Shown: positions 1-64,000 of the stretch, in pieces
Position numbering within the stretch: the first letter of the stretch is position 1
Layout: each line of letters opens with the position of its first letter
Assembly: GCA_015231605.1 (NCBI GenBank)
Contig: JADGBG010000001.1
Span: 1 to 64,000 of the forward strand
DNA length: 64,000 nt
From: Alphaproteobacteria bacterium
GTDB lineage: Bacteria; Pseudomonadota; Alphaproteobacteria; Rhodospirillales; Magnetovibrionaceae
Direction of reading: 5' to 3'
Position numbers and translations under genes: made by a program
Notes under the pieces: model-generated
What the model was told of the DNA's origin: nothing
Databases searched by the model: none
The model's input: only the letters and a program-made list of their open reading frames with translations

Positions 1-2
1 CC

Positions 3-71
3 GGATACGAGTACGACCCCAAGGCCGTTCAGAAGATGAAATCCAAATATGCGAGCGCGCGAAATGGCTGA
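3..71 (+). CDS. C-terminal tail of an unidentified upstream gene (partial)
   Basis: An open frame enters from the left edge and stops with TGA eight bases into lpdA. About 22 residues are visible, ending KSKYASARNG, lysine-rich and without a recognisable motif. The 8-nt overlap with the lpdA start is typical of translationally coupled genes, so it may be the preceding member of a 2-oxoacid dehydrogenase operon. It does not look like the usual C-terminus of a dihydrolipoyl acyltransferase (E2). The frame could also be fortuitous. Confidence 0.35.
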   Translation, partial: GYEYDPKAVQKMKSKYASARNG

Positions 72-1464
72 TACGAACTTCGATCTCATCGTCGTGGGGG
101 GCGGACCAGGGGGATACGTGGCCGCCATCCGCGCCGCGCAGTTGAAGATGAAGGTGGCTTTGGTGGAAGCCAACCATCTGGGCGGCATCTGCCTCAACTG
201 GGGCTGCATTCCGACCAAGGCGCTGCTGCGTTCCGCCGAAGTCTACCGCACCATGAGCCACGCCAAGGACTACGGCCTCAGCGTCGAGGGCTTGGGGTTT
301 GATCTCAAGGCCATCGTGGACCGTTCGCGCAAGGTGTCCAAGCGCCTCAACATGGGCGTCGGGCATCTGCTCAAGAAGAACAAGGTCGAGGTGTTCGACG
401 GCTACGGCAAGCTGTTGGGCGGCGGTAAGCTGAGCGTGGAAAAGGACGGCAAGGTCTTCGCCCAGATCGCGTCCAAGCACATCATCGTGGCCACCGGCGC
501 CCGCGCCCGCGTGCTGCCGGGGTTGGAGCCCGACGGCAAGTTCATCTGGTACTACAAGGATGCGCTGGTTCCCGACACCGTGCCGGAACGCTTGTTGGTG
601 ATCGGTTCGGGCGCGATCGGCATCGAGTTCGCGAGCTTCTTCCACACCCTGGGGTCCAAGACCACGGTGGTCGAGATGCTGGACCGCATCGTCCCGGCCG
701 AAGACGCGGAAGTCTCTGAATTCCTGAAGAAGTCGCTGACCAAGGACGGGATGGAGATCCTCACGTCCGCGGGCGTCAAGGATGTCAAGGTGGGCAAGGC
801 CTGCGTCACCGCCACGATCGAGGCGAACGGCAAGGCCGAGACCCGGGACTTCGACCGCGTCATCGTCGCCGCCGGCATCGTCGGCAACGTGGAAAACATC
901 GGGCTGGAAAACACCAAGGTCAAAGTCGACCGCACGCACATCCTGACCGACCAGTGGCTGCAAACCGACGAGCCCGGCGTCTACGCCATCGGCGACGTCG
1001 CGGGCGCGCCGTGGTTGGCGCACAAGGCGTCGCACGAAGGGATCCTGTGTGTCGAAAAAATCGCCGGGACCCAGGGTCTGCATCCCATGAACCCGGACCG
1101 CATTCCGGGTTGCACCTACTGCCACCCGCAGATCGCGTCCGTGGGCCTCTCCGAAGCCAAGGCCAAGGACCGCGGCCACAAGGTGCGCGTCGGCCGCTTC
1201 CCGTTCCAGGCCAACGGCAAGGCCATCGCGCTGGGCGAACCGGAGGGCTTCATCAAGGTGGTGTTCGACGAGACCACCGGCGAACTGCTGGGCGCGCACA
1301 TGATCGGGGCCGAGGTCACCGAGATGATCCAGGGCTACGGCATCGCCATGGAGCTGGAAACCACCGAGGCCGAGCTGATGCATACCGTCTTCGCGCATCC
1401 CACGCTCAGCGAAATGATGCATGAAAGCGTGCTTGACGCGTTCGGCCGGGCGATCCATTTCTAA
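64..1464 (+). CDS. lpdA: dihydrolipoyl dehydrogenase (E3)
   Basis: FAD-dependent E3 subunit that reoxidises dihydrolipoamide of the pyruvate or 2-oxoglutarate dehydrogenase complexes and passes electrons to NAD+. The 466-residue protein has the N-terminal FAD dinucleotide fold (VVGGGPGGYVAA), the redox-active disulfide in GGICLNWGCIPTK (C43 and C48), a second NAD-binding fold (VIGSGAIGIEF), the AIGDVAG FAD segment, and the C-terminal interface with the catalytic His-Glu pair in HPTLSE (about H445 and E450). An in-frame ATG 15 nt upstream would add five residues; the chosen ATG puts the FAD motif at the usual distance from the N-terminus. lipA, which makes the lipoyl cofactor, lies two genes downstream, consistent with a lipoate-enzyme cluster. 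Confidence 0.96.
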   Translation: MADTNFDLIVVGGGPGGYVAAIRAAQLKMKVALVEANHLGGICLNWGCIPTKALLRSAEVYRTMSHAKDYGLSVEGLGFDLKAIVDRSRKVSKRLNMGVGHLLKKNKVEVFDGYGKLLGGGKLSVEKDGKVFAQIASKHIIVATGARARVLPGLEPDGKFIWYYKDALVPDTVPERLLVIGSGAIGIEFASFFHTLGSKTTVVEMLDRIVPAEDAEVSEFLKKSLTKDGMEILTSAGVKDVKVGKACVTATIEANGKAETRDFDRVIVAAGIVGNVENIGLENTKVKVDRTHILTDQWLQTDEPGVYAIGDVAGAPWLAHKASHEGILCVEKIAGTQGLHPMNPDRIPGCTYCHPQIASVGLSEAKAKDRGHKVRVGRFPFQANGKAIALGEPEGFIKVVFDETTGELLGAHMIGAEVTEMIQGYGIAMELETTEAELMHTVFAHPTLSEMMHESVLDAFGRAIHF

Positions 1465-1519
1465 TCATCTCGCGCCGCGATTTGGTTCGGTCCACGGGAC
1501 GCGGATTCGCTTGGCCCAT

Positions 1520-1537
1520 GTAAATTTCCCGATTTAC
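1520..1537. promoter_or_regulatory. candidate operator upstream of arsM
   Basis: A perfect inverted repeat, GTAAAT-N6-ATTTAC, lies about 60 nt upstream of the arsM start in otherwise GC-rich DNA. The size and symmetry suit a dimeric repressor site, possibly for an ArsR-type regulator, but no regulator gene is in the window. A chance palindrome cannot be excluded. Confidence 0.3.
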
Positions 1538-1595
1538 TCGGGATGGCCAGGCGGTGTTTAACAGTGGTGAAAGCCAACAACGGGACATTCGACCC

Positions 1596-2450
1596 ATGAA
1601 CGACCACAGCGTGACTTCCGACCATGAACGCGTGCGCAAGACCGTGCGCGACAGCTATGCCAAAATTGCCGCCGAGGGCGGCAATTTTGGCTGTTGTGGC
1701 CCGGCGTCGAGTTGTTGCGGTCCGGCGCCCGAGGTGGCGATCCCGTCGGCCAAGGAGATGAGCGCCTTTTTCGGGTATTCCGACGACGAAATGTCCGCCG
1801 TGCCGGAGGGCGCGAACCTCGGCCTCGGTTGCGGCAACCCCCAGGCCATCGCAGACATGCTGCCGGGCGACATCGTGGTCGATCTGGGATCGGGCGCGGG
1901 GTTCGACGCCTTTCTGGCGGCGGGCAAGGTGGGGCCGTGGGGGCGCGTGATCGGCATCGACATGACCCACGAGATGCTCGCCAAGGCGCGAGCCAACGCG
2001 GTCAAGGGCGGCTACGAGAACGTGGAGTTCCGCCTGGGCGAAATCGAACACCTTCCCGTCGCGGATGGCGAGGCCGACGTGGTCATTTCCAATTGCGTCA
2101 TAAATCTTTCGCCGAACAAACCTCAAGTTTTACGTGAGGTTTATCGGGTGCTGCGCAAGGGCGGACGGGTGGCGATTTCCGACGTGGTGGCGACCCAACC
2201 GTTTCCCGACGATTTCCTGGACGACGATCATCTGTTGTCGGGATGCGTCACCGGCGCCAGCCTGATCGACGATCTGCGGGCGTGGCTGGAGGATGCCGGG
2301 TTCAGCCGCATCCGCATCGACGTCAAGGAAGACAGCCGTGCGGGCATCGCACAGTGGGCGCCGGGACGCGGCGTCGAAAACTATGTCGTGTCCGCCATCA
2401 TCACCGCGCAAAAGCCCACGGGGTGCGGGTGCGGAACGTCTTGCCGTTGA
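1596..2450 (+). CDS. arsM: arsenite S-adenosylmethionine methyltransferase
   Basis: Cytoplasmic SAM-dependent enzyme that methylates As(III) to less retained or volatile species. The 284-residue protein has paired cysteines near the N-terminus (C33/C34 and C40/C41), the SAM-binding loop [10 protein letters not shown], and the two family-typical As(III)-ligand cysteines in NCVINLSP (C167) and SGCVTGA (C217). A cysteine-rich tail (GCGCGTSC) may also bind metalloid. I chose the ATG at MNDHSVTS; a GTG 42 nt upstream is open but adds nothing conserved. There is no arsR, arsB or arsC beside it: it sits between lpdA and lipA, so it is probably an insertion into a lipoate cluster with its own promoter. 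Confidence 0.92.
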
Positions 2451-2481
2451 CGCGTGTCGCGCTTGGGGGTACTCCAACTCC

Positions 2482-3417
2482 ATGACCAGCGAAACGCCCC
2501 ATCGCCATCCGGAGAAGCGCAACCTGCCGGACCAGCCCAGCCCGCGCAAGCCCAAGTGGATTCGCGTCAAGGCCCCGACGTCGGCGGCCTATGGCGAAAC
2601 GCGCCGTCTCATCAAGGACAAGAACCTGCACACCGTGTGCGAGGAAGCCGCGTGCCCCAACATCGGCGAATGCTGGTCGGCCAAGCACGCCACGGTGATG
2701 ATCCTGGGCGACGTGTGCACCCGGGCCTGCGCGTTTTGCAACGTGGCCACCGGAAAGCCCAAGCCGCTGGATCCCGGAGAGCCGGAAAACGCCGGCCTTG
2801 CCGCCAAGGAAATGGGGCTGCGGCACATGGTGATCACTTCGGTCGACCGCGACGACCTGGCCGACGGCGGGGCGGAACAGTTCGCCAAGACCATCCTGCG
2901 GGTGCGTGAATCGTCCCCCGACACGACGGTTGAGGTGCTCACCCCCGATTTCCGGGGCAAGGCCGGGGCGCTGGAAACGGTGATCGGCGCGCGGCCCGAC
3001 GTCTTCAACCACAACCTGGAAACCGTGCCAGGGCTGTATCCGTCCATCCGCCCTGGGGCGCGGTACTACCATTCGCTCAAGATTCTGGACCGCGCCAAGG
3101 ACCTGGATCCGGTGGTGTTCACCAAGTCCGGCATCATGGTGGGGTTGGGCGAGGAACGCGACGCGGTGTTGCAGGTGATGGACGACATGCGCAGTGCGCG
3201 GGTGGACTTCCTGACCATCGGCCAGTACCTGCAACCGACGCCCAAGCACGCCGCCGTGGCGCGTTTCGTGACGCCCGAGGAATTCGACGAATACAAGCGC
3301 GTCGCGCTGGCCAAGGGCTTCCTGCACGTCGCCAGCACCCCGATGACGCGGTCCAGCTATCACGCCGACAAGGATTTCGCGGCGCTCAAGGCGGCGCGGG
3401 AGCGGGGGAAGGGATAA
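2482..3417 (+). CDS. lipA: lipoyl synthase (radical SAM)
   Basis: Inserts two sulfurs into the octanoyl chain of E2 and GcvH proteins to make lipoyl groups. The 311-residue protein carries the auxiliary-cluster motif [12 protein letters not shown] (C53, C58, C64), the radical-SAM motif CTRACAFC (C79, C83, C86), and the C-terminal RSSYHAD, whose serine ligates the auxiliary cluster. The frame is open for another 63 codons upstream inside arsM; the ATG at MTSETPHR is preferred because it gives the normal family length. Its stop shares one base with the next start (TAATG), implying translational coupling. Confidence 0.96.
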
Positions 3418-3857
3418 TGCCGATCCACCGGGAAAAACGCGCGCTGCCCTTCACGCCGGAGCAGATGTTCGACCTGGTTCTGGATGTGGCCAAATACCCC
3501 GAATTCCTGCCCTGGTGCGTCGCCACCCGGGTGAAGGCCAAGGACGAGGGCGAAGCGGGCATGATGACCGCCGACATGGCCGTGGGCTTCAAGATGGTCA
3601 AGGAGCGCTACACGTCCCGCATCACGTTCGAACGTCCCGAGCACATCCACGTCACCGACATCGGCGGGCCGTTCAGGCATCTGGAAACGGACTGGCGCTT
3701 TTATCCCGACGGCGACGGATGCGTGGTCGATTTCCACATCGATTTCGCGTTCAGTTCGCGTCTCTTGGAAAAGGTGATGGGCGCGGTGTTCGCCGAAGCC
3801 GCAGAACGGATGATGCAGGCCTTCGTGTCCCGCGCCGAGACGGTTTACGCAGGATGA
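3417..3857 (+). CDS. COQ10/RatA-like START-domain protein (ubiquinone-binding)
   Basis: A 146-residue single-domain protein of the polyketide-cyclase/START fold. Conserved features are the N-terminal FTPEQMFDLVLDVAKYPEFLPWC helix-grip region, a FRHLETDWRF strand and the long C-terminal amphipathic helix. Family members bind ubiquinone and support respiration (COQ10), while the enterobacterial homologue is called RatA. In alphaproteobacteria it commonly follows lipA, as here, with a one-base overlap. The respiratory role is from family knowledge; the toxin naming is unlikely to apply. Confidence 0.88.
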   Translation: MPIHREKRALPFTPEQMFDLVLDVAKYPEFLPWCVATRVKAKDEGEAGMMTADMAVGFKMVKERYTSRITFERPEHIHVTDIGGPFRHLETDWRFYPDGDGCVVDFHIDFAFSSRLLEKVMGAVFAEAAERMMQAFVSRAETVYAG

Positions 3858-3883
3858 ACACCATCTTGCGCCACTAGTCGAAT

Positions 3884-4372
3884 TCAAGACACCATATTTA
3901 TGAGCAGTTTCAGGGTGCTTTCCACCGCCTGGATGCGCACGGCGTGGCGGTCGCCCTTGAACACATGGCGTTCGTGACGGGTTTCGAAGCCCTTGCGCGC
4001 GCAGGCGATGTGGATCAGGCCCAACGGTTTGTTTTCGGTCGCGCCGCCCGGACCCGCGATGCCGGTGACGGATGCGGAGACGTCGGCGATGGAATGCCTC
4101 AAGACTCCCTCGGCCATGGCGCGGGCGACTTCCTCGGACACCGCGCCGACGGTGTAGAAGAGGGGCTTGGGAACGTCCAGCAGTTCCATCTTCGACTGGT
4201 TCGTGTACGTCACGAAGGTCCGGTCCACCACGGCGGATGATCCGGGCACCGACGTCAGGCACCCGGTGATCAGTCCGCCGGTGCACGATTCCGCCAGTGC
4301 CAGTTTGAGGTTTTGCTTGTGGTAGAGGTCGAGCAGATCCTCGGCCATGACATAAAGAATTTCCGGATACAT
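3884..4372 (-). CDS. pncC: nicotinamide-nucleotide amidohydrolase (CinA C-terminal domain)
   Basis: Deamidates nicotinamide mononucleotide to nicotinate mononucleotide in NAD recycling. The 162-residue protein is only the CinA C-terminal domain, with LALAESCTGGLITGCLTSVPGSS near the N-terminus and SVTGIAGPGG in the middle; the MoCF-like N-terminal half found in longer CinA proteins is absent. A G-rich Shine-Dalgarno lies just upstream of the chosen start; an internal ATG eight codons in is an alternative. It follows pgpA by 3 nt, so the two form an operon. Confidence 0.9.
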   Translation of the reverse strand: MYPEILYVMAEDLLDLYHKQNLKLALAESCTGGLITGCLTSVPGSSAVVDRTFVTYTNQSKMELLDVPKPLFYTVGAVSEEVARAMAEGVLRHSIADVSASVTGIAGPGGATENKPLGLIHIACARKGFETRHERHVFKGDRHAVRIQAVESTLKLLINMVS

Positions 4373-4375
4373 GGA

Positions 4376-4876
4376 TTACCCCCCCAATTCCATCGTCTTC
4401 ATCAGCATTCGACCGCCCCACAATATCGCCAAACCGAAGGCGCCCGCCAGCACATCGTCCACCATCACCCCCAAACCGCCGCCGATGCGGCGATCCGCCC
4501 AGGAAATGGGCCAGGGCTTGAAGATGTCGAACACGCGAAAAAGTACGAATCCAGCGGCGTAAGCGATCGGATCGAGCGGCGCGGCGAGCAAGACGATCCA
4601 TTGTCCCGCCACCTCGTCGATGACGACCACGCCGGGATCATGGACGCCCGTGCGCCCCATGTAGTCCTGCGCCGCCCAGATTCCGACGACGAAAACCACC
4701 GCCGATGCCAGCGCCAGAGCGGCGACGCCCACGTGTTCGACGATGATCCAGGCGAACGGCAATGCCGCGGCCGAACCCCACGTTCCGGGAGCCTTGGGCA
4801 GATACCCAACGCCAAACCAGGTGGCGAGCAGCACGCCGGGACGGCTCAGGGACGGACGGGGTGTGACGGGCGTCAT
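4376..4876 (-). CDS. pgpA: phosphatidylglycerophosphatase A
   Basis: Dephosphorylates phosphatidylglycerophosphate to phosphatidylglycerol in the inner membrane. The 166-residue protein matches family length and has three to four hydrophobic segments. Family motifs visible are WFGVGYLPKAPGTWGSAAALP and DPGVVVIDEVAGQW, whose acidic residues form the metal site, and DDVLAGAFG near the C-terminus. It is the first gene of a two-gene minus-strand operon with pncC, divergent from the M23 peptidase gene. Confidence 0.93.
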   Translation of the reverse strand: MTPVTPRPSLSRPGVLLATWFGVGYLPKAPGTWGSAAALPFAWIIVEHVGVAALALASAVVFVVGIWAAQDYMGRTGVHDPGVVVIDEVAGQWIVLLAAPLDPIAYAAGFVLFRVFDIFKPWPISWADRRIGGGLGVMVDDVLAGAFGLAILWGGRMLMKTMELGG

Positions 4877-5153
4877 GGCGGCGGCTGGGTTTCCGATCGT
4901 ATCGTGAACGCGTGTGATTAGAACATCATAAGCCCGTTATCGGAAAATCGCATATGGAAATATGGACATGCGATCCACCGGACGGGGTGAAGAAAACATT
5001 AAGCGGTGGATGAATTCACTTGCCTAGTGGACAGCCTACGGATACGTTTTTGCATTCTTTGAGAGATGGCCTCGCTGAGAAGCGTAAGGCTGCTACTGGG
5101 GTGGCGCGGTCGGTTTCGGTCGTCGCAGGGTTAGCAAGGGAAAATCACTCGGG
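4877..5153. other. divergent intergenic region, pgpA / M23 peptidase
   Basis: This is 277 bases between two divergent genes. It is somewhat less GC-rich than its surroundings near 4915-5060. I see no tRNA-like fold and no convincing ORF. A weak plus-strand -35 (TTGCCT at 5020-5025) is followed 17 nt later by a poor -10 (TACGTT), so promoters for both neighbours probably lie here but cannot be fixed from sequence alone. Confidence 0.4.
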
Positions 5154-6476
5154 ATGAGTTCCAAGCGGCGAGGGGGAATGTCATGGTTTCGGGAGGCCCG
5201 GGTTTGGGCCGATGAACGCCTCGCGTTCCTGTTTCCGTACCGGCAGATCGTTTTGCGCAGCGAAGGCAAGGTGCATTGCCTGAACCTGACGCCGCGCCTG
5301 CAAGGCAGCGTCGCCGGCGTTTTTCTCCTCATCGGCGGCTGGGTGGCGGGGTCCACCGCCAGCATCTTCCTGCACGAACTCGAACTCGCGGCCAAGGACG
5401 CTCAGATCGCCGACGTGCGCGTGGCCTACCGCTCGCTCCTCAACGATGTCGCCGATTATCAGAAACGATTCTCCGGCGTGGTGCGCGACCTGGAAGCCAA
5501 CCAGGAAATGATGCTGCAACTGGCGGGGCGGAACACCAAGCTTCAGGAAGACCTGGATTCGCTCAAGTCTTCCCGTCAGGCCCGCGCGGAAATCGAAACC
5601 GTGCGCGATACGCTTCTGGGCCACCTGGATCAGGTTGAAAACCAGATGCAGTCCCTGGCGCAACGCAACTTCACCCTTAAGGACGATTTGTCGAGCATCG
5701 AGACCGACCTCCAGGAAGCCTTGACCGAGCGCAACACGGCCCTGCTGGAAAGCACCAAGATGCGCCGCGACATCAGGGTCCTGGAAAACAAGCTGGTCAA
5801 CCTCGAGGCCCAGGAAAATTCGACCGTCGGCCGTCTCACGGAGCAGACGGAAATGTTCATCTCCAACATGGAGCATCTGATCCAAACGGCGGGACTCGAC
5901 GTCGAGGATCTGATGGCCGGCGACGACGATCTTGTCGCGGGGCAGGGCGGGCCGTTCATCGAACTCCAGGGTGACGAACGCCCGGCGGGACGGTTGAAAG
6001 CCAATCTGAACAACCTGGAAAGTCGTCTGGCGTATTCCGAATCCCTGCAAAAGGTGGTGCGCAAAATGCCTTTCGCCCCCCCGATGCACGGCTATTACAT
6101 CACCTCCAAATACGGCAAGCGCCGCGATCCCCTGAATCAGAAATGGTCCATGCATTACGGGTTGGATTTCGGCTCGACCCCGCGCGCGCCCATCTACGTC
6201 ACGGCGCCGGGCAAGGTCGCCTTCGCCGGGTGGAAGGGCAATTTCGGCAAGATGGTGGAAATCGACCACGGCGCGGGCATCAAGACTCGCTACGGTCACC
6301 TCAGCAACATCAAGGTGAAAACGGGCGAAACCGTCGCGTTCGGTGAAAAGATCGGCGTGATCGGCTCCACTGGGCGCAGCACCGGCAACCATCTTCATTA
6401 TGAAATCCTTTTCATGGACAAAGCCATCGACCCCATGAAATTCATCAAGGCAGGGCGCTATGTTTTCAAGGAATAA
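5154..6476 (+). CDS. membrane-anchored M23 (LytM-type) peptidoglycan endopeptidase
   Basis: The 440-residue protein has a cytoplasmic N-terminus of about 50 residues, one transmembrane helix (about 51-73), a long periplasmic coiled coil (about 74-240), and a C-terminal M23 domain. Zinc ligands are visible as H334 and D338 in HYGLDFG and H415 in GNHLHYE, with H382 (RYGHLS) as catalytic base, so the peptidase looks active. The downstream bactofilin gene begins inside the end of this one. Paired M23 peptidase and bactofilin genes are known from other bacteria, where they localise cell-wall remodelling (LmdC/BacA in stalked alphaproteobacteria, Csd1/CcmA in Helicobacter). An alternative ATG eight codons in has a G-rich tract too close to serve as a good ribosome site. 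Confidence 0.92.
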   Translation: MSSKRRGGMSWFREARVWADERLAFLFPYRQIVLRSEGKVHCLNLTPRLQGSVAGVFLLIGGWVAGSTASIFLHELELAAKDAQIADVRVAYRSLLNDVADYQKRFSGVVRDLEANQEMMLQLAGRNTKLQEDLDSLKSSRQARAEIETVRDTLLGHLDQVENQMQSLAQRNFTLKDDLSSIETDLQEALTERNTALLESTKMRRDIRVLENKLVNLEAQENSTVGRLTEQTEMFISNMEHLIQTAGLDVEDLMAGDDDLVAGQGGPFIELQGDERPAGRLKANLNNLESRLAYSESLQKVVRKMPFAPPMHGYYITSKYGKRRDPLNQKWSMHYGLDFGSTPRAPIYVTAPGKVAFAGWKGNFGKMVEIDHGAGIKTRYGHLSNIKVKTGETVAFGEKIGVIGSTGRSTGNHLHYEILFMDKAIDPMKFIKAGRYVFKE

Positions 6477-7029
6477 GAACAAGGACGGCGCCGCGAACCA
6501 CACACCGCAGCCGCGCGCCGTTCCGTCCATCATCAGCGTCGATCTGAAAATCACCGGCGATCTGGAAAGCACCGGCGAAATTCAGGTCGACGGTGAAATC
6601 ACGGGCGATATCCGCTCGCGCGTCCTTCTCGTCGGCGAAAGCGCCGTCGTCACCGGTGAGATCATCGCCGAGACCGTGCGCGTTCATGGCAAGGTCGTCG
6701 GGCAGATCAAATCTAAATTCGTCAATCTGGCGAAGACCGCGCATGTGGTCGGCGACATCCTGCACGAAAATCTCTCGATCCAGGAGGGGGCGTTCCTCGA
6801 GGGCCACATCACCCACCTCAACGAGCATGACCTGGCGAAGGCCACGGCGCATCCCAAGCCCGCCGACGTCAAGCCGACGGAAGGCAAGACCGCCGACGGC
6901 AAACCCGCCGGCGATCGGGTCAATCTGGTGGTCAAGAGCGGTGCGCCGGGCTCTCAGCAGTCCGCCAAGATCAGTGTCTCCGCCAAGGAAAATCAACCCG
7001 AAGCCAAGGCCGCCAACGCCACGAAATGA
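6460..7029 (+). CDS. bactofilin
   Basis: Polymer-forming cytoskeletal protein. The 189-residue protein has a short N-terminal tail, a right-handed beta-helix core (about 20-125) of glycine/valine-rich repeats such as STGEIQVDGEITGDI, and a charged, Lys/Pro-rich disordered tail (about 126-189). It starts 17 nt before the end of the M23 peptidase gene, so both are likely made together and may act as a localised cell-wall module. No transmembrane helix is present, as is usual for the family. Confidence 0.94.
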   Translation: MFSRNKNKDGAANHTPQPRAVPSIISVDLKITGDLESTGEIQVDGEITGDIRSRVLLVGESAVVTGEIIAETVRVHGKVVGQIKSKFVNLAKTAHVVGDILHENLSIQEGAFLEGHITHLNEHDLAKATAHPKPADVKPTEGKTADGKPAGDRVNLVVKSGAPGSQQSAKISVSAKENQPEAKAANATK

Positions 7030-7111
7030 CGGTGGCGCCATTGCGCGCGACCGGACACCGTGCTCCCGCCGTTGTCCAGTCTTTCGCCATGACGGGTAGG
7101 GCAACCCGCGC

Positions 7112-9130
7112 TTAGCCCGGGTTTTGCCCCGGATCCTTGGCGGCCTGTTTCGGCGCGAGCTTGGCGCGGTAGACGTTGAGGCTCTCCAACACCCGTTGCA
7201 CATAGTTGCGGGTTTCCGAATAGGGAATCATTTCCACCCAATCGATGGAATCCACCTTGCCGTCGCGCGGGTCGCCGAAATCGCGTTTCCAGCGTTCCAC
7301 CCGGCCGGGACCGGCATTGTAGGCCGCGATCGCCATGGGGTACGAGCCGTTGAACGTGTCGAGCATGTCGGCGATGTACACTTGGCCGATGATCAAGTTG
7401 TAGTTGGGGTCCTTCAACAGCTTGTCGCGCGAATACGGCAACCGGTTGGCTTTGGCGACGCGTTTCGCCGTCGCCGGCATCACCTGCATCAAGCCGCTCG
7501 CCCCGACGTGGCTTTGGGCGTTGGTGTAGAACCCGCTTTCCTGGCGGATCATGGCCAGGACCAGGGCCGTTTCCACCTGGTGGCCGGTCTTGGGTTTTGG
7601 GGGATTCAAGGTCGGATAGCCCAGATTTCCAACCGGCAGGCCGTCCCGTTCCGCCAGTTTGGCGACGGCGATGGCCAGATCGGGGCGCTTCAGGGTGTCG
7701 GCCAACTCCGCGCTCATGAGCTTCCACGGATGGCTTTCATCGGTGATTTCGGCCAGGGCCAGGATGAACGGGCGGATGCGGTCCTCCAACCCGGCGCTGG
7801 CCAGCATCACCGAGGCGCGGGTGAGCGGATGGTTGGTGAAGGCCTTGCGCTCCTCGGCGCTGGGTTCGGGTAGGCGCATGCTGGACGGGCTGGTGAGCTT
7901 GCCCAACCGCATGCCCGCCAACTGGCCGTAATAGGTGGTGTTGTGTTGCGCGGCTTGGGCGTAATGGGCCTTGGCGTCGCTTTCGCGCTTCAGTTCCTGG
8001 GCCGCGCGGCCGGACCAATAGGCGCCCCGCGCGACGCTGATGGGGTAGCTCACCGCGTCCAGCATGTGACGGAAATGGCGGTAGGCGCGCTCCGGATCGC
8101 CAAGGAAGCGCAAGGCAATCCAGCCCGCCATCCATTCCGCGTCGGAATATTCGGCCGCATTCTTGGGCGTCAGGGCGTGCGCGCTGACCACGGCGTAGGC
8201 CTTTTGGGGTTTGTTTTCGCGCAACAGATCGCGCCCCAGGATGACGCGTTCGGTCCACCACTTGTCAGGCTGAAGGGGATCGCCCGAGACGCTTTTCAGA
8301 ACATCCAGGGCTTCGTCGGTCCGGCCCTTGCGCCGGCGCCATCGCATGCGTTCGAACGTCAGGCCTGGATGATGGCTGAGTTCCGGCGCGGTGCGCTCCA
8401 AATCGGATATGGCGCGGTCCACGTCGCCTTCGCGCTGCATCAGCAACAGTCGGGCCAGGGCGAGTTTGCGCTGCTTGTTGTCCACTTTCCAGAGTTGGCG
8501 CTTGGCGTCCCAGTACCGTTCGTCCCAGATCAGACGATCGAGGCGCGCCTCGTGGTCCGTGCTGGTCAGACGGTTCTTGTGCTTGCGGTAAAACGCCTTT
8601 TCCTGGGCCTGGGAAAAGCTCCCCGTGACCCACAGGTCGCGGATGGCGGCCTCGGCCTCTTTCTTGCGCCCCAGCGCGAGAAAGGCCTCGGCCTGGCGGA
8701 CGCGCCCCTGGGTCGAAACCGGTCCGCCGTTCTTGTCGAGCCATGCCAGGACGTCCTTGGCGGACATGCTTGCGGGAAGGGTCTCTTCGGCGCGTTTGAG
8801 CAGGGTCGTGCGTTTCGGCCAGTCGGGGTGGCGGACGAGGAAGGGGGCGATGTCGTCATAGTTGGACGGACCGCGCGGCGCGCTGATGTAGCTCCACAGC
8901 AACACCTCGGCCAGTTCGTGGTTTTGGACGCTGTGTTGCAGACGCTTGGCGTCCTTGAAGCGGTTGCCGTCCAGCGCGTCGTAGAACGCCTTGGCCGTTT
9001 TCGCGTCCGACGCGGATACGGTTTGGGCATGCGCGGGTTGAAAAAAGACGCCAAGCAGCAAAAGGCTCGCAGTCGCCAAGGCGAGCGCGCCGGTGCGCGA
9101 AAGGAGCGACGAAATGCGGTTCAGGGGCAT
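7112..9130 (-). CDS. slt: soluble lytic murein transglycosylase
   Basis: Periplasmic enzyme cleaving MurNAc-GlcNAc bonds to leave 1,6-anhydro ends. The 672-residue precursor has a Sec signal peptide (cleavage near AHA-QT, about residue 35), a long alpha-helical superhelical U domain (about 40-500) and a C-terminal goose-lysozyme-like catalytic domain. Catalytic Glu is about E531 in RQESGFYTNAQSHVGASG, followed by LMQVMPATA and AAYNAGPGRVERW. The size and order match E. coli Slt70. The C-terminus ends in a Lys/Pro/Gln-rich tail. Confidence 0.95.
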   Translation of the reverse strand: MPLNRISSLLSRTGALALATASLLLLGVFFQPAHAQTVSASDAKTAKAFYDALDGNRFKDAKRLQHSVQNHELAEVLLWSYISAPRGPSNYDDIAPFLVRHPDWPKRTTLLKRAEETLPASMSAKDVLAWLDKNGGPVSTQGRVRQAEAFLALGRKKEAEAAIRDLWVTGSFSQAQEKAFYRKHKNRLTSTDHEARLDRLIWDERYWDAKRQLWKVDNKQRKLALARLLLMQREGDVDRAISDLERTAPELSHHPGLTFERMRWRRRKGRTDEALDVLKSVSGDPLQPDKWWTERVILGRDLLRENKPQKAYAVVSAHALTPKNAAEYSDAEWMAGWIALRFLGDPERAYRHFRHMLDAVSYPISVARGAYWSGRAAQELKRESDAKAHYAQAAQHNTTYYGQLAGMRLGKLTSPSSMRLPEPSAEERKAFTNHPLTRASVMLASAGLEDRIRPFILALAEITDESHPWKLMSAELADTLKRPDLAIAVAKLAERDGLPVGNLGYPTLNPPKPKTGHQVETALVLAMIRQESGFYTNAQSHVGASGLMQVMPATAKRVAKANRLPYSRDKLLKDPNYNLIIGQVYIADMLDTFNGSYPMAIAAYNAGPGRVERWKRDFGDPRDGKVDSIDWVEMIPYSETRNYVQRVLESLNVYRAKLAPKQAAKDPGQNPG

Positions 9131-9200
9131 GATGTTATCTTATCCGGGCGTCAAAGCGCGCCCATGGTACGGGGAAAGCCGGAGTCGCATCAAGTGCCCC

Positions 9201-9229
9201 TTGCCGGGTGCGGCCTAAGACGCTAAGTT
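9201..9229 (+). promoter_or_regulatory. candidate sigma70 promoter for dapA
   Basis: TTGCCG (-35) and TAAGTT (-10) are separated by 17 bases, with the -10 ending 38 nt before the dapA ATG. The match is modest and rests on spacing and position only. Confidence 0.35.
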
Positions 9230-9267
9230 CGCGGCCTTGAACACCCTTCGCACCCAGGAGATCGCAG

Positions 9268-10143
9268 ATGTACAAGGGGTCCTTCGTTGCCCTCATCACC
9301 CCGTTCAAGGACGGCCAGGTCGATGACGCCACCTACCAATCCTTCGTCGATTGGCAGATCAAGGAGGGCACGCATGGCCTGGTGCCGTGCGGCACCACGG
9401 GCGAATCCCCGACCCTGACCCACGAGGAACACAAACGGGTCACGGAATCGTGCATTTCGGTGGCCGCCGGCCGGGTTCCGGTGATGGCGGGCGCGGGATC
9501 CAATTCGACGGCCGAGGCCATTGATCTGGCGCGGCACGCCCAGAAGGCGGGCGCGGATTCCATCCTGGTGGTGACGCCGTACTACAACAAGCCTACCCAG
9601 GCGGGGCTGTACGCGCATTACAAGGCCATTCACGACGCCGTGGACCTGCCGGTCTTCATCTACAACATTCCCGGGCGCAGCGTCATCGACATGTCCATGG
9701 ACACGATGAAGCGCCTGGCGGAGTTGCCGCGCATCGCCGGGCTCAAGGACGCCACGTCGGACCTTGCACGCCCCATCGCGGTGGCCAAGGAAATCGGCCC
9801 CGATTTTTGCCAACTGTCGGGCGAGGACGCCACCGCCATCCCGTTCCTGGCGGCGGGCGGTCACGGCTGCATTTCCGTCACCGCCAACATCGCGCCGGCC
9901 AAGGTCGCGGCCCAGCACGATGCCTGGAACGCCGGCGACGTGGCCCGCGCCATGGCGATCCAGTCGGAACTGATCGGCATTCATAAGTCCATGTTCGTGG
10001 AAACCAGCCCCGGCCCCGTCAAGTACGCGGCCAAGCTGATGGGGATCTGTTCGGACGAACTGCGTTTGCCGTTGGTCGAGGTTTCCGAGGCCACCAAGAT
10101 CGCCGTGGAAAGCGCGCTGCGTCATGCGGGCCTGATCGACTGA
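9268..10143 (+). CDS. dapA: 4-hydroxy-tetrahydrodipicolinate synthase
   Basis: Condenses pyruvate and aspartate semialdehyde in lysine and diaminopimelate synthesis. The 291-residue TIM barrel has the pyruvate-binding GTTGESPTL motif, the tyrosine region [11 protein letters not shown], the IYNIPGRSV arginine motif, and the Schiff-base lysine in [13 protein letters not shown] sits 8 nt before the ATG. It is divergent from slt and followed after 28 nt by smpB. Confidence 0.97.
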
Positions 10144-10171
10144 CCTCGGAATAGGGGGTGGACGGGCCGTC

Positions 10172-10666
10172 ATGGCGAAGAAAACCAAGAAAAAAGGCCC
10201 AGTCGGCAACATCGTGGCGCAGAACCGCAAGGCGCGGCACGACTATTTCATTGAGGACACGGTCGAGGCGGGCATCATGCTCATGGGCTCCGAGGTGAAG
10301 GCGTTGCGCAGCGGCACCGCCTCCATCGTCGATTCCTACGCCCAGGAAAAAGATGGGGAAATGTATCTTCTCCATGCCTATATCCCGGAATATGGGCCCG
10401 CCGCCAAGCACACCGGGCATGTGGAGACGCGGCGCGCCAGGAAGCTTCTGTTGCACCGCCGCGAGATCGAGAGACTGGCGGCGGCCGTGCAGCGCGAAGG
10501 CTATACCCTGGTGCCGCTCAGCATCTTCTTCAACCCGCGTGGGATCGCCAAGGTGGAGTTGGGCTTGGGCAAGGGCAAGCATAATGTGGACAAACGCCAG
10601 TCCGCGAAGGATCGCGACTGGAAGCGGGACAAGGCGAGGCTTTTGAGCGCATCCCGCAAATCCTGA
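10172..10666 (+). CDS. smpB: SsrA-binding protein
   Basis: Binds tmRNA and brings it to stalled ribosomes for trans-translation. The 164-residue protein has the N-terminal [20 protein letters not shown] oligonucleotide-binding barrel, the [10 protein letters not shown] motif, and the basic C-terminal tail ([18 protein letters not shown]) that enters the empty mRNA channel. dapA-smpB adjacency is common in alphaproteobacteria. The tmRNA gene itself is not in the window. Confidence 0.97.
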
Positions 10667-10676
10667 GGAGAGCGCC

Positions 10677-11372
10677 ATGGCCGACGATGACAGACCCGAT
10701 CTCACCGGCGACGTGGAGGGCAGCGTCCTCGGCTCCATCAAGAAAAAGTTGGTGGAAACCAAGGAGGCGTGGGCCCGGGAAGGCCGCGCATTGACCGGCG
10801 CGCCCGTCACGCCCGACAAGCCGCGTTTGCCGCCCGGGCAGCGTCTGACCGGCGACTTTCCCGTTCTCGACCTGGGCGTTCAGCCCGCCATCCGGCCCGA
10901 GGACTGGCGGCTCTCCGTTTCGGGGCTGGTGGAAAACCCCATCGACTGGGGATGGGACGACTTCCATGCCCAGCCTCAGGTGCGGATGCGCACCGACATC
11001 CACTGCGTCACCACGTGGTCGCGCTACGACAACGACTGGGAAGGGGTGTCGGCCCGCGATTTCCTGAACGTCGTGAAGCCCAAGGCCGAAGCCCGGCATT
11101 TGGTGTTTCACAGCCATGACGGCTACACCACCAACGTGCCGCTCAAGACCTTCGACGACGACGACGTCCTCTTGGCGCATACCTGGAACGGCGCGCCCCT
11201 GACCCGGGAACACGGCGGCCCCATCCGGCCGATCATTCCCAAGTTATACTTCTGGAAAAGCGCCAAGTGGGTGAAACACATCACGTTTCTGGATAAAGAC
11301 GCGCCCGGTTTCTGGGAAGTGCGGGGATACAACAACAACGCCGACCCGTGGAAGGAGGAACGTTACGGTTAA
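10677..11372 (+). CDS. sulfite-oxidase-like molybdopterin oxidoreductase
   Basis: The 231-residue protein belongs to the sulfite oxidase / MsrP-like molybdenum fold. The conserved cysteine expected to ligate molybdenum is in DIHCVTTWSRYDNDWEGV, and PIIPKLYFWKSAKW is the usual cofactor-contact region. No Tat or Sec signal is visible, so unlike MsrP or SorA it should stay in the cytoplasm. There is no partner cytochrome or flavin subunit beside it and its substrate is unknown. It starts 10 nt after smpB with AGGAG before the ATG. Confidence 0.85.
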   Translation: MADDDRPDLTGDVEGSVLGSIKKKLVETKEAWAREGRALTGAPVTPDKPRLPPGQRLTGDFPVLDLGVQPAIRPEDWRLSVSGLVENPIDWGWDDFHAQPQVRMRTDIHCVTTWSRYDNDWEGVSARDFLNVVKPKAEARHLVFHSHDGYTTNVPLKTFDDDDVLLAHTWNGAPLTREHGGPIRPIIPKLYFWKSAKWVKHITFLDKDAPGFWEVRGYNNNADPWKEERYG

Positions 11373-11441
11373 TTCTACTTGCGTTTTTGCGCCTATCCTA
11401 CGATAGTGTGCACCCTCCACGCAGTATTGGGACGCTCATCC

Positions 11442-11927
11442 GTGACGGACATCAATGAAACCGGGCTCGATACCAGCTGTCAGGGCCGCTACAGCGAGCG
11501 GCGCGGCACGTGCCGCGCCTTGCATTCGTGGTTGGAGCACTATACCGCCGGGTCCGTGCCGCTGACGTCGGCGGTCTCCATCGCAGACGACTTTCCCGAC
11601 ATGTGCGACAACATGTTCCTGCTCAAACTGGTTTTCGATCCGCTCAAGTACACCTTTGTCTACAGCGGTCCGAACGTCGATGCGTTCTGCGGCCGGGAAA
11701 CGTTGGGCAAGTGCGCGTCGGAAACGTTGCCGGAGGGAATCCTGGAACGCTTTCCCTACGCCACCCGCGCAATGCGGGAATTCAAGCATCCCATCAGCAT
11801 CAACGAGAGCCTGTTCTTCAACGGCCAATACATCCTGTGCCGGTTGATGTTGATGCCGCTCAGCGAGGGCGGCGATGGCATCGACCATATCCTGGGCGCG
11901 CTGACGTACCGGGTCGACGAGGAATGA
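11442..11927 (+). CDS. PAS-like sensory domain protein
   Basis: A 161-residue stand-alone domain resembling the PAS_5-type proteins common in Rhodospirillales. Visible features are LHSWLEHYTAGSVPLTSAVS, a central FVYSGPNVDAFCGRETLGK strand-turn and the final HILGALTYRVDEE strand. There is no output domain, so it may sense a ligand or interact with a partner. I take GTG (VTDINETG) as start because the only longer start is a TTG that overlaps a promoter-like AT-rich stretch; no ATG exists nearby. The start is uncertain. Confidence 0.6.
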   Translation: MTDINETGLDTSCQGRYSERRGTCRALHSWLEHYTAGSVPLTSAVSIADDFPDMCDNMFLLKLVFDPLKYTFVYSGPNVDAFCGRETLGKCASETLPEGILERFPYATRAMREFKHPISINESLFFNGQYILCRLMLMPLSEGGDGIDHILGALTYRVDEE

Positions 11928-12000
11928 ACGCCTTTCCTTTTCCACGCCCTTAGCCGTACACTGTGAAGATGGGGCAGGGAGTTGAAAAGGATCTTCGATC

Positions 12001-12240
12001 ATGTCCAAAGACGCGAAGCAACGGTTGCACCTGGTGTTTGGTGGCCACGTGAAAGACCCGCAAGGGGTCGAGTTCGACGATCTGGAAAACCTCGACATCG
12101 TTGGCATCTATCCCAACAACGCCGACGCCCTGGCCGCGTGGCGCGCCAAGTCGCAGGCCCACGTGGACGACGCGCACAAGAAATACGTGCTCGTGCACCT
12201 TCATCGTCTGTTGGACGACCCGGAACACGAACAGGAATAA
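12001..12240 (+). CDS. small DUF4170-like protein
   Basis: A 79-residue soluble protein starting MSKDAKQRLHLVFGG, with an IVGIYPNNADALAAWRAKSQ core and a C-terminal helix containing VLVHLHRLLD. It resembles the alphaproteobacterial DUF4170 family, whose function is not known. No signal peptide, cysteine pair or membrane segment is seen. It stands alone, convergent with the DUF4169-like gene. Confidence 0.75.
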   Translation: MSKDAKQRLHLVFGGHVKDPQGVEFDDLENLDIVGIYPNNADALAAWRAKSQAHVDDAHKKYVLVHLHRLLDDPEHEQE

Positions 12241-12268
12241 ACGGGCGGGAAGAAACGGGCCCCGGTGC

Positions 12269-12469
12269 TCAGTCTTTTATGGGCTTGAGCGTCACGGGAT
12301 CAAGGTGGTGCGCTTCGAAACGCTTGCTTTCCAGCGCCTTGTTCGCCTTTTCGATGTCCTTGAGGACCTTGGGGCGGCCGAACTTGAAGCGATTGTCCTT
12401 GGCCTTTTGTTCCTTTTCGGCGCGCGCCTTGGCCTTGCGGAGCGTGTTCAGGTTCACGATGTCGGCCAT
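12269..12469 (-). CDS. small basic DUF4169-like protein
   Basis: A 66-residue, highly charged protein beginning MADIVNLNTLRKAKARAEKEQKA, the characteristic N-terminus of the DUF4169 family. It is lysine/arginine-rich, probably largely helical, with no known function. It lies 14 nt downstream of thrH on the same strand and may be co-transcribed with it. Confidence 0.75.
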   Translation of the reverse strand: MADIVNLNTLRKAKARAEKEQKAKDNRFKFGRPKVLKDIEKANKALESKRFEAHHLDPVTLKPIKD

Positions 12470-12483
12470 GGCGCGCCCTTCCC

Positions 12484-13092
12484 TCAGTCCCTGGGCGGCG
12501 CGGTCAGCAGGTGCCGGGCCGCGTCCTCATAGTTGGTGAAGTGGGGATAGCCCGGGAAATCGTCAAGAACATTCTGCGGGGCGTGGAAGAACGCGCTGAC
12601 GTGCGCGGCCTGGATCATTCCGGTGTCGTTGTAGCTGTCGCCCATGGCGGCGGTGATGAAGTTCAGCTCGCGCAACGCCTTGACCGACTTGGTCTTGTGG
12701 TCCGTGGTGCGCAGGCGGTAGCCCGCGACGCGGCCGTCGTCCGCCACGTCCAGGTAATGGCAGAACAGCGTCGGCCAGCCCAGTTGTTCCATCAGCGGCT
12801 TGGCGAAGTCGTAGAAGGTGTCGGACAGGATGATCACCTGGGCCTGGGTGCGCAATTCGTCCAGGAAATCCTTCGCGCCGTCCATTGGCCCCATGGCGCC
12901 GATCACGTCCTGGATCAGGTCGATCTTGATGCCGTGCTGGTCCATGACCTTGAGGCGGTGGCGCATCAACTCGTCGTAATCGCGGATGTCGCGGGTCGTG
13001 AGGCGCAGTTCCTCGATGCCGGTCTTGGCGGCGACGCCAAGCCAGATCTCGGGGACCAGAACCCCTTCCATGTCCAGGCAGATGACCCTCAT
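12484..13092 (-). CDS. thrH: phosphoserine phosphatase / homoserine phosphotransferase (ThrH)
   Basis: HAD-superfamily enzyme that dephosphorylates phosphoserine and can transfer the phosphate to homoserine. The 202-residue protein has the nucleophile motif ICLDMEGVLVPE (D7, with a Glu at +2 as in ThrH), a helical cap, the motif II serine in IILSDTFYDF, and AMGDSYNDTGM for metal binding. The length matches Pseudomonas ThrH. It is followed on the same strand by a DUF4169-like gene. Confidence 0.9.
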   Translation of the reverse strand: MRVICLDMEGVLVPEIWLGVAAKTGIEELRLTTRDIRDYDELMRHRLKVMDQHGIKIDLIQDVIGAMGPMDGAKDFLDELRTQAQVIILSDTFYDFAKPLMEQLGWPTLFCHYLDVADDGRVAGYRLRTTDHKTKSVKALRELNFITAAMGDSYNDTGMIQAAHVSAFFHAPQNVLDDFPGYPHFTNYEDAARHLLTAPPRD

Positions 13093-13163
13093 ATAATCCT
13101 CGCAGTCGGGAATCGGTTAAGTGCTTTGCAAAAATGTAGCAAACCGACAGGGGGGCGCAACAC

Positions 13164-13799
13164 TCAAACGATGGCGCGGAACACGGCGTGGAACATTTCT
13201 TCGGTCAGCCGTCCGGTGTTGGTGTTGTAGCGCGAACAATGATAGCTGTCCGCAAGGCGCAATCCGCCGCCCAATTCGTGGCGCGCCCCATGGGCGAAGG
13301 CAAAGGCGGATTGCGTTTTGCCCAGCGCCTTGAGAACCGCGTTGTGCGCGACGTGCCCCAGGGCGACGATGTGGCGAAGATTGTCCATGGCTCCGATTTC
13401 CGCCGCGAGAAAGGGATTGCAGGCGCGGATTTCTTCTCCGACCACCTTGTTGTGAGGCGGAACGCAGCGCACTGCGTTGGTGATGCGGCATCGGGTGAGC
13501 GCCACGCCGTCGTCGGCCGTTTGTCCGTACGCGCCCCGTCCCAGCCCGAACGTGAGAAGCGTGGGGTAGAGCAGGTCTCCGGCGTAGTCCCCGGTGAACG
13601 GCCGGCCCGTGCGGTTCGCGCCGTGCAGGCCCGGCGCCAGGCCGACGACGAGGATTTCCGCGTCCAGCGGTCCGAAGCTGCGCACCGGGGCGTTGTGGTG
13701 GCCGGAATGGGCGGAACGGTTCGCCACGCGATAGTCCACCAGGCGCGCGCACGCGGCGCACCCGGCGTCGGGTTCGATGGCGGAGGGGTCCCGGACCAT
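13164..13799 (-). CDS. uracil-DNA glycosylase, family 5 (UDGb-like)
   Basis: Base-excision repair enzyme that removes uracil and related deaminated bases. The 211-residue protein has cysteines placed for a [4Fe-4S] cluster (CAAC near the N-terminus, C in TRCRITNAVRC), the active-site loop VVGLAPGLHGANRTGRPFTGD, ALGHVAHNAVL, and the C-terminal DSYHCSRYNTNTGRL loop typical of family 5. Glycosylase family is inferred from these loops. It begins 4 nt after the NYN-domain gene. Confidence 0.88.
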   Translation of the reverse strand: MVRDPSAIEPDAGCAACARLVDYRVANRSAHSGHHNAPVRSFGPLDAEILVVGLAPGLHGANRTGRPFTGDYAGDLLYPTLLTFGLGRGAYGQTADDGVALTRCRITNAVRCVPPHNKVVGEEIRACNPFLAAEIGAMDNLRHIVALGHVAHNAVLKALGKTQSAFAFAHGARHELGGGLRLADSYHCSRYNTNTGRLTEEMFHAVFRAIV

Positions 13800-13803
13800 C
13801 GTC

Positions 13804-14454
13804 TCAGTTCAGGTTTTCGAAGTCGCCGGGCGCGCGGATGGCACCCGTGTCGTCATCCGTTTGCGCACCGTCATTGGGTTCCGCCGCCTGGTGCTGACGG
13901 TGGTGGTGATGGTGTTGCGGGCGTTCGCCGCTGCGCGCGATGCTTTTTTCCAGATCCACCAGTTCGATGAAATTGTCGGCCTGACGGCGCAGTTCGTCCG
14001 CCACCATCGGAGGCTGGGACTTCACGGTGCTGACCACCGAACAGCGCAGGCCCTTGCGCTGCACCGCCTCGATCAGGCGGCGGAAGTCGCCGTCGCCGGA
14101 AAACAGCACGATATGGTCCAGGTGTTCGGCCATTTCCATGACGTCAATGGCCAGCTCGATGTCCATGTTGCCTTTGATTTTGCGCCGTCCGGACGCGTCG
14201 GTGAATTCCTTGGTGGGCTTGGTCACCATGGTGTAGCCGTTGTAGTCCAGCCAATCCACCAAGGGGCGGAGCGGAGAGTACTCGGCGTCGTCCATCAGCG
14301 CCGTGTAGTAGAACGCCCGAACCAGGTGGCCCTTGTCGGCGAAGTGTTCCAAAAGGCGCTTGTAGTCGATGTCGAAATCCAAAGAGCGGGCGGCGGCGTA
14401 CAGGTTGGAACCGTCGATGAAAAGCCCAATGCGTTCCTGAGGATAGAAAATCAT
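13804..14454 (-). CDS. NYN-domain (LabA/DUF88-like) putative ribonuclease
   Basis: The 216-residue protein has a PIN-like NYN domain. Its acidic metal-binding residues are in RIGLFIDGSNLY (D14), the middle GNMDIELAIDVMEMA, and IVLFSGDGDFRRLIEAVQRKG. The C-terminal 30 residues are low-complexity and His-rich (HHHHHRQHQ), possibly metal-binding. Family members act on RNA. The UDG gene follows at 4 nt. Confidence 0.88.
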   Translation of the reverse strand: MIFYPQERIGLFIDGSNLYAAARSLDFDIDYKRLLEHFADKGHLVRAFYYTALMDDAEYSPLRPLVDWLDYNGYTMVTKPTKEFTDASGRRKIKGNMDIELAIDVMEMAEHLDHIVLFSGDGDFRRLIEAVQRKGLRCSVVSTVKSQPPMVADELRRQADNFIELVDLEKSIARSGERPQHHHHHRQHQAAEPNDGAQTDDDTGAIRAPGDFENLN

Positions 14455-14573
14455 GTCAAAAAATCCTGAAAAAATAGGTTACTCATGGATACCGCAAACA
14501 ATGCGTATGGCGTATACCTAGGCGCGGCCCGTCCCATCTTCAAGGGGTTTTCGCAATCGTCGGGGAAGTGCAC

Positions 14574-15068
14574 ATGATCTTAATCGGCATCGGCGCCAAT
14601 CTGCCGTCCCCCCGTTTCGGCCAGCCGCGCGGCACCTGCGATGCGGCCGTCGAGGCCTTGGCGGCGCTTGACGGCGTGCGTGTCGCGACGCGTTCGCGTT
14701 GGTTCGAAAGCGCCCCCGTGCCGATCAGCGATCAGCCATGGTACGTGAACGGCGTATGCGCCGTGGAAACGAGCTTGTCCCCGGACAGGCTTCTGGCCGT
14801 GCTGCACGGCATCGAGGAGGATTTCGGACGCGTGCGGACGGAGCGCAACGCGGCGCGCGTGCTGGACCTGGATCTCCTGGCGTACGACGACCGTGTCAGC
14901 GCGCCGGGGGACGTTCCCATCGTGCCTCATCCGCGCCTGCACCAACGCGCGTTCGTGTTGTTGCCGTTGCGCGACGTCGCGCCCGAATGGACCCATCCCG
15001 GCCTCGCTCTGACTTTGGAGGAGATGATCCGGAGCCTGCCCGCCGATCAGGTGTCGCGCCCGCTTTAA
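14574..15068 (+). CDS. folK: 2-amino-4-hydroxy-6-hydroxymethyldihydropteridine pyrophosphokinase
   Basis: Transfers pyrophosphate from ATP to the pterin in folate synthesis. The 164-residue protein has the N-terminal IGIGANL motif, VRTERNAARVLDLDLLAYDD with the metal-binding aspartates, and VPHPRLHQRAFVLLPLRDVAPEW. I chose the ATG over a GTG two codons upstream because GGGGAA lies at a good spacing from it. Its stop overlaps the stop of the next, convergent gene in the shared palindrome TTAA. Confidence 0.94.
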   Translation: MILIGIGANLPSPRFGQPRGTCDAAVEALAALDGVRVATRSRWFESAPVPISDQPWYVNGVCAVETSLSPDRLLAVLHGIEEDFGRVRTERNAARVLDLDLLAYDDRVSAPGDVPIVPHPRLHQRAFVLLPLRDVAPEWTHPGLALTLEEMIRSLPADQVSRPL

Positions 15069-15997
15069 CGCGACTTGGCCGCGCCCAACGTGGTTTCAAT
15101 CATCTTTTCGATGTCGAACGCCGCATGCACCGTCGCGGCGTCGTTTTGCTTCACCGCGATTTCCAGGGCCAGGGCGATCTGCTGCAACAGATCCATGTCC
15201 TGGGCCTTGCCGCCTTTTCTATCGATCATCTCGCTGGTGATGTCGATCAGGGAGTGGCACAGCGCTTCCTGGTGCGCGTAGCGGGTCGCCGCGATGCGGT
15301 AGGACAGCGCGGTCGAGAGATCGCGCAGTTCCCGCATCCAACCGCTCAGCGTGCCCTTGTTGTCTCCGCCGGTCAGTCCGACGATCTTGCCAATCGTGAA
15401 TGTAATGCGCGATATATAGCTTTCAACGCGCTGATTATAAATAATATTTACGGTTCCCGCGTGATTGTCAGCGTCGTCCTTGCCGGTGGCTTTCTTTTTG
15501 AAGCTGTTGGGCACCACGGTCATCGGGGCGTCCTGGGTTCCGGGTCGTGGCGCCTTTCGCCGGTCGGGCCCGATGTAATCCGCCGTCACCACGAAGGGTT
15601 TTCGCCGCATCAGGAGATGGTCCAACGCCTTGTCCATCTTGTCGGAGGACAGCGGCAAGGTCAAAATCACGTCGACCCCGCCGTTGAGCAGACTGGCGAC
15701 GTTATCCACCGACGGTTCCCAGGCCAGGGAAATGACCGGCACGAACGGGTTGGGGCCGAGGTCCCCCTGGCGGATCTCGGTGAGAAGCGGGGAAATGTCT
15801 TCGTCGGACAAATGTGAGTTGGTGACCAAGAGATCGCAATCCCCCGCGGCCAGGGCGTCCCGCATCCCGGTTTGATCGCGCACGACGGTGAACTCGCGCA
15901 TGCCCTTGTCGAAAAGAATGTTGCGGATCGCCGACGCGGACAGGTCCGCCGCGTCGGCGATCACGACCTTCACATCGGCGAAACGGAATTGGCTCAT
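15065..15997 (-). CDS. degenerate receiver-domain protein with helical C-terminal domain
   Basis: Residues 8-125 have the response-regulator fold (VKVVIADAADLSASAIRNIL at the start, GGVDVILTLPLSSDKM at the end), but the key residues are lost: the phosphoacceptor Asp position reads Asn (N60 in DLLVTNSHLS), the conserved Lys is Leu (L114), and the acid pair is incomplete. Residues about 170-310 form a helical domain (ITFTIGKIVGLTG, ALSYRIAATRYAHQEALCHS) that I do not recognise. It is probably a phosphorylation-independent signalling or scaffold protein; no kinase gene is adjacent. Confidence 0.75.
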   Translation of the reverse strand: MSQFRFADVKVVIADAADLSASAIRNILFDKGMREFTVVRDQTGMRDALAAGDCDLLVTNSHLSDEDISPLLTEIRQGDLGPNPFVPVISLAWEPSVDNVASLLNGGVDVILTLPLSSDKMDKALDHLLMRRKPFVVTADYIGPDRRKAPRPGTQDAPMTVVPNSFKKKATGKDDADNHAGTVNIIYNQRVESYISRITFTIGKIVGLTGGDNKGTLSGWMRELRDLSTALSYRIAATRYAHQEALCHSLIDITSEMIDRKGGKAQDMDLLQQIALALEIAVKQNDAATVHAAFDIEKMIETTLGAAKSR

Positions 15998-16139
15998 CGG
16001 GTGTGGACGTCCGTGATTTTGTTAATCCATGCCTGGTCAGGATATAGCAATAATCATTTCAACGGCAAAGGGACATTGCGGTTCCGAGCCATAAGGCGCG
16101 TCCGTTGATCAAAAAAACGGAAATTTCACCCGTTTCCTG

Positions 16140-16170
16140 TTGCGTTCGGCCGTTCGGGTCAATATATAAT
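16140..16170 (+). promoter_or_regulatory. sigma70-type promoter of rpoZ
   Basis: TTGCGT (-35) is followed by TATATA 17 bases later or TATAAT 19 bases later in one of the few AT-rich patches of this region. The transcript would have a leader of about 30 nt with GGAG ahead of the rpoZ ATG. Confidence 0.6.
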
Positions 16171-16207
16171 CCGCAGATTCATAATGTTTTTCTGGAGACT
16201 CTGATCC

Positions 16208-16633
16208 ATGGCCCGCGTTACGGTCGAAGATTGCGTAACCAAGATCCCCAACCGCTTCGAACTGGTGATGGTCGCCGCCCAGCGCGCGCGCGATATTTCG
16301 TCCGGCTCCGAGCTGACCTTGGATCGCGACAACGACAAGAACCCCGTCGTCGCCTTGCGCGAAATCGCCGATGAAACCGTCGACTACGACGCCTTGCAGG
16401 AAACCCTCATCAAGGGGTTGCAGCGCTACATCGAAAGCGACGAGCCCGTCGAAGACGAAATGGACGTTCGCGCGCTTCAGCAGGACGTGTCCCGCGAAGT
16501 CAGCGAAGCCGACATGGACGAGGAAATCGCCGAAGACGAATTGACCGTCCATGACGTCGCCGCCGAGGAAGTCGAGGCCGCCATGGAAGAAGCTGAAGCC
16601 ATGATGGATGGGGGCGAAATCGAGGAAGCGTAA
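16208..16633 (+). CDS. rpoZ: RNA polymerase omega subunit
   Basis: Small subunit that helps assemble and stabilise RNA polymerase and forms part of a ppGpp site in proteobacteria. The 141-residue protein has the canonical [20 protein letters not shown] start, [12 protein letters not shown] and [16 protein letters not shown]. It is longer than the 91-residue E. coli protein because of an acidic C-terminal extension rich in Glu/Asp/Ala (about 80-141), typical in alphaproteobacteria. It directly precedes the (p)ppGpp synthetase gene, a conserved pairing. Confidence 0.97.
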
Positions 16634-16723
16634 GCATGCCGCGGCACGATGCACCGCACACCACGCCATGCCGCTCTGACTTGATGGGGAGTCCGGCTCC
16701 CATCGCCTTACCCGAACACTTGA

Positions 16724-16758
16724 AAAAGCCCTTCGCCCCCCCGGTGCGGAGGGCTTTT
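16724..16758 (+). terminator. terminator-like hairpin that also contains the rsh ribosome-binding site
   Basis: The arms AAAAGCCCT (16724-16732) and AGGGCTTTT (16750-16758) are perfectly complementary with a C-rich loop between them, so the structure ends in a U run like a rho-independent terminator for rpoZ. The GTG start of the downstream RSH gene begins only 2 nt after it, and the likely Shine-Dalgarno GGAGGG (16748-16753) lies in the loop edge and right arm. The hairpin could therefore limit both read-through and translation of rsh. Confidence 0.7.
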
Positions 16759-16760
16759 GC

Positions 16761-18941
16761 GTGATCCGTCAATTCGAACTGGTGGAAAGGGTCAAGGCCT
16801 ACGACCCTTCCGCCAACGAGGACTTGATCAACCGGGCCTACGTCTACGCCCTGAAGGCGCACGGCAGCCAGATGCGCGCCTCGGGCGATCCATACTTTCT
16901 TCACCCGCTCGAGGTCGCGGGCATTCTCACCGGTTACCGCCTGGACACGGCCACCATCGTCACCGCGCTGCTGCACGACGTGGTCGAGGACACCGGCGTC
17001 TCGATCGAGGAAATCGGCCAGATTTTCGGCGAAGAGGTGGCGCGCCTGGTGGACGGCGTCACCAAGCTGACCCAGATCGAACTTCAGTCCGATCACGCCA
17101 AACAGGCGGAAAACTTCCGCAAGCTCCTGCTGGCCATGTCGGAGGACATTCGCGTGCTGCTCGTGAAGCTCGCCGACCGCCTGCACAACATGCGCACGCT
17201 GCACTTCATCCAGAAGCCCGAGAAGCGTCGGCGCATCGCCACGGAAACCATGGAAATCTTCTCGCCGCTGGCCGAACGCATCGGCATGCAGGAGATGAAA
17301 AACGAACTGGATGACCTGGCGTTCTCGCAGATCAACGCCGAGGCGCGCGATTCCGTGCTCAAGCGTCTCAACTATTTGCGCGACGAGCGTTCCACCCTGA
17401 TTCCGGGGATCATTACGGAACTTGAGGAAACCCTGTCCCACGGTGGCCTCAGGGCGCAGGTTTCCGGCAGGGAAAAGACGCCGTATTCCATTTGGCGCAA
17501 GATGCAGTTCAAGGACGTGCCGTTCGAGGCCATGTCCGACATCATGGCGTTTCGCATCATCGTCGACCGGATCGAGGACTGCTACATCGCGCTGGGCATC
17601 ATCCACAACGCCTATCCGGTGGTGCCGGGGCGCTTCAAGGACTACATCTCTGTGCCCAAGCCCAACGGATATCAGTCGCTGCACACCGGCGTGATCGGTC
17701 CGCAAAAACATCGCATCGAAATCCAGATCCGCACCACCGACATGCACGACGTGGCGGAAAACGGCGTGGCCGCCCACTGGACCTACAAGGCTGGCGATAG
17801 GGCCGGGAAGCAGACCGAGGGCAAGCAGTACCGGTGGCTGCGCGAACTTCTGGAAATCCTGGAAAACGCCGCCGAACCGGAAGAATTCCTGGAACACACC
17901 AAGCTGGAGATGTTCCAAGACCAGGTATTCTGCTTCACCCCAAAGGGCGATCTCATCAGCCTGCCGCGCGACGCCACGCCGGTGGACTTCGCCTATGCCG
18001 TCCACACCGAGGTCGGGGACCGCTGCGTCGGCTCCAAGATCAACGGACGCATGATGCCGCTGCGCACGCGCCTGAAGAACGGCGACCAGGTGGAGGTCGT
18101 GACGTCCAAGGGCCACACGCCGTCGCCCACCTGGGCGGCCTTCGTCGTCACCGGCAAGGCCCAGGCGCGGATCCGGCGCTTCGTTCGACTCAAGGAACTG
18201 GAACAGTATCGCGAGCTCGGCCGCGCCATGCTGGAACGCGCTTTTTTGGAAGAGGACTATCCGCTTACCGAAAAGGGCCTCAAGGGCATCCTGCGCAAGT
18301 ACCAGGAAGACACCGTCGAAGGCCTGGAGGCCGAGGTGGGCATGGGCCACATTCCCGCCCGCGAGGTCCTGGAAAGCGTCTACCCCACCGCCAAAAAGCA
18401 AAAGGAAAGCATGGCCAGCCGGTTGGGCAAGATCGTGCCCTTGGGCCGGGCGCGCGCCAAGCGCAAGGCCCACGCGCAGGGGGGGCGGTCCGGCATTCCG
18501 ATCCAGGGGCTCATTCCGGGCATGGCCGTGCATTACGCGGGCTGTTGCCATCCGTTGCCGGGCGATCGCATCGTCGGCATCATCACCACCGGCAAGGGCG
18601 TGACCATCCACACCATCGACTGTGACACCCTGCACAAATACGAAGACGAGCCCGACCGCTGGATCGACGTGTCGTGGGACCACGCGGAAACCGACAAGCA
18701 AATCCACGTCAGCCGCGTGAATCTCACGTTGCTGCACGTGCCCGGCGCGTTGGGGGAATTGTCCAACGTCATCGCGCGGGGGGGCGGCAACATCTCCAAC
18801 CTCAAGATCGTTTCCCGTTCCCCGGATTTCTACGAAATGCTGGTCGATGTCGAGGTCAACGACGTCAAGCACCTGTCGGAAATCATCGCCGCGTTGCGCG
18901 CCACGCCGGTGATCAACGCCATCGAACGCGCCCGCGGGTGA
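16761..18941 (+). CDS. rsh: bifunctional (p)ppGpp synthetase/hydrolase (RelA/SpoT homologue)
   Basis: Makes and degrades the stringent-response alarmone. The 726-residue protein has a hydrolase HD domain with intact metal residues (H48, and H72-D73 in LLHDVVEDT), a synthetase domain carrying RFKD at 291-294 (the RXKD class typical of bifunctional enzymes) and NGYQSLHT, then TGS (FCFTPKGDLISLPRDATPVDFAYAVHT), the CC region (VHYAGCCHPLPGD) and a C-terminal ACT domain. Both activities look intact. The GTG start is imposed by the hairpin just upstream and gives the normal family N-terminus. It is followed by a DUF2062 gene and pdxJ. Confidence 0.96.
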   Translation: MIRQFELVERVKAYDPSANEDLINRAYVYALKAHGSQMRASGDPYFLHPLEVAGILTGYRLDTATIVTALLHDVVEDTGVSIEEIGQIFGEEVARLVDGVTKLTQIELQSDHAKQAENFRKLLLAMSEDIRVLLVKLADRLHNMRTLHFIQKPEKRRRIATETMEIFSPLAERIGMQEMKNELDDLAFSQINAEARDSVLKRLNYLRDERSTLIPGIITELEETLSHGGLRAQVSGREKTPYSIWRKMQFKDVPFEAMSDIMAFRIIVDRIEDCYIALGIIHNAYPVVPGRFKDYISVPKPNGYQSLHTGVIGPQKHRIEIQIRTTDMHDVAENGVAAHWTYKAGDRAGKQTEGKQYRWLRELLEILENAAEPEEFLEHTKLEMFQDQVFCFTPKGDLISLPRDATPVDFAYAVHTEVGDRCVGSKINGRMMPLRTRLKNGDQVEVVTSKGHTPSPTWAAFVVTGKAQARIRRFVRLKELEQYRELGRAMLERAFLEEDYPLTEKGLKGILRKYQEDTVEGLEAEVGMGHIPAREVLESVYPTAKKQKESMASRLGKIVPLGRARAKRKAHAQGGRSGIPIQGLIPGMAVHYAGCCHPLPGDRIVGIITTGKGVTIHTIDCDTLHKYEDEPDRWIDVSWDHAETDKQIHVSRVNLTLLHVPGALGELSNVIARGGGNISNLKIVSRSPDFYEMLVDVEVNDVKHLSEIIAALRATPVINAIERARG

Positions 18942-19000
18942 GGAGGGCGGGTTGATGATTTCGCTACGCATCCCCATCGTGCTTGGCGTATAGTCCGGCC

Positions 19001-19606
19001 ATGTTCCAGCGACGCCAGAAACTCTCGCTTCTCCATAGGGTGCGCCAATTTCTCTGGCCCACGGCAGGGTGGGATCGCTCGACCCGCTACGTGTTTCACC
19101 GCGTCGCGCGCATTCCCGGTTCGGCCTATTCCCTGGCGGCCGGGTTCGCGTGCGGGGCGGCCATTTCGTTCACGCCGTTCATCGGGCTGCATTTCGTTCT
19201 GTCGGCGCTTTTGGCCTACATCCTCCGCGCCAACATCGTCGCCAGCGCCATCGGCACCGTGGTCGGCAATCCCTGGACCTTTCCGTTCATCTGGATGGGG
19301 GTGTTCAGACTCGGCAGCATGATCCTCGACACGGAGGGCATGCATGGCGACGACGTCGACTTTTTGAAAGTCCTCACACAGGGCATGGAAGCCATGTATC
19401 GCCTGGATTTCCAATACCTCGTGGAAGTGTCCGGCCCCGTGGTCTGGCCCATGCTCGTGGGGTGCGTGCCCGCCGCCGTGGTGATATGGTTCATCTTTTA
19501 TTTGCCGTTGCAGCCTATGATCTCCAAATATCAGGCCGCGCGCATGCACCGCCGCACCCGTAAAATTCGACACATGCAGAGCACCGTCAGCGATGAGCAC
19601 AACTAA
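19001..19606 (+). CDS. DUF2062 inner-membrane protein
   Basis: A 201-residue protein with two or three hydrophobic segments (AYSLAAGFACGAAISFTPFIGLHF, an internal LSALLAYILRANIVASAIGT, and a C-terminal VWPMLVGCVPAAVVIWFIFYLP). The FTPFIG and NPWTFPFIW motifs identify DUF2062. Function is unknown. The ATG (MFQRRQKL) is preferred over an upstream TTG. The end overlaps pdxJ by 14 nt. Confidence 0.88.
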   Translation: MFQRRQKLSLLHRVRQFLWPTAGWDRSTRYVFHRVARIPGSAYSLAAGFACGAAISFTPFIGLHFVLSALLAYILRANIVASAIGTVVGNPWTFPFIWMGVFRLGSMILDTEGMHGDDVDFLKVLTQGMEAMYRLDFQYLVEVSGPVVWPMLVGCVPAAVVIWFIFYLPLQPMISKYQAARMHRRTRKIRHMQSTVSDEHN

Positions 19607-20348
19607 ACTGCGCCTTGGCGTCAACATCGACCACGTCGCCACCATCCGCAACGCGCGGGGGTGCGGCTACCCCGATCCCATCCGCGCCGCCAAACTTGCC
19701 GCGCGCGCGGGCGCCGACGGCATCACCGCGCATCTGCGCGAAGACCGCCGCCACATCACGGACGAGGACATCCGCCGCCTGGGCCGGGAAATCGATTTGC
19801 CGTTGAACCTGGAAATGGCGGCGACGGACGAAATGCTGGACATCGCGCTACGTCACCGGCCGCACGCGGCCTGCATCGTTCCGGAAAAGCGCGAGGAGCG
19901 CACCACCGAGGGCGGCCTCGACGTCATCGGCGGGTTCCAGCACTTGAAGCCTTTCGTCGCCACTCTGTCGGCGGCCGGCGTGCGGGTGTCCCTGTTCGTG
20001 GAACCCGACCCGGCGGCGTTGGACGCGGCCAGGGCGTTGGGCGCTCCGGTGGTCGAACTGCATACCGGGTCCTATTGCGACGCCGTGGACGGTGACGCGC
20101 GGGAGCGTGAGTTCGCCCGCATCGTCAAGGCCGCCGGACATGCCCAGGTGTTGGGCCTGGAATGTCACGCCGGGCACGGGCTGACTTACGACACGGTGAA
20201 GCCGGTTGCCGCCATCGCCAACATCCGCGAACTCAACATCGGACATTTTCTGGTGGGCGAGGCGATTTTCGTGGGGTTGGAGGACAGCATCCGCGAGATG
20301 CGCCGCCTGATGGACGAGGCCCGCGGGCGCGTGGGCGGGGCGGAGTAA
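19593..20348 (+). CDS. pdxJ: pyridoxine 5'-phosphate synthase
   Basis: Condenses 3-amino-2-oxopropyl phosphate with deoxyxylulose 5-phosphate to pyridoxine phosphate. The 251-residue TIM barrel has LGVNIDHVATIRNARG, GITAHLREDRRHI, LNLEMAATDEM, VELHTGSYCD and LNIGHFLVGEAIF, all family signatures. It starts inside the end of the DUF2062 gene and is followed 6 nt later by acpS. Confidence 0.97.
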   Translation: MSTTKLRLGVNIDHVATIRNARGCGYPDPIRAAKLAARAGADGITAHLREDRRHITDEDIRRLGREIDLPLNLEMAATDEMLDIALRHRPHAACIVPEKREERTTEGGLDVIGGFQHLKPFVATLSAAGVRVSLFVEPDPAALDAARALGAPVVELHTGSYCDAVDGDAREREFARIVKAAGHAQVLGLECHAGHGLTYDTVKPVAAIANIRELNIGHFLVGEAIFVGLEDSIREMRRLMDEARGRVGGAE

Positions 20349-20354
20349 GATTTC

Positions 20355-20777
20355 ATGATTTTGGGCGTCGGCACCGACCTTTGCGACATTCGGCGCATCG
20401 AAAGGACCCTGGACCGGTTCGGCGAGCGCTTCACGGATCGCGTCTACACCGACCATGAACGCCGCCGCGCGGACAAGCGCGGCCCGGCGCGGGCCAACCG
20501 CTACGCCATGTTCTACGCCGCCAAGGAAGCCTGCGCCAAGGCGCTGGGCACCGGATTTCGCGACGGCGTGTTCTGGCGCGACCTCGCCGTTTCCGGACTT
20601 CCCAGCGGCCAGCCGGTCATGACCCTTTCCAACGGGGCGCTGGAAAGGCTACAACACCTCACGCCCGAGGGAATGGAGCCGAAAATCGACATTTCCCTCA
20701 CCGACGAATATCCTCTGGCCCACGCCATGGTCGTGATTTCGGCCATACCCAAGGCGTTAGGCCCAAGACCCAAATGA
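20355..20777 (+). CDS. acpS: holo-[acyl-carrier-protein] synthase
   Basis: Transfers phosphopantetheine from CoA to acyl carrier protein. The 140-residue protein has the N-terminal ILGVGTDLCDIRRIE and the second metal/catalytic motif MFYAAKEACAKALGTG. The length is normal. It lies in the pdxJ-acpS-lepB-rnc-era run found widely in alphaproteobacteria. Confidence 0.96.
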   Translation: MILGVGTDLCDIRRIERTLDRFGERFTDRVYTDHERRRADKRGPARANRYAMFYAAKEACAKALGTGFRDGVFWRDLAVSGLPSGQPVMTLSNGALERLQHLTPEGMEPKIDISLTDEYPLAHAMVVISAIPKALGPRPK

Positions 20778-20793
20778 CGCGAACGGATCCGTA

Positions 20794-21573
20794 ATGCCGG
20801 AAAATCCCCTGGACGACGCCGAAGACACCATCATCGAAACCGTTCCCGCCGAGGAGCAGGAAGGGTTTTGGGATATGCTGCGCACGATCCTCTACGCCGT
20901 CGCCATCGCCATCGGCGTGCGCACCTTTGCCTACGAGCCGTTTTCCATCCCCTCTGGATCGATGATCCCGACGCTGTTGGTGGGCGACTATCTGTTCGTG
21001 TCCAAGATGTCGTATGGCTACAGCCGTCATTCGTTGCCGTTCAGCCTGCCGTTGATTCCCGGCCGCGTGCTGTTCGAAGCGCCCGAACGCGGCGACGTCG
21101 CCGTGTTCAAGCTGCCCAGCGATACCGGCAAGGACTTCATCAAGCGCATCATCGGGCTGCCTGGCGACGTCATCCAGATGCGCGGGGGCATCCTGCACAT
21201 CAACGGCGAGCCGGTGAAACGCGATCGGGTCGAGGATTTCGTCTACCGCGACACCAACGACCTCTATCACAACACGGTCAAGTATCTGGAAACCCTGCCG
21301 AACGGCAAGGTTCACGAGATCATCGAGGAATCGGACGGCCTGTTGCCCGACAACACGCCGCCCTACACGGTGCCCGAGGGGCATTTCTTCGCCATGGGCG
21401 ACAACCGGGACAATTCCTTTGATTCCCGGTTCCCCAACGTCGGCTTCGTGCCGAAGGATAACCTGGTGGGTCGTGCGGAATTCATCTTCTTTTCCAAGGA
21501 CGGTGCGTTCCTCAAGATCTGGGAATGGCCGTGGACGTTGCGCTACTCGCGCTTTTTCAACGGGATCAACTAG
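20794..21573 (+). CDS. lepB: signal peptidase I
   Basis: Membrane serine/lysine protease that removes Sec and Tat signal peptides. The 259-residue protein has one N-terminal transmembrane segment (about 28-47), the nucleophile S56 in SIPSGSMIPTL, the general base K117 in GKDFIKRIIGLPGD, and the box FAMGDNRDNSFDSR. It is part of the lepB-rnc-era cluster; the rnc ATG follows 3 nt after its stop. Confidence 0.97.
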   Translation: MPENPLDDAEDTIIETVPAEEQEGFWDMLRTILYAVAIAIGVRTFAYEPFSIPSGSMIPTLLVGDYLFVSKMSYGYSRHSLPFSLPLIPGRVLFEAPERGDVAVFKLPSDTGKDFIKRIIGLPGDVIQMRGGILHINGEPVKRDRVEDFVYRDTNDLYHNTVKYLETLPNGKVHEIIEESDGLLPDNTPPYTVPEGHFFAMGDNRDNSFDSRFPNVGFVPKDNLVGRAEFIFFSKDGAFLKIWEWPWTLRYSRFFNGIN

Positions 21574-21576
21574 GGC

Positions 21577-22257
21577 ATGGCGCAAGACCTCGCCAAGCTT
21601 CAGGAGATCCTCGGCCACACCTTCGCCGACAGGGTGCTTTTGGAACAGGCCCTGCGCCACGCCTCCACCACGTCCAAACGCACGCACTCCAACGAACGGC
21701 TGGAATTTCTGGGCGATCGGGTGCTGGGGCTGGCGGTCGCGGAGGCGCTCTACCTGGAATTCCCCAAGGAAGAGGAAGGCCCGCTGGCGCGGCGCTACGC
21801 CGGTCTGACGTCCCGCGACACCCTGACCCGCGTCGCCGAAGGGATCGGTCTTCTGGATTTCGCCGAGAAGCAAAGCGCCGACAAGGAAACCCGCGCGCGA
21901 TCCCGCGCCACGCTGGCCGCCGATGCCATGGAGGCGGTTTTGGGCGCGTTCTACCTGGACGCGGGGTTCGAGACGGCGCGGGCGTTCATCCGCGAACATT
22001 GGCGCGCTCTTATCGCCGAAGACCTGCGTCCGCCCAAGGACGCCAAAACCGCGCTCCAGGAATGGGCGCAGGCGCGTGCCCTGGGGTTGCCGTCCTATGA
22101 GGTCGCTGGCCGCGACGGCCCCGACCACGCGCCGCAATTCACGGTTCGCGTGACGGTCCCCGGGCACGGCGCGGGCGAAGGACGTGGCGGTTCGCGCCGC
22201 GCCGCCGAACAAGAAGCCGCCCAGGCCCTTCTGACGACATTGGAGAACGAATCATGA
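21577..22257 (+). CDS. rnc: ribonuclease III
   Basis: Cleaves double-stranded RNA in rRNA maturation and mRNA decay. The 226-residue protein has the nuclease signature NERLEFLGDRVLGL (with E40, E43 and D47), the second acidic site DAMEAVLGAFYLDAG, and a C-terminal dsRNA-binding domain (DAKTALQEWAQARALGLPSYEV to the end). It overlaps era by 4 nt (ATGA). Confidence 0.97.
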   Translation: MAQDLAKLQEILGHTFADRVLLEQALRHASTTSKRTHSNERLEFLGDRVLGLAVAEALYLEFPKEEEGPLARRYAGLTSRDTLTRVAEGIGLLDFAEKQSADKETRARSRATLAADAMEAVLGAFYLDAGFETARAFIREHWRALIAEDLRPPKDAKTALQEWAQARALGLPSYEVAGRDGPDHAPQFTVRVTVPGHGAGEGRGGSRRAAEQEAAQALLTTLENES

Positions 22258-23156
22258 GCCCAGACACCACCCGTTGCGGCTTCGTCGCCGTCCTGGGCGC
22301 GCCCAACGCCGGAAAATCCACCCTGGTGAACCGGTTGGTGGGGGCCAAGGTGTCCATCGTCACCCACAAGGTGCAGACCACCCGCACCCGGGTTTTGGGC
22401 ATCGCCATCCAGGGGGCGGCGCAGCTGGTGTTCATCGATACCCCCGGCATCTTCAAGCCGCGCCGCCGCCTGGACCGGGCCATGGTCGCGGCGGCCTGGG
22501 GCGGGGCGATGGATGCGGACATGAGCGTCCTGGTGGTCGATGCCGTGCGTGGCGTCGATCCCGACACCGCGGCCATCATCGAACGCATGAAGAAAGAAAA
22601 CGTCCGCGCGCACTTGGTTTTGAACAAGATCGACAAGGTCAAGAAGCCGGATTTGTTGGCGCTCACCGCCAAACTGAACGACGAAGGGGTGTTCGACGAC
22701 ACGTTCATGATTTCGGCGCTCAACGGCCAGGGCGTGGACGATTTGCTCGCCTTCCTGGCCGGCCGCATGCCCGAAGGGCCCTGGCACTTCCCCGAAGACC
22801 AGGTTTCCGACATGACCGAACGATTGCTGGCGGCGGAAATCACGCGCGAAAAGCTTTACCTGCAACTGCATCAGGAACTGCCGTACGCCACCACCGTGGA
22901 AACCGAAACCTGGGAGGAGCGGGCGGATGGGTCGATCAAGATCGAACAGGTGATTTTCGTCGAACGCGACGGGCAGAAATCCATCATCCTCGGCAAAGGC
23001 GGCAAGCAGATCAAAAAGATCGGCCAGGACGCCCGGCGCGAGCTGGAAGAAATCCTGGATGCGAAGGTGCATCTGTTCCTGTTCGTCAAGGTGCGGGAAA
23101 AATGGGGCGACGATCCCGAGCGCTATCGCGATTGGGGACTGGATTTCAACGCCTAG
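22254..23156 (+). CDS. era: GTPase Era
   Basis: Ribosome-assembly GTPase that binds 16S rRNA. The 300-residue protein has G1 GAPNAGKST, G3 DTPGIFKP, G4 NKID, and a C-terminal KH domain (AEITREKLYLQLHQELPYATTV, ILGKGGKQIKKIG). In relatives recO normally follows era directly; here 8.8 kb of signalling genes intervene before recO. Confidence 0.97.
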   Translation: MSPDTTRCGFVAVLGAPNAGKSTLVNRLVGAKVSIVTHKVQTTRTRVLGIAIQGAAQLVFIDTPGIFKPRRRLDRAMVAAAWGGAMDADMSVLVVDAVRGVDPDTAAIIERMKKENVRAHLVLNKIDKVKKPDLLALTAKLNDEGVFDDTFMISALNGQGVDDLLAFLAGRMPEGPWHFPEDQVSDMTERLLAAEITREKLYLQLHQELPYATTVETETWEERADGSIKIEQVIFVERDGQKSIILGKGGKQIKKIGQDARRELEEILDAKVHLFLFVKVREKWGDDPERYRDWGLDFNA

Positions 23157-23190
23157 CATCCCAACATATGGAAAGGCGGCCATGCAATGG

Positions 23191-23219
23191 TTGTCGTGTC
23201 CTGGGACAAATGCCAGAAT
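23191..23219 (+). promoter_or_regulatory. candidate promoter of the signalling block
   Basis: TTGTCG (-35) and CAGAAT (-10) are spaced by 17 bases, about 34 nt upstream of the binding-protein start. This would give the block transcription independent of the lepB-rnc-era operon. The -10 is imperfect. Confidence 0.35.
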
Positions 23220-23252
23220 TCAGGGGATCGGCATGCGTTGGGAGGGGAGATC

Positions 23253-24041
23253 ATGCGTCATCTGGGAATACGCGCGGCGTTCATCGTCGGCCTGTCGGCG
23301 CTCATGGTGCTTGGGCTGGGTTCGCGCGCGCGCGCGCAACAGCCTGACGTGGGCCCAACCATCACCATCGCCGCCGCGAATTCGACCTGCGACGCCATCG
23401 CCAGGGTCGGAGAGCTGTTCAAGGCCCGCCACGGTGGGGCGTTCGCGTTCATCTGCAAGGCGTCCGGACGTCTCGCCAAGGGCCTGATCGGATCGTCCAT
23501 CGAGGCCGATGTCTTCATATCCGCCAACCGGAAATGGATGGACACGATGATCGAGGCCGGCCTCATCGACGCCGCCACGGTTTCCAGCCTTTGGGGCAAC
23601 GGTTTGGTGGTGGCCGCCCCCTCGGCACATGCCCAGGCGCTTGGGCGTCTCGACGATCTGGCCGCCCCAGCGGTCCGGCAGATCATGATCGGCGACCCGA
23701 GCACCGCGCCGTTCGGCCGGTATTCCAAGCAGGCTTTGGAAAACGCCGGGGTTTGGGACGCCGTCCGCCCCAAGGTCGTGACGCGCAAACATATCACCTT
23801 GCTGGCGGAAAATCTGGCGGCGGCGGGCCCCGGGACCTACGGGATGCTGTTTTCCACCAACGTGAGCGAGGGGTTGAGCGCCGTCCTGGACGTCCCTGCG
23901 GACCTTCACGAGCCGGCCCGCTATTTTTCCGCGCCCCTCAAGGCGGCCGCCGACAGGACCGACGTTCACGCGTTCGTGCGGTTCATGGCCGAACCCGAAG
24001 CCCTCAAGGCCTTCACCGACCTGGGTTTCAAGACCGACTGA
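23253..24041 (+). CDS. ModA-like periplasmic substrate-binding protein
   Basis: The 262-residue precursor has a Sec signal peptide (cleavage near ARA-QQ, about residue 27). The mature part follows the molybdate-binding ModA pattern: TITIAAANSTCDAIARVGELF, then ASGRLAKGLIGSSIEADVFI, SANRKWMDTM, and GDPSTAPFGRYSKQALENAG. Two cysteines, in NSTC and in FICKASG, sit where ModA has its first ligand loops and could form a disulfide or bind a ligand. No ModB or ModC gene is nearby; the next gene, 3 nt on, is a membrane histidine kinase, so a sensory role is likely. The frame opens 22 codons earlier, but GGGAGGGGAG before this ATG is a far better ribosome site. Confidence 0.85.
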   Translation: MRHLGIRAAFIVGLSALMVLGLGSRARAQQPDVGPTITIAAANSTCDAIARVGELFKARHGGAFAFICKASGRLAKGLIGSSIEADVFISANRKWMDTMIEAGLIDAATVSSLWGNGLVVAAPSAHAQALGRLDDLAAPAVRQIMIGDPSTAPFGRYSKQALENAGVWDAVRPKVVTRKHITLLAENLAAAGPGTYGMLFSTNVSEGLSAVLDVPADLHEPARYFSAPLKAAADRTDVHAFVRFMAEPEALKAFTDLGFKTD

Positions 24042-24044
24042 CGA

Positions 24045-25643
24045 ATGAACGTGATGAACCGTTACAGCAACCTGCCCCTGTTCTGGCAACTGTTGATCCC
24101 CATGGCCCTGGTGACCGTGTTGTGGGTTTTGAGCGCCACCATGGGGGTGCACGGGCTCATGGAAAACCGTTCCCTGATGCACGGGCTGTATAACGACAAT
24201 GTCAAAACCGTGTTTCATCTGGATCGGTTGCGCAACGGCATGTCGGATCATACGGCCAGCTTGTTGCGCCATTTGGCGACGGAACAGTCGGTACAAATGG
24301 AACGGTTTCGCCAGGACATGCGCGACGCCCGCACGTCCGTGGAACAGACCATGTGGGAGTTGAGGGGGGATTTCTCCAAAGACCACACGATCGAGTCCCA
24401 AATCTTCACGCATATCCAGGAGTCCTTGTCGACGTACCTCCAATTGACCGAGGATGCCGTGAAACTGAGCGCCGATTTCGAAAAGGAAGCCGCGTTCGCC
24501 ACCTTCAACGTCGCCATTCAACACCACCTGAACCGCATAGATGGTTCCATCCGGGAGCTCCATGCCCTGGAGGAAAAGGGCATGGAGGACGCCTATGGCC
24601 ATTCCGTCCGTCTGGAGCGCCTGAACGCCTTCATCACGCTGTTCACCAGCCTGGGCGCGGGCGCGTTGTCGGTTTTTATCCTGGGGTGGATCGCGCGGCG
24701 GACGTCGCGGCGCCTCAAGGAGGTCGCGGACTGCGCCGCCGCCATGGGGAACGGCGATCTTCAAGCCCGGCCAAACAGTTCCGACGAAGACGAAATCGGC
24801 GACTTGGGCCGGGGGTTGGCGCTGATGGCCGGCCAGCTGGAAGAAACCATGGCCGAGCTCCAGGGCACCGCGAACCAATTGCGCGTGGCGCGGGACAAGC
24901 TGGCGAACCTGGTCGTCGAGCGCACCACGGAATTGGAGAGCGAAAAAAAGTTCAGCGCGTTGCAAAAAGAGTTCGTGTCCCTGGTCAGTCACGAATTCCG
25001 CACGCCGCTGGCGATCATCGACGGTTCCGCCCAGCGCATCATGCGCAAAAGCGACGCCATGTCCCCCGATCAGTTGATCGAGCGCGGAAAAACCATCCGC
25101 ACGGCGGTGGAACGCATGGTCAATCTGATCGACACCACGCTGTTCGCGGCCCGGCTGGACGAGGGGCGCATAGATCTGCTTCTTACGGACTGCGACTTGA
25201 AGACCCTTTTTCAGCATATCATCGGGCACGTCGGGGAGCTTTCCCCCCTTCACCGCATCACCCTGACCGCCGACGACGGACCGATCGCCATCATGGCCGA
25301 TCCCAAATTGTTGGAGCATGTTCTGACCAACCTTTTGAGCAACGCCATCAAATACGCGCCGAACGATCCGAGGATCGAGGTCGGCCTGCATCGGGACGGG
25401 AAGGGGGCCGTTTTCACCGTCCGGGATTACGGCGTCGGCATTCCCGAAGGCGAGATGCACCGCATGTTCGAACGCTATTTCCGCGCCCGCACCGCCCTGG
25501 GCATCAAGGGCACGGGATTGGGGCTCAGCGTCTGCCGGGAATTCGTCGAAATGCACGGCGGCACGATCTCGGTGGAAAGCGAGGAAGGCAAGGGCGCCTG
25601 TTTCACGGTGCGTTTGCCGGGGGACGGCGTGGCCGGTGACTGA
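24045..25643 (+). CDS. membrane sensor histidine kinase with four-helix periplasmic domain
   Basis: The 532-residue kinase has TM1 (about 12-34), a periplasmic helical domain of about 160 residues (35-194) resembling four-helix-bundle sensors, TM2 (195-217), HAMP (about 218-270), a coiled-coil linker, HisKA with H316 in SHEFRTPLAIID, and an HATPase domain with LLSNAIKYAPND, DYGVGIPEG and GTGLGLSVC. All catalytic boxes are intact. It starts 3 nt after the ModA-like gene, so the binding protein is the probable ligand-loaded input to the periplasmic domain. Its kinase core closely resembles that of the next gene. Confidence 0.9.
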   Translation: MNVMNRYSNLPLFWQLLIPMALVTVLWVLSATMGVHGLMENRSLMHGLYNDNVKTVFHLDRLRNGMSDHTASLLRHLATEQSVQMERFRQDMRDARTSVEQTMWELRGDFSKDHTIESQIFTHIQESLSTYLQLTEDAVKLSADFEKEAAFATFNVAIQHHLNRIDGSIRELHALEEKGMEDAYGHSVRLERLNAFITLFTSLGAGALSVFILGWIARRTSRRLKEVADCAAAMGNGDLQARPNSSDEDEIGDLGRGLALMAGQLEETMAELQGTANQLRVARDKLANLVVERTTELESEKKFSALQKEFVSLVSHEFRTPLAIIDGSAQRIMRKSDAMSPDQLIERGKTIRTAVERMVNLIDTTLFAARLDEGRIDLLLTDCDLKTLFQHIIGHVGELSPLHRITLTADDGPIAIMADPKLLEHVLTNLLSNAIKYAPNDPRIEVGLHRDGKGAVFTVRDYGVGIPEGEMHRMFERYFRARTALGIKGTGLGLSVCREFVEMHGGTISVESEEGKGACFTVRLPGDGVAGD

Positions 25644-25656
25644 ACCAGGGGGGGGC

Positions 25657-27672
25657 ATGGGAAAAACCGAACACGGGAATGACGACCGCATCTGGGCGCA
25701 TGCCATCGTCGAAATGGCCCCTGACGCCATCATCGGCGTGGACGGCCGGCAGCTCATCGTTTCCGCAAATCCAGCGGCGGCGGAGATATTCGGGTACGCC
25801 CAGGGCGAGTTGGTGGGCCAGTCCGTCGACATCCTGATCCCCGACGACATCCGCGCCCAACACGCCGCCATGTTCGAGCGTTTCATGGCCAGCGACCTGC
25901 GCGTCCTTGCCGGCGGCAAGAGCATGCCGGTTCGCGCCCAACGCAAGTCCGGGGACGTGTTCCAGGCCGAAGCGACCTTGTCCAAGGTGCCGCTGCCGAA
26001 CGGCGAGACGGGCGTCACGATCATGCTGCGCGACGTGACCGAGCGGGTCCGCGCAAACGAGGCGCTGCGCCGCAGCGAGGAGCGTTTTCGCGACTTCGCC
26101 GATACCGCGTCCGACTGGCTGTGGGAAATGGATGAAAATTTAAGGTTCATCTATCTTTCCGATGGCGTGAAATTGACCGTCGGGGGAAGCGTCGCCGCGG
26201 GCGGCATCATCGGCAAAACGCGCCGGGAACTGGCGGGCGAGGACACCGATGACGAAAAATGGCGAAAACACATGGCGCTTCTCGATGAGCACAAGCCGTT
26301 TCGTGAATTCGACTATACGTACGTGACGCACACGGGCGAATCGGTTCACGTCAGCATCAGCGGAAAACCCGTGTTCGACGCCGATGGCAACTTCAAGGGC
26401 TATCGGGGCGCCGGCCGGGACGTCACCGATGTGGTGCGTTACCAGAAAAAAATCGCCGTCAGCGAGGAACGGCTGCGGATGATCCTGGAAAGCTCTCCCG
26501 TACCCCTGGTGATGTCCGGGGGCGCCGACGGGCGGGTCCTGTTCGCCAATTCCGCTTGGAGGGCCGCGATCGAAGTCGAGTCCGACGACCTGGAAGGCCT
26601 CAAGATCGGGACTCTTTTCGCCGATGCCGGCGATCAGGCCGCCCTTGACCGCATCCTGTCCGAATCTCGCCACGTGCAGGGGCATTTGGTGCGGTTTCGC
26701 CGGTTGCGTTCGGGCGATGTGTTTTTCGCGTCCCTGAACGTCACGCGCATGGATTTCAACGGCGAAGAGGTCCTGATCACCGGCATTCTCGACATCACGG
26801 AGCGGATTGTCGCCGAACAGGCGCTACGCAAAAGCGAAAGCGAGTTGCGCCGTCACCGCGACCGCCTGGAGGAATTGGTCCACGACCGCACGCTCGAGTT
26901 GGAAAACAAGAACAGCCAACTCGAAATCGCGCTGGAGAGCGAAAAGCGTTACAGCGCCCTGCAACAGGAATTCGTGTCCCTGGTCAGCCACGAATTCCGC
27001 ACGCCCTTGACCATCATCGACAGTTCCGCCCAGCGCTTGCTGCGCCAAAAGGCCGAACTGGACGCCGAGACCTTGAAAGACCGCGTCGGCAAGATCCGCT
27101 CGGCGGTCAGCCGCATGACCATCCTGATCGAAAAAACACTGTACGCATCCCGTCTCGACGCCGGGAACGTGACCATGGAACCGGAATGGTTCGACCTGAC
27201 GTCCATGGCGCGGCGGGTCGTGGATCGCCAGCAGGAGGTCTGCGAACAGCACCACATCCGGATGGCCGTCGCGCCCGGCGCCGGCGAAATTTTCGGGGAT
27301 CCGGGACTGTTGGAGCAAGTGCTGGTGAACTTGCTCTCCAATGCCGTCAAATATTCCCCACAGGCGGACCATGTCGATGTTTCTTTGGGCATATGCAGCG
27401 CGACAGACGCCTCGAATCCCTTGAAAACGGATGCGTACGTCATGCGCGTCCGCGATTTCGGGTGCGGCATACCGGATGACGAGCGGCCTCAAATGTTTCA
27501 ACGCTTTTTCCGGGCATCCACGTCCAAGGGCATCCCCGGCACGGGGATCGGATTGAATGTCGTGCGCACGCTGGTGTCGTTGCACCAGGGCGAAATCGGA
27601 TTTTCCAGCAAGCCGGAGGAAGGGACAGAGTTCGTTGTTCATATCCCACGGGATTTTTCCGTTTTCCATTGA
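25657..27672 (+). CDS. soluble triple-PAS sensor histidine kinase
   Basis: The 671-residue protein has no membrane segment. Three PAS domains are visible (about 15-131, 141-261, 271-385), the first typical (APDAIIGVDG, NPAAAEIFGY), the second with DWLWEMDENLRFIYLS, the third with FANSAWRAAIEVE. A coiled coil leads to HisKA (H445 in SHEFRTPLTIID) and HATPase (LLSNAVKYSPQ, DFGCGIPDD, GTGIGLNVV). The linker-HisKA stretch is almost the same as in the preceding kinase (SEK-SALQ-EFVSLVSHEFRTPL), indicating duplication. The ATG chosen follows AGGGGGGG; an upstream GTG overlaps the previous stop. Confidence 0.9.
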   Translation: MGKTEHGNDDRIWAHAIVEMAPDAIIGVDGRQLIVSANPAAAEIFGYAQGELVGQSVDILIPDDIRAQHAAMFERFMASDLRVLAGGKSMPVRAQRKSGDVFQAEATLSKVPLPNGETGVTIMLRDVTERVRANEALRRSEERFRDFADTASDWLWEMDENLRFIYLSDGVKLTVGGSVAAGGIIGKTRRELAGEDTDDEKWRKHMALLDEHKPFREFDYTYVTHTGESVHVSISGKPVFDADGNFKGYRGAGRDVTDVVRYQKKIAVSEERLRMILESSPVPLVMSGGADGRVLFANSAWRAAIEVESDDLEGLKIGTLFADAGDQAALDRILSESRHVQGHLVRFRRLRSGDVFFASLNVTRMDFNGEEVLITGILDITERIVAEQALRKSESELRRHRDRLEELVHDRTLELENKNSQLEIALESEKRYSALQQEFVSLVSHEFRTPLTIIDSSAQRLLRQKAELDAETLKDRVGKIRSAVSRMTILIEKTLYASRLDAGNVTMEPEWFDLTSMARRVVDRQQEVCEQHHIRMAVAPGAGEIFGDPGLLEQVLVNLLSNAVKYSPQADHVDVSLGICSATDASNPLKTDAYVMRVRDFGCGIPDDERPQMFQRFFRASTSKGIPGTGIGLNVVRTLVSLHQGEIGFSSKPEEGTEFVVHIPRDFSVFH

Positions 27673-27744
27673 ACCCGTCGTGATAGGATGATGATGGGCT
27701 CGGCGCGATTTGACTCATGACGACATGAGCGAGGAGGGGGGGAC

Positions 27745-28611
27745 GTGACCACGATCGTCTACATCGAAGATGAACATGACATCCGCGAGGACGTGACCGA
27801 CGAATTGCAGGAAGCCGGGTACCGCGTGGTCGAGGCCGCGAACGCCCAGGAGGGGCTGGCCGCGATCCGCGCCGAAAAACCGGATCTCGTGCTGTGCGAT
27901 ATCTCCATGCCCGGCATGTCGGGATTGGAACTGTTGTCGCGTCTGCGCGACAAGGAGAGCCGTTTCGACGACCTCCCGTTCATCTTTCTGTCCGCACTGG
28001 CGGACCGCAACGACATTCTCGCCGGCAAACGGCTCGGCGCCGACGACTATCTGACGAAACCCGTCGACATGGAGCTGTTGTTGGCCACGATCGAGGCCCG
28101 GCTGGGTCAGATCCGGCGTATCGAGAACAAGAAAAACCGTCAGTTCGTGAAGCTCTACACGGCACTGACCGGGCGGAAATTGCCCGTGGACGCATCAAAC
28201 ATCGCCGACTTCGTCGAAGAGGCGAAGGCGGACCGTCCGGTTTTGCAGGTTTTCATCGTCGCCGATGGAAAAATGGACCTGAGTTCCGTTCGATCCATCC
28301 TTGAAAGCGGCGGTCACGCGGTACACATCTTGAAAGGTGGACGGGATTTTATGTCTCGTTTGGATCGCGGAGCAGCGGTGGACGTGGTGCTGGTTTCCTA
28401 TTTCACCGAGGATTTCGCCGCGCCGCTGCTGTTGAAGTTGATCCAGGACACCTATCATTTGGAATGCCCGGTCATGTTGCTGTTGCCCGACGATTTGAAG
28501 AAAACGGTGCGCGAAGAACAAAAATCCTTGTTCGACGCGGTCGTCCTGATGCCGTGTTCCGCGGACGATTTCGCGGAGGCGTTGCTGCAATTGTTGCCGC
28601 AATCCGACTGA
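27745..28611 (+). CDS. response regulator with receiver plus degenerate second receiver
   Basis: The 288-residue protein has a complete N-terminal receiver (acid pair in YIEDEHD, D52 in LVLCDISMPGMSG, S83 and K105). Residues about 165-288 look like a second receiver (VLQVFIVADGKMDLSSVRSIL, VDVVLVSYFTEDF) in which the phosphoacceptor Asp is Ser and the Lys-Pro is Met-Pro, so it cannot be phosphorylated in the usual way. There is no DNA-binding or enzymatic output. GTG start after a GGAGGGGGGG ribosome site. Confidence 0.85.
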   Translation: MTTIVYIEDEHDIREDVTDELQEAGYRVVEAANAQEGLAAIRAEKPDLVLCDISMPGMSGLELLSRLRDKESRFDDLPFIFLSALADRNDILAGKRLGADDYLTKPVDMELLLATIEARLGQIRRIENKKNRQFVKLYTALTGRKLPVDASNIADFVEEAKADRPVLQVFIVADGKMDLSSVRSILESGGHAVHILKGGRDFMSRLDRGAAVDVVLVSYFTEDFAAPLLLKLIQDTYHLECPVMLLLPDDLKKTVREEQKSLFDAVVLMPCSADDFAEALLQLLPQSD

Positions 28612-28644
28612 CCGTCGGTCCGGTCCGAAGTGGGGATTTGAGGT

Positions 28645-29754
28645 TTGGTTAAGGTCCTGTGCATAGAAGATGAAGAGGCCTTGCGCCACGACATCGTCGA
28701 GGAACTCGTCGATGCCGGTTACGAGACCGCGGAGGCCCGCGATGGCGCCGAAGGGTTGCGGGCGATCCTCGCCCACAAGCCCGATCTGGTGCTGTGCGAC
28801 ATCACCATGCCGGGCATGACGGGGTTGGAGTTGCTGGAGCGGCTGCGCAACGACCATCCCGAATGCGACGCCATCCCGTTTTTGTTTCTGTCCGCCCTGG
28901 CGGGACGAAAGGACATCGTCGCCGGGCGTGAACTGGGCGCGGACGACTATCTGACCAAGCCGGTCGATTACGAAATCCTTCTCGCCACGCTGCGCTCCCG
29001 CCTTGGCCAGGTCCAACGACTGGATCGACTGCACAAGGAAGACATCGCGAAGCTGCGGGAATCCATCCTGCGCATGCTGCCCCATGAACTGCGCACGCCG
29101 CTCAACCATATTCTCGGCTATTCAGAGATGATCGACTCCGAAATGTTCGGGCCGTTGGGCCACCCGAACTACAAGGAATACGCCCATCTGATCCACGCCA
29201 GCGGCTCCCGCCTTTTGGGCATCGTCGAAGACGTGCTGACGCTGTTGGACGTTTCGACGGGCGAGCTTGTCCTTCACCCGGGCGACTGCGATTTGGCGGA
29301 CATGGTGCAGGCCTGCATCGCCGGCGTGCGCGATTTTGCCGAACAGTCGGAAACCAAACTGTACTGGAAAGCCGAAAACAACGATTGCACCCTGTATACG
29401 GACTGCGCCCTGCTGAAGCGCGCGGTGGACGTGGTGGTGCTGAACGCCGTGAAGTTTTCCGGCCCCAACGCCAAGATCGAGGTGCTCATCCGCGATCTGG
29501 ATGGGGGGGCGAAGTGGGAAATCCGCATTCGGGACAACGGCCCCGGCATTGCCGAAGACGAATTGGAGCGCGTCATGGAGCCGTTCACCCAGGGGGGCGG
29601 CAGGGACGACAGGATGACCCGGACGCACGAGGGGACGGGGCTCGGCCTGCCGTTGTCCAAGGCCTTGACGGAAACCTTGCGGGGCGACTTCCAATTGATC
29701 AGCGCCAAGGGCAAGGGAACGACCGTGATCATGACCATGCCACATTTGAAATGA
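28645..29754 (+). CDS. receiver-histidine kinase fusion (REC-HisKA-HATPase)
   Basis: The 369-residue soluble protein starts with a complete receiver (D52 in LVLCDITMPGMTG, K105 in DDYLTKPVD) followed directly by HisKA (H147 in LPHELRTPLNHILGYSE) and HATPase (LNAVKFSG, DNGPGIAED, GTGLGLPLSK). Such proteins take phosphate at the receiver to control their own kinase. The receiver is close to those of the genes on either side. No ATG exists at the required position; TTG (VKVLCIEDE) is the only sensible start, which suggests low expression. Confidence 0.85.
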   Translation: MVKVLCIEDEEALRHDIVEELVDAGYETAEARDGAEGLRAILAHKPDLVLCDITMPGMTGLELLERLRNDHPECDAIPFLFLSALAGRKDIVAGRELGADDYLTKPVDYEILLATLRSRLGQVQRLDRLHKEDIAKLRESILRMLPHELRTPLNHILGYSEMIDSEMFGPLGHPNYKEYAHLIHASGSRLLGIVEDVLTLLDVSTGELVLHPGDCDLADMVQACIAGVRDFAEQSETKLYWKAENNDCTLYTDCALLKRAVDVVVLNAVKFSGPNAKIEVLIRDLDGGAKWEIRIRDNGPGIAEDELERVMEPFTQGGGRDDRMTRTHEGTGLGLPLSKALTETLRGDFQLISAKGKGTTVIMTMPHLK

Positions 29755-29764
29755 GTGATCTTAA

Positions 29765-31441
29765 ATGTCCCGGGTACTTTGCATCGACGACGAAGATCTG
29801 ATTCGAGAAGACCTCATCGAAGAGCTGACGGACGCCGGCCACGAAGTGCGCGGCGCGCGCGACGGCGTGGAAGGTCTTGAAGCCATCTACCAATTCAACC
29901 CGGACGTGGTTCTGTGCGACGTCAACATGCCGAACATGAACGGCCATGAACTGTTGCGCGAACTGCGCGCCAACCATCCGGAAAAATCCAACGTCCCGTT
30001 CATCTTTCTGACGGCCTTCGGAGGCAGCGGCAATGTCGTCGACGGCTTGCAGATGGGGGCGGACGACTATTTGACCAAGCCGGTCGAATACGACTTGCTG
30101 CTGGCCAAGATTGAATCCGCCCAGCGCGTGCGCGACTCCTATGAAACGAAAATCGCCTATGCCTCCCACTTCGACAGCGTGACGGGACTGCCCAACAGGG
30201 TGCTGGCGTTGGACCGCTTGTTGCAGCAGTTGGCGCACGGTTATGAACGCCAAGACCGTATCGCCGCGCTGACGGTGGGCGTCATCGATTTCAAGAAGAT
30301 CACGGACGCCATGGGGCGTGCGGCGGGCGACATGGTCCTGCGCGAGGCCGCCCAACGGATTTCCGCTTGTGTCGGCGATGAGGAAACCGTCGCCTTTCTC
30401 GGCGGTTCCGAGTTTCTCGTGATCGCGTCCGACCGGAACTATAACGCCGAAACGATCGTGCGCCGCGTCATCGACGCCTTCGATACGCCGGTTTTCGCGG
30501 AATCCCAGGAAATCAAGGTCGGCGTGTCGGTCGGCGCCGCCATCTTCCCCGACGACGCCCAGGATCCGTTCACCATGTTGCGCAACGCGGATGCCGCCAT
30601 GTCCTTGGCCGCGCAGGAAGGCGGGGGGAGTTACCGGTTTTTCCGCAGAGAGCTCAGCGATCAGGTCGAACAGCGCATGCTGCTGGAAGCCCTCCTCAAC
30701 AGCGCCCTGGAACGCGATGAATTCGCGCTCCTCTACCAGCCCATCATCGACGGGGCGTCGGGCCGGATCGTTGCCGCCGAGGCCTTGTTGCGCTGGAACA
30801 ATCCCGAGGTGGACAGGGCCGGACCCGACGTTTTCATCCCCATCGTCGAACGGAACGGCCAGATCCTGCCCATCGGCGAATGGGCGTTGCGGACCGCGTG
30901 CCGGCAGGCGAAGACCTGGAACGATGTTCATGGATTTCCCGTCAAGATGGCGGTGAACCTGTCCGCCCGTCAGTTCACTTCCGGTGATCTGGTCGGCGTC
31001 GTCCGCAAGATTCTGGAGGAAACGGGCTTGTCTCCGAGACTTTTGGAGTTGGAGGTCACGGAGCGCTTGCTGATGGACGACAGCCACGACCTCATGTCCA
31101 CCATGACCGCCTTGCGCGACATCGGCGTCTCGTTGTCCATCGATGACTTTGGGACCGGGTATTCGGCTCTGAGTTATCTGAAGAAATACCCGTTCGACAC
31201 TCTGAAGGTCGACCGCGCCTTCGTGTCCGGCGTCGAGGACGATGAGTCCGACGCCACGTTGGTGCGGGCGATCGTCGCCATGGCCCATGGTCTGCGCCTG
31301 GAAGTGGTGGCGGAAGGTATCGAAAGCGCGGGACAGCAGACGTTCTTGAAAACGTTGAACGTCGAGTATCTCCAAGGCTATCATTTCGCCAGACCCCTCT
31401 CGGCCGAGGATTTCACGGCCCTGCTGAGAGACGAACAGTGA
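29765..31441 (+). CDS. receiver-GGDEF(degenerate)-EAL cyclic-di-GMP phosphodiesterase
   Basis: The 558-residue protein has a receiver (D52 in VVLCDVNMPNMNG, K105), a GGDEF domain (about 130-295) whose active-site loop reads GGSEF (213-217) and whose metal and base-binding residues are also altered (VIDFKKITDAMGRAAGD), and an EAL domain (about 305-555). The EAL catalytic set is intact: E339 in EALLRW, N398 in AVNLSARQ, the acidic pair in SIDDFGTGYS, K481 in LKVDRAF, and E517 in VVAEGIE. It should therefore degrade cyclic-di-GMP under phosphorylation control and lack cyclase activity. Confidence 0.9.
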   Translation: MSRVLCIDDEDLIREDLIEELTDAGHEVRGARDGVEGLEAIYQFNPDVVLCDVNMPNMNGHELLRELRANHPEKSNVPFIFLTAFGGSGNVVDGLQMGADDYLTKPVEYDLLLAKIESAQRVRDSYETKIAYASHFDSVTGLPNRVLALDRLLQQLAHGYERQDRIAALTVGVIDFKKITDAMGRAAGDMVLREAAQRISACVGDEETVAFLGGSEFLVIASDRNYNAETIVRRVIDAFDTPVFAESQEIKVGVSVGAAIFPDDAQDPFTMLRNADAAMSLAAQEGGGSYRFFRRELSDQVEQRMLLEALLNSALERDEFALLYQPIIDGASGRIVAAEALLRWNNPEVDRAGPDVFIPIVERNGQILPIGEWALRTACRQAKTWNDVHGFPVKMAVNLSARQFTSGDLVGVVRKILEETGLSPRLLELEVTERLLMDDSHDLMSTMTALRDIGVSLSIDDFGTGYSALSYLKKYPFDTLKVDRAFVSGVEDDESDATLVRAIVAMAHGLRLEVVAEGIESAGQQTFLKTLNVEYLQGYHFARPLSAEDFTALLRDEQ

Positions 31442-31465
31442 CCGTGAAGCAGGGGAGGTAGTCTC

Positions 31466-31837
31466 ATGAACAGTACGCGCAGGCAGTTTTTGATGGGCTT
31501 CGTCGGGTCCATGGCGGTGGCGGGGGCCGCTTACGGCGACGACGACCGGATGAAGGCGCTCAAGGACGATCAGGAAAAGCGCAAGGCCGAACATGACAAG
31601 CGCAAAGAGGAAATGAAGGCCGATCACGACAAGCGCAAGGACGAAATGAAGTCCGAAATGGAAAAGCGCAAGGCCGAGCATGACGCCGAACGCGAGGCCC
31701 AGAAGAAGCGCATCGAAGCCGAACGGGAATCCCACATGAAAGAGGTCGAGGCCCGCAAGGCGCAAATGAAAGCCGATCACGAAGCCCGCAAAAAGGACAT
31801 GGAAGACCGTTGGAAAGGCGGCAAGAAGGACAAATAA
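31466..31837 (+). CDS. exported hendecad-repeat coiled-coil protein
   Basis: The 123-residue precursor has an N-terminal export signal with an RRQF twin-arginine-like motif (TRRQFLMGFVGSMAVAGAAYG). The mature part is almost entirely Lys/Glu/Asp/Arg/Met/His and divides exactly into eight 11-residue units (residues 31-118), each ending in Ala, Ser or Gly, for example EHDKRKEEMKA and DHDKRKDEMKS. This predicts a long straight helix or hendecad coiled coil. I recognise no family. It is the last gene of the signalling block, 24 nt after the EAL gene, and is followed by a hairpin. Confidence 0.8.
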   Translation: MNSTRRQFLMGFVGSMAVAGAAYGDDDRMKALKDDQEKRKAEHDKRKEEMKADHDKRKDEMKSEMEKRKAEHDAEREAQKKRIEAERESHMKEVEARKAQMKADHEARKKDMEDRWKGGKKDK

Positions 31838-31860
31838 TTCCGCTTTCGCCGCACACCAAA

Positions 31861-31882
31861 GGCCCGCGCCCCGGCGCGGGCC
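31861..31882 (+). terminator. strong GC hairpin ending the signalling block
   Basis: The perfect arms GGCCCGCGCC and GGCGCGGGCC flank a two-base loop, 23 nt after the hendecad-protein stop. A short TTTT follows only seven bases later, so termination strength is uncertain. It separates the accessory block from recO. Confidence 0.55.
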
Positions 31883-31993
31883 GATGCGTTTTGCGTGAGC
31901 GTGGTGGGGCATCCGTGTCCGCGCCGTCGACCCGCAAACGCACATTCGGAATTTCGCCTTTGCCCCATAAGCCGCGCGGGGCACAATGCGGCC

Positions 31994-32752
31994 ATGGAAT
32001 GGCGCGACGAGGGCATTGTTTTATCGGCGAGACGGCATGGCGAGACCTCGGCCATCGTCACGCTGCTCACGCGTGAACATGGCTGCCACGCGGGGCTGGT
32101 CAAGGGTGGATTTTCCAAGCGATCGCGCGCCGTCATCGAACCCGGCAACCGGGCGCACGCCGTGTGGCGGGGACGGCTGGCGGAACATTTGGGGCTCTAC
32201 GCTCTGGAAACCGTACACTGCCACGGCGCGATCCTGCTGGACGACGGCGACCGCCTGTCGGCCATGGCCGCCGCACTGGCGGTGGCCGAAGGGGCGTTGC
32301 CGGAACGCGAGCCGCACGGTGCGGTCTTCGCCGCGCTGGAAGCCTTTCTCGACGCCCTGGAGCACGAGGACTTGGCCCCGGAGCCCGCGGCGTGGGGCGG
32401 GCTCTACGTGAAGTGGGAGTTGGGGCTGCTTCGCCAGTTGGGGTTCGGCCTGCAATTGAACCATTGTGCCGCCACCGGCGTTGCCGGGGATCTGGTCTGG
32501 GTGTCGCCCAAATCCGCCAGTGCCGTGTGCCGCGAGGCGGGCGAGCCGTACCGTGACCGGTTGCTGCCGTTGCCGGGGTTCCTGTTGGCGCGGGGCGGCG
32601 GCGCCGGGACGGTGGGCGAGGTGATGAAGGGCTTGCGGTTGACGGGGTATTTTCTCGACCGCCACCTGTTCAGTCCGCATGGACGCGCCATGCCTCAGGC
32701 CCGCGCGCGGCTGGTCGAGCGTATGGCGCGCCTGGCGAACGAACCGGTATAA
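31994..32752 (+). CDS. recO: DNA repair protein RecO
   Basis: Recombination mediator that loads RecA with RecR and anneals strands. The 252-residue protein has the N-terminal OB fold beginning MEWRDEGIVLSARRHGETSAI and the helical domain (WGGLYVKWELGLLRQLGFG, GFLLARGGGA). The classical zinc cysteines are incomplete: one Cys remains in NHCAATG and another in SAVCREAGEPY. The frame is open 33 codons upstream, but the chosen ATG is the family start. It is separated from its usual neighbour era by the signalling block and followed by parC. Confidence 0.93.
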   Translation: MEWRDEGIVLSARRHGETSAIVTLLTREHGCHAGLVKGGFSKRSRAVIEPGNRAHAVWRGRLAEHLGLYALETVHCHGAILLDDGDRLSAMAAALAVAEGALPEREPHGAVFAALEAFLDALEHEDLAPEPAAWGGLYVKWELGLLRQLGFGLQLNHCAATGVAGDLVWVSPKSASAVCREAGEPYRDRLLPLPGFLLARGGGAGTVGEVMKGLRLTGYFLDRHLFSPHGRAMPQARARLVERMARLANEPV

Positions 32753-32794
32753 TCGCCCAAACGGATCGATTCTCTGGGGATACCGAAAACACTC

Positions 32795-35038
32795 ATGGCC
32801 GAACCTGCCCACAGCGGTGAAATCCGCGACACCCGCCTGGCGGACGCGTTGAGCGAACGCTACCTGTCCTATGCCTTGTCGACCATCATGTCGCGTTCGC
32901 TTCCGGACGTGCGCGACGGGCTGAAGCCGGTGCACCGGCGCTTGCTGCATGCCATGCGCCAGCTCAAGCTGGACCCCAAATCCGGCTACAAGAAATGCGC
33001 CCGCGTGGTCGGCGACGTCATGGGTAAATACCACCCGCACGGCGACATGGCGATCTATGACGCGATGGTTCGTCTGTCCCAGGATTTCGCCGTTCGCTAT
33101 CCACTTGTAGACGGCCAGGGGAACTTCGGAAACATCGACGGCGACAACGCCGCCGCCATGCGCTACACCGAGGCCCGCCTGACCCCGGTCGCCATGGCGC
33201 TGTTGGAAGCCATCGATCAGGACACCGTGGACTTCCGCCCGACCTACGACGGCGAGGAAGAAGAGCCGACGGTCCTGCCCGCCAACTTTCCCAACCTTCT
33301 GGCCAACGGCGCGGCCGGCATCGCGGTCGGCATGGCGACGTCGATCCCGCCGCATAACGTGGGCGAGCTGTGCGATGCGCTCAAGCATCTGATCAAGTTT
33401 CCTAGCGCAAGCATTGAAAAACTTGCTGAATTCGTTCCCGGGCCTGACTTTCCGACGGGCGGCGTCCTGGTGGAAGCCCGCGACGCCATCATCGAAGCGT
33501 ACCGCACCGGACGCGGCGGGTTTCGCGTGCGCGCCAAGTGGGAGGTGGAGAACCTCGGGCGCGGCACCTACCAGATCGTGGTCACGGAAATCCCGTACCA
33601 GGTGCAAAAATCCAAGCTCATCGAAAAGATCGCGGAACTCATCAACAACAAGAAACTGCCGATCCTCGAGGACGTGCGCGATGAAAGCGCCGAGGACATC
33701 CGCATCGTGCTGGAGCCGCGCACCGGCAAGGTCGAGCCCGAGATGCTGATGGAGCAGCTGTTCCGTCTCACCGACCTGGAAAACCGGTTTCCGCTCAACA
33801 TGAACGTGCTGAACGCGGACAACACCCCGGGCGTTCTGAACTTGCGCGAGGTGCTGCGAGCCTATCTCGACCACCGCATGGTGGTTCTGGAACGCAAGTC
33901 CCGGTTCCGTTTGGAGCAGATCGAACGCCGCCTCGAAGTCCTGGGCGGCATGCTGATCGCGTACCTCAATCTGGACGAGGTGATCCGCATCATCCGCGAG
34001 GAGGACCACCCCAAACAGGTGATGATGGAGACCTTCAAACTCACCGACGTGCAGGCCGAAGCCATCCTCAACATGCGTCTGCGCCAGCTGCGCAGGCTGG
34101 AGGAGATGGAAATCCGCACCGAAAACGACGCGCTGGAGGCCGAGAAGGCGCAGCTGAACGCGCTTTTGGGCGACGAGGCGCTGCGCTGGCAATCCATCAC
34201 CGACGAAATCAACGCCATCAAGGAGAATTTCGGCCCCAAAACCGAGCTGGGGCGGCGGCGCACGGAAATCGGCGACGCGCCGGTGGCCGTGGTGGTGCCG
34301 CTGGAAGCCCTGATCGAACGCGAACCCATCACCGTGGTGTGTTCGGACATGGGGTGGGTGCGCGCCATCAAGGGGCACATGGACGCGGCGCAGATCGAGG
34401 CGCTGAAGTTCAAGGAAGGCGACAAGGGCCGCTTCGCCATACCCGCGCAGACCACCGACAAGCTGTTGGTGTTCGCCACCAACGGCCGGTTCTATACGCT
34501 GGGCTGCGACAAGCTGCCGGGCGGGCGGGGCAACGGCGAGCCGCTGCGCCTGATGGTCGATCTGCCCAACGACGCCGACATCGTCGATATGTTCGTGCAC
34601 GAGGCCGGCCGCAGGCTGGTGGTCGCGGCGGACAGCGGCCACGGCTTCATCGTGCCCGAGGACGACGTGTTGGCCCAAACCAAGAACGGCAAGCAGGTGC
34701 TGAACGTGTCCGGGGACGTCGAGGCCACGGTCTGCGTGCCGGTGCCGGACGGCGCGGACAGCGTGGCGGTGATCGGCACCAATCGCAAGATCCTGGTGTT
34801 CTCCATGGAGGAAATGCCCGAACTGGGCCGGGGCAAGGGCGTGATCCTGCAACGCTACAAAAAGGGCGGCGGCGCGGTTCTGCGCGACGTCAAGGCGTTC
34901 AAGCTGGACGAGGGTCTAAGTTACCCCTTCGGCAGCGGTTGGCGCACGGAAACGGACCTGTTGCGCTGGCAGGGCAAGCGTGCCGGGTCGGGAGCCCTGG
35001 CCCCGCGCGGGTTCCCGATTTCCAACCGTTTTCGCTGA
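32795..35038 (+). CDS. parC: DNA topoisomerase IV subunit A
   Basis: Decatenates chromosomes with ParE. The 747-residue protein has the N-terminal [23 protein letters not shown] motif, the catalytic tyrosine in [12 protein letters not shown], and a C-terminal beta-pinwheel with shortened blades ([33 protein letters not shown]). The quinolone-contact loop reads [12 protein letters not shown], so the serine that is position 80 in E. coli ParC is methionine. The GyrA-box of gyrase is absent, supporting ParC over GyrA. Confidence 0.95.
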
Positions 35039-35117
35039 GCGGCGAAACAATCCTTGAACCCCGCGTCCCGCCCCTTATGTTGATGGGGCTTGTTGACTGA
35101 TCGATGGGAACGACGTG

Positions 35118-35612
35118 ATGCACGATTCTGAGCGCGGGGTGGAAAAAGGCCGGTGTTCGGCGCAGTCCCCCATGGCGATTTTCGACCTCTACGGATTTTT
35201 CCACGGAACCTGGCGCTTTGAACGCAAGATTCACGACAGCGCGTCCAAGGACATCCGGGAAACCGAAGGCGGTGTCACGTTCACGCCCGACGGCGACGTG
35301 CCGGGCGCGCGGTTGCTGTACCGCGAAAGCGCGGAGCATGATGGGCCCGAGGCGCACAGCGTCCTGCCCCGGGATCTCGTCTTCAATTTCCCCACCATGA
35401 CCAAGGGTGAGGTCCGCTTCGCCGACGGGACCCTGTTTCACGTCCTGGATCTGGGGAAGGGGATCGTCCGCGTCCAATACGAGAATGGCAATGAAATTTA
35501 CCACGGACTGTACAGGGCCCTGGAATTCGGCTATTGGTTGTCGGTGTGGCGGATCGAAGGGGCGCGGTCCAACCAAATCATCACGACCCACTATCGCAGG
35601 CTTGATGGTTAG
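35118..35612 (+). CDS. DUF6314-like beta-barrel protein
   Basis: A 164-residue soluble protein. After a poorly conserved N-terminus it reads DLYGFFHGTWRFERKIHD, ending GYWLSVWRIEGARSNQIITTHYRR, a pattern of alternating strands seen in DUF6314-type proteins that may form a small lipocalin-like barrel. Function is unknown. A GTG one codon upstream is an alternative, and an internal ATG (MAIFDLYGFF) 19 codons in would also keep the conserved part. It precedes a response regulator by 54 nt. Confidence 0.65.
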   Translation: MHDSERGVEKGRCSAQSPMAIFDLYGFFHGTWRFERKIHDSASKDIRETEGGVTFTPDGDVPGARLLYRESAEHDGPEAHSVLPRDLVFNFPTMTKGEVRFADGTLFHVLDLGKGIVRVQYENGNEIYHGLYRALEFGYWLSVWRIEGARSNQIITTHYRRLDG

Positions 35613-35666
35613 GGGCGTTGGGCCTAAACTCTTGGAACTCTAGGTTTTCCTCGTATGGAGACGAAA

Positions 35667-36047
35667 ATGGCCAAGGGGACGGTTCTGTGCATAGAAGACG
35701 GCCCGGCCAACATGGCGTTGTTGAAGCATTATTTCGAGTGCGTCGACGACATCGAGATGCTCGCGGCAACCACGGCCGAGGAAGGGCTCGAACTGGCCCG
35801 CGCGCGCAAGCCGGGGCTGATCCTGATGGACATCCATCTGCCGGGCATGAGCGGCGTCGAAGCCGTGGCGAAGTTGCGCGAGGACCCGGAAACCAAGACC
35901 ATCCCCGTGATCGCCATCAGCGCAGACGCCATGCCGGAAGACATTCAGGTGGCCATCGATCAGGGCTTCAACGCCTACCTCACCAAGCCCATCCGCTTTC
36001 CCGTGCTGGAAGGCCTGATCGAGGAATTGATGATTTCCACCGAGTGA
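35667..36047 (+). CDS. single-domain response regulator
   Basis: The 126-residue protein is a lone receiver: CIEDGPANMALLKHYF, D-site in LILMDIHLPGMSGVEA, then ISADAM and LTKPI. There is no output domain, as in DivK/CheY-like relay proteins. It resembles the C-terminal receiver of the hybrid kinase at 49.6-52.3 kb (EDNPANISLME, LVLMDINLPGMNGIEA), so it may share partners. I chose the ATG preceded by GGAGACGAAA; an ATG four codons earlier is possible. Confidence 0.88.
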   Translation: MAKGTVLCIEDGPANMALLKHYFECVDDIEMLAATTAEEGLELARARKPGLILMDIHLPGMSGVEAVAKLREDPETKTIPVIAISADAMPEDIQVAIDQGFNAYLTKPIRFPVLEGLIEELMISTE

Positions 36048-36054
36048 GCGTTCT

Positions 36055-37647
36055 TCAGCCGAAGATCACCTTCGGCAGCCATGTCGCCAGGGCGGGGAAG
36101 GCGGCCAGCAGGATCAATCCCAAAATCTGGATGCCCACGAACGGCGCGACCCCCCGATAGATCTGCCCGGTGGTCACGTCCGCGGGCGCGACGCCACGCA
36201 GATAGAACAGGGCGAAGCCGAACGGCGGCGTGAGGAACGAAGTCTGCAGGTTCATCGCCATCATCACCCCCAGCCATACCGGGTTGATGTCCATCAGCAG
36301 CAGCACCGGCGCGACGATGGGCACCACCACGAACGTGATTTCGATGAAGTCCAGAATGAAGCCCAGCAGGAACATCACCGCCATCACGGTGATGATGGCG
36401 CCCCATTTTCCGCCCGGCATGCCGGTGAGCATGTCATGGACCAGATCGTCGCCGCCCAGGCCCCGAAACACCAGCGAAAACACCCCCGCGCCGATCAGGA
36501 TGACGAACACCATGGCGGTGATTTCCATGGTCGAGCGCATCACCGCCACCAGGACCCGGGCGCCGGTGTCGTCCTGGCGGGTGACGTAGGCCTGGCGCAC
36601 GCTGACGGCCAGTCCGAACAGCAACACCCCCGTGCACAGCAAGGCGAGGGCGATGGCCGCCATTTCAAGGCCCGAAATCTCGGCGCGTCCCATCCGCAGG
36701 TCCACGGTGTTGGCGAGGACCAGCATCACCACCAGCGCCAACGCGGCGGCGCGGATGGGCAGGGCGGCGCGGGGGCTGAAGCGGTGGCCGGCCAGCATCA
36801 ACGCGCCGACCGCGCCGACGGACGCGGCCTCGGTCGGCGTGGCGACGCCGGCCAGGATCGATCCCAGCACGGCGACGATCAGGATGATCGGCGGCAACAA
36901 GGCCTGGACGATGCGCAGCGCAAGTCCCTCGTCGGGGATGTCCTCGGCGGGAATGGGGGGGGAGCTTTCCGGGCGCAGCCACGCCACCAGGATCTGGTAG
37001 AGGATGTAGAGCGACACCAGCATCAGGCCGGGAATCAGGGCTCCGGCAAACAGATCGCCCACCGACACCGGCTCCGGAGACCAGTTGCCGAGCGCGCGTT
37101 GGGCGTCCATGTAGGTGTTGGAAATCTGGTCGCCCAGGATGACCAGGACGATGCTGGGGGGAATGATCTGGCCCAGCGTCCCGGCCGCGCAGATGGAACC
37201 GGCGGCGAGCGACGGATCATAGCCGCGCTTCAGCATGGTCGGCAGACTGAGAAGTCCCATGGTCACCACCGTCGCGCCGACGATGCCGGTACTGGCGGCC
37301 AGCAGCGCGCCCACCAGGGCCACGGATATGCCGATGCCGCCGCGCAGCGAGCCGAACAGCATGCCGAGGCTTTCCAGAAGTTCCTCGGCCACCTTGGAGC
37401 GTTCCAGCATCACCCCCATGAACACGAACAGGGGAACCGCGACCAGCGTGTCGTTGGTCATGGCCGTGCCGAAGATGCGCGACGGCATGGCCCCGAACAG
37501 CGAGAAATCGAACACGCCCAGGCCCCAGCCCACGCCGGCGAAGGCCAAGCCCGTACCCGCCAACGTGAAGGCCACCGGAAATCCGCCCATGAGCATCAGG
37601 CAGACGGCCAAGAACATGACGATGGCGAGAAGTTCGTTGATGGGCAT
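36055..37647 (-). CDS. dctM: TRAP transporter large permease (DctM)
   Basis: Secondary transporter subunit that moves an organic acid or similar solute with sodium. The 530-residue protein is mostly hydrophobic with about 12-14 membrane segments and the family patterns GGFPVAFTLAGTG, GSLRGGIGISVALVGALLAASTGIVGATVV and GTLGQIIPPSI. It is about 100 residues longer than the shortest DctM proteins because of a central insertion (about 290-370). It starts one base after the dctQ stop overlap (TGATG). Substrate cannot be read from sequence. Confidence 0.92.
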   Translation of the reverse strand: MPINELLAIVMFLAVCLMLMGGFPVAFTLAGTGLAFAGVGWGLGVFDFSLFGAMPSRIFGTAMTNDTLVAVPLFVFMGVMLERSKVAEELLESLGMLFGSLRGGIGISVALVGALLAASTGIVGATVVTMGLLSLPTMLKRGYDPSLAAGSICAAGTLGQIIPPSIVLVILGDQISNTYMDAQRALGNWSPEPVSVGDLFAGALIPGLMLVSLYILYQILVAWLRPESSPPIPAEDIPDEGLALRIVQALLPPIILIVAVLGSILAGVATPTEAASVGAVGALMLAGHRFSPRAALPIRAAALALVVMLVLANTVDLRMGRAEISGLEMAAIALALLCTGVLLFGLAVSVRQAYVTRQDDTGARVLVAVMRSTMEITAMVFVILIGAGVFSLVFRGLGGDDLVHDMLTGMPGGKWGAIITVMAVMFLLGFILDFIEITFVVVPIVAPVLLLMDINPVWLGVMMAMNLQTSFLTPPFGFALFYLRGVAPADVTTGQIYRGVAPFVGIQILGLILLAAFPALATWLPKVIFG

Positions 37648-38186
37648 CAGATCCGGGTCCCGTCCTCGCGTTCATGGTCGGGGTGGGCGCCCAGCATGAT
37701 CAGCAGGTTTTCGCTCAGCATCGCCAGGCCCTGCAAGCCCAACAGCGCGGCGAAGATCAGGATCAGGGATTTGAGCAGATAGACGATGGGCAGGCCACCA
37801 TCCCGAGAATGTTCGAGGATCGCCCAGGACTGCGCCACATAGGGCCACGACCACCACCACAGCAGGACGCACACCGGCAACAGCAAAAAGACGGCGCCAA
37901 GCACGTTGGCCAACGCTTTGCGGCGCGGCGGGAAACGGTGGTAGAAAATATCGACCCGCACGTGGCCTTCGTGCATCAGGGTGTAACCCGCGCCCAGCAG
38001 GAACAGGATCGAGTGAAAATACAGCACGCCGTCCTGCATCCATTTGTAATTGACGCTGAACACGTAGCGCAGCACGACCACCAGGAACTGGTTCAGGACC
38101 ATCGCCATGGCCGCCCACGACGCCACGCGCCCGATGGTGCGGTTCAGGGTGTCGATCCCCCTGTGCAGCGTCAAAAGAAAGGTCAT
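37647..38186 (-). CDS. dctQ: TRAP transporter small permease (DctQ)
   Basis: The 179-residue inner-membrane protein has four hydrophobic segments and the DctQ features VVLRYVFSVNYKWMQDGVLYFHSILFLLGAGYTL and EGHVRVDIFYHRFP. It pairs with the large permease encoded immediately downstream. A strong hairpin lies between it and dctP. Confidence 0.92.
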   Translation of the reverse strand: MTFLLTLHRGIDTLNRTIGRVASWAAMAMVLNQFLVVVLRYVFSVNYKWMQDGVLYFHSILFLLGAGYTLMHEGHVRVDIFYHRFPPRRKALANVLGAVFLLLPVCVLLWWWSWPYVAQSWAILEHSRDGGLPIVYLLKSLILIFAALLGLQGLAMLSENLLIMLGAHPDHEREDGTRI

Positions 38187-38240
38187 CGAACCCGTATCCA
38201 GGGAATGGTCGGTGGGCGGCGTCCCGCATTATAGGCAAAA

Positions 38241-38273
38241 AAACGGCCGGATGAACACTCCATCCGGCCGTTT
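38241..38273. terminator. bidirectional hairpin between dctP and dctQ
   Basis: Arms AAACGGCCGGATG and CATCCGGCCGTTT form a perfect 13-bp stem with a 7-base loop, with A runs on one side and T runs on the other, so it has the form of a rho-independent terminator on both strands. Being inside dctPQM, it likely works as an attenuator that leaves more dctP than permease mRNA. Confidence 0.75.
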
Positions 38274-38288
38274 CTTTTTGGTGCTCCG

Positions 38289-39398
38289 TCAGGCGCCCAA
38301 TTGTTTGTCCAACCTTCGCGCGGCAGCGAAGGCGAATTCGGACAGCGCGTTCCACCCGTAGGCCTTTTTGCGGAAGTCCATGAAGCTGTCGTAGACCTTG
38401 CGGGTGGCGTCGTCCGTGGCGGCGACGGAGGCCAGAACGTCGGACGAGGCGTCGGCGATGGCCTTGAGAATGTCGTCGGACATGCGGCGCAGTTGCACCT
38501 TGTGCTGCGTGACCAGGGTGTTCAACGCATCGCCGTTGTTGGCGTTGTATTCGGCCAGCATGTTGTTGTTGGCGGACGCGCAGGCGTGGGCGATCAGCGC
38601 CTGTTCCGATGTGCTCAGGCTGTCCCAGACGGTCTTGTTGATGCCGGCGCTGAGCGTCGAACCCGGTTCGTGGAAGCCGGGGTAGTAGTAGAATTTCGCG
38701 ACCTTGTAGAAGCCCATGGCGAGGTCGTTCCACGGGCCGATCCATTCGGTGGCGTCGATGGTGCCGCTTTGCAGCGCGGGGAAGATGTCGCCGCCCGCCA
38801 TGGTCACGGACGCCGCGCCCAGATGGCTGAGAACTTCGCCGCCCAAGCCGGGCATGCGGATCTTCAGACCCTGGTAGTCCTCGGTGGTGTTGATTTCCTT
38901 GTTGTACCAGCCCGCCATCTGCACGCCGGTATTGCCGGCGGCGAACCCCTTGATGTTGAATTGGGCCGACAACTCGTCCCACAGGGCCTGGCCGCCGCCG
39001 TAATTCAGCCAGGCGTCGTTTTCATTGGCGGTGTGGCCGAAAGGCACTGCGGTGAAGAAGTTGAAGGCCTTGGACTTGCCCTGCCAGTAATATTCCGCGC
39101 CATGGTACATATCGGCCGTGCCGTTGGACACGGCGTCGAAGGATTCCAGAGCGGGAACCAATTCGCCGGCGCTGTACAGCTTGATCGTGATCGCGCCGTC
39201 CGACATGGCGGTGATGGCGTCCGCCAGGCGCTGTGCCCCGGTACCCACGCCTGGGAAACCCTTCGGCCATGTGGTGACCATCCTCAATTCCCGCGTCTTC
39301 TTGACGACGGCGGGCGCGGCGAGCGCCTGTTTGTTCGCGCCCAGCGCGATCGCGCCCGCGGCAACGGCCGCGCCCTTGAAGAAATCACGACGTTTCAT
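38289..39398 (-). CDS. dctP: TRAP transporter periplasmic binding protein (DctP)
   Basis: The 369-residue precursor has a Tat signal (MKRRDFFKGAAVAAGAIALG, RRDFF motif), so it is folded before export. The mature protein matches the DctP family of the mannitol/chloroaromatic-type TRAP systems (LRMVTTWPKGFPGVGTGAQRLADAI, the GLKIRMPGLGGEV segment, and TEWIGPWNDLAMGFYKVAKFYYYPGF with the ligand-contact region). The upstream frame is open for 12 more codons, but the twin-arginine start is clear. First gene of the dctPQM operon. Confidence 0.93.
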   Translation of the reverse strand: MKRRDFFKGAAVAAGAIALGANKQALAAPAVVKKTRELRMVTTWPKGFPGVGTGAQRLADAITAMSDGAITIKLYSAGELVPALESFDAVSNGTADMYHGAEYYWQGKSKAFNFFTAVPFGHTANENDAWLNYGGGQALWDELSAQFNIKGFAAGNTGVQMAGWYNKEINTTEDYQGLKIRMPGLGGEVLSHLGAASVTMAGGDIFPALQSGTIDATEWIGPWNDLAMGFYKVAKFYYYPGFHEPGSTLSAGINKTVWDSLSTSEQALIAHACASANNNMLAEYNANNGDALNTLVTQHKVQLRRMSDDILKAIADASSDVLASVAATDDATRKVYDSFMDFRKKAYGWNALSEFAFAAARRLDKQLGA

Positions 39399-39491
39399 GC
39401 TGAGAATCCCCCTGTCACAGATGTAAAATTGCAAAAGATATCATGGCCTAAACTGTATCGCGCGCCGCCAAGGACGCGCAATACCATCTTC

Positions 39492-39673
39492 GCACTAGAC
39501 CTGGGCAATCGGGTGAAAACCCGCTCGCCCTTATGGTTTCCCCCCTCAAGAGCCGGGCGGGCGCGTCCGCGCCCTTGGGCTCGCTCCGCGCGGCCGCAAT
39601 GGCCGTTGGAAAGCCTCTTTCCAGGCGACGATGGAGGAGTGTTTCCTTCGCCCGGTTGCCCTGCGCACTAGAC
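39492..39673. mobile_element. candidate non-autonomous insertion (MITE-like) downstream of bpt
   Basis: Imperfect terminal inverted repeats (CTGGGCAATCGGGTGAA at 39501-39517 and the complement of TTCGCCCGGTTGCCCTGC at 39647-39664) bound about 164 bp. The element is flanked by identical 9-bp direct repeats GCACTAGAC (39492-39500 and 39665-39673), as expected of a target-site duplication. The right copy contains the bpt stop codon. The interior has short hairpins (TGGAAAG-CCT-CTTTCCA) and no credible gene. I do not recognise the family. Confidence 0.5.
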
Positions 39674-40396
39674 GGTTCCGTCGAGGCGTTCCCAGCCGCG
39701 AGGCGTATAGGCCTCCAGTGGCCGGTAGTTGCGTTTGTAGTCCATCTTGCGGCAGTCTTCGACCCAATAACCGAGGTAGACATGGTCAAGCCCCATCTCC
39801 CGGGCGCGCTCCACCAGCCAAAGCACCATGAAAACACCCAGGCTGCGCTTTTCCTGTTCAACGTCGTAGAAACTGTAGACGGCGCTCAAGCCGCAGGCCA
39901 ACCGGTCCACCAGGCAGGCCGCCACGAGCGTGTCGGCGCCGTCGCGAAATTCGACCACCTGGGAATTCACGGGCGTGTCCTCGATCAGTCCGCGGTAGTC
40001 CATGTCGTCCATGCCCGCCATGTCGCCGTCGCCGTGGCGCGCGGTGATATAGGCCTGAAACAGCCGGAATTGTTCCGGGGTGGCCACCGGGGGGCGTTCG
40101 TCGGCGCGCACGTCGGCGTTGCGGTTGAAAATCCGCCGTTGCGTCTTGTTGGGGCGGAACTCACGCACGGGGATGCGCACCGACACGCACGCGCTACAGC
40201 CCTCGCAGACCGGCGTGTAGGCGATGGTGTGACTGCGCCGGAAACCGGCCATGGACAATTGGTCGTTCATGACCGGGGCAAGGGGAAGGAGCAGTTCCGT
40301 CACCAGACGGCGTTCCGTGCGACCGGCCAGGTACGGGCAGGGCAGGGGCGCGGTGGTGAAGAAGAAATGCGCTCCGGTGGTGGGGGCGTGTCTCAT
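39668..40396 (-). CDS. bpt: aspartate/glutamate leucyltransferase (Ate/Bpt-type aminoacyl-tRNA-protein transferase)
   Basis: Adds leucine (or arginine) from aminoacyl-tRNA to protein N-termini, marking them for ClpS/ClpAP degradation. The 242-residue protein has the N-terminal FFFTTAPLPCPYL, YTPVCEGCSACVSVRIPV with its cysteines, and YLGYWVEDCRKMDYKRNYRPLE near the C-terminus. The frame opens 15 codons earlier, but MRHAPTTG gives the family start. The bacterial Bpt form usually transfers leucine; specificity is inferred. The stop codon lies inside a 9-bp direct repeat bordering a small insertion. Confidence 0.92.
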   Translation of the reverse strand: MRHAPTTGAHFFFTTAPLPCPYLAGRTERRLVTELLLPLAPVMNDQLSMAGFRRSHTIAYTPVCEGCSACVSVRIPVREFRPNKTQRRIFNRNADVRADERPPVATPEQFRLFQAYITARHGDGDMAGMDDMDYRGLIEDTPVNSQVVEFRDGADTLVAACLVDRLACGLSAVYSFYDVEQEKRSLGVFMVLWLVERAREMGLDHVYLGYWVEDCRKMDYKRNYRPLEAYTPRGWERLDGTV

Positions 40397-40471
40397 TGCC
40401 TGCGGCCAGTCCCTCAAATCAGCTCGTGACCATGAAAGCAAACAATGGCGGCTCGTGGCAAGGGGCGGGGA

Positions 40472-41398
40472 TCATTCCCCGCTGATGATGCTGGGCGGCG
40501 GCCCCTGGGGCGCCGTGGGCTGTTGTTCGCCGGTGCCGCGCAACAAAATGATGGAGAGGCGGCGGTTGCGCGCGTTTTTCGGATCGTCCGGCAGCAACGG
40601 TTCATTGGCGGCCTTGCCGACGATGTGCGACAGGCGTTTCTCCGGAACGCCGAGGCCCAACAGGCCGCGGCGGGCGGAGTTGGCGCGGTCTGCGGACAGT
40701 TCCCAGTTGGTGTACCCGGCGTTCCGTCCACCCATGGGCACCGCGTCGGTGTGGCCGGTGATGGAAATGTCTTGGGGCATCTTCATGATGACGCCCGACA
40801 CAAGCTTCAGAACCCGTTCGGTGTGCTCGAACATGTTGGAGCTGCCGGACGGGAACATCGCCAGCCCGTCCTGGTCGACGATTTGGATGCGCAGCCCTTC
40901 CGGCGTTTCGTCCACCATCAGGCTTTCCGCCATTTGTTGGAACTCGGGCAGGGTCTCCATGGCCTCCTTCAGTTCGTTTTTGGCTTCTTCGAACTGCTTT
41001 TCCTCGGCCTGTTTCTGAACTTCCTCGGCGCTATCGGTCGTGGTTTCAGGGGTGTCCTGCATGTCCTCGCCGCCGGAGCCGGCCTTGGGCGGGGGCAGGT
41101 CCATGGTCACCGACGGGCGGCTCACCGTGTCTTCCATGGACCCGTCGACGGCGACCGTGGTGCCGCCCAGGATCTGGCCCGAGCCGCTCTGCGAGGTCGA
41201 GGTGACGGTGGGCGCGAAATAGTCCGCGATGCCTTCCAACTGTTCCTGGGACGCCGCGTTCAACAACCACAACAGCAAGAAGAACGCCATCATGGCGGTC
41301 ACGAAGTCGGCGTATGCGATTTTCCACGCGCCGCCGTGGTGGCCGTGGCCACCCTTCTTGATCTTCTTGACGATGATCGGTTGTTTTTTGTCGGCCAC
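40472..41398 (-). CDS. motB: flagellar motor stator protein MotB
   Basis: The 308-residue protein has one transmembrane helix (about 27-49) with the essential proton-binding D31 in AYADFVTAMMAFFLLLWLL, a periplasmic linker rich in Gly/Ser/Thr/Glu (about 55-160), and a C-terminal OmpA/MotB peptidoglycan-binding domain (SITGHTDAVP, NWELSADRANSARRGLLGLGV, NRRLSIILL). Aspartate and flanking residues suggest a proton-type stator. It follows motA by 32 nt. Confidence 0.95.
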   Translation of the reverse strand: MADKKQPIIVKKIKKGGHGHHGGAWKIAYADFVTAMMAFFLLLWLLNAASQEQLEGIADYFAPTVTSTSQSGSGQILGGTTVAVDGSMEDTVSRPSVTMDLPPPKAGSGGEDMQDTPETTTDSAEEVQKQAEEKQFEEAKNELKEAMETLPEFQQMAESLMVDETPEGLRIQIVDQDGLAMFPSGSSNMFEHTERVLKLVSGVIMKMPQDISITGHTDAVPMGGRNAGYTNWELSADRANSARRGLLGLGVPEKRLSHIVGKAANEPLLPDDPKNARNRRLSIILLRGTGEQQPTAPQGPPPSIISGE

Positions 41399-41430
41399 GT
41401 TGGTCTCCGCGCGTTCCGGCCTTCAGAGCG

Positions 41431-42294
41431 CTATTCAGGATTTCCGATGTTGGAAAGCGCGTCTTCGAGTTCCTTGAACGTCGGGCGCACATGGTGCGGG
41501 ATCGTCTTGCGCGCGAATTCGATGGACACCTGCGGGGCGTAGCCTTGCATGTGCGCGATGACTCCGGCCTTCATGCAGGCGAAATAGGCGCCTTCCTCGG
41601 TGAAGGTCGCGCCGAGCGACTGGCCCATCGGGGTCACGAAGCCGTACGAGAACAAAATACCCGAGAACGTCCCGACCAGAGCGGCGCCGATCAGGTGGCC
41701 GAGGATTTCCGGGGGTTCGGAAATCGATCCCATGGTGTGGATGACGCCCAGCACGGCGGCGACGATGCCGAGCGCCGGCAGACCTTCGCCCAACCCCACC
41801 ATGGCGGCGGAAATGGCGTGCATGTGTTCGTGGTGGTTTTCCAATTCGACGTCCATGATGTCGGCGACTTCATGAGGATTCGAAACGCCCAACGTCAGCA
41901 TGCGCAGATAGTCGCACAGGAATTCCAAGGCGTGATGGTCATGCGCGAAGGACGGGAACTGGTTGAATATGGCGCTGTCGTGTGGGTTTTCCACATGGCC
42001 TTCCAGCGCCAGGTCGCCTTTGCTCTTCGCCAATTTGAACAGGGAATACAGAACCGCGAGAATGTCGAGGTAACTGCTTTTTTTGTAGGCGGGACCCTTG
42101 ATCAGCTTGGAAAGGTTGCCGAGAACCCCCTTGAGGATCGGAGCCGGGTTGGCGATGGCGAACGCGCCGAGACCGCCGCCGAAGATGATCAGGAATTCAA
42201 GGGGCTGCCACAGAACCTCGATGTGGCCGTCGGCCATGACATAGCCGCCAAGGACGCACCCGATAACAGCAACGAAGCCAACAATGAATTTCAT
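41431..42294 (-). CDS. motA: flagellar motor stator protein MotA
   Basis: The 287-residue inner-membrane protein has four hydrophobic segments (two near the N-terminus, two near 165-220), a cytoplasmic domain that contacts the rotor (about 60-160), and the MotA signature GLGEGLPALGIVAAVLGVIHTMG followed by LGHLIGAALVGTFSGILFSYGF. The first stator gene of a two-gene minus-strand operon. No other flagellar genes are in the window. Confidence 0.95.
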   Translation of the reverse strand: MKFIVGFVAVIGCVLGGYVMADGHIEVLWQPLEFLIIFGGGLGAFAIANPAPILKGVLGNLSKLIKGPAYKKSSYLDILAVLYSLFKLAKSKGDLALEGHVENPHDSAIFNQFPSFAHDHHALEFLCDYLRMLTLGVSNPHEVADIMDVELENHHEHMHAISAAMVGLGEGLPALGIVAAVLGVIHTMGSISEPPEILGHLIGAALVGTFSGILFSYGFVTPMGQSLGATFTEEGAYFACMKAGVIAHMQGYAPQVSIEFARKTIPHHVRPTFKELEDALSNIGNPE

Positions 42295-42505
42295 ACGTAG
42301 AGGTATCCCAAGAACAACGGCGCCGCATCGGTTTCGGTCAGCGGATTTTTACGAACATTACCGATTGTAATGGGTTAAGATCAAGAGAATTCCCCATGAT
42401 GACAAGGACTTTCTGATCAATTTTTCCACGATGACGCGATTTATGGACATTCGCGTGGGAACGTCCTAGATAACGGAGGACAGCCACCATCATGAAGGAA
42501 AGACC

Positions 42506-42994
42506 GTGAGCGCCATCGACGAACGAACCTTTCGCAACGTGACGGGACGGTTCGCAACCGGGATTTGCGTTTTGAGCGCGCGTCATGCCGACGGCTTTCC
42601 CATCGGCATGACCGTCAACTCCTTTTCATCGGTGTCCTTGAACCCGCCATTGGTCCTGGTGTGTTTGTCCAAGGAGGTGCGCCGCGCCGAAGTCATTCTC
42701 GGCGCTCCGGCATTCAACCTGTCCATTCTGGCGGGGGACCATCAGGAACTTTCCGGTCATTTCGCCCGTCACGGGATGGGCGAATTTCCCGAGGGCGCGG
42801 ACTTTCCCCTGGGCGTGAACGGCGTGCCGTTCATGCCGGGCGCGTTGGCCGTCCTGGAATGCACGCCGGAAGCCCGTCTGCCCGGTGGGGATCACGACAT
42901 TCTTCTGGGCCGGGTCACGACCCTGAGCGAAGGCGAAGGGGACGATCCCTTGTTGTATTTCGCGGGCGGTTACCGTCGGCTGAGCCGGGATTGA
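42506..42994 (+). CDS. flavin reductase-like FMN-binding protein
   Basis: The 162-residue protein has the flavin-reductase split-barrel pattern FRNVTGRFATGICVLSARH, GMTVNSFSSVSLNPPLVLVC and HDILLGRV, with the FARHG segment in the middle. Members reduce FMN or FAD with NAD(P)H for a partner monooxygenase or in flavin metabolism; no monooxygenase gene is next to it. GTG start. The next gene begins 3 nt after its stop, so the two are probably co-transcribed. Confidence 0.88.
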   Translation: MSAIDERTFRNVTGRFATGICVLSARHADGFPIGMTVNSFSSVSLNPPLVLVCLSKEVRRAEVILGAPAFNLSILAGDHQELSGHFARHGMGEFPEGADFPLGVNGVPFMPGALAVLECTPEARLPGGDHDILLGRVTTLSEGEGDDPLLYFAGGYRRLSRD

Positions 42995-42997
42995 ACG

Positions 42998-43813
42998 GTG
43001 CTGGAAGGGCGGCTCGACCGATTTGGTTTGTTGCCGCGCGTTCTGGCGGGGCAGGTCGCCGCGCTGATTTCCGTCGGCGCGCTGGCCGTGTCCTGGAAGC
43101 TGCAATACGGCGTCGATCCCGCCGATCCGGTCGTTCGCTCCTTTTCGGCCCATTGGATTTATCTCGATGCCGTTATCGCGGTTGCGTTCAGCGGCGGCTT
43201 CGGCCTGCGGCGGTGGTGGCTGGCCGTGCAGTGCGCTCTTCCAATCGCCGCCTGGCAGGCCTTGCGGTTCGACCTTCCGCCGTGGATCTTCCTGATCGCG
43301 TTTGTGATTCTGTTCGCGGTCTACAGCAACGCGTCCGCCGAACGGGTGCCGTTGTATCTGACCAACCGCACCACATGGGCCGCCTTGGGCGAAGTGTTGG
43401 TCGGCGAGATGGAGGGCCGCGACTTCACGGGCCGCCGCCCCGTGTTTTTCGATCTGGGCTCGGGGGTGGGCGGTACGCTCGCCTACCTGGCGGGCAGTCG
43501 GCCGGAGTGGGATGTGGTGGGGGTGGAAACCGCGCCGGGGCCCTACGTCGTCGGTTGGTTGCGCGCGCTGCCCCACGCCAACGCCCAGGTGCGATTCGTA
43601 AGCCTGTGGGACACGGACTTGAGCGGCGCGGACGTGGTCTACGCCTTTCTATCACCCGCGCCGATGGACCGGTTGCTGGAAAAGGCGCGCCGTGAAATGC
43701 GGCCGGGCGCGCTGTTCGTCAGCAACTCCTTCTGGTCGCCGGACGCGCCGTGGGATGGCGAGATCGAGGTCGATGATGCCCGAAAAACACGCTTGTTTTT
43801 CATCAGGTTATAG
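42998..43813 (+). CDS. membrane-anchored class I SAM-dependent methyltransferase
   Basis: The 271-residue protein has three or four hydrophobic segments in the N-terminal half (about 17-33, 53-68, 74-90, 95-110) and a Rossmann methyltransferase domain behind them, with VFFDLGSGVGGTLAYLAG as the SAM loop, VVGVETAPGPY, and DLSGADVVYAFLSPAPMDRLLEKA. Its substrate is unknown; the architecture suggests a methyltransferase acting at the inner membrane. GTG start directly after the flavin reductase gene. It is convergent with ilvA, 8 nt apart. Confidence 0.8.
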   Translation: MLEGRLDRFGLLPRVLAGQVAALISVGALAVSWKLQYGVDPADPVVRSFSAHWIYLDAVIAVAFSGGFGLRRWWLAVQCALPIAAWQALRFDLPPWIFLIAFVILFAVYSNASAERVPLYLTNRTTWAALGEVLVGEMEGRDFTGRRPVFFDLGSGVGGTLAYLAGSRPEWDVVGVETAPGPYVVGWLRALPHANAQVRFVSLWDTDLSGADVVYAFLSPAPMDRLLEKARREMRPGALFVSNSFWSPDAPWDGEIEVDDARKTRLFFIRL

Positions 43814-43821
43814 CGCTTTTT

Positions 43822-45042
43822 TCAGCTTGAGGATCGGCTGAGGACGTGGGTTTCGAAACCGGCCTTGGTCAATTTTTCGACCAGGGACTGCACGTGGTGC
43901 CGATCCAGCGTTTCCACGGCGACGTCCATTTCGGTCTGCTTCAGAGGCACGTCCGAGAACAGGCGCTGGTGATGGACTTCGATGATGTTGGCGCCACTGT
44001 CGCCGATGATCTTGGACACCACCGACAGCACCCCGGGCATGTCGGAAATCTTGATGCGCAGGCTCACCAGGCGGCCTTCGCGGGCCAGTCCGCGCATCAG
44101 GATGGTGGACAGCATGCGGGAGTCGATATTGCCGCCGGACACCACCAGGCCGACGGTGCGGCCCTGGAACTTGTCCTTGTGCTTCATTAGCGCCGCGAGC
44201 GGGGCCGCGCCCGCGCCCTCGACCACGATTCGCTTCAGTTCCAGATAGGTCTGCAGGGCCGCTTCAAGTTCCAATTCGCTGGCCATGAAGATGTCGTCCA
44301 CCACGCGTTCGATGATGGCCTGGGTGTTGGGGGACGGCGTCTTGACGGCGATGCCGTCGGCGATGGTCTGGCCCCAGGTCGCGTCCGTGTGGGTGTGATG
44401 GTACGCGTCGTACATGGACGGATAGGTATCCGCCTGCACGCCATAGATTTCGATGCCGGGCTTGATGGCCTTGGCCGCGATGGCGACGCCCGCGATCAGG
44501 CCGCCGCCGCCGATGGCGGTGATGATGGCGTCCATTTCCGGGTGGTCTTCCAACATTTCCTTGCCGATGGTGCCCTGGCCGGCGATGACGTGAGGGTCGT
44601 CGTAGGGATGGACGAAGGTGTAGCCGTGCCGCGCCGACAAGTCCAGGGCATGGTCGCGGGCCTGGATGAAGCCTTCGCCTTCCAGAACCACGCGCGCGCC
44701 CAGCGCCTCGGTCCGGGCGATCTTGGTGAACGGCGTGTTGCGCGGCATCACGATGGTCGCGGGAATGCCCAGCTGCCGCGCGAAATACCCCACGCCCTGG
44801 GCATGGTTTCCGGCGGACGCGGCGATCACGCCGGCCTCGCGTTCCGCGTCGGTCAACGACAACAGCTTGACCAGCGCGCCGCGCACCTTGAAAGCGCCGG
44901 TGTGCTGCAGGTTTTCCAGCTTCAGCACCACCTTCGCGCCCGTCAGTTCGGACAGGCGGGCGGCGGGAAAGCACGGGGTGCGCAGGATGTCGTTTTCGAT
45001 CTGGCGCGCGGCGGCCTGGATGTGTTCGTAAGTGACGTGCAT
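43822..45042 (-). CDS. ilvA: threonine ammonia-lyase (dehydratase) with ACT domain
   Basis: PLP enzyme turning threonine into 2-oxobutyrate. The 406-residue protein has the PLP lysine K52 in TGAFKVRGAL, the glycine-rich phosphate loop in ITAIGGGGLIAGVA, VVSGGNIDS near 310, and a single C-terminal ACT domain (about 330-406). This short form with one ACT domain is the TdcB/catabolic-like class that often serves isoleucine synthesis in alphaproteobacteria. The start at MHVTYEHI has GGAG just upstream; 26 codons of open frame before it are not conserved. Confidence 0.93.
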   Translation of the reverse strand: MHVTYEHIQAAARQIENDILRTPCFPAARLSELTGAKVVLKLENLQHTGAFKVRGALVKLLSLTDAEREAGVIAASAGNHAQGVGYFARQLGIPATIVMPRNTPFTKIARTEALGARVVLEGEGFIQARDHALDLSARHGYTFVHPYDDPHVIAGQGTIGKEMLEDHPEMDAIITAIGGGGLIAGVAIAAKAIKPGIEIYGVQADTYPSMYDAYHHTHTDATWGQTIADGIAVKTPSPNTQAIIERVVDDIFMASELELEAALQTYLELKRIVVEGAGAAPLAALMKHKDKFQGRTVGLVVSGGNIDSRMLSTILMRGLAREGRLVSLRIKISDMPGVLSVVSKIIGDSGANIIEVHHQRLFSDVPLKQTEMDVAVETLDRHHVQSLVEKLTKAGFETHVLSRSSS

Positions 45043-45158
45043 GGTTCTCCGATCAGGCGCGACGCACCGGGACGGGGGATGGGGTGGGCTGGATTTTACA
45101 GTACGCGCTTTTATGCACAACCGTCTTGAATTCCCGACAAAAAGTTTGCCGGTAGCGA

Positions 45159-45187
45159 TTGCCGCGATGGACGCCTTCCTTTAATAT
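45159..45187 (+). promoter_or_regulatory. candidate sigma70 promoter for cheW
   Basis: TTGCCG (-35) and TAATAT (-10) are exactly 17 bases apart. The mRNA leader would be about 120 nt and includes a run of nine G. Position in the divergent ilvA-cheW gap supports it. Confidence 0.55.
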
Positions 45188-45314
45188 TGATTCCAGCACG
45201 TTCGCATCGTCCTTTCCCCTTGCGCTGGGGGGGGGCGTGGGTCATACCTGAACGTCGATCATGCATTGGGGTTTTGCGCCGTCCCCGTGGCGGCCAATGG
45301 GAGAACAGGATTTC

Positions 45315-45899
45315 ATGTCTGGCCAGGCTCTTGTCACCACGGGTTCCACCGACGTTGATGCGATCAGCGGCGAAAACCGTTCCGAATTCGTCACCTTCAA
45401 CATCGCCGGACAGCTGTTCGGCATTCCGGTCCTGATCGTTCAGGATATCTTGGTTCCGGAAAAAATCGCGTCCATCCCCTTGGCCCCGCCCGAAGTGCGC
45501 GGCTCCATCAATCTGCGCGGCCGCATCGTGACCGTGGTCGACGTGCGGGTCCGCCTGGGTCTCAAGCGCCGCGATATCGTTCAGGACGACGTCAAGGAAG
45601 CGAAGCGCCAGGGCGAGGACGGTTCCGCCAACAATTCCCACGCCGCCGTCGAAGCCATCAAACGCAAAAAGCGCGAGCACATGATGGGCGTGACCGTGGA
45701 TCATCAGAACGAGCTGTATACGCTCCTGGTCGACAGCGTCGGCGACGTCATCAGTCTCAAGAAGGACAAATACGAAGGCAATCCCAGCACGCTCGACCCG
45801 GTTTGGCGCGAATTCGCTAGCGGCGTGTACCGGCTGGACAAGTCCCTCATGGTGGTTCTCGACGTGGACCGTCTGTTGAACTTCAAGGCGAACGCCTGA
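45315..45899 (+). CDS. cheW: CheW-like chemotaxis coupling protein with insertion
   Basis: Scaffold linking chemoreceptors to CheA. The 194-residue protein has the CheW pattern EFVTFNIAGQLFGIPVLIVQDIL, PPEVRGSINLRGRIVTVVDVR and VDSVGDVISL. Between the two barrel halves lies a charged insertion of about 38 residues (about 85-122, RRDIVQDDVKEAKRQGED onward) that ordinary CheW lacks. No cheA, cheY or receptor gene is beside it, so it is an orphan in this window. The ATG preceded by AGGA was preferred over two upstream in-frame starts. Confidence 0.88.
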   Translation: MSGQALVTTGSTDVDAISGENRSEFVTFNIAGQLFGIPVLIVQDILVPEKIASIPLAPPEVRGSINLRGRIVTVVDVRVRLGLKRRDIVQDDVKEAKRQGEDGSANNSHAAVEAIKRKKREHMMGVTVDHQNELYTLLVDSVGDVISLKKDKYEGNPSTLDPVWREFASGVYRLDKSLMVVLDVDRLLNFKANA

Positions 45900-45925
45900 C
45901 CGGCGTCGCCCTCTCCGAATCAAAC

Positions 45926-45951
45926 AACGGCGTCCCGGTGGGGGCGCCGTT
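45926..45951. terminator. hairpin between convergent cheW and hemB
   Basis: Arms AACGGCG and CGCCGTT, extended inward by CCC/GGG pairing, lie between the two convergent stops. The downstream side has only a broken T run (CTCGTTT), so efficiency is uncertain. Confidence 0.55.
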
Positions 45952-45974
45952 CTCGTTTGCGGTCGTCGGCCGGA

Positions 45975-47090
<1,116 letters not shown>

Positions 47091-47092
47091 TC

Positions 47093-47323
47093 ATGGCGAC
47101 GAGAAACCCTGGCGACCATCCCGAAACCCGGCTGGGCGAAGTTCTGTTCGAATTTCGCCGCGTGGGCAAGGTGTTGCGCGTGTGCGCCATCGACCCCAGA
47201 ACCGGCGTCGAGGTGACCATGGTCGCCGATCCCCGCCAAGGGCCGGAAACCATCAAGCGCGTGGCGGCCCGCAAACTGGCCTATGTTCTCAACAAAAAGC
47301 GTGAAAACGGGGAAATCCGCTGA
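47093..47323 (+). CDS. small DUF6898-like protein
   Basis: A 76-residue protein, MATRNPGDHPETRLGEVLFEF then LRVCAIDPRTGVEVTMVADPRQG and a basic C-terminal helix. The pattern looks like the small DUF6898-type proteins of Rhodospirillales; the family label is tentative and the function unknown. It is divergent from hemB. The frame is open upstream, but the first 37 codons overlap hemB and are not convincing. Confidence 0.6.
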   Translation: MATRNPGDHPETRLGEVLFEFRRVGKVLRVCAIDPRTGVEVTMVADPRQGPETIKRVAARKLAYVLNKKRENGEIR

Positions 47324-47336
47324 CGGCCGCCCGTGC

Positions 47337-47365
47337 TTGCGGCGGCGATGGCCAAGCAATAGAAT
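47337..47365 (+). promoter_or_regulatory. candidate sigma70 promoter for the LivK-like gene
   Basis: TTGCGG (-35) and TAGAAT (-10) are separated by 17 bases and lie about 50 nt upstream of the start codon. Confidence 0.5.
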
Positions 47366-47415
47366 TTGGTCCGGTTGGGATGGTTTCAGGGATTCGGATC
47401 CGGGATAGGGAAGTC

Positions 47416-48627
47416 ATGATGAAATCGATCAAGAAGAACCTAGTGGCGGGCGCCGCCACGGCGGTCATGGGTTTTGCGGGCGCGGCCCAAGCGGACGGCC
47501 TTAAAATCGGCGCGTTGATGCCGATGACGGGTGGTTTGCAGGCCTACGGCGTGACGTCGCTCAACGGCGTCAACCTTGCCGCCGATCAGATCAACGCGGC
47601 CGGTGGCGTGAACGGCGGCAAGCTGGAGGTCGTCGTCGGCGACACTCAGACCTCCGCTCAACCCGGCGTGGCCGCGGCGAAAAAACTGGTGTCGGTCGAA
47701 GGCGTCAGCGCGCTGGTCGGCGCATTGTCGTCCGGCGTGACGATTCCCATCGCACAAACCGTTGCCGCCCCCAACGGCGTGCCGCAGATTTCCGGCGCAT
47801 CGACCGCTCCGGCCATCACTTCGATGGACGATCAGGACTTCCTGTTCCGCACCGTGCCCACGGACGCCGTTCAGGGCGTGGGCATGGCGGAACTGGCCGC
47901 CGAAGCGGGCATCAAGAACGCCGCCGTCATTTATGTCAATAACGACTACGGCAAGGGTTTGGCGGAAGCCTTCGCGGCGGCGTTCACAAGGAAGGGCGGC
48001 GCCGTGGCCCAGTCGGTCGCGTTCGAGGAAAAACAGGCGTCTTTTCGTGGAGAACTGCAAAAGGCCGCGTCCGGCGGCGCGACGCACCTGGTGCTGATCG
48101 CGTATCCGGAAAGCGGGATTCCCATTCTCAAGCAGTCCCTGGAGGGCGGGTACTTCATGAAGTTCGTCTTTTCCGACGGCATGAAGGCCAACGATATCGT
48201 CGACGCCATCGGGGCCGAATACCTCGACGGCGCGTTCGGCACGACGGCGGAATCCGCCGGCGACGCGGCGAAAATCTATCAGGCCGCCTTCGAGGCCAAA
48301 TACGGTCCGACCGAAAAGCCCTACAGCGACACCGCCTACGACGCCACGATGATCCTGGCGCTGGCGGCGGCGAAGGCGGGCTCCAGCGATCCCAAGGCCA
48401 TCCGGGACGCATTGCGCGACGTCGCCAACGCGCCGGGCGAAGCGGTTCTGCCGGGTGAATTCGCCAAGGGCGTCCAGTTGCTGAAGGCGGGCAAGGACAT
48501 CGATTACGTCGGCGCGTCGGGGCCGGTGGATTTCGACGCCAACGGCGACGTGTCCGGAACCTTCGCCCACTGGGTGATCGAAAACGGCCGGTTCGTCACC
48601 AAGAAAGTGTTCGTTCCCGGTTCTTAA
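47416..48627 (+). CDS. branched-chain amino acid-type ABC transporter binding protein (LivK-like)
   Basis: The 403-residue precursor has a Sec signal (cleavage near AQA-DG, residue 26) and the type I periplasmic-binding fold: LKIGALMPMTGGLQAYG, GVNLAADQINAAGGVNGGKLEV, and VGALSSGVTIPIAQTVA. It should bind an amino acid or related compound in the periplasm. The matching permease and ATPase genes are likely livGFHM, on the opposite strand about 6 kb away, so binding protein and transporter are transcribed separately. An ATG one codon downstream is equally usable. Confidence 0.9.
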   Translation: MMKSIKKNLVAGAATAVMGFAGAAQADGLKIGALMPMTGGLQAYGVTSLNGVNLAADQINAAGGVNGGKLEVVVGDTQTSAQPGVAAAKKLVSVEGVSALVGALSSGVTIPIAQTVAAPNGVPQISGASTAPAITSMDDQDFLFRTVPTDAVQGVGMAELAAEAGIKNAAVIYVNNDYGKGLAEAFAAAFTRKGGAVAQSVAFEEKQASFRGELQKAASGGATHLVLIAYPESGIPILKQSLEGGYFMKFVFSDGMKANDIVDAIGAEYLDGAFGTTAESAGDAAKIYQAAFEAKYGPTEKPYSDTAYDATMILALAAAKAGSSDPKAIRDALRDVANAPGEAVLPGEFAKGVQLLKAGKDIDYVGASGPVDFDANGDVSGTFAHWVIENGRFVTKKVFVPGS

Positions 48628-48652
48628 CGCCTTGAATGGGCGGCGAAACCGT

Positions 48653-48691
48653 CCACGGGCGCAGGGCCGTGCGCAAGCCTTGCGCCCGTGG
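48653..48691 (+). terminator. terminator-like hairpin after the LivK-like gene
   Basis: Arms CCACGGGCGCA and TGCGCCCGTGG form an 11-bp perfect stem with a 17-base loop, followed by TTGTCTTG. It isolates the LivK-like gene from the binding-protein/kinase operon downstream. Confidence 0.65.
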
Positions 48692-48776
48692 TTGTCTTGC
48701 CCGGGCGTTGAGGGTACGATCATATGCAAAAGCTGATGTGAGCCGTTTCGTTTTCGCCGAACCCATGGAGCCAACG

Positions 48777-49580
48777 ATGCTGAAAAAATCCGCCAAATCC
48801 TTGCTCGGTCTCGTGGCCGGCGCCGTTTTGTTGTCCGCGTGCGGCGACCAAAAAGAAACGCCAGCCGTATTGCCCGAAATGCTCATCTATTGCGGCATCA
48901 CCATGGCCCATCCGATGAAGGAAATCGCCCAGAACATGGAACAGGAGCTGGGCGTCAAGATTCTCATCAACCAAGGGGGGTCGGAAGACCTGTATCAAAG
49001 CCTGAAGGCCTCGCAGAAGGGGGATTTGTACCTGCCCGGATCGGCGTCGTACCGCGAACGCCACATGGAAGAAGGGCTCCTTGGGGATTTCGTCCACGTC
49101 GGCTACAACCAGGCCGCCATGATCGTTCCGCGCGGCAATCCGAAGGGGTTGACGGCGGACATCACCCTGTTGACCAAGCCCGAATACAAGGTCGTCATCG
49201 TCAACCCCGACAGCGGCAGCATCGGACGGGAAACCAAGAAAATCCTGGACGATGCCGGGATTTATCAGGCGGTTCTGGACAATGCGACGTATCTGACCAC
49301 GGATTCCCGCAACCTCAACCAGGCCCTGAAGCAGGGCGACGCCGACGTGTCCATCAACTGGCGCGCCACCGCGTTTTTCGCCGAAAACAAGCCGCATATC
49401 CAGCAACTGGACCTGGACCCGGCCGTGGCGAAGCCCAAGAAGCTGGTGCTCAATCTGCTGACGTTCTCGAAAATCCAGGACAAGGCGCGCCGCTTCATGG
49501 AATACGCCTCATCGCCCGAAGGCCAGGCCATTTTCCGCAAATACGGTTTTCTTGACAACACGATGAAGGGTGACGACTGA
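48777..49580 (+). CDS. ModA-like substrate-binding lipoprotein
   Basis: The 267-residue precursor has a lipoprotein signal with lipobox LLSAC (C22) and no Asp after the Cys, so it may go to the outer membrane or stay at the inner one. The mature protein follows the ModA-type pattern (MLIYCGITMAHPMKEIAQNM, GSEDLYQSLKASQKGDLYLPG, and NPDSGSIGRETKKILDDAGIYQAVLDN). A cysteine (IYCG) sits at the first ligand loop. There is no ABC permease or ATPase; a hybrid histidine kinase follows 5 nt later. The ATG with GGAG six bases upstream was chosen over an in-frame ATG four codons before it. Confidence 0.87.
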   Translation: MLKKSAKSLLGLVAGAVLLSACGDQKETPAVLPEMLIYCGITMAHPMKEIAQNMEQELGVKILINQGGSEDLYQSLKASQKGDLYLPGSASYRERHMEEGLLGDFVHVGYNQAAMIVPRGNPKGLTADITLLTKPEYKVVIVNPDSGSIGRETKKILDDAGIYQAVLDNATYLTTDSRNLNQALKQGDADVSINWRATAFFAENKPHIQQLDLDPAVAKPKKLVLNLLTFSKIQDKARRFMEYASSPEGQAIFRKYGFLDNTMKGDD

Positions 49581-49585
49581 CTCCG

Positions 49586-52342
49586 ATGGATACCCCCGCC
49601 CAACCATCTGGAGGCGAGCCGCAGGTGAACGGCGCCGTCGGCGGAGCGTTGTTGTCCCGGCGCATCTATGCGCTGCTCGGCGTGTTCCTCACGGGGTTTT
49701 TGCTTCTCGTGGGGCTTGAGCTTGGCTTCAACCAATTGTCCGCGACGTTGAACACGCGCCTGGACAACGAGCGGTCGCGCGTTCAGATCGGCGAACTGAT
49801 TTCCCAGGACCTTTCCAAACTGGAAGCCAAAACCTACCAATTGGCGATGACCAGCGGCGTCAAAGGGCAGGAACGCGTGTTCCAGGACTTCGACGCCACG
49901 ATCCAGTTGCTCAAGGAAAGTCTTCACGTTTTGGAAAAGGGCGGAACCATCGTCCGCAAGACCCGTCTGAACATCGAAAGCCAGGAGATCATGGAACGAT
50001 CCATCACGTTCCATCCCGCGCTCGAGCGGCTTTACGTTCTGGAAGCCATCGATCTCCGCCCCAAGTTGATGCAGATCCGCGATCTGGCGGTCAAAATGAC
50101 GGCCATGCTGAGCGAGCGGGAAGCGCTGAATACGGCGTCTCAGCACCAGGCCTTCGTGGACATGGGCGATCAGGCCGACAACCATCTCAAGGGGTATCCG
50201 CCGCTGTTCACCCGCATGCGGGAAAACGCCAACCGGCTGTTTTTCGAAAGTCAGCGCCAACTGCGCGACATCAAGGCCGAGATCGAACAACAGGATACCT
50301 TTTATCAATCCCTCCAGGTGGCGCTGTCCGTCGCGGTCGTGCTGGCCGTCTTGGTGTTCGGCTACCGCCTTTTGTCCCAGGTCGCCACGGCGAACCGGGA
50401 TCTGCACGCCCTGGCCCGGGATCTGGAATTCCAGAAGTTCGCCCTGGACCAGCACGCCATCGTCAGCAGTACGGACGTCGATGGGAAGATTCTCTACGCC
50501 AACGACAAGTTCTGCGAAATCAGCGGCTATTCCCGCGAGGAAATGCTGGGGCATACCCACAGCATCGTGAAGTCCGGCGATCATCCGTCGACGTTCTACC
50601 GCGACATGTGGGACACCATCTCCTCCGGCAAGGTCTGGCATGGCGAGGTCAAGAACAAGAGCAGACACGGCAACCATTACTGGGTCTCCGCCACCATCGT
50701 CCCGTTTCTGGACGAGACCGGCAAGCCGTTCCGGTACATCTCCATCCGCACCGACATCACCGAACGCAAACGGATGGAAGAAGACATGCAGGACGCCAAC
50801 CGGTTCCTGCAAAGTCTCACCGACGCCATGGGCGAAGGCGTCTACGTCCAGGGCGCTATGGGCGAATGCCGTTTCCTCAACCCCGAGGCCGAGCGCTTGT
50901 TGGGGTGGTCCCTGGTCGAGCTTCAGGGGCGCAGCCTCCACGACACGGTTCATTACCATCTGGAGAACGGTCAACGCGTTAGCGCCGACCATTGCCGGGT
51001 TTTGAATACCGTCAAAAAGGGTGAAACCTACCGTTCCGATGAAGAGGAGTTCATCCGCAAGAACGGCGATGTGTTCCCGGTGTCGCTGGTGTCCGTGCCC
51101 ATGCTGGACGACGGCGTCATCATCGGTTCCGTCACCGTGTTCGCCGACATCACCACCCGCAAGGAGGCCGAGCGCGACATGGCCGCCGCCAAGGAAGAGG
51201 CGGAAAAGGCGAACCGGGCCAAATCCGAATTCCTGTCGTCCATGAGCCACGAACTGCGCACGCCGCTCAACGCCATCTTGGGATTCGCGCAACTGCTGGA
51301 TTTCAATCCGAGCGAACCCTTGACGCCGGACCAGAAGATGTCGGTCGAGCAAATCACCAAGGGCGGCAAGCACCTGCTGGAATTGGTCAACGACGTTCTG
51401 GACCTGGCGAAGATCGAATCGGGGAAAATCGACCTGACCGTGTCCGACGTGAACTCCGATCACCTGATCGAGGAATGCGAACCCCTGGCCGCCACCTTGG
51501 CGCAAAAACGCGGGCTTCAGTTCTCGACCCGAAAAGGCAGGGGCCATGTGATCCGCGCGGATCACATGCGCCTGAAGCAGGTGCTGTTGAACCTTCTGTC
51601 CAACGCCGTGAAATACAACAGGGACGGCGGCAGCGTCGTTCTGGCGTCCGAGCCCGTTGACAACGCCATGCTGCGGTTCTCCGTTTCCGACACGGGACCG
51701 GGTATTTCCCATGACCAGCAAGCCCAGTTGTTCCAGCCGTTCTCCCGGCTGGGCAAGGAAGACAGCGAAATCGAAGGGACCGGCATCGGCCTCATCATCA
51801 CCAAGCGTCTGATCGAAGCCATGGATGGGCGCATCGGCTTCGACAGCACGCCGGGCGAGGGGACCACGTTCTGGGTCGAGGTGCCGATTTCCGGCGCCGC
51901 GCAGCAAACGATGGCGCAGTTCGAACGGCGGGATGACAACACCGCACCCAAGGTCAAGCCGGGCGTGGATGTTGTCGGGCGGGTGGTCTATATCGAAGAC
52001 AACCCCGCCAACATATCGCTCATGGAAACGCTGCTCGGGCATATTCCCGGCATCGAATTGAAGGTCGCGCATACCGCGGAGCTGGGGATTGTCCTGATTC
52101 ACGACGTCATGCCCGATCTGGTGCTGATGGACATCAACCTGCCCGGCATGAACGGCATCGAGGCCCTGGGCGTGTTGCGCGCCGACCCAGCGACGGCCGG
52201 CATTCCCGTGATCGCCATCAGCGCGGCGGCCATGCATGCCGATGTTGCAAAGGGCAAGGCCGCCGGATTCGAGGCCTATCTCACCAAGCCGTTCAATATC
52301 CCCGAGATGCTGGCGACGATCGAAGGCATGCTGAAGGTCTAA
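49586..52342 (+). CDS. membrane hybrid histidine kinase (periplasmic sensor, 2 PAS, HisKA, HATPase, receiver)
   Basis: The 918-residue protein has TM1 (about 27-47), a mostly helical periplasmic domain of about 195 residues, TM2 (about 243-263), two PAS domains (about 283-395 and 405-525), HisKA with H555 in SHELRTPLNAILGF, HATPase (LLNLLSNAVKYNRD, DTGPGISHD, GTGIGLIIT) and a C-terminal receiver with D849 in LVLMDINLPG and YLTKPF. All key residues are intact. No histidine phosphotransferase is visible in the window. It follows the ModA-like lipoprotein by 5 nt, implying the lipoprotein feeds the periplasmic domain. The stop codon is the first triplet of an inverted repeat element. Confidence 0.92.
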   Translation: MDTPAQPSGGEPQVNGAVGGALLSRRIYALLGVFLTGFLLLVGLELGFNQLSATLNTRLDNERSRVQIGELISQDLSKLEAKTYQLAMTSGVKGQERVFQDFDATIQLLKESLHVLEKGGTIVRKTRLNIESQEIMERSITFHPALERLYVLEAIDLRPKLMQIRDLAVKMTAMLSEREALNTASQHQAFVDMGDQADNHLKGYPPLFTRMRENANRLFFESQRQLRDIKAEIEQQDTFYQSLQVALSVAVVLAVLVFGYRLLSQVATANRDLHALARDLEFQKFALDQHAIVSSTDVDGKILYANDKFCEISGYSREEMLGHTHSIVKSGDHPSTFYRDMWDTISSGKVWHGEVKNKSRHGNHYWVSATIVPFLDETGKPFRYISIRTDITERKRMEEDMQDANRFLQSLTDAMGEGVYVQGAMGECRFLNPEAERLLGWSLVELQGRSLHDTVHYHLENGQRVSADHCRVLNTVKKGETYRSDEEEFIRKNGDVFPVSLVSVPMLDDGVIIGSVTVFADITTRKEAERDMAAAKEEAEKANRAKSEFLSSMSHELRTPLNAILGFAQLLDFNPSEPLTPDQKMSVEQITKGGKHLLELVNDVLDLAKIESGKIDLTVSDVNSDHLIEECEPLAATLAQKRGLQFSTRKGRGHVIRADHMRLKQVLLNLLSNAVKYNRDGGSVVLASEPVDNAMLRFSVSDTGPGISHDQQAQLFQPFSRLGKEDSEIEGTGIGLIITKRLIEAMDGRIGFDSTPGEGTTFWVEVPISGAAQQTMAQFERRDDNTAPKVKPGVDVVGRVVYIEDNPANISLMETLLGHIPGIELKVAHTAELGIVLIHDVMPDLVLMDINLPGMNGIEALGVLRADPATAGIPVIAISAAAMHADVAKGKAAGFEAYLTKPFNIPEMLATIEGMLKV

Positions 52343-52468
52343 CAGGCTGCTGCCCCCCCTGATCGTGACGTCTGACTCAAAACACAAACCACACCGTCAT
52401 TCCCTTAAGTCAGCGCCTATTCGCCTTCGCGAATATGACGATGTTTTGAGTTTTCCAGCAGCCTGTTA
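52340..52468. repeat. 129-bp intergenic inverted-repeat element
   Basis: A perfect 13-bp inverted repeat, TAACAGGCTGCTG and CAGCAGCCTGTTA, bounds the segment. Nested inside are CGTCAT (52395-52400) with ATGACG (52435-52440) and a tight hairpin TATTCGC-CTTC-GCGAATA. This layout is typical of mobile palindromic repeats spread between genes in proteobacteria; it may also terminate the hybrid kinase transcript. It makes up the first part of the 311-base gap before the next gene. Confidence 0.6.
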
Positions 52469-52653
52469 ACGCCGTCGTGCGCCCTTTCCTTGGCATTGGA
52501 ACACACACAAACAACTGTAATTATATGTTATATGTGGGTTAAAAATCTCACATTTGGTGTGATAATGCTGTTTTGATGCCCGTCAATCATGCTATGATAA
52601 TTTCGTTGGGCGCGGGTTGGGGAACCCGCGTCACCATTTCAGGGGGGGAGGCG
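52469..52653. other. AT-rich leader region upstream of sensor kinase
   Basis: This is the remainder of the gap between two kinase genes. Bases about 52500-52570 are unusually AT-rich for the window, with a TTATATGTTATATG stretch. I see no tRNA or other RNA gene in it. Confidence 0.4.
52573..52601 (+). promoter_or_regulatory. candidate promoter for the downstream sensor kinase
   Basis: TTGATG (-35) and GATAAT (-10) are 17 bases apart, with the -10 ending 52 nt before the chosen start. A promoter here argues against the longer open frame that begins within it. Confidence 0.45.
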
Positions 52654-54174
52654 ATGTTTCGCCTGCTGCGATATTTCTCGGTCGCCAGTTTCATATTGTT
52701 CGTCGTGTCCGCCACGCTGGTGTGGATTTACGTTTATCATCACGCCCAAGAGGACATCGTCGCGTCGTCGGAACGTCAAAACGTTTCGTTGGCGCGATTG
52801 CTGCAAAACAGCATCTGGCCTTCCTACGCCACGGCCTTGTTGTCGCTCGGCGAGCGCGATCCCGAACGCCTGAAGGCCGCGCCGTTTCTCGGCCAGCTCG
52901 ACGAGGATATCCGCGCCCTGTCCCATGGACTGCCGGTTCACAAGGTGAAGATCTACGCCCTGGACGGCGCTACCTTGTATTCCTCGATCCCCAAGGAAAT
53001 CGGTTTGAACAAAAGCACGAATGCCGGGTTTTTGGGGGCGAAGTCAGGGCAGGTCGTCAGCCAACTGACGTTTCGCGACGCCTTCAACGCCTTCGAGGGT
53101 GAAATTTTCAACCGGGACCTCGTGACCAGTTACATTCCGGTCCGAAGCGACGGGGATGGGGTCGTCGCCGTGTTCGAATTGTACACGGACGTCACCGAGG
53201 TCAAGGAACGGATCCAATCCACCGCAATTTGGACGGCCATAGGCCTGCCGTTGGTATTCATCGCGCTCTGGGTCATATTGTTGCTGATCGTGCGGCGCGC
53301 CGACTGCATCATACGCGATCAGTATGGGATGCTCACGGAAACGGCTGACGAGCTGATAGCCGCTCGTGACGAGATGGAAGAGCGTGTCGTGACACGCACC
53401 CGCGAACTCATGATCGAGAAGGAAAGGGCCGAATCCAGCAGCCGCGCCAAAAGCGCGTTCCTCGCCAACATGAGCCATGAACTGCGCACGCCCCTCAATG
53501 CCGTGATCGGGTTTTCCAGCATCATGAACATGCAGCTCTACGGTCCGCTCGGCGACCCGCGCTATCAGAGCTATGCCGACCATATTCAGAGTTCCAGCAA
53601 TCATCTTTTGGATCTGATCAACGATGTCTTGGATTTGACCAAGATCGAGGAAGGTCTGCTGCCGTTGCACGAGGAGCATTTCGACATGGCCGCCGTGGTC
53701 GAGGAATCCATGCTGGTGATCCGACCCCACGCCGAACGGGAAGGCGTGCGGGTCGAAACCAACTTGTGCGAGGCCATATCCGACGTCTACGCCGACCGGC
53801 GTCGGATCAAGCAGGTCATGATCAATCTGCTCAACAACGCCGTCAAATTCACCCCGGAGGGGGGTGCGGTTTCCCTAACGGCCCAGGTCCGGGACAATCA
53901 GGACCTGGCGATCGTGGTGCGCGACACCGGCATCGGCATGTCGGACGACGACATCGTGGTCGCCCTTGCCCCGTTCCAGCAGGTGGACCAGGGCCTCAAC
54001 CGGAAATACGAAGGAACCGGCCTCGGGCTTCCCTTGACCAAGAAGCTGGTGGAGCTGCACCAGGGCGCCATGGTGATCGAAAGCGCCACCGGGCGGGGTA
54101 CGGCGGTGCATGTGACGCTTCCCGGGCAACGGGTGTGCCGGGCCGCCGAGGCGGCGCGCCAGTCCGGGATCTAG
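52654..54174 (+). CDS. membrane sensor histidine kinase with Cache-like periplasmic domain
   Basis: The 506-residue kinase has TM1 (about 9-29), a periplasmic domain (30-190) whose second half (VHKVKIYALDGATLYSSIPKEIG, VTSYIPVRSDGDGVVAVFELYTDV) looks like a single PDC/Cache fold, TM2 (about 192-213), a coiled coil, HisKA with H275 in SHELRTPLNAVIGF, and HATPase (LLNNAVKFTPEG, DTGIGMSDD, GTGLGLPLTKK). No receiver is attached. The start follows AGGGGGGGAGG; an upstream open extension overlaps a promoter-like sequence. Its TAG stop shares the palindrome CTAG with the stop of livM on the other strand. Confidence 0.9.
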   Translation: MFRLLRYFSVASFILFVVSATLVWIYVYHHAQEDIVASSERQNVSLARLLQNSIWPSYATALLSLGERDPERLKAAPFLGQLDEDIRALSHGLPVHKVKIYALDGATLYSSIPKEIGLNKSTNAGFLGAKSGQVVSQLTFRDAFNAFEGEIFNRDLVTSYIPVRSDGDGVVAVFELYTDVTEVKERIQSTAIWTAIGLPLVFIALWVILLLIVRRADCIIRDQYGMLTETADELIAARDEMEERVVTRTRELMIEKERAESSSRAKSAFLANMSHELRTPLNAVIGFSSIMNMQLYGPLGDPRYQSYADHIQSSSNHLLDLINDVLDLTKIEEGLLPLHEEHFDMAAVVEESMLVIRPHAEREGVRVETNLCEAISDVYADRRRIKQVMINLLNNAVKFTPEGGAVSLTAQVRDNQDLAIVVRDTGIGMSDDDIVVALAPFQQVDQGLNRKYEGTGLGLPLTKKLVELHQGAMVIESATGRGTAVHVTLPGQRVCRAAEAARQSGI

Positions 54175-55112
54175 CCCCGTTTCTTGCCGTCCTGGCGTTC
54201 TGGCAACAGTCCCTCGGGCCGCCAGAGCAGGATCCCCTGAACCAGCACGCCGATCAGGAAGATGCGCAGCGCCCCGGCCTGGGTGGTGAACTCCGCCGGC
54301 AGTTTTCCGGTAAGGAATTCCGTGCCCGCCCACACCGCCCAGATCGCCATGGCCCCCAGCACCGCGCCCCGGTTGTTGGCGCTGCCGCCCGCGATCAGCA
54401 TCACCCACACCAGGAAGGTGATGAATTCGGGGTCGAACGCCTCGGGGCTGATGAAGCCGGTGAAATGCGCGTACAGCGCGCCCGACAATCCCATCGCCAT
54501 GGAGCCCAGCACGAACGCCTGGATGCGGAATGCGAACACGTTCTTGCCGGATGCCTGGGTTCCCGGTTCGCTTTCGCGGATGGCGCGCAGCACGCGCCCC
54601 CACGGCGACCGGCGGCCGCGCTCCAGCAGTCCATAGACCACCGCCAGCGCCGCCAGGACCACCAGAAGATCGGCGAGGGCCGGGTCCAGGGGCGTCGTGC
54701 TCAGCGCCTTGGGAATTTCCGCGACGCCGCGCACGCCGTTGGTGAGCCAGTCTTCGTTCTTGAGAAACAGGCGAACGATTTCCGCGATGCCGATGGTGGC
54801 GATGGCCAGGTAGTCGGTGCGCAGATTGAGCGTGACCAAACCGACCAACAGCGCCAGCACGCCGGAAACCAGGACGGCCCCCAGCAAGCCCACGGCGATC
54901 GGCATGTCGAAACCGCCCAGGTGGTCGGCGCTCGGCGGAGTGGTGAGAATGGCGGAGGCGTAGGCCCCGGCGGCGAAAAACCCGGCGATGCCGATGTTGA
55001 ACTGCCCGGTGAAGCCCCATTGCAGGTTCAGCCCCAGCGTCATCACCGCGTAGATCCCGGCGAGGGTGAGCATGAACACACCGTAGTTGATCAGCCCCGC
55101 CCATTCCATCAC
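54171..55112 (-). CDS. livM: branched-chain amino acid ABC transporter permease LivM
   Basis: The 313-residue membrane protein has about eight to ten hydrophobic segments and the LivM patterns LGLNLQWGFTGQFNIGIAGFFAAGAY, LRTDYLAIATIGIAEIVRL and GSANNRGAVLGA. It overlaps livH by 4 nt and is the last gene of livGFHM. Convergent with the sensor kinase gene, their stop codons overlap. Confidence 0.94.
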   Translation of the reverse strand: MMEWAGLINYGVFMLTLAGIYAVMTLGLNLQWGFTGQFNIGIAGFFAAGAYASAILTTPPSADHLGGFDMPIAVGLLGAVLVSGVLALLVGLVTLNLRTDYLAIATIGIAEIVRLFLKNEDWLTNGVRGVAEIPKALSTTPLDPALADLLVVLAALAVVYGLLERGRRSPWGRVLRAIRESEPGTQASGKNVFAFRIQAFVLGSMAMGLSGALYAHFTGFISPEAFDPEFITFLVWVMLIAGGSANNRGAVLGAMAIWAVWAGTEFLTGKLPAEFTTQAGALRIFLIGVLVQGILLWRPEGLLPERQDGKKRG

Positions 55113-55969
55113 GCACGCCCTCCCAACAGGCCCTGGGGCCGCGCCACCAGCATCGCCACCATGATGGCGAAGGCCACGGCGGGCTTGTAGGCGGGTTCGA
55201 TCATCAGGGTGGACATCTCCACCGCGACCCCGATCACCAGACCGCCCAGGATCGCGCCGTACACCTTGCCGATGCCGCCCAGAATGGTGGCGGCGAACAC
55301 CATCAACAACACGTGCCAGCCGGTCATCGGGTTGAGGTGCGTGTCCAGCGCCAGGAACACCCCGGCGGTGGCCGCGAGGCTGGCCCCGATGCCCCAGGTC
55401 CAGGCGATCACGCGTTCATTGTCGATGCCGGTGATGGCCGCCAGGTCGGGATTGTCCGCCATGGCGCGCATGGCCTTGCCCAGCTTGGTGCGGTGCAAAA
55501 ACAGATGCAGCGCCACCACCAGAACCGCCGCGCCCACCACGATGGTGATGTGGTCGGGCTTGATGGCGACGCCCAGGACGCGATAGGGGATCTGGATGCC
55601 TTTTTGCAGGGCGTGGTTGCCGGGACCCCAGATCATCTGGATCAGCGCGCGCAGCGCCATGGCGATGCCGAACGACGAGATCAGCAAGATCACCGGTTGC
55701 GTGCGGCGCAGCCTGCGGTACACCAGCCGGTCGATGGCGATGGCCAGCGCGACGGTCACCACGATGGCGAAGGGCAGGGCGCCGAACACCGGAAACCCCA
55801 GGCCCGTGACGAACGACAGCGCGATGTAGGCGCCGAACGTCATCATGTCGCCGTGGGCGAAATGGGCGAAACGCAGAATGCCGAACAGCATGGACACGCC
55901 GATCGCCCCCAGCGTCAGGATCGATCCCAACACCAGGCCGTAAACCAGCATTTGCAACACGTCAGCCAC
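55109..55969 (-). CDS. livH: branched-chain amino acid ABC transporter permease LivH
   Basis: The 286-residue membrane protein has about eight hydrophobic segments and the LivH patterns LVLGSILTLGAIGVSMLFGILRFAHFAHGD, MRAMADNPDLAAITGIDNERVIAWTWGIG and ATILGGIGKVYGAILGGL. It pairs with LivM. It begins 6 nt after the livF stop. Confidence 0.94.
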   Translation of the reverse strand: MADVLQMLVYGLVLGSILTLGAIGVSMLFGILRFAHFAHGDMMTFGAYIALSFVTGLGFPVFGALPFAIVVTVALAIAIDRLVYRRLRRTQPVILLISSFGIAMALRALIQMIWGPGNHALQKGIQIPYRVLGVAIKPDHITIVVGAAVLVVALHLFLHRTKLGKAMRAMADNPDLAAITGIDNERVIAWTWGIGASLAATAGVFLALDTHLNPMTGWHVLLMVFAATILGGIGKVYGAILGGLVIGVAVEMSTLMIEPAYKPAVAFAIMVAMLVARPQGLLGGRA

Positions 55970-55975
55970 CGGCTC

Positions 55976-56683
55976 TCATCCCCCCAGGAACATCCGCGCC
56001 ACGTCCGGATCGTCGAGAAGCTCGCGCCCCGTGCCGTCGTGGCGGTTGCGGCCCATCACCAGGACGTGCCCTTTGTCGGCGATTTCAAGGGCTTGGCGGG
56101 CGTTCTGTTCGACCATCAAGATGGTGACGCCCAACAGGTCGTTGACGGTCTTCACCAGTTCGAAGGTCTGGTCGATGTATTTGGGGCTGAGGCCCGCCGT
56201 CGGCTCGTCCAGCAACAGCATGCGCGGCTCCATCATCATGGCGCGGCCCATGGCCAGCATCTGGCGTTCGCCGCCGGACATGGTCCCGGCGGGTTGGGCG
56301 CGGCGTTCCTTGAGGCGTGGGAACAGTTCGAACACCCGCTCCATCTGTTCGCGAAAGTCGTCGTCCCGCAGGAACGCGCCCATTTCCAGGTTTTCCTCCA
56401 CCGTCATGGTGGGGAACACATTGTTTTCCTGCGGCACGTAGGCGAGGCCGTGGGCCACCACCTTCTGCGTGGCCAGATTGGTGATGTCCTCGCCGTTGAA
56501 GAAGATGCCGCCCTTGTGGATATGGGCGAGCCCGAACACCGCCTTCATCAATGTCGACTTGCCCGCGCCGTTGGGGCCGATGATGACGGCGATCTCGCCG
56601 TGGGCGACCTCCAACGAGCAGCCGTTGAGAATGTCCGCCTTGCCGTAGCCGCCGCGCACCTCTTCGATCTTCAGCAGGCTCAT
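55976..56683 (-). CDS. livF: branched-chain amino acid ABC transporter ATPase LivF
   Basis: The 235-residue ATPase has Walker [10 protein letters not shown], signature [16 protein letters not shown], Walker [14 protein letters not shown] and the switch histidine replaced within [10 protein letters not shown], the LivF-typical loop. It lacks the longer C-terminus of LivG. The start overlaps the livG stop by 4 nt (ATGA). Confidence 0.95.
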
Positions 56684-57468
56684 GTCGCGCGTCCTCCGCG
56701 GCCCGCCGCCGCCCGCCCGCCGCCCAGGTAGGCTTCCAGCACGTCTTCGTTGGCGCGGATGTCCGCCATGGAGCCATGCGCGATCACCGCGCCCTGGCTC
56801 ATGCACACCACCGGGTCGCACAATTCGGTGATCACGTCCATGTCGTGTTCGATGATGCAGACGGTGAAGCCGCGTTCCTCGTTGAGGCGGCGGATCATGG
56901 CCGTCAGCTTGACCATCAGGGTCGGGTTGACGCCCGCGCCGGGTTCGTCGAGCAGCACCATCTTGGCGTCCGTCATCAGGCAACGGCCCAGCTCCAACAG
57001 TTTCTTCTGTCCGCCCGAAAGGTTGCCCGCCAGCTCATCGGCGACATGGGGAATTTCCAGGAAATCCAGCACCTCGTCCGCCTTTTCGCGCACGCGCTTT
57101 TCCTCCGCCGCCACCTTCCAGGGCAGGAACCAGGTGGCGAACAGGTTCTCGCCGCTTTGTTCCGGCGGGGCGACCATGAGGTTTTCGCGCACCGTCATGC
57201 GTTGGAACGTCTGCGGCAATTGGAAGGTGCGCACCAGACCCAGATGGAACCGTTCATGTGGGGAAAGGGCGGTGATGTCCTGGCCGTCCAGCAGGATTCG
57301 TCCGGAATCGGGCTTGAGAAATCCCGCCGCGATGTTGAACAGGGTGGTCTTGCCCGCGCCGTTGGGACCGATCAGTCCGGTAATGGAGCCCCGGGCGATG
57401 TCGAACGAGCATTCGTCGACCGCCGTGACGCCGCCGAAAGACTTGGAGAGGGTGCGGATGGACAACAT
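56680..57468 (-). CDS. livG: branched-chain amino acid ABC transporter ATPase LivG
   Basis: The 262-residue ATPase has [13 protein letters not shown] at the start, Walker [10 protein letters not shown], signature [16 protein letters not shown], Walker [14 protein letters not shown] and the LivG-typical [10 protein letters not shown]. It is the first gene of the livGFHM operon; the usual order in many species places the permeases first. Confidence 0.95.
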
Positions 57469-57594
57469 GGACCTAGCCTATTCACGGCGGCAGCCCGTCT
57501 CAAGCGCAAAAAGTGGACAAATCGTGCTAATATCTATATGAAATCGCCATCAAGCGCACCATATTCGACGGAACCACCACGGAACGGGGCACCG

Positions 57595-58050
57595 ATGATC
57601 CAAATCATTCGCGCCAAATTGCATGGAATGCGCGTCACCGACGCCAATCTGGAATACCAGGGCTCCATCACCCTGGACCCGGAATTGTGCGAACGCGTCG
57701 GCATCTATCCGTTGGAATTCGTCGACATCTGGAACAAAAGCAACGGCGCGCGCATCCAGACCTATGTGATCCTGGGCGAACCGGGTTCGCGTTGCTGCGT
57801 GCTGAACGGCTCCGCCGCGCGCCACTGTCAGCCGGGCGACGAGATCATCATCGCGGCCCGCGAATACGTCACCCGCGCGGAACTGCACGACATCAAGCCC
57901 AAGGTGCTGACCTTCACCAAGGACAACGAAATCGACCAGGAACTCTATTACGACGTCTACGCCACCGAGGATCGCGAATTCAATTTCCGCATCATGAACG
58001 GCGACAACGTGGTCGATTTTCGCGAATCCGCGCGCAAGACCGCCACCTAA
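57595..58050 (+). CDS. panD: aspartate 1-decarboxylase
   Basis: Makes beta-alanine for pantothenate and CoA. The 151-residue proenzyme has the self-cleavage site G23-S24 in [10 protein letters not shown], which generates the pyruvoyl cofactor, along with the conserved LNGSAARHC and DEIIIAARE segments. A C-terminal extension of about 25 residues ([14 protein letters not shown] onward) goes beyond the E. coli length. No maturation factor gene (panM) is seen. It stands alone with its own probable promoter; livG is divergent. Confidence 0.93.
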
Positions 58051-58187
58051 GCGGCCTTTTTCCCCAAAAACCGTCATTTCGCAGAGGCGCGAGCGCTTGT
58101 GCCCGCTTGTTTGCGGGCGACGATATATGGTAATGAGGCCATCACTCATATACAAATGACGAGACAACTGGAAACGGACGGACCGAC

Positions 58188-58634
58188 ATGTCGAAGGACA
58201 CCATTGCGATCGCCTGCGATCACGGCGCATTCAGCCTCAAGGAACACATCGTCGCGTACTTGACCAAGAACGGGTACGAGATCCTCGACCTCGGCGTGAA
58301 CAACACGGAGTCCGTGGATTATCCCGATTACGGCTACAAGATGGCCCAGGCGATCAAGGCCGGCACGGTGTCGCGCGGCATTCTGATGTGCGGCAGCGGC
58401 ATCGGCATTTCCATCGCGGCGAACCGGTTCCCGGAAGTCCGCGCCGCGCTGGTCCACGACGTCACCTGCGCGCGCCTTTCGCGCGAACACAATAACGCCA
58501 ACGTCATCGTGTTCGGCGGGCGCATGATCGGCCCGGATCTCTGCGAGGAATGCATCGACACCTTCCTCAACACGGAATTCGAAGGCGGCCGCCACGAACG
58601 CCGCGTCGGCAAACTGTCCAATCCCCCGCTTTAA
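58188..58634 (+). CDS. rpiB: ribose-5-phosphate isomerase B
   Basis: Interconverts ribose 5-phosphate and ribulose 5-phosphate. The 148-residue protein has IACDHGAFSLKEHI, VDYPDYGYKMAQAI, the catalytic cysteine in ILMCGSGIGISIAANR, and HNNANVIVFGGRMIG. It is the first gene of the rpiB-glyA-nrdR-rib run. Confidence 0.96.
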   Translation: MSKDTIAIACDHGAFSLKEHIVAYLTKNGYEILDLGVNNTESVDYPDYGYKMAQAIKAGTVSRGILMCGSGIGISIAANRFPEVRAALVHDVTCARLSREHNNANVIVFGGRMIGPDLCEECIDTFLNTEFEGGRHERRVGKLSNPPL

Positions 58635-58658
58635 TTTCCAGAAGCAGAGCACGCATCC

Positions 58659-59954
58659 ATGACCGCTTATCCCAACGACGAACTGGCCCAGTTCTTCAGC
58701 AAGTCCCTGGCCGAAACCGATCCCGACGTCAAGGCGTCCATCGACCATGAGCTTGGCCGTCAGCAAAACCAGATCGAACTGATCGCCTCCGAAAACATCG
58801 TTTCCAAGGCGGTGATGGAAGCCCAGGGCAGCGTGCTCACCAACAAGTACGCCGAAGGCTATCCGGGGCGGCGCTACTACGGCGGTTGCGAATATGTCGA
58901 CGTCTCCGAAGCCCTGGCGATCGACCGCGCCAAGCAGCTGTTCGGCTGCCAGTTCGCCAACGTGCAGCCGCACTCCGGCGCGCAGGCCAACGGCGGCGTG
59001 TTCATGGCGCTGCTCAAGCCCGGCGACACCATCATGGGCATGAGCCTGGCGGCCGGCGGTCATCTGACCCATGGCGCGCCGCCCGCGCAGTCCGGCAAGT
59101 GGTTCAACGCGGTGCAGTACGGCGTCAACGAAAGCGATCAACGCATCAACTTCGACGAAGTCGAGGCGCTGGCCCGTGAACACAAGCCCAAGCTGATCGT
59201 GTGCGGCGGCTCCGCGTATCCGCGGGTCATCGAGTTCCAGCGATTCCGCGCCATCTGCGACGAAGTCGGCGCGTACATGATGGTCGACATGGCGCACTTC
59301 GCCGGTCTGGTGGCGGCGGGGTTGCATCCGACCCCCGTCGGCATCGCAGACATCGTCACCACCACCACGCACAAGACACTGCGCGGCCCGCGCGGCGGCA
59401 TGATCCTCACCAACGACGAGGACATCGCCAAGAAGATCAACTCGGCCATCTTCCCGGGTTTGCAGGGCGGCCCGTTGATGCACGTCATCGCCGCCAAGGC
59501 CGTGGCCTTCGGCGAGGCGCTGAAGCCCAGCTACAAGGCGTATATCCAGCGCGTGAAGGACAACGCCGCGACCCTGGCCCAGACCATGGTCGACGGCGGC
59601 TATGCCATCACTTCGGGCGGCACCGATACGCACCTGATGCTGGTCGACCTGCGGCCCAAGGGCGTCAAGGGCAACATGGCCGAAAAGGCGCTGGAACGCG
59701 CCGGCATCACCTGCAACAAGAACGGCATCCCGTTCGACCCGGAAAAGCCGATGGTCACGTCGGGCATCCGTCTCGGCACCCCGGCGGCCACCACGCGCGG
59801 CTTCGGCACGGCCGAATTCAAGCAGGTCGGCGAGATGATCTGCGAAGTGCTCGACGGTCTGGCGGCGCATGGCGAGGAAGCCAACGGCGAGGTCGAGGCC
59901 AAGGTGCATGCCCGCGTTCTGGAGCTGTGCAAGCGGTTCCCGATTTACGCCTAA
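58659..59954 (+). CDS. glyA: serine hydroxymethyltransferase
   Basis: PLP enzyme that converts serine and tetrahydrofolate to glycine and methylene-tetrahydrofolate. The 431-residue protein has [20 protein letters not shown], the PLP lysine in [15 protein letters not shown], and [18 protein letters not shown]. Its length is normal. It lies 24 nt after rpiB and 26 nt before nrdR. Confidence 0.97.
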
Positions 59955-59980
59955 TCCTGGAGTAGGGGGAGGGTCAGCCC

Positions 59981-60436
59981 ATGCGCTGTCCGTTTTGCGG
60001 CAACAACGACACCCAGGTGAAGGACTCGCGGCCCAGCGAGGACAACGCCACCATCCGCCGTCGCCGCTACTGCACATCGTGCGGTTCGCGCTTCACCACG
60101 TTCGAGCGGGTGCACCTGCGCGAGCTCACGGTGATCAAGACGAACGGCGAAAAGGTTCCGTTCGACCGGGAAAAGGTCAAGCGGTCCATGGAGATCGCGC
60201 TGCGCAAACGCCCCGCCACCGAGGACCAGATCGAACGCGTGGTCAATGGCATCCAGCGTTCCCTGGAAACCTCGGGCGAGTCGGAGATTCCGTCCAAGGT
60301 GATCGGCGAGTTGATCATGGAGCGCCTCATGGAGCTCGACAAGGTGGCCTACGTCCGCTTTGCGTCCGTCTACAAAGATTTCCACGAAGTCAAGGACTTC
60401 AACGAGTTTATTGGAAATCTGGGTGAGCGCGACTAA
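59981..60436 (+). CDS. nrdR: transcriptional repressor NrdR
   Basis: Represses ribonucleotide reductase genes in response to dNTP levels. The 151-residue protein has an N-terminal zinc ribbon (C3, C6, C31, C34) and an ATP-cone domain ([20 protein letters not shown]). The gene order glyA-nrdR-ribD is widely conserved. Its end overlaps the ribD start by 14 nt. Confidence 0.97.
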
Positions 60437-61541
60437 CCCATCCGGGACGTCCCGCGACGCCGCCTACATGCGTGCGGCGCTGTCCTTGGCGCGGCGTGGT
60501 CTTGGCAATACCGCGCCCAATCCGGCGGTGGGATGCATTCTGGTCCATGAGGGACGCGTTGTCGGCCGGGGCTGGACCCAGCCCGGCGGCCGCCCGCACG
60601 CCGAGGCCGTGGCGCTGACCCAGGCCGGGGACGCGGCCCGGGGCGCCACCGCCTATGTGACGCTGGAGCCCTGCGCGCATTTCGGCGTCACGCCGCCGTG
60701 CGCCAGCGCCCTGATCGCGGCCGGGGTCAAACGGGTGGTCAACGCCGTGTCCGATCCCGACCAAAGGGTTTGCGGCAAGGGGCTGAAAATGCTTCGCGAC
60801 GGCGGGGTAGAGGTTGTCGACGGCGTTCTTCGCGACGAAGCCTGGCGGGCCAACCTGGGCTTTTTCCTGCGTCTCACGCGCCATCGCCCGATGTTTACGC
60901 TGAAGCTGGCGACGGACCGGGACGGCCAGATTCCCAAGCGCGGCGCGCAAGGCCCGGACAAATGGATCACGTCGCCCGAGGCGCGCCGGCGCGGTCACAT
61001 GCTGCGCGGCCAACACGACGCCGTGCTGTTCGGCATCGGCACCGTGCTGGACGACGATCCCGAATATACCTGCCGCGTTCCCGGTTGGCCCCAAAGCAAT
61101 CCTGTCCGTATTCTAGTAGACAGCAAGCTTTCCATTCCCCATGGCGCGAAACTGTTGCAAACCCTGGCGGACGCGCCGCTTTGGATCGTCACCACCGACG
61201 CGGCCGACCAACGGCGGGCGCTGGACCTGGAAGCCCTTGGCGTCACCGTGATCCGCGCGCAAGACACGCGAGAAGGCCGCCCCACCGTTGCCTGGATCGC
61301 CGCCGAACTGGCCGGGCGCGGCCTCAACCGCGTGCTGATCGAAACGGGGCCCGCGCTGGTGACGGCGTTTCTGGACGCCGCCGTGGTGGACGAGGTCCAC
61401 TGGTTCCGCGCGCATAAGGCGCTGGAGGACGCCGGAACGCCGGCTTTTTCGCCCATGGCCCTGGAAAGGCTGGCCTTGCGGCGTCAAGCCGTGCTACAGG
61501 CAGGGCCTGACGCATTGGAAATCTACCAGACGGGGGATTGA
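60423..61541 (+). CDS. ribD: bifunctional riboflavin deaminase/reductase
   Basis: Two early steps of riboflavin synthesis: deamination and reduction of the pyrimidine intermediate. The 372-residue protein has an N-terminal deaminase domain with zinc ligands H59, C84 and C93 and the catalytic E61 ([22 protein letters not shown]), and a C-terminal reductase domain ([46 protein letters not shown]). GTG start overlapping nrdR; an ATG 15 codons later would remove residues before the first helix. Confidence 0.95.
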
Positions 61542-61544
61542 TCC

Positions 61545-62153
61545 GTGTTCACGGGTATTGTCACCGACATCGGCCGCGTGCGCGCGGTCGCCAAAACCGC
61601 ATCGGACAGCACTGACGGCGAGGGCCGCCGGTTCGAGATCGAGACCGCGTTCGACACCGCCGACATCGCCATCGGCGGGTCCGTGGCCCACGACGGCGCG
61701 TGCATGACCGTGGTGGACAAGGGCGACGGCTGGTACGCCATCGAAGTGTCCGCCGAAAGCCTGTCGAAGACCACGCTCGGTTCGTGGGACGTCGGCCGGC
61801 GCATGAACCTGGAACGCGCCATGCGGCTGGGCGACGAACTGGGTGGGCATATCGTGTCCGGCCACGTGGACGGGGTGGGGGAAATCCTGACCCGCGCGCC
61901 CGAAGGCGATTCCGTGCGCTTCACCTTCCGCGCGCCTGACGCCCTGGCCAAGTATCTGGCGCCCAAGGGCTCTATCACCATCGACGGGGTTTCGCTGACC
62001 GTCAACGAAGTGAACGGATCGGAATTCGGCGTCAACATCATCCCCCACACGCAGACCGCCACCACGCTGGGGGCCAGGCGGGCGGGCGATAAGGTAAATC
62101 TGGAAATCGACATGCTGGCGAGGTATGTTGCCCGGCTCTTGGGTAAGGAATAA
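61545..62153 (+). CDS. ribE: riboflavin synthase alpha subunit
   Basis: Dismutates two lumazine molecules to riboflavin. The 202-residue protein shows the duplicated barrel, starting MFTGIVTDIGRVRAV with GACMTVVDKG in repeat one and GHIVSGHVDGVGEI, SLTVNEVNGSEFGVNIIPHT in repeat two. GTG start 3 nt after ribD. Confidence 0.96.
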   Translation: MFTGIVTDIGRVRAVAKTASDSTDGEGRRFEIETAFDTADIAIGGSVAHDGACMTVVDKGDGWYAIEVSAESLSKTTLGSWDVGRRMNLERAMRLGDELGGHIVSGHVDGVGEILTRAPEGDSVRFTFRAPDALAKYLAPKGSITIDGVSLTVNEVNGSEFGVNIIPHTQTATTLGARRAGDKVNLEIDMLARYVARLLGKE

Positions 62154-62158
62154 GAAAC

Positions 62159-63280
62159 GTGCCGTTCAAAGATAAACTCTCCCCCATCGAGGACATCATC
62201 GAAGACGCCCGCAACGGGCGCATGTTCATCCTCGTGGACGACGAAGACCGGGAAAACGAAGGCGATCTGGTGATCCCGGCGCAGATGGCGACGCCCGAGG
62301 CGATCAACTTCATGGCCATGCACGGGCGCGGCCTGATCTGTTTGACGTTGACCCGCCAGCGCGTCGAGGACCTGGAACTGCCGCACCAGACGCAAAAGAA
62401 CGTGTCGCGCCATTCCACCGCCTTCACCATGTCGATCGAGGCGCGCGAAGGCGTGACCACCGGCATTTCGGCGTCGGACCGCGCGCGGACCATCTCGGTC
62501 GCCATCGATCCGACCAAGGGCAAGGCCGACATCGCCACGCCCGGCCACGTGTTTCCGCTGGAAGCCCGGGACGGCGGCGTCCTGGTGCGCGCGGGCCACA
62601 CCGAGGCGGCGGTGGACATCTCCCGCCTGGCCGGCCTCAATCCGTCCGGCGTGATCTGCGAGATCATGAACGAGGACGGCACCATGGCGCGCCTGCCGGA
62701 CCTGATCCCATACGCGGAAAAACATAATCTCAAGATCGCCACCATCGCCGACCTGATCGCGTATCGCCTGCGCAAGGACAACGTGATCGAGCGGGTCCAC
62801 AGCCAGCCTTTCGATAGCGTGCATGGTGGGGCGTTCGACATGATCATCTACCGCAGCGCCCTGGACGGCACCGAGCACGTCGCCCTGACGCGGGGCGACC
62901 TGACCACCGGCGGTCCGGCCCTGGTGCGCATGCACGCCATGGACATCCTGACCGACGCGCTGGGCGACGCCACTGGCGGCAAGGCCGGAACGCTGCAACG
63001 CTCCATCAAGGCCGTGGCCGACGAGGGGCGCGGCGCGGTGGTTCTGATCCGCCACCCCCGCCCGGACGCCATGACGATCCATGTCAAGGGCGTGTCCGAA
63101 CAGGAAGCCCAGGATCGCGGCGGCATCGCGGCGGAACTGCGCAATTACGGCGTCGGCGCGCAGATCCTGCTGGATCTGGGCATCCGCGAAATGATTTTGT
63201 TGTCCAATACCCCCCACACCATCATCGGGCTGGAAGGGTTCGGCCTCACCGTCGCGGGCCAGCGGCCCATTCCCGAATAG
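62159..63280 (+). CDS. ribB: 3,4-dihydroxy-2-butanone-4-phosphate synthase fused to a degenerate GTP cyclohydrolase II domain
   Basis: The N-terminal RibB domain (about 1-205) makes the four-carbon precursor of riboflavin and is intact ([53 protein letters not shown]). The C-terminal 165 residues have the RibA fold, but the zinc cysteines of GTP cyclohydrolase II are missing: the segment reads [20 protein letters not shown] with no cysteine. It is therefore a RibBX-like protein without cyclohydrolase activity, known in other alphaproteobacteria. A separate ribA must exist elsewhere. GTG start. Confidence 0.93.
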
Positions 63281-63290
63281 GAGCATCATC

Positions 63291-63752
63291 ATGGCGCACA
63301 AGGTTCTCATCATCGAAGCCCCGTTCTACCAGCACATCACCGACGAGTTGGTGAAGGGCGCGACCGCCAAGCTGGACGCCGATGGCGTGGACTACGACCG
63401 CGTTTCGGTGCCGGGCGCGTTCGAAATTCCGGGCGTGATCGCGCTTTCCGAGGAAGCGATGGAGGAACATCCCGTCGCCGCCACCCGCTATGACGGCTAC
63501 GTCGCGCTGGGCTGCGTGATTCGCGGCGAAACGACGCATTACGACTACGTCGCCGGGGAAAGCTGCCGCGCCTTGATGGAGCTGACCCTGGACGGCGTCG
63601 CCATCGGCAACGGCATCCTGACGGTCGAGAACGAGGCCCAGGCCCTGGTGCGCGCGGGCGTCGACAAGAAGAACAAGGGCGCGGACGCCGCCGAGGCCTG
63701 CGTGCGCATGATCGAAGTGCGCAAGTCCCTGATGCACGGGAACCTCGCATGA
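63291..63752 (+). CDS. ribH: 6,7-dimethyl-8-ribityllumazine synthase
   Basis: Joins the ring and four-carbon units to form lumazine. The 153-residue protein has [33 protein letters not shown] and the catalytic histidine within it. It overlaps the following nusB gene by 4 nt (ATGA). Confidence 0.95.
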
Positions 63753-64000
63753 GCCAAGCCGCGGCGCACCGGTTCGACGTCAAGAAACGCCGCGCCGCGC
63801 GCATGGCCGCGGCGCAGACGCTTTACGAGCTCGACATGGTCGGAGGCGACGTCGATCCGGTCTTGCGCACGTACCTGGACAAGCGTTGGTCCGTCATCGC
63901 ATTGGAAGACGAGGACGGCGACGAAGTGGGCGAGGCGGAGCTTCTGGAGCCCGACCAGACCTTTCTCATCGACGTCGTGCGCGGCGTCACTGCGCGCAAA
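63749..64000 (+). CDS. nusB: transcription antitermination factor NusB (partial, cut by window end)
   Basis: 84 codons are visible. After a basic N-terminus comes [18 protein letters not shown], the usual first helix of NusB, which with NusE binds boxA RNA for rRNA antitermination. The frame is open to the edge. ribH-nusB adjacency is conserved in many bacteria and supports the call. Confidence 0.9.

Follow-up and report, generated by a model that had tools for sequence, protein, structure and literature searches.

A charged eleven-residue repeat protein with a predicted export signal beside a sensory gene block: a candidate envelope protectant in an alphaproteobacterium

The window analysed here, a stretch of 64,000 nucleotides from an alphaproteobacterium of the order Rhodospirillales, carries a small gene whose product (hereafter the hendecad protein) is built around eight gapless 11-residue units, with the charge pattern of a salt-bridged helix bearing a thin Met/His/hydrophobic stripe. 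Our proposal, which is tentative and held with somewhat less than even confidence, is that this product is an exported polyampholyte rod that acts by its charge and shape, probably as an envelope protectant in the manner of Asr- and LEA-type proteins. The proposal draws on codon usage, periodicity, face pattern, salt-bridge pattern, gene order and the lack of a family, all of which were computed, and on a predicted helix and predicted Tat export; envelope protection itself is inferred.

In outline, the precursor would be exported, most likely via Tat, and the mature polyampholyte of ~99 residues, with a net charge near zero, would form or readily adopt one straight helix of ~14 nm. The 11-residue unit, of three turns, would line up Met, His and hydrophobic residues in a thin stripe along one face and Ala, Ser and Gly in another along the opposite face, with i+3/i+4 salt bridges holding the rod. 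In the periplasm, the charge-dense chain would protect or chaperone membranes or envelope proteins, and would be made along with the upstream sensory operon. Its sequence seems able to change as long as its charge and helix persist, and it is therefore probably a physical agent there.

Table 1. Positions of the hendecad gene, its parts and its surroundings in the window.
Feature	Position	Strand	Basis and remarks
Co-directional sensory block upstream	23187..31441	+	Pfam; NCBIfam modA above cut-off
Shine-Dalgarno-like stretch AGGGGAGG	31451..31458	+	Sequence reading; seven bases 5' of ATG
Hendecad-protein gene, stop included (123 aa)	31466..31837	+	ORF list and codon statistics
Putative N-terminal signal, residues 1-24 (MNSTRRQFLMGFVGSMAVAGAAYG), Tat-type RRQFL	31466..31537	+	Sequence reading, cut by eye
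Eight gapless 11-residue units, residues 31-118	31556..31819	+	Period 11; A/S/G last; predicted helix 26-118
Units 1-4: ALKDDQEKRKA, EHDKRKEEMKA, DHDKRKDEMKS, EMEKRKAEHDA			
Units 5-8: EREAQKKRIEA, ERESHMKEVEA, RKAQMKADHEA, RKKDMEDRWKG			
DNA tandem arrays, 21-nt and 33-nt periods, within the gene	31561..31671	+	Tandem Repeats Finder
Terminator-like hairpin, 9 G-C pairs	31861..31882	+	Pattern scan; 23 nt 3' of stop codon

An earlier sequence-only reading had split residues 31-118 without gaps into eight hendecads ending in Ala, Ser or Gly, and this division held up: the last position is A, S or G in all eight units, which none of 2000 shuffles matched in any of the 11 phases, and a scan of other periods from 5 to 15 for the same small-residue column found none that stands out. 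Identity at offset 11 (31 of 80 residue pairs, residues 28-118) also lies well above the shuffle mean of 10.1 (sd 2.9, z 7.3), and was equalled by none of 5000 shuffles even when the maximum over offsets 1-59 was used. The same reading called the repeats exact, which is right for the length and register of the units but wrong for their sequence, as most pairs share only 0-4 residues; the exceptions are units 2 and 3, with 8 of 11, and the pairs 2/4 and 5/6, each with 6 of 11. Two successive units had been described as near-identical in DNA, and units 2 and 3 do indeed match at 28 of 33 bases.

The sensory block runs from a ModA-like binding protein through a HAMP kinase, a PAS kinase, a response regulator (RR), an RR-kinase and an RR-GGDEF-EAL protein to the hendecad gene, which is its last member, as had been claimed: it points in the same direction, begins 24 nt past the stop codon of the RR-GGDEF-EAL gene (29765-31441), and is followed by a terminator-like hairpin. 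This hairpin is suggestive at best as a terminator, since such sites are about equally common in shuffled DNA (13 in the region versus 11.3 in shuffles, by pattern scan). The hendecad gene is presumably co-expressed with the upstream block, and a promoter-like site within the EAL gene (31355-31384, 9 of 12 matches by pattern scan) makes its separate transcription possible as well. The ModA-type molybdate-binding protein (23187-24041) is encoded directly 5' of the HAMP kinase, with no transporter genes in the block, and the two may sense molybdate or a different oxyanion, with the binding protein feeding the sensor.

The whole block occupies a variable site between era and recO (23157-31985, with 8.7 kb of sensory block here). 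Eight related genomes have both genes on one fetched stretch; the two are adjacent in three of them (G002, G011, G014) and 1.6-4.5 kb apart in the other five (G001, G003, G009, G012, G015), and the block proteins found no matches on the fetched stretch of any of the eight. It is this varying spacing, and the lack of the block there in all eight relatives, that marks the site as variable.

One way to read such an arrangement is that the protein is a periplasmic accessory, whose helix would tune signalling by binding either the ModA-like protein or the HAMP kinase, the latter at its helical sensor domain. CpxP acting on CpxA and ZraP acting on ZraS are precedents for this. The position of the gene at the end of the block, the 4HB_MCP helical sensor domain that Pfam finds in the kinase, and the ModA-type protein with which the block opens would all suit an accessory, as would the signalling genes that lie near two of the look-alikes discussed below (GGDEF at ~0.5 kb in G015, MCP at ~2 kb in G053). 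The wider comparison argues otherwise. The core order HK-RR-RRHK-RRGGDEFEAL recurs in G299, a genome of another family (L046, on the same contig as L054), which has the only other complete core found, and no repeat gene lies beside it there; the next ORF, which has a 4-nt overlap with the GGDEF-EAL gene, encodes another sensor that continues up to the end of the contig, so that a hendecad-type gene could still lie farther on. The RR-kinase itself has relatives at E up to 1e-70 in only two others of 199 genomes of the order (ten candidates scored per genome), and no comparable hendecad gene was seen at the 79 best loci kept of 299 found with RR-kinase relatives. The ORF filter used for this (start codon, hydrophobic N-terminus, charge over 45%) is crude and covered fetched stretches only; it passed 18 ORFs in 131 loci, namely three copies of the window's gene, one from G015, and others that were not comparable by eye. 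A check for co-occurrence of homologues with the adjacent kinases thus found 0 comparable genes in the 79 loci or in the complete core of L046, and with look-alikes in varied settings besides, the functional tie to the kinases that had been suggested finds no support. The link of the hendecad gene to the kinases is one of position only, and we consider an accessory role unlikely.

A protein of 62 aa that looks exported and has two Cys (CPEG...W.EEKK..CEK) is encoded directly 5' of a response-regulator homologue at two other loci (L070, 6136-6399; L071, 2633-2821), in a Methyloligella and a Hyphomicrobiales MAG.

Relatives of the protein are few and loosely drawn. The gene is single-copy in its own genome, and a search of 317 genomes of the order, with 13 candidates scored per genome, gave no clear orthologue; at E up to 0.001 there are matches in five genomes, counting the window's own. 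Only one of the four non-self matches, G015, is a short, signal-bearing, charged protein (E 7.7e-5), and the remaining three (L003, L040 and L041, in G029, G130 and G131) fall inside frames of 324-385 aa. When the G015 protein was used as a query, with 15 candidates scored per genome, 9 of 314 genomes matched at E up to 1e-4, including the hendecad gene (E 3.8e-6; found again as L165) and G015 itself. In G053, G260, G121, G291, G138 and G012 the matches are short proteins whose charged chain follows what looks by eye like an export signal; G239 (L169) was set aside as having an Arg/Asp/Gly-rich chain, not of the helix type, and was left out of the periodicity test. A class-level search, scoring 11 candidates per genome, gave 38 rows from 37 of 385 genomes at E up to 0.01 and added G517 (E 5e-8); the other 36 rows are frames of at least 157 aa, several of them stomatin/SPFH-like by eye, and were taken as coiled-coil composition. 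Because a limited number of candidates was scored per genome, weak relatives may be missed, and because the queries are periodic and charged, the matches are biased towards proteins of that kind. Elsewhere, a scan of contigs of named genomes gave 16 pattern matches with no confirmed relative, a plasmid search found no relatives, and 13 weak phage matches (E 0.4 to 1), 12 of them in tape-measure proteins, were also attributed to composition.

Nine sequences (the hendecad protein and those of G015, G053, G260, G121, G291, G138, G012 and G517) were tested for periodicity. Among offsets 1-30, offset 11 ranks first in seven of them, the hendecad protein included, though only weakly in G260 (z 2.7); the two exceptions are G121 and G517. 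Similarity of the mature part to the hendecad protein is clear for G053 and G517 (0 of 2000 shuffles), marginal for G015, G138 and G291 (p 0.0085-0.0225), and not significant for G012 (p 0.05), G121 (p 0.39) and G260 (p 0.95). An excess of paired charges is significant in G012 and not significant in G015, G053 and G138. RR-type signals, judged by eye, occur in the hendecad gene, G015, G053, G260 and possibly G121, while the others look Sec-like. The neighbours are just as mixed: a molybdopterin oxidoreductase and the GGDEF protein in G015, an rpsI-like gene (by eye) and the MCP in G053, the same rpsI-like gene in G260, and acetyl-CoA synthetase-like, luciferase-like, beta-eliminating lyase and HAD hydrolase genes in G138, G291, G012 and G517, respectively. 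Within the genus of G053, a look-alike near the rpsI-like gene was seen in two of six genomes by a looser filter on fetched flanks, which also let through a fragment resembling rplM and a 63-aa ORF that is unrelated. What these proteins have in common is not sequence; they keep their charge, their export and, in many cases, the 11-residue period. They form a loose, patchy set in the order, alike in kind, that may share kinship with the hendecad protein.

Two of the look-alikes merit separate mention. That of G015 is followed by a molybdopterin oxidoreductase operon, one that includes a DmsC-type anchor (L170, 1429-6245), and adjoins a small RR-signal protein that is rubredoxin-like by eye. The exported-looking protein of G138 (L166, 1148-1513) holds a very clean array (KDQRDKLKVQQ / KDERDRLRVDQ / KAQRDKLKAEQ), with a z of 8.0 at offset 11 and a weak Asr match.

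For the hendecad protein, AlphaFold2, run on the single sequence, gives one helix over residues 26-118, with mean pLDDT of 92-97 for blocks over residues 31-110 and a length of ~14 nm at 0.15 nm per residue. Such a high-confidence helix for a charged protein can mislead, since BilRI of Aggregatibacter actinomycetemcomitans was predicted to be helical and yet proved largely disordered by NMR (PMC8096337). Charge is denser than the earlier estimate of almost every other residue: D, E, K and R make up 66% of the 99 residues that follow the signal (cut after residue 24, as set by eye), and the net charge is near neutral at +3. Pairs of opposite and same charge stand at 28:5 at i+3 (z 3.6) and 28:12 at i+4 (z 2.5), while at i+11 like charges dominate by 35:12; an oppositely charged partner occurs at i±3/4 for 92% of charged residues versus 79% in shuffles (p 0.011). 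Independently of the model, one set of residues (H, M, I, L, V, F, W and Y) and another (A, S and G) both have their maximum at 99.0 degrees per residue (0 of 500 shuffles in each case). At 98.2 degrees the first set has a phase of 271 and the second of 99, which places them on nearly opposite faces; both residue sets were picked after the pattern was seen. The earlier suggestion of a long, straight, charged helix is thus one with which the single-sequence model and the salt-bridge and face statistics agree.

A straight helix of this length might also be a free-standing periplasmic strut or spacer, attached to the envelope at one or both ends, with its length set by the number of units. An angle of 99 degrees per residue suits a stripe that hardly winds, and single alpha-helices are described as rigid connectors and springs (PMC5812594, PMC4183817). 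Connectors, however, normally join domains, and neither end of the hendecad protein has an anchoring or binding domain besides the signal; moreover, the lengths of eight look-alikes after the signal, with cuts made by eye, vary from 57 to 101 residues. A strut is about as unlikely as an accessory role.

The stripe itself raises another reading, that of a coiled-coil or filament-forming structural or adhesive protein in which the Met/His/hydrophobic residues would zip helices together into a hendecad coiled coil. Unit positions 2, 5 and 9 do form a significant hydrophobic/His stripe, with the small-residue stripe opposite, but it is weak: 10 of the 24 residues at these positions are Arg, Lys, Asp or Gln, and the Eisenberg hydrophobic moment shows no excess over shuffles in the helical range (p 0.99). 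Nor is there an excess for all uncharged residues (p 0.76) or for acids (p 0.27), and it follows that the helix is not a classical amphipathic one; the helical-range moment does exceed shuffles for Arg (p 0.004) and Lys (p 0.012). Searches for structural relatives gave little for a coiled coil to build on: sequence comparison with solved structures returned seven rows at E 0.32-0.89, none convincing, and a Foldseek search of the PDB returned 0 matches, a lone helix being a poor query. We regard a coiled coil as rather improbable.

It must also be asked whether the ORF, which was found exactly where the earlier reading had placed it (123 codons and a stop), is a gene with a role at all. As an orphan with no clear orthologue and with tandem arrays at the DNA level, it could be a recently expanded low-complexity frame without function. 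Tandem Repeats Finder reports a 21-nt array (31561-31612) that overlaps a 33-nt array (31583-31671), with scores of 62 and 120, and offsets 7, 18, 29 and 51 are enriched in the protein along with offset 11. From these extra offsets and overlapping arrays, it seems that duplications of 7 and 11 residues were probably mixed. Seven residues make about two helical turns and 11 about three, so either duplication leaves the helix in phase, and the array would appear to have grown by in-frame duplication of such phase-preserving units. Still, the differences between units 2 and 3 are conservative (E/D twice, A/S once), and in its codon statistics the gene is like its neighbours. With a codon log-likelihood trained on ten neighbouring genes, its own frame scores 0.49 per codon and the five other frames -0.96 to 0.23; its GC3 is 0.77 versus 0.76-0.86 for neighbours, and its CAI-like index of 0.786 compares with 0.652-0.786 for the same ten genes. 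The possibility that the frame is untranslated was examined, and these codon statistics, along with the Shine-Dalgarno-like site, support translation, which is likely.

The signal also appears to be intact. By eye, the N-terminus reads STRRQFLMG; a mildly hydrophobic stretch comes next, and then a polar mature start. A motif of the RRxFL type is the mark of a Tat signal. The genome encodes TatC (E 4.0e-73), and the RR-type export signal of the earlier reading is borne out so far as inspection by eye allows. The precursor is most likely exported by the Tat pathway, as judged from its sequence, and Sec may be an alternative. Given the codon statistics, the ribosome-binding-like site, the signal and the conservative changes, a roleless ORF is quite improbable. 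Least probable of all is a periplasmic metal buffer working through the Met/His stripe, an output that had also been suggested; the 12 His/Met in 99 residues, the one-sided hydrophobic/His set and the approach of the G053 look-alike to Metal_resist (E 7.7e-6, 26.5 bits, cut-off 29.2) speak for it, but the closest look-alike, that of G015, has one His/Met in 72 residues, and no Metal_resist or other metal-family Pfam row appears for the hendecad protein at E up to 1.

An envelope protectant ranks as the best of these readings, above a kinase accessory, a spacer, a coiled coil and a metal buffer. A bolder and decidedly improbable extension is that Rhodospirillales-type bacteria export a whole class of periplasmic rods, whose sequence drifts while charge, helix phase and the 11-residue period are kept. 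Such rods would grow by steps of 7 or 11 residues and serve as length-tunable envelope protectants or rulers, and they would be exported by Tat because they are already folded. If the hendecad rod itself is real, it would mean that bacteria can export simple salt-bridged repeat rods with no other domain, and that genes for them can arise and land beside signalling operons quickly. It would make a clean test case for the Tat carriage of stand-alone helices and for whether charge pattern alone, as opposed to sequence, can protect an envelope. Should it turn out to be one more hydrophilic protein of the stress type, it adds modestly to the LEA-like and Asr-like proteins.

How the protein compares with known systems bears on the earlier statement that it has no family. 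This stands for Pfam and NCBIfam, in which no model, and hence no characterised family offering another explanation, reaches its cut-off; it does not stand as to kind, given LEA-like 11-mer proteins, Asr and single alpha-helix domains. A CCDC90-like match (PF07798) was rejected at 18.8 bits versus a gathering threshold of 33.5, and it falls to 11.4 when the signal is removed. Proteins of the Spy/CpxP/ZraP and Metal_resist types are small, exported and helical, and are often encoded near two-component systems. The hendecad protein differs from them in being repeat-built and in having no Pfam row for either. The LTxxQ motif, which characterises Spy/CpxP/ZraP-type proteins, was sought by eye and is absent from it. 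No description of a Tat-exported, stand-alone charged helix turned up among the papers listed by searches of the open-licence PMC literature.

Two kinds with the same repeat length are the group 3 LEA proteins and BilRI. Like the former, the hendecad protein has tandem 11-residue units, is hydrophilic and is predicted to form a helix, and the core of DosH, a bacterial group 3 LEA protein, also comprises eight 11-mers (PMC8123400, PMC10295645). The hendecad protein carries more charge and fewer Ala than the published group 3 consensus 11-mer, and the LEA_4 profile gives no row for it at E up to 1. The group 3 motif (apolar at 1, 2, 5 and 9; charged or amide at 3, 6, 7, 8 and 11) is not recovered either, with 34% apolar and 78% charged/amide in the best register (p 0.602 versus 1000 shuffles, or 0.691 if His is counted as apolar). 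BilRI is described as an outer-membrane protein with eleven 11-mers, 10 of which end in KD[A/T] (PMC8096337). It too has exported bacterial 11-mer repeats with regular Lys, Asp/Glu and Ala and a small residue or Thr at the unit end, a likeness drawn from description and not from sequence comparison; BilRI differs in its outer-membrane location, its Pasteurellaceae host and its disorder by NMR, and the hendecad protein differs in its RR-type signal, its many Arg and its Met/His stripe.

Another parallel is Asr, the acid resistance repetitive basic protein of enterobacteria (NF033636), which is likewise small, repetitive and charged, and is periplasmic, as the hendecad protein is predicted to be. 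Asr is described as a chaperone of the periplasm that is intrinsically disordered, and acid stress strongly raises its production (PMC10746267). Asr is named as basic, whereas the hendecad protein is near neutral. The Asr model (cut-off 50 bits) is not among the best 25 of its 30 NCBIfam rows, the best of which scores 17.1 bits; two look-alikes match Asr weakly, at 20.5 and 19.3 bits, below the same cut-off.

Finally, in terms of physics, the protein resembles the single alpha-helices (SAH/CSAH), which are described as E/K/R-rich helices with i+3/i+4 salt bridges (PMC5347031, PMC5812594). Its charged residues show the same above-chance i+3/i+4 spacing. These helices lack a hydrophobic seam and are monomeric in solution, and here there is a weak Met/His/hydrophobic stripe, significant for the chosen set and not by the Eisenberg moment; SAH scoring penalises a partly hydrophobic stripe of this kind. 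SAHs are described as parts of larger, mostly eukaryotic proteins (PMC5347031, PMC5812594), whereas the hendecad protein would be a whole exported protein. On the tests run, it is a protein that would work like the LEA, Asr and SAH kinds; it falls outside the LEA and Asr models, and it shares with SAHs the salt-bridge pattern, though not clearly the lack of a seam.

Follow-up and report, generated by a model that had tools for sequence, protein, structure and literature searches.

This study revealed two loci at which the gene of a ModA-fold periplasmic binding protein (SBP) is followed directly by that of a membrane histidine kinase, and each pair is likely to be an SBP-dependent ("three-component") sensor in which the SBP docks on the kinase encoded downstream. 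Unrelated bacteria have inherited both pairs undivided, which makes a dedicated role in sensing some small molecule probable for each. A search of open-access papers found no ModA-type SBP-kinase pair, in keeping with the preliminary description of this DNA, which had regarded the system as a candidate for an undescribed one, although an earlier mention may exist. Both loci lie in the window, the whole 64,000-nucleotide stretch that was analysed, and their features are listed below.

23253..24041, + strand: SBP1, ModA-fold periplasmic protein, 262 aa, with a Sec-type signal peptide (judged by eye)
24045..25643, + strand: HK1, sensor kinase, 532 aa, with transmembrane segments (TM) at 17-35 and 195-213, periplasmic 4HB_MCP_1, HAMP, HisKA and HATPase_c
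25636..27672, + strand: cytoplasmic triple-PAS histidine kinase, its start overlapping the HK1 stop
27745..28611, + strand: response regulator, a receiver with a C-terminal part without family assignment
28645..29754, + strand: receiver-histidine kinase protein
29765..31441, + strand: receiver-GGDEF-EAL protein
47380-48627, + strand: LivJ-type binding protein, upstream of SBP2
48777..49580, + strand: SBP2, 267 aa, periplasmic lipoprotein of the ModA fold (SBP_bac_11), whose lipobox LSAC spans residues 19-22
49586..52342, + strand: HK2, hybrid histidine kinase, 918 aa, with TM1 at ~30-48, TM2 at ~245-263, two PAS, HisKA, HATPase_c and REC
49730..50317, + strand: HK2 periplasmic sensor, residues ~49-244, predicted as a four-helix bundle with a beta-hairpin
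52648..54174, + strand: HK3, second two-TM sensor kinase, downstream of HK2 (its ORF opens at 52573)
54171-57468, - strand: branched-chain ABC transporter genes, convergent, downstream at locus 2

The preliminary description had placed the ends of the two ModA-type genes 3 or 5 nt before a kinase start, and the coordinates bear this out, with SBP1 stopping at 24041 and the HK1 ATG at 24045 (gap of 3 nt) and SBP2 stopping at 49580 and the HK2 ATG at 49586 (5 nt). SBP_bac_11 was the best Pfam family for both SBPs (1.4e-43 for SBP1 and 3.1e-59 for SBP2), with no phosphonate-type family at E <= 0.001. Against the TIGR01256 modA model, which has a cut-off of 62.5 bits, SBP1 scored 117.4 bits and SBP2 68.7 bits, barely above it. 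The two kinases had rightly been credited with helical periplasmic domains: that of HK1 is a 4HB_MCP_1 domain (PF12729; 45.9 bits, cut-off 27), which was also matched in kinases L029 and L031, and that of HK2 is a predicted four-helix bundle. The stretch of ~195 residues between the HK2 transmembrane segments matched no Pfam family at E <= 0.01, PF12729 included. At both loci, as expected of an SBP-dependent system, the gene of an exported SBP adjoins a kinase gene whose product has a large extracytoplasmic domain.

Neither modB nor modC is present at either locus, and the counter-evidence foreseen earlier, modBC genes accompanying these proteins elsewhere, did not appear, the loci of SBP1 and SBP2 relatives being without them as well. 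Among ordinary ModA relatives, modB and modC adjoin in all 27 inspected loci and a kinase match in none (0/27). The wider claim that the loci lack any ABC permease or ATPase holds for modB and modC but not for the branched-chain ABC genes that flank locus 2. These have their own binding protein, and a functional tie between locus 2 and the flanking Liv transporter was rejected because other genomes have the pair without the Liv genes. HK3, also beside the SBP2/HK2 pair, is not conserved at the loci of other genomes.

The pairing is conserved across distant lineages beyond chance. In genome searches, the gene after SBP2 encoded a kinase whose periplasmic domain is homologous to that of HK2 at 13 of 13 loci, two of which were recovered with the kinase sensor query alone and had SBP2 upstream, and SBP1 was followed by a kinase with the HK1 sensor at 5 of 5. 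The HK2 sensor profile had exactly one copy per genome, adjoining SBP2, in 11/11 genomes tested, and when the HK1 N-terminal region was used as a query against 398 genomes, the three that matched all carried it next to SBP1. Hosts of the pairs are Thiobacillus- and Hydrogenophilales-type bacteria and a probable Magnetococcus. The presence of a pair is patchy (4/398, 3/200 and 1/42 genomes) but the pair is intact where present; SBP2 was absent from all 17 family relatives checked, and plasmids held only weak relatives of it (11 records, identity <25%). The SBP and the sensor domain are constant among relatives, whereas the cytoplasmic PAS, REC and Hpt domains vary. Specific coevolution of SBP and sensor was considered and rejected, as the distance correlation of the SBP with the sensor (0.94) is no better than that with the kinase core (0.93), which therefore indicates co-inheritance only.

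An SBP gene next to a kinase gene need not imply a functional link, since no binding was found for PA0602/AgtB with AgtS and no interaction for PA4985-AruS (PMC11113362). These failures lend some weight to the view that signal perception is the work of the kinase alone and that the SBP next to it, though co-expressed, does not dock, being for instance a scavenger or a target of the regulation. Four-helix-bundle or all-helical sensors such as NarX, NarQ, KinB and Adeh_2942 often do bind small ligands directly (PMC8534201), and Vc1313 and MCP2201 emerged from the fold comparison as further helical sensors of this kind. Direct sensing is nevertheless unlikely here: in the genomes tested the sensor domain never occurred without the SBP nor the SBP without the kinase, and the pair stays joined while the flanking genes differ between genomes.

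The oxyanion contacts of ModA, which we take to be S12, S39, A125, V152 and Y170 (E. coli numbering), are nearly all S, S/T, A/V, V and Y/F in ordinary ModA. The residues at these five positions are S, S, F, I and F/Y in the SBP1 clade and T, S, I/V, S and W in the SBP2 clade, so that serine or threonine is kept at positions 12 and 39 in both clades and the other contacts are replaced clade-wide. Pocket positions are invariant within each clade (5 SBP1 and 13 SBP2 sequences), the pattern that selection for one particular ligand should produce. Invariant segments comprise ANSTC, CKxSGRLAKG, TAPFGRY and TRxHITLL together with cysteines 46 and 68 in SBP1, and YCGITM, GGS, GDLYLPG, GSxGxE, S177 and N194-W195 in SBP2.

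A pocket kept invariant in this way is not a decayed one, which makes it less likely still that the SBP acts on the kinase without a ligand, as a structural co-component or as an inhibitor. The pocket residues do differ from those of ModA, and small periplasmic proteins encoded beside kinases can act on them directly, as reported for DbfQ-DbfRS (PMC12714742). Molybdate sensing as the default was lowered by the pocket comparison, because both clades have swapped the molybdate contacts for invariant sets of their own, and by the two complete modABC operons found elsewhere in the source genome. That the SBPs are ordinary ModA proteins delivering molybdate to modBC encoded elsewhere, the adjoining kinase being incidental, is very improbable: both pass the TIGR01256 cut-off and two modBC sets exist in the genome, but each set already has its own modA, the SBP1 clade lies hundreds of bits apart from transporter ModA (414-436 against <=127 bits with the SBP1 profile), the equivalents of A125, V152 and Y170 are changed, and the linkage of SBP and kinase, which extends across classes, is not incidental.

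Under SBP-dependent sensing, SBP1 (soluble) or SBP2 (membrane-anchored) would capture in the periplasm a small ligand, probably an anion. Once loaded, the SBP would dock on the periplasmic four-helix bundle of its kinase, the product of the next gene downstream, and so change the autophosphorylation of that kinase. The locus 2 signal would then pass through the PAS domains and the kinase core to the receiver domain of HK2 itself, which is the only receiver at this locus, no dedicated response regulator being encoded there. The modelled HK2 sensor is a predicted four-helix bundle resembling TorS, LytS-N and Tar. Its Z-scores were 12.5-13.6 over 128-139 residues against TorS, a range common for helical bundles, and 14.2 against LytS-N, among the best fold matches, although values of about 14 are common among such bundles. 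The SBP2 model is of low confidence at residues 79-103, and its PDB matches include PEB3 and AcfC. These are likewise ModA-fold proteins of changed specificity, and to our knowledge no kinase is encoded alongside them.

TorT/TorS, which responds to TMAO, resembles locus 2 in combining a periplasmic binding protein with a hybrid kinase whose periplasmic domain is all-helical, but no common sequence family was found for TorS and the HK2 sensor, and we know of no assignment of TorT to the ModA fold (SBP_bac_11). AioX presumably belongs to another SBP subfamily than SBP1 and SBP2. The AioX/AioS, ArxX and ArrX systems are alike in that an oxyanion-type SBP is encoded by a kinase gene for sensing rather than transport (PMC5908839); no arsenic genes were noticed in the parts of both loci that were read. 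In XylFII-LytS and CuaD-CuaS, a dedicated SBP unshared with a transporter docks on the extracytoplasmic domain of the kinase (PMC10384115), and CuaD is a lipoprotein, as is SBP2. Those SBPs are, however, sugar-type, occur in Clostridium-type bacteria and regulate sugar transporters, whereas the present pairs have no linked transporter target. ModA of ModABC shares with SBP1 and SBP2 the fold, SBP_bac_11, the TIGR01256 match and two N-lobe pocket hydroxyl residues; the latter differ in lacking modBC, in adjoining a kinase, in forming other clades and in their replaced C-lobe contacts.

By 2022, the SBP-activated kinases that had been characterised numbered only about ten (PMC9602780). The present pairs add two conserved families, with an SBP fold for which no described kinase partner was found and a sensor domain without a Pfam entry. 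The pairs are small and offer a direct test of how an SBP is converted from transport to signalling. Proteins of both types pass the automatic modA cut-off, and databases will therefore name them molybdate transport proteins, against both context and pocket.

SBP1 and SBP2 form separate, well-supported clades related to ModA that appear to have left transport. The preliminary description had also suggested that the pairing arose or was kept twice; that it arose twice is plausible, not proven. The separate clades and the HK1 and HK2 sensor profiles, which do not align, agree with a double origin, although both sensors are four-helix bundles. Independent origin was nevertheless dropped as a claim because the AU test does not reject a single clade of SBP1 and SBP2 (p=0.374), and kinase architecture carries little weight as an argument, since it differs among the members of each clade. 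The contrast of a soluble SBP1 with a lipoprotein SBP2 stands for these two proteins but is not a clade trait, as the SBP2 clade has both forms. It is conceivable, if doubtful, that two ModA-fold clades independently left transport to become co-receptors of four-helix-bundle kinases for non-molybdate anions. SBP1, in which two cysteines next to the pocket are invariant, as are a Lys and a His, might then sense a thiol-reactive or redox-linked ligand, and SBP2, with its clade-specific pocket, a different anion, the hairpin-bearing HK2 sensor representing a new SBP-docking family.

Locus 1 encodes receiver proteins near the pair (27745-31441). Its signal would pass through HAMP and the kinase core of HK1 to these adjacent proteins, and one of them has GGDEF-EAL at its end. 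The triple-PAS kinase (25636..27672) is a probable partner of HK1 output, and the receiver-GGDEF-EAL protein (29765..31441) is a possible c-di-GMP output of the cluster. SBP1 and HK1 are in frame, and a read-through fusion would tether SBP1 at the cytoplasmic end of HK1 TM1.

Two binding-protein/kinase pairs lie inside the 64-kb window, each consisting of a ModA-fold periplasmic binding protein (SBP1, SBP2) and the histidine kinase 3' of it (HK1, HK2). The pairing given in the preliminary description is real at both loci, with gaps of 3 nt at locus 1 and 5 nt at locus 2. It is quite probable that SBP1-HK1 and SBP2-HK2 are sensory pairs, their docking, ligand and output being putative. The genes concerned are:

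23253-24041, + strand, SBP1, an SBP_bac_11 protein, stop 3 nt before HK1
24045-25643, + strand, HK1, kinase overlapping the following triple-PAS kinase
25636-27672, + strand, cytoplasmic triple-PAS kinase, overlapped by HK1
27745-28611, + strand, receiver protein
28645-29754, + strand, receiver-kinase
29765-31441, + strand, receiver-GGDEF-EAL protein, last in the locus 1 chain
48777-49580, + strand, SBP2, an SBP_bac_11 protein, stop 5 nt before HK2
49586-52342, + strand, HK2, hybrid kinase
52648-54174, + strand, HK3, sensor kinase 3' of HK2

Both binding proteins belong to SBP_bac_11 and score above the TIGR01256 modA cut-off, SBP2 barely. The AlphaFold model of SBP2 (mean pLDDT 76) has a type-II binding-protein fold, and in the PDB it most resembles binding proteins of the molybdate type, followed closely by PEB3 and AcfC. 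SBP1 carries a Sec-type export signal and SBP2 a lipobox. The signalling chain 3' of HK1 (25636-31441; triple-PAS kinase, receiver, receiver-kinase, receiver-GGDEF-EAL) is possibly a phosphorelay feeding c-di-GMP; it is absent beside SBP1-HK1 in the four other genomes with the pair.

When genome contigs were scanned with SBP2, seven relatives, 44-58% identical to it, came from Hydrogenophilales, Tepidiphilus, Thiobacillus, other Betaproteobacteria and Desulfomonile. Within about 20 nt 3' of each of the seven lies a hybrid kinase that is homologous to HK2 in its N-terminal region, covering the membrane and periplasmic parts. Three more pairs came from three members of another bacterial family (f40), and the profile of the HK2 periplasmic (sensor) domain alone found two further loci in 200 genomes of the Thiobacillus order, both with SBP2 directly upstream. 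Conservation of the pairing, proposed earlier as a test, was thus observed in 13/13 SBP2 loci, the window counted, including distant lineages. The sensor profile gave exactly one match per genome in 11 genomes, always the kinase adjoining SBP2. SBP2 was missing from all 17 further genomes belonging to the window's family and is rare elsewhere (4/398 and 1/42 genomes), so the pair appears to have been gained and lost as one unit. At L015:1369-3402, in a Tepidiphilus-labelled MAG, an in-frame TAA separates the sensor part of the partner kinase from its kinase part, reflecting either a pseudogene or an assembly error. A giant hybrid kinase of about 1390-1480 aa, which the other SBP2 loci lack, shares a 4-nt overlap with HK2 in the genomes of f40:

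L033:8598-12770, giant hybrid kinase
L034:1331-5506, giant hybrid kinase
L035:7999-12447, giant hybrid kinase

The SBP1 pairing is likewise conserved in related genomes. The window's family and f40 each supplied two genomes with a relative at 42-49% identity, and in all four the relative precedes a kinase whose N-terminal domain is, by alignment, homologous to that of HK1; residues 1-285 of HK1 gave three matches in 398 genomes, each adjoining SBP1. A profile built from the five SBP1 proteins gave 414-436 bits for its own members in this sample, against no more than 127 bits for the ModA relatives that ranked next. As a control for the pairing, all 27 of these next relatives that were fetched lie beside modB and modC with no kinase match, the opposite context to that of the SBP1 members, which have the kinase and none of the modB/modC genes that the preliminary description had named as evidence against a sensory role. 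The window's genome encodes two complete modABC (molybdate ABC transporter) operons, on contigs C11 (L036) and C159 (L037), so neither SBP1 nor SBP2 is needed as its ModA. The C11 operon lies among genes reading like nifE, nifN and nifU/nifS, suggesting from sequence that the organism may be a nitrogen fixer. G017, another genome of the window's family, has a 512-aa open frame (L021:1474-3012) that contains a ModA-like domain and precedes a modC-like gene; it is possibly a ModA-ModB fusion.

Kinases dependent on periplasmic binding proteins are already known, including TorT/TorS, AioX/AioS, LuxP/LuxQ, BctC/BctE, XylFII/LytS and CuaD/CuaS (PMC5908839, PMC9602780, PMC10384115, PMC8534201). Some ten such kinases had been characterised by 2022 (PMC9602780). 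No ModA-type example was found in the open-access papers searched, which agrees with the earlier remark that no described ModA-family system was known; an earlier mention in a non-open review is possible. Adjacency alone is not proof of interaction, since in P. aeruginosa AgtS did not bind its neighbouring binding protein and AruS showed no interaction with its own (PMC11113362).

That the pairing arose twice, as had been suggested, agrees with the tree, in which SBP1 (99/98) and SBP2 (100/100) form separate supported clades, and with the HK1 and HK2 sensor profiles, which do not align with each other; however, forcing SBP1 and SBP2 together costs only 0.63 log-likelihood units (AU p=0.374), and HK1 and HK2 each have a four-helix-bundle sensor. 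Separate recruitment of the two pairs is plausible but unproven.

The HK2 sensor matched no Pfam family. The model of HK2 residues 1-285 (mean pLDDT 81) shows a bundle of four helices in which a beta-hairpin (pLDDT about 70-75) links the second helix to the third. Its structural matches include McpS, LytS-N (XylFII-LytS complex), TorS (TorS-TorT complex), Tar and the QseE-QseG kinase, at Z 10.7-14.4, a range common for helical bundles, and the sensor is therefore assigned to fold class only. It may be speculated from the model that the conserved GG and the hairpin form a candidate docking element, predicted from helix order to lie on the membrane-proximal side. Among SBP2-type kinases the periplasmic domain and kinase core are constant while the cytoplasmic inserts vary (0, 1 or 2 PAS domains; Hpt in one); HK1-type kinases keep 4HB_MCP_1 and HAMP and differ downstream. 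The binding protein is the best conserved part, with a mean identity of 59% across ten pairs, against 43% for the sensor and 51% for the kinase core. Distances of the binding protein correlate about equally with those of the sensor (0.94) and the kinase core (0.93), which therefore indicates co-inheritance, not interface coevolution.

Pocket residues were mapped on E. coli ModA (PDB 1amf), with contact positions which we take to be S12, S39, A125, V152 and Y170 (E. coli numbering). Ordinary ModA proteins have S, S/T, A/V, V and Y/F there almost throughout; SBP1 has S, S, F, I and F/Y, and SBP2 has T, S, I/V, S and W, nearly or fully invariant within each clade and with both N-lobe hydroxyls retained. 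Four further residues are invariant in SBP1, namely cysteines at ModA positions 14 and 36, besides which the window protein has no other cysteine, and Lys and His at positions 37 and 151; the GGS, S124, E128, N169 and W170 equivalents are invariant in SBP2. Such residues would be consistent with a pocket under selection for a small ligand, probably an anion, which need not be molybdate.

The preliminary description had also stated that neither locus has an ABC permease or ATPase, which holds for modBC but not for the neighbourhood of locus 2, flanked by branched-chain ABC genes:

47380-48627, + strand, LivJ-type binding protein (Pfam and NCBIfam), 5' of SBP2
54171-57468, - strand, convergent branched-chain amino-acid ABC transporter genes, named from their own sequences

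Neither adjoins the SBP2-HK2 pair in the other genomes compared. The Liv-type genes stand on either side of SBP2-HK2-HK3, an arrangement resembling an insertion of the sensory genes at this point.
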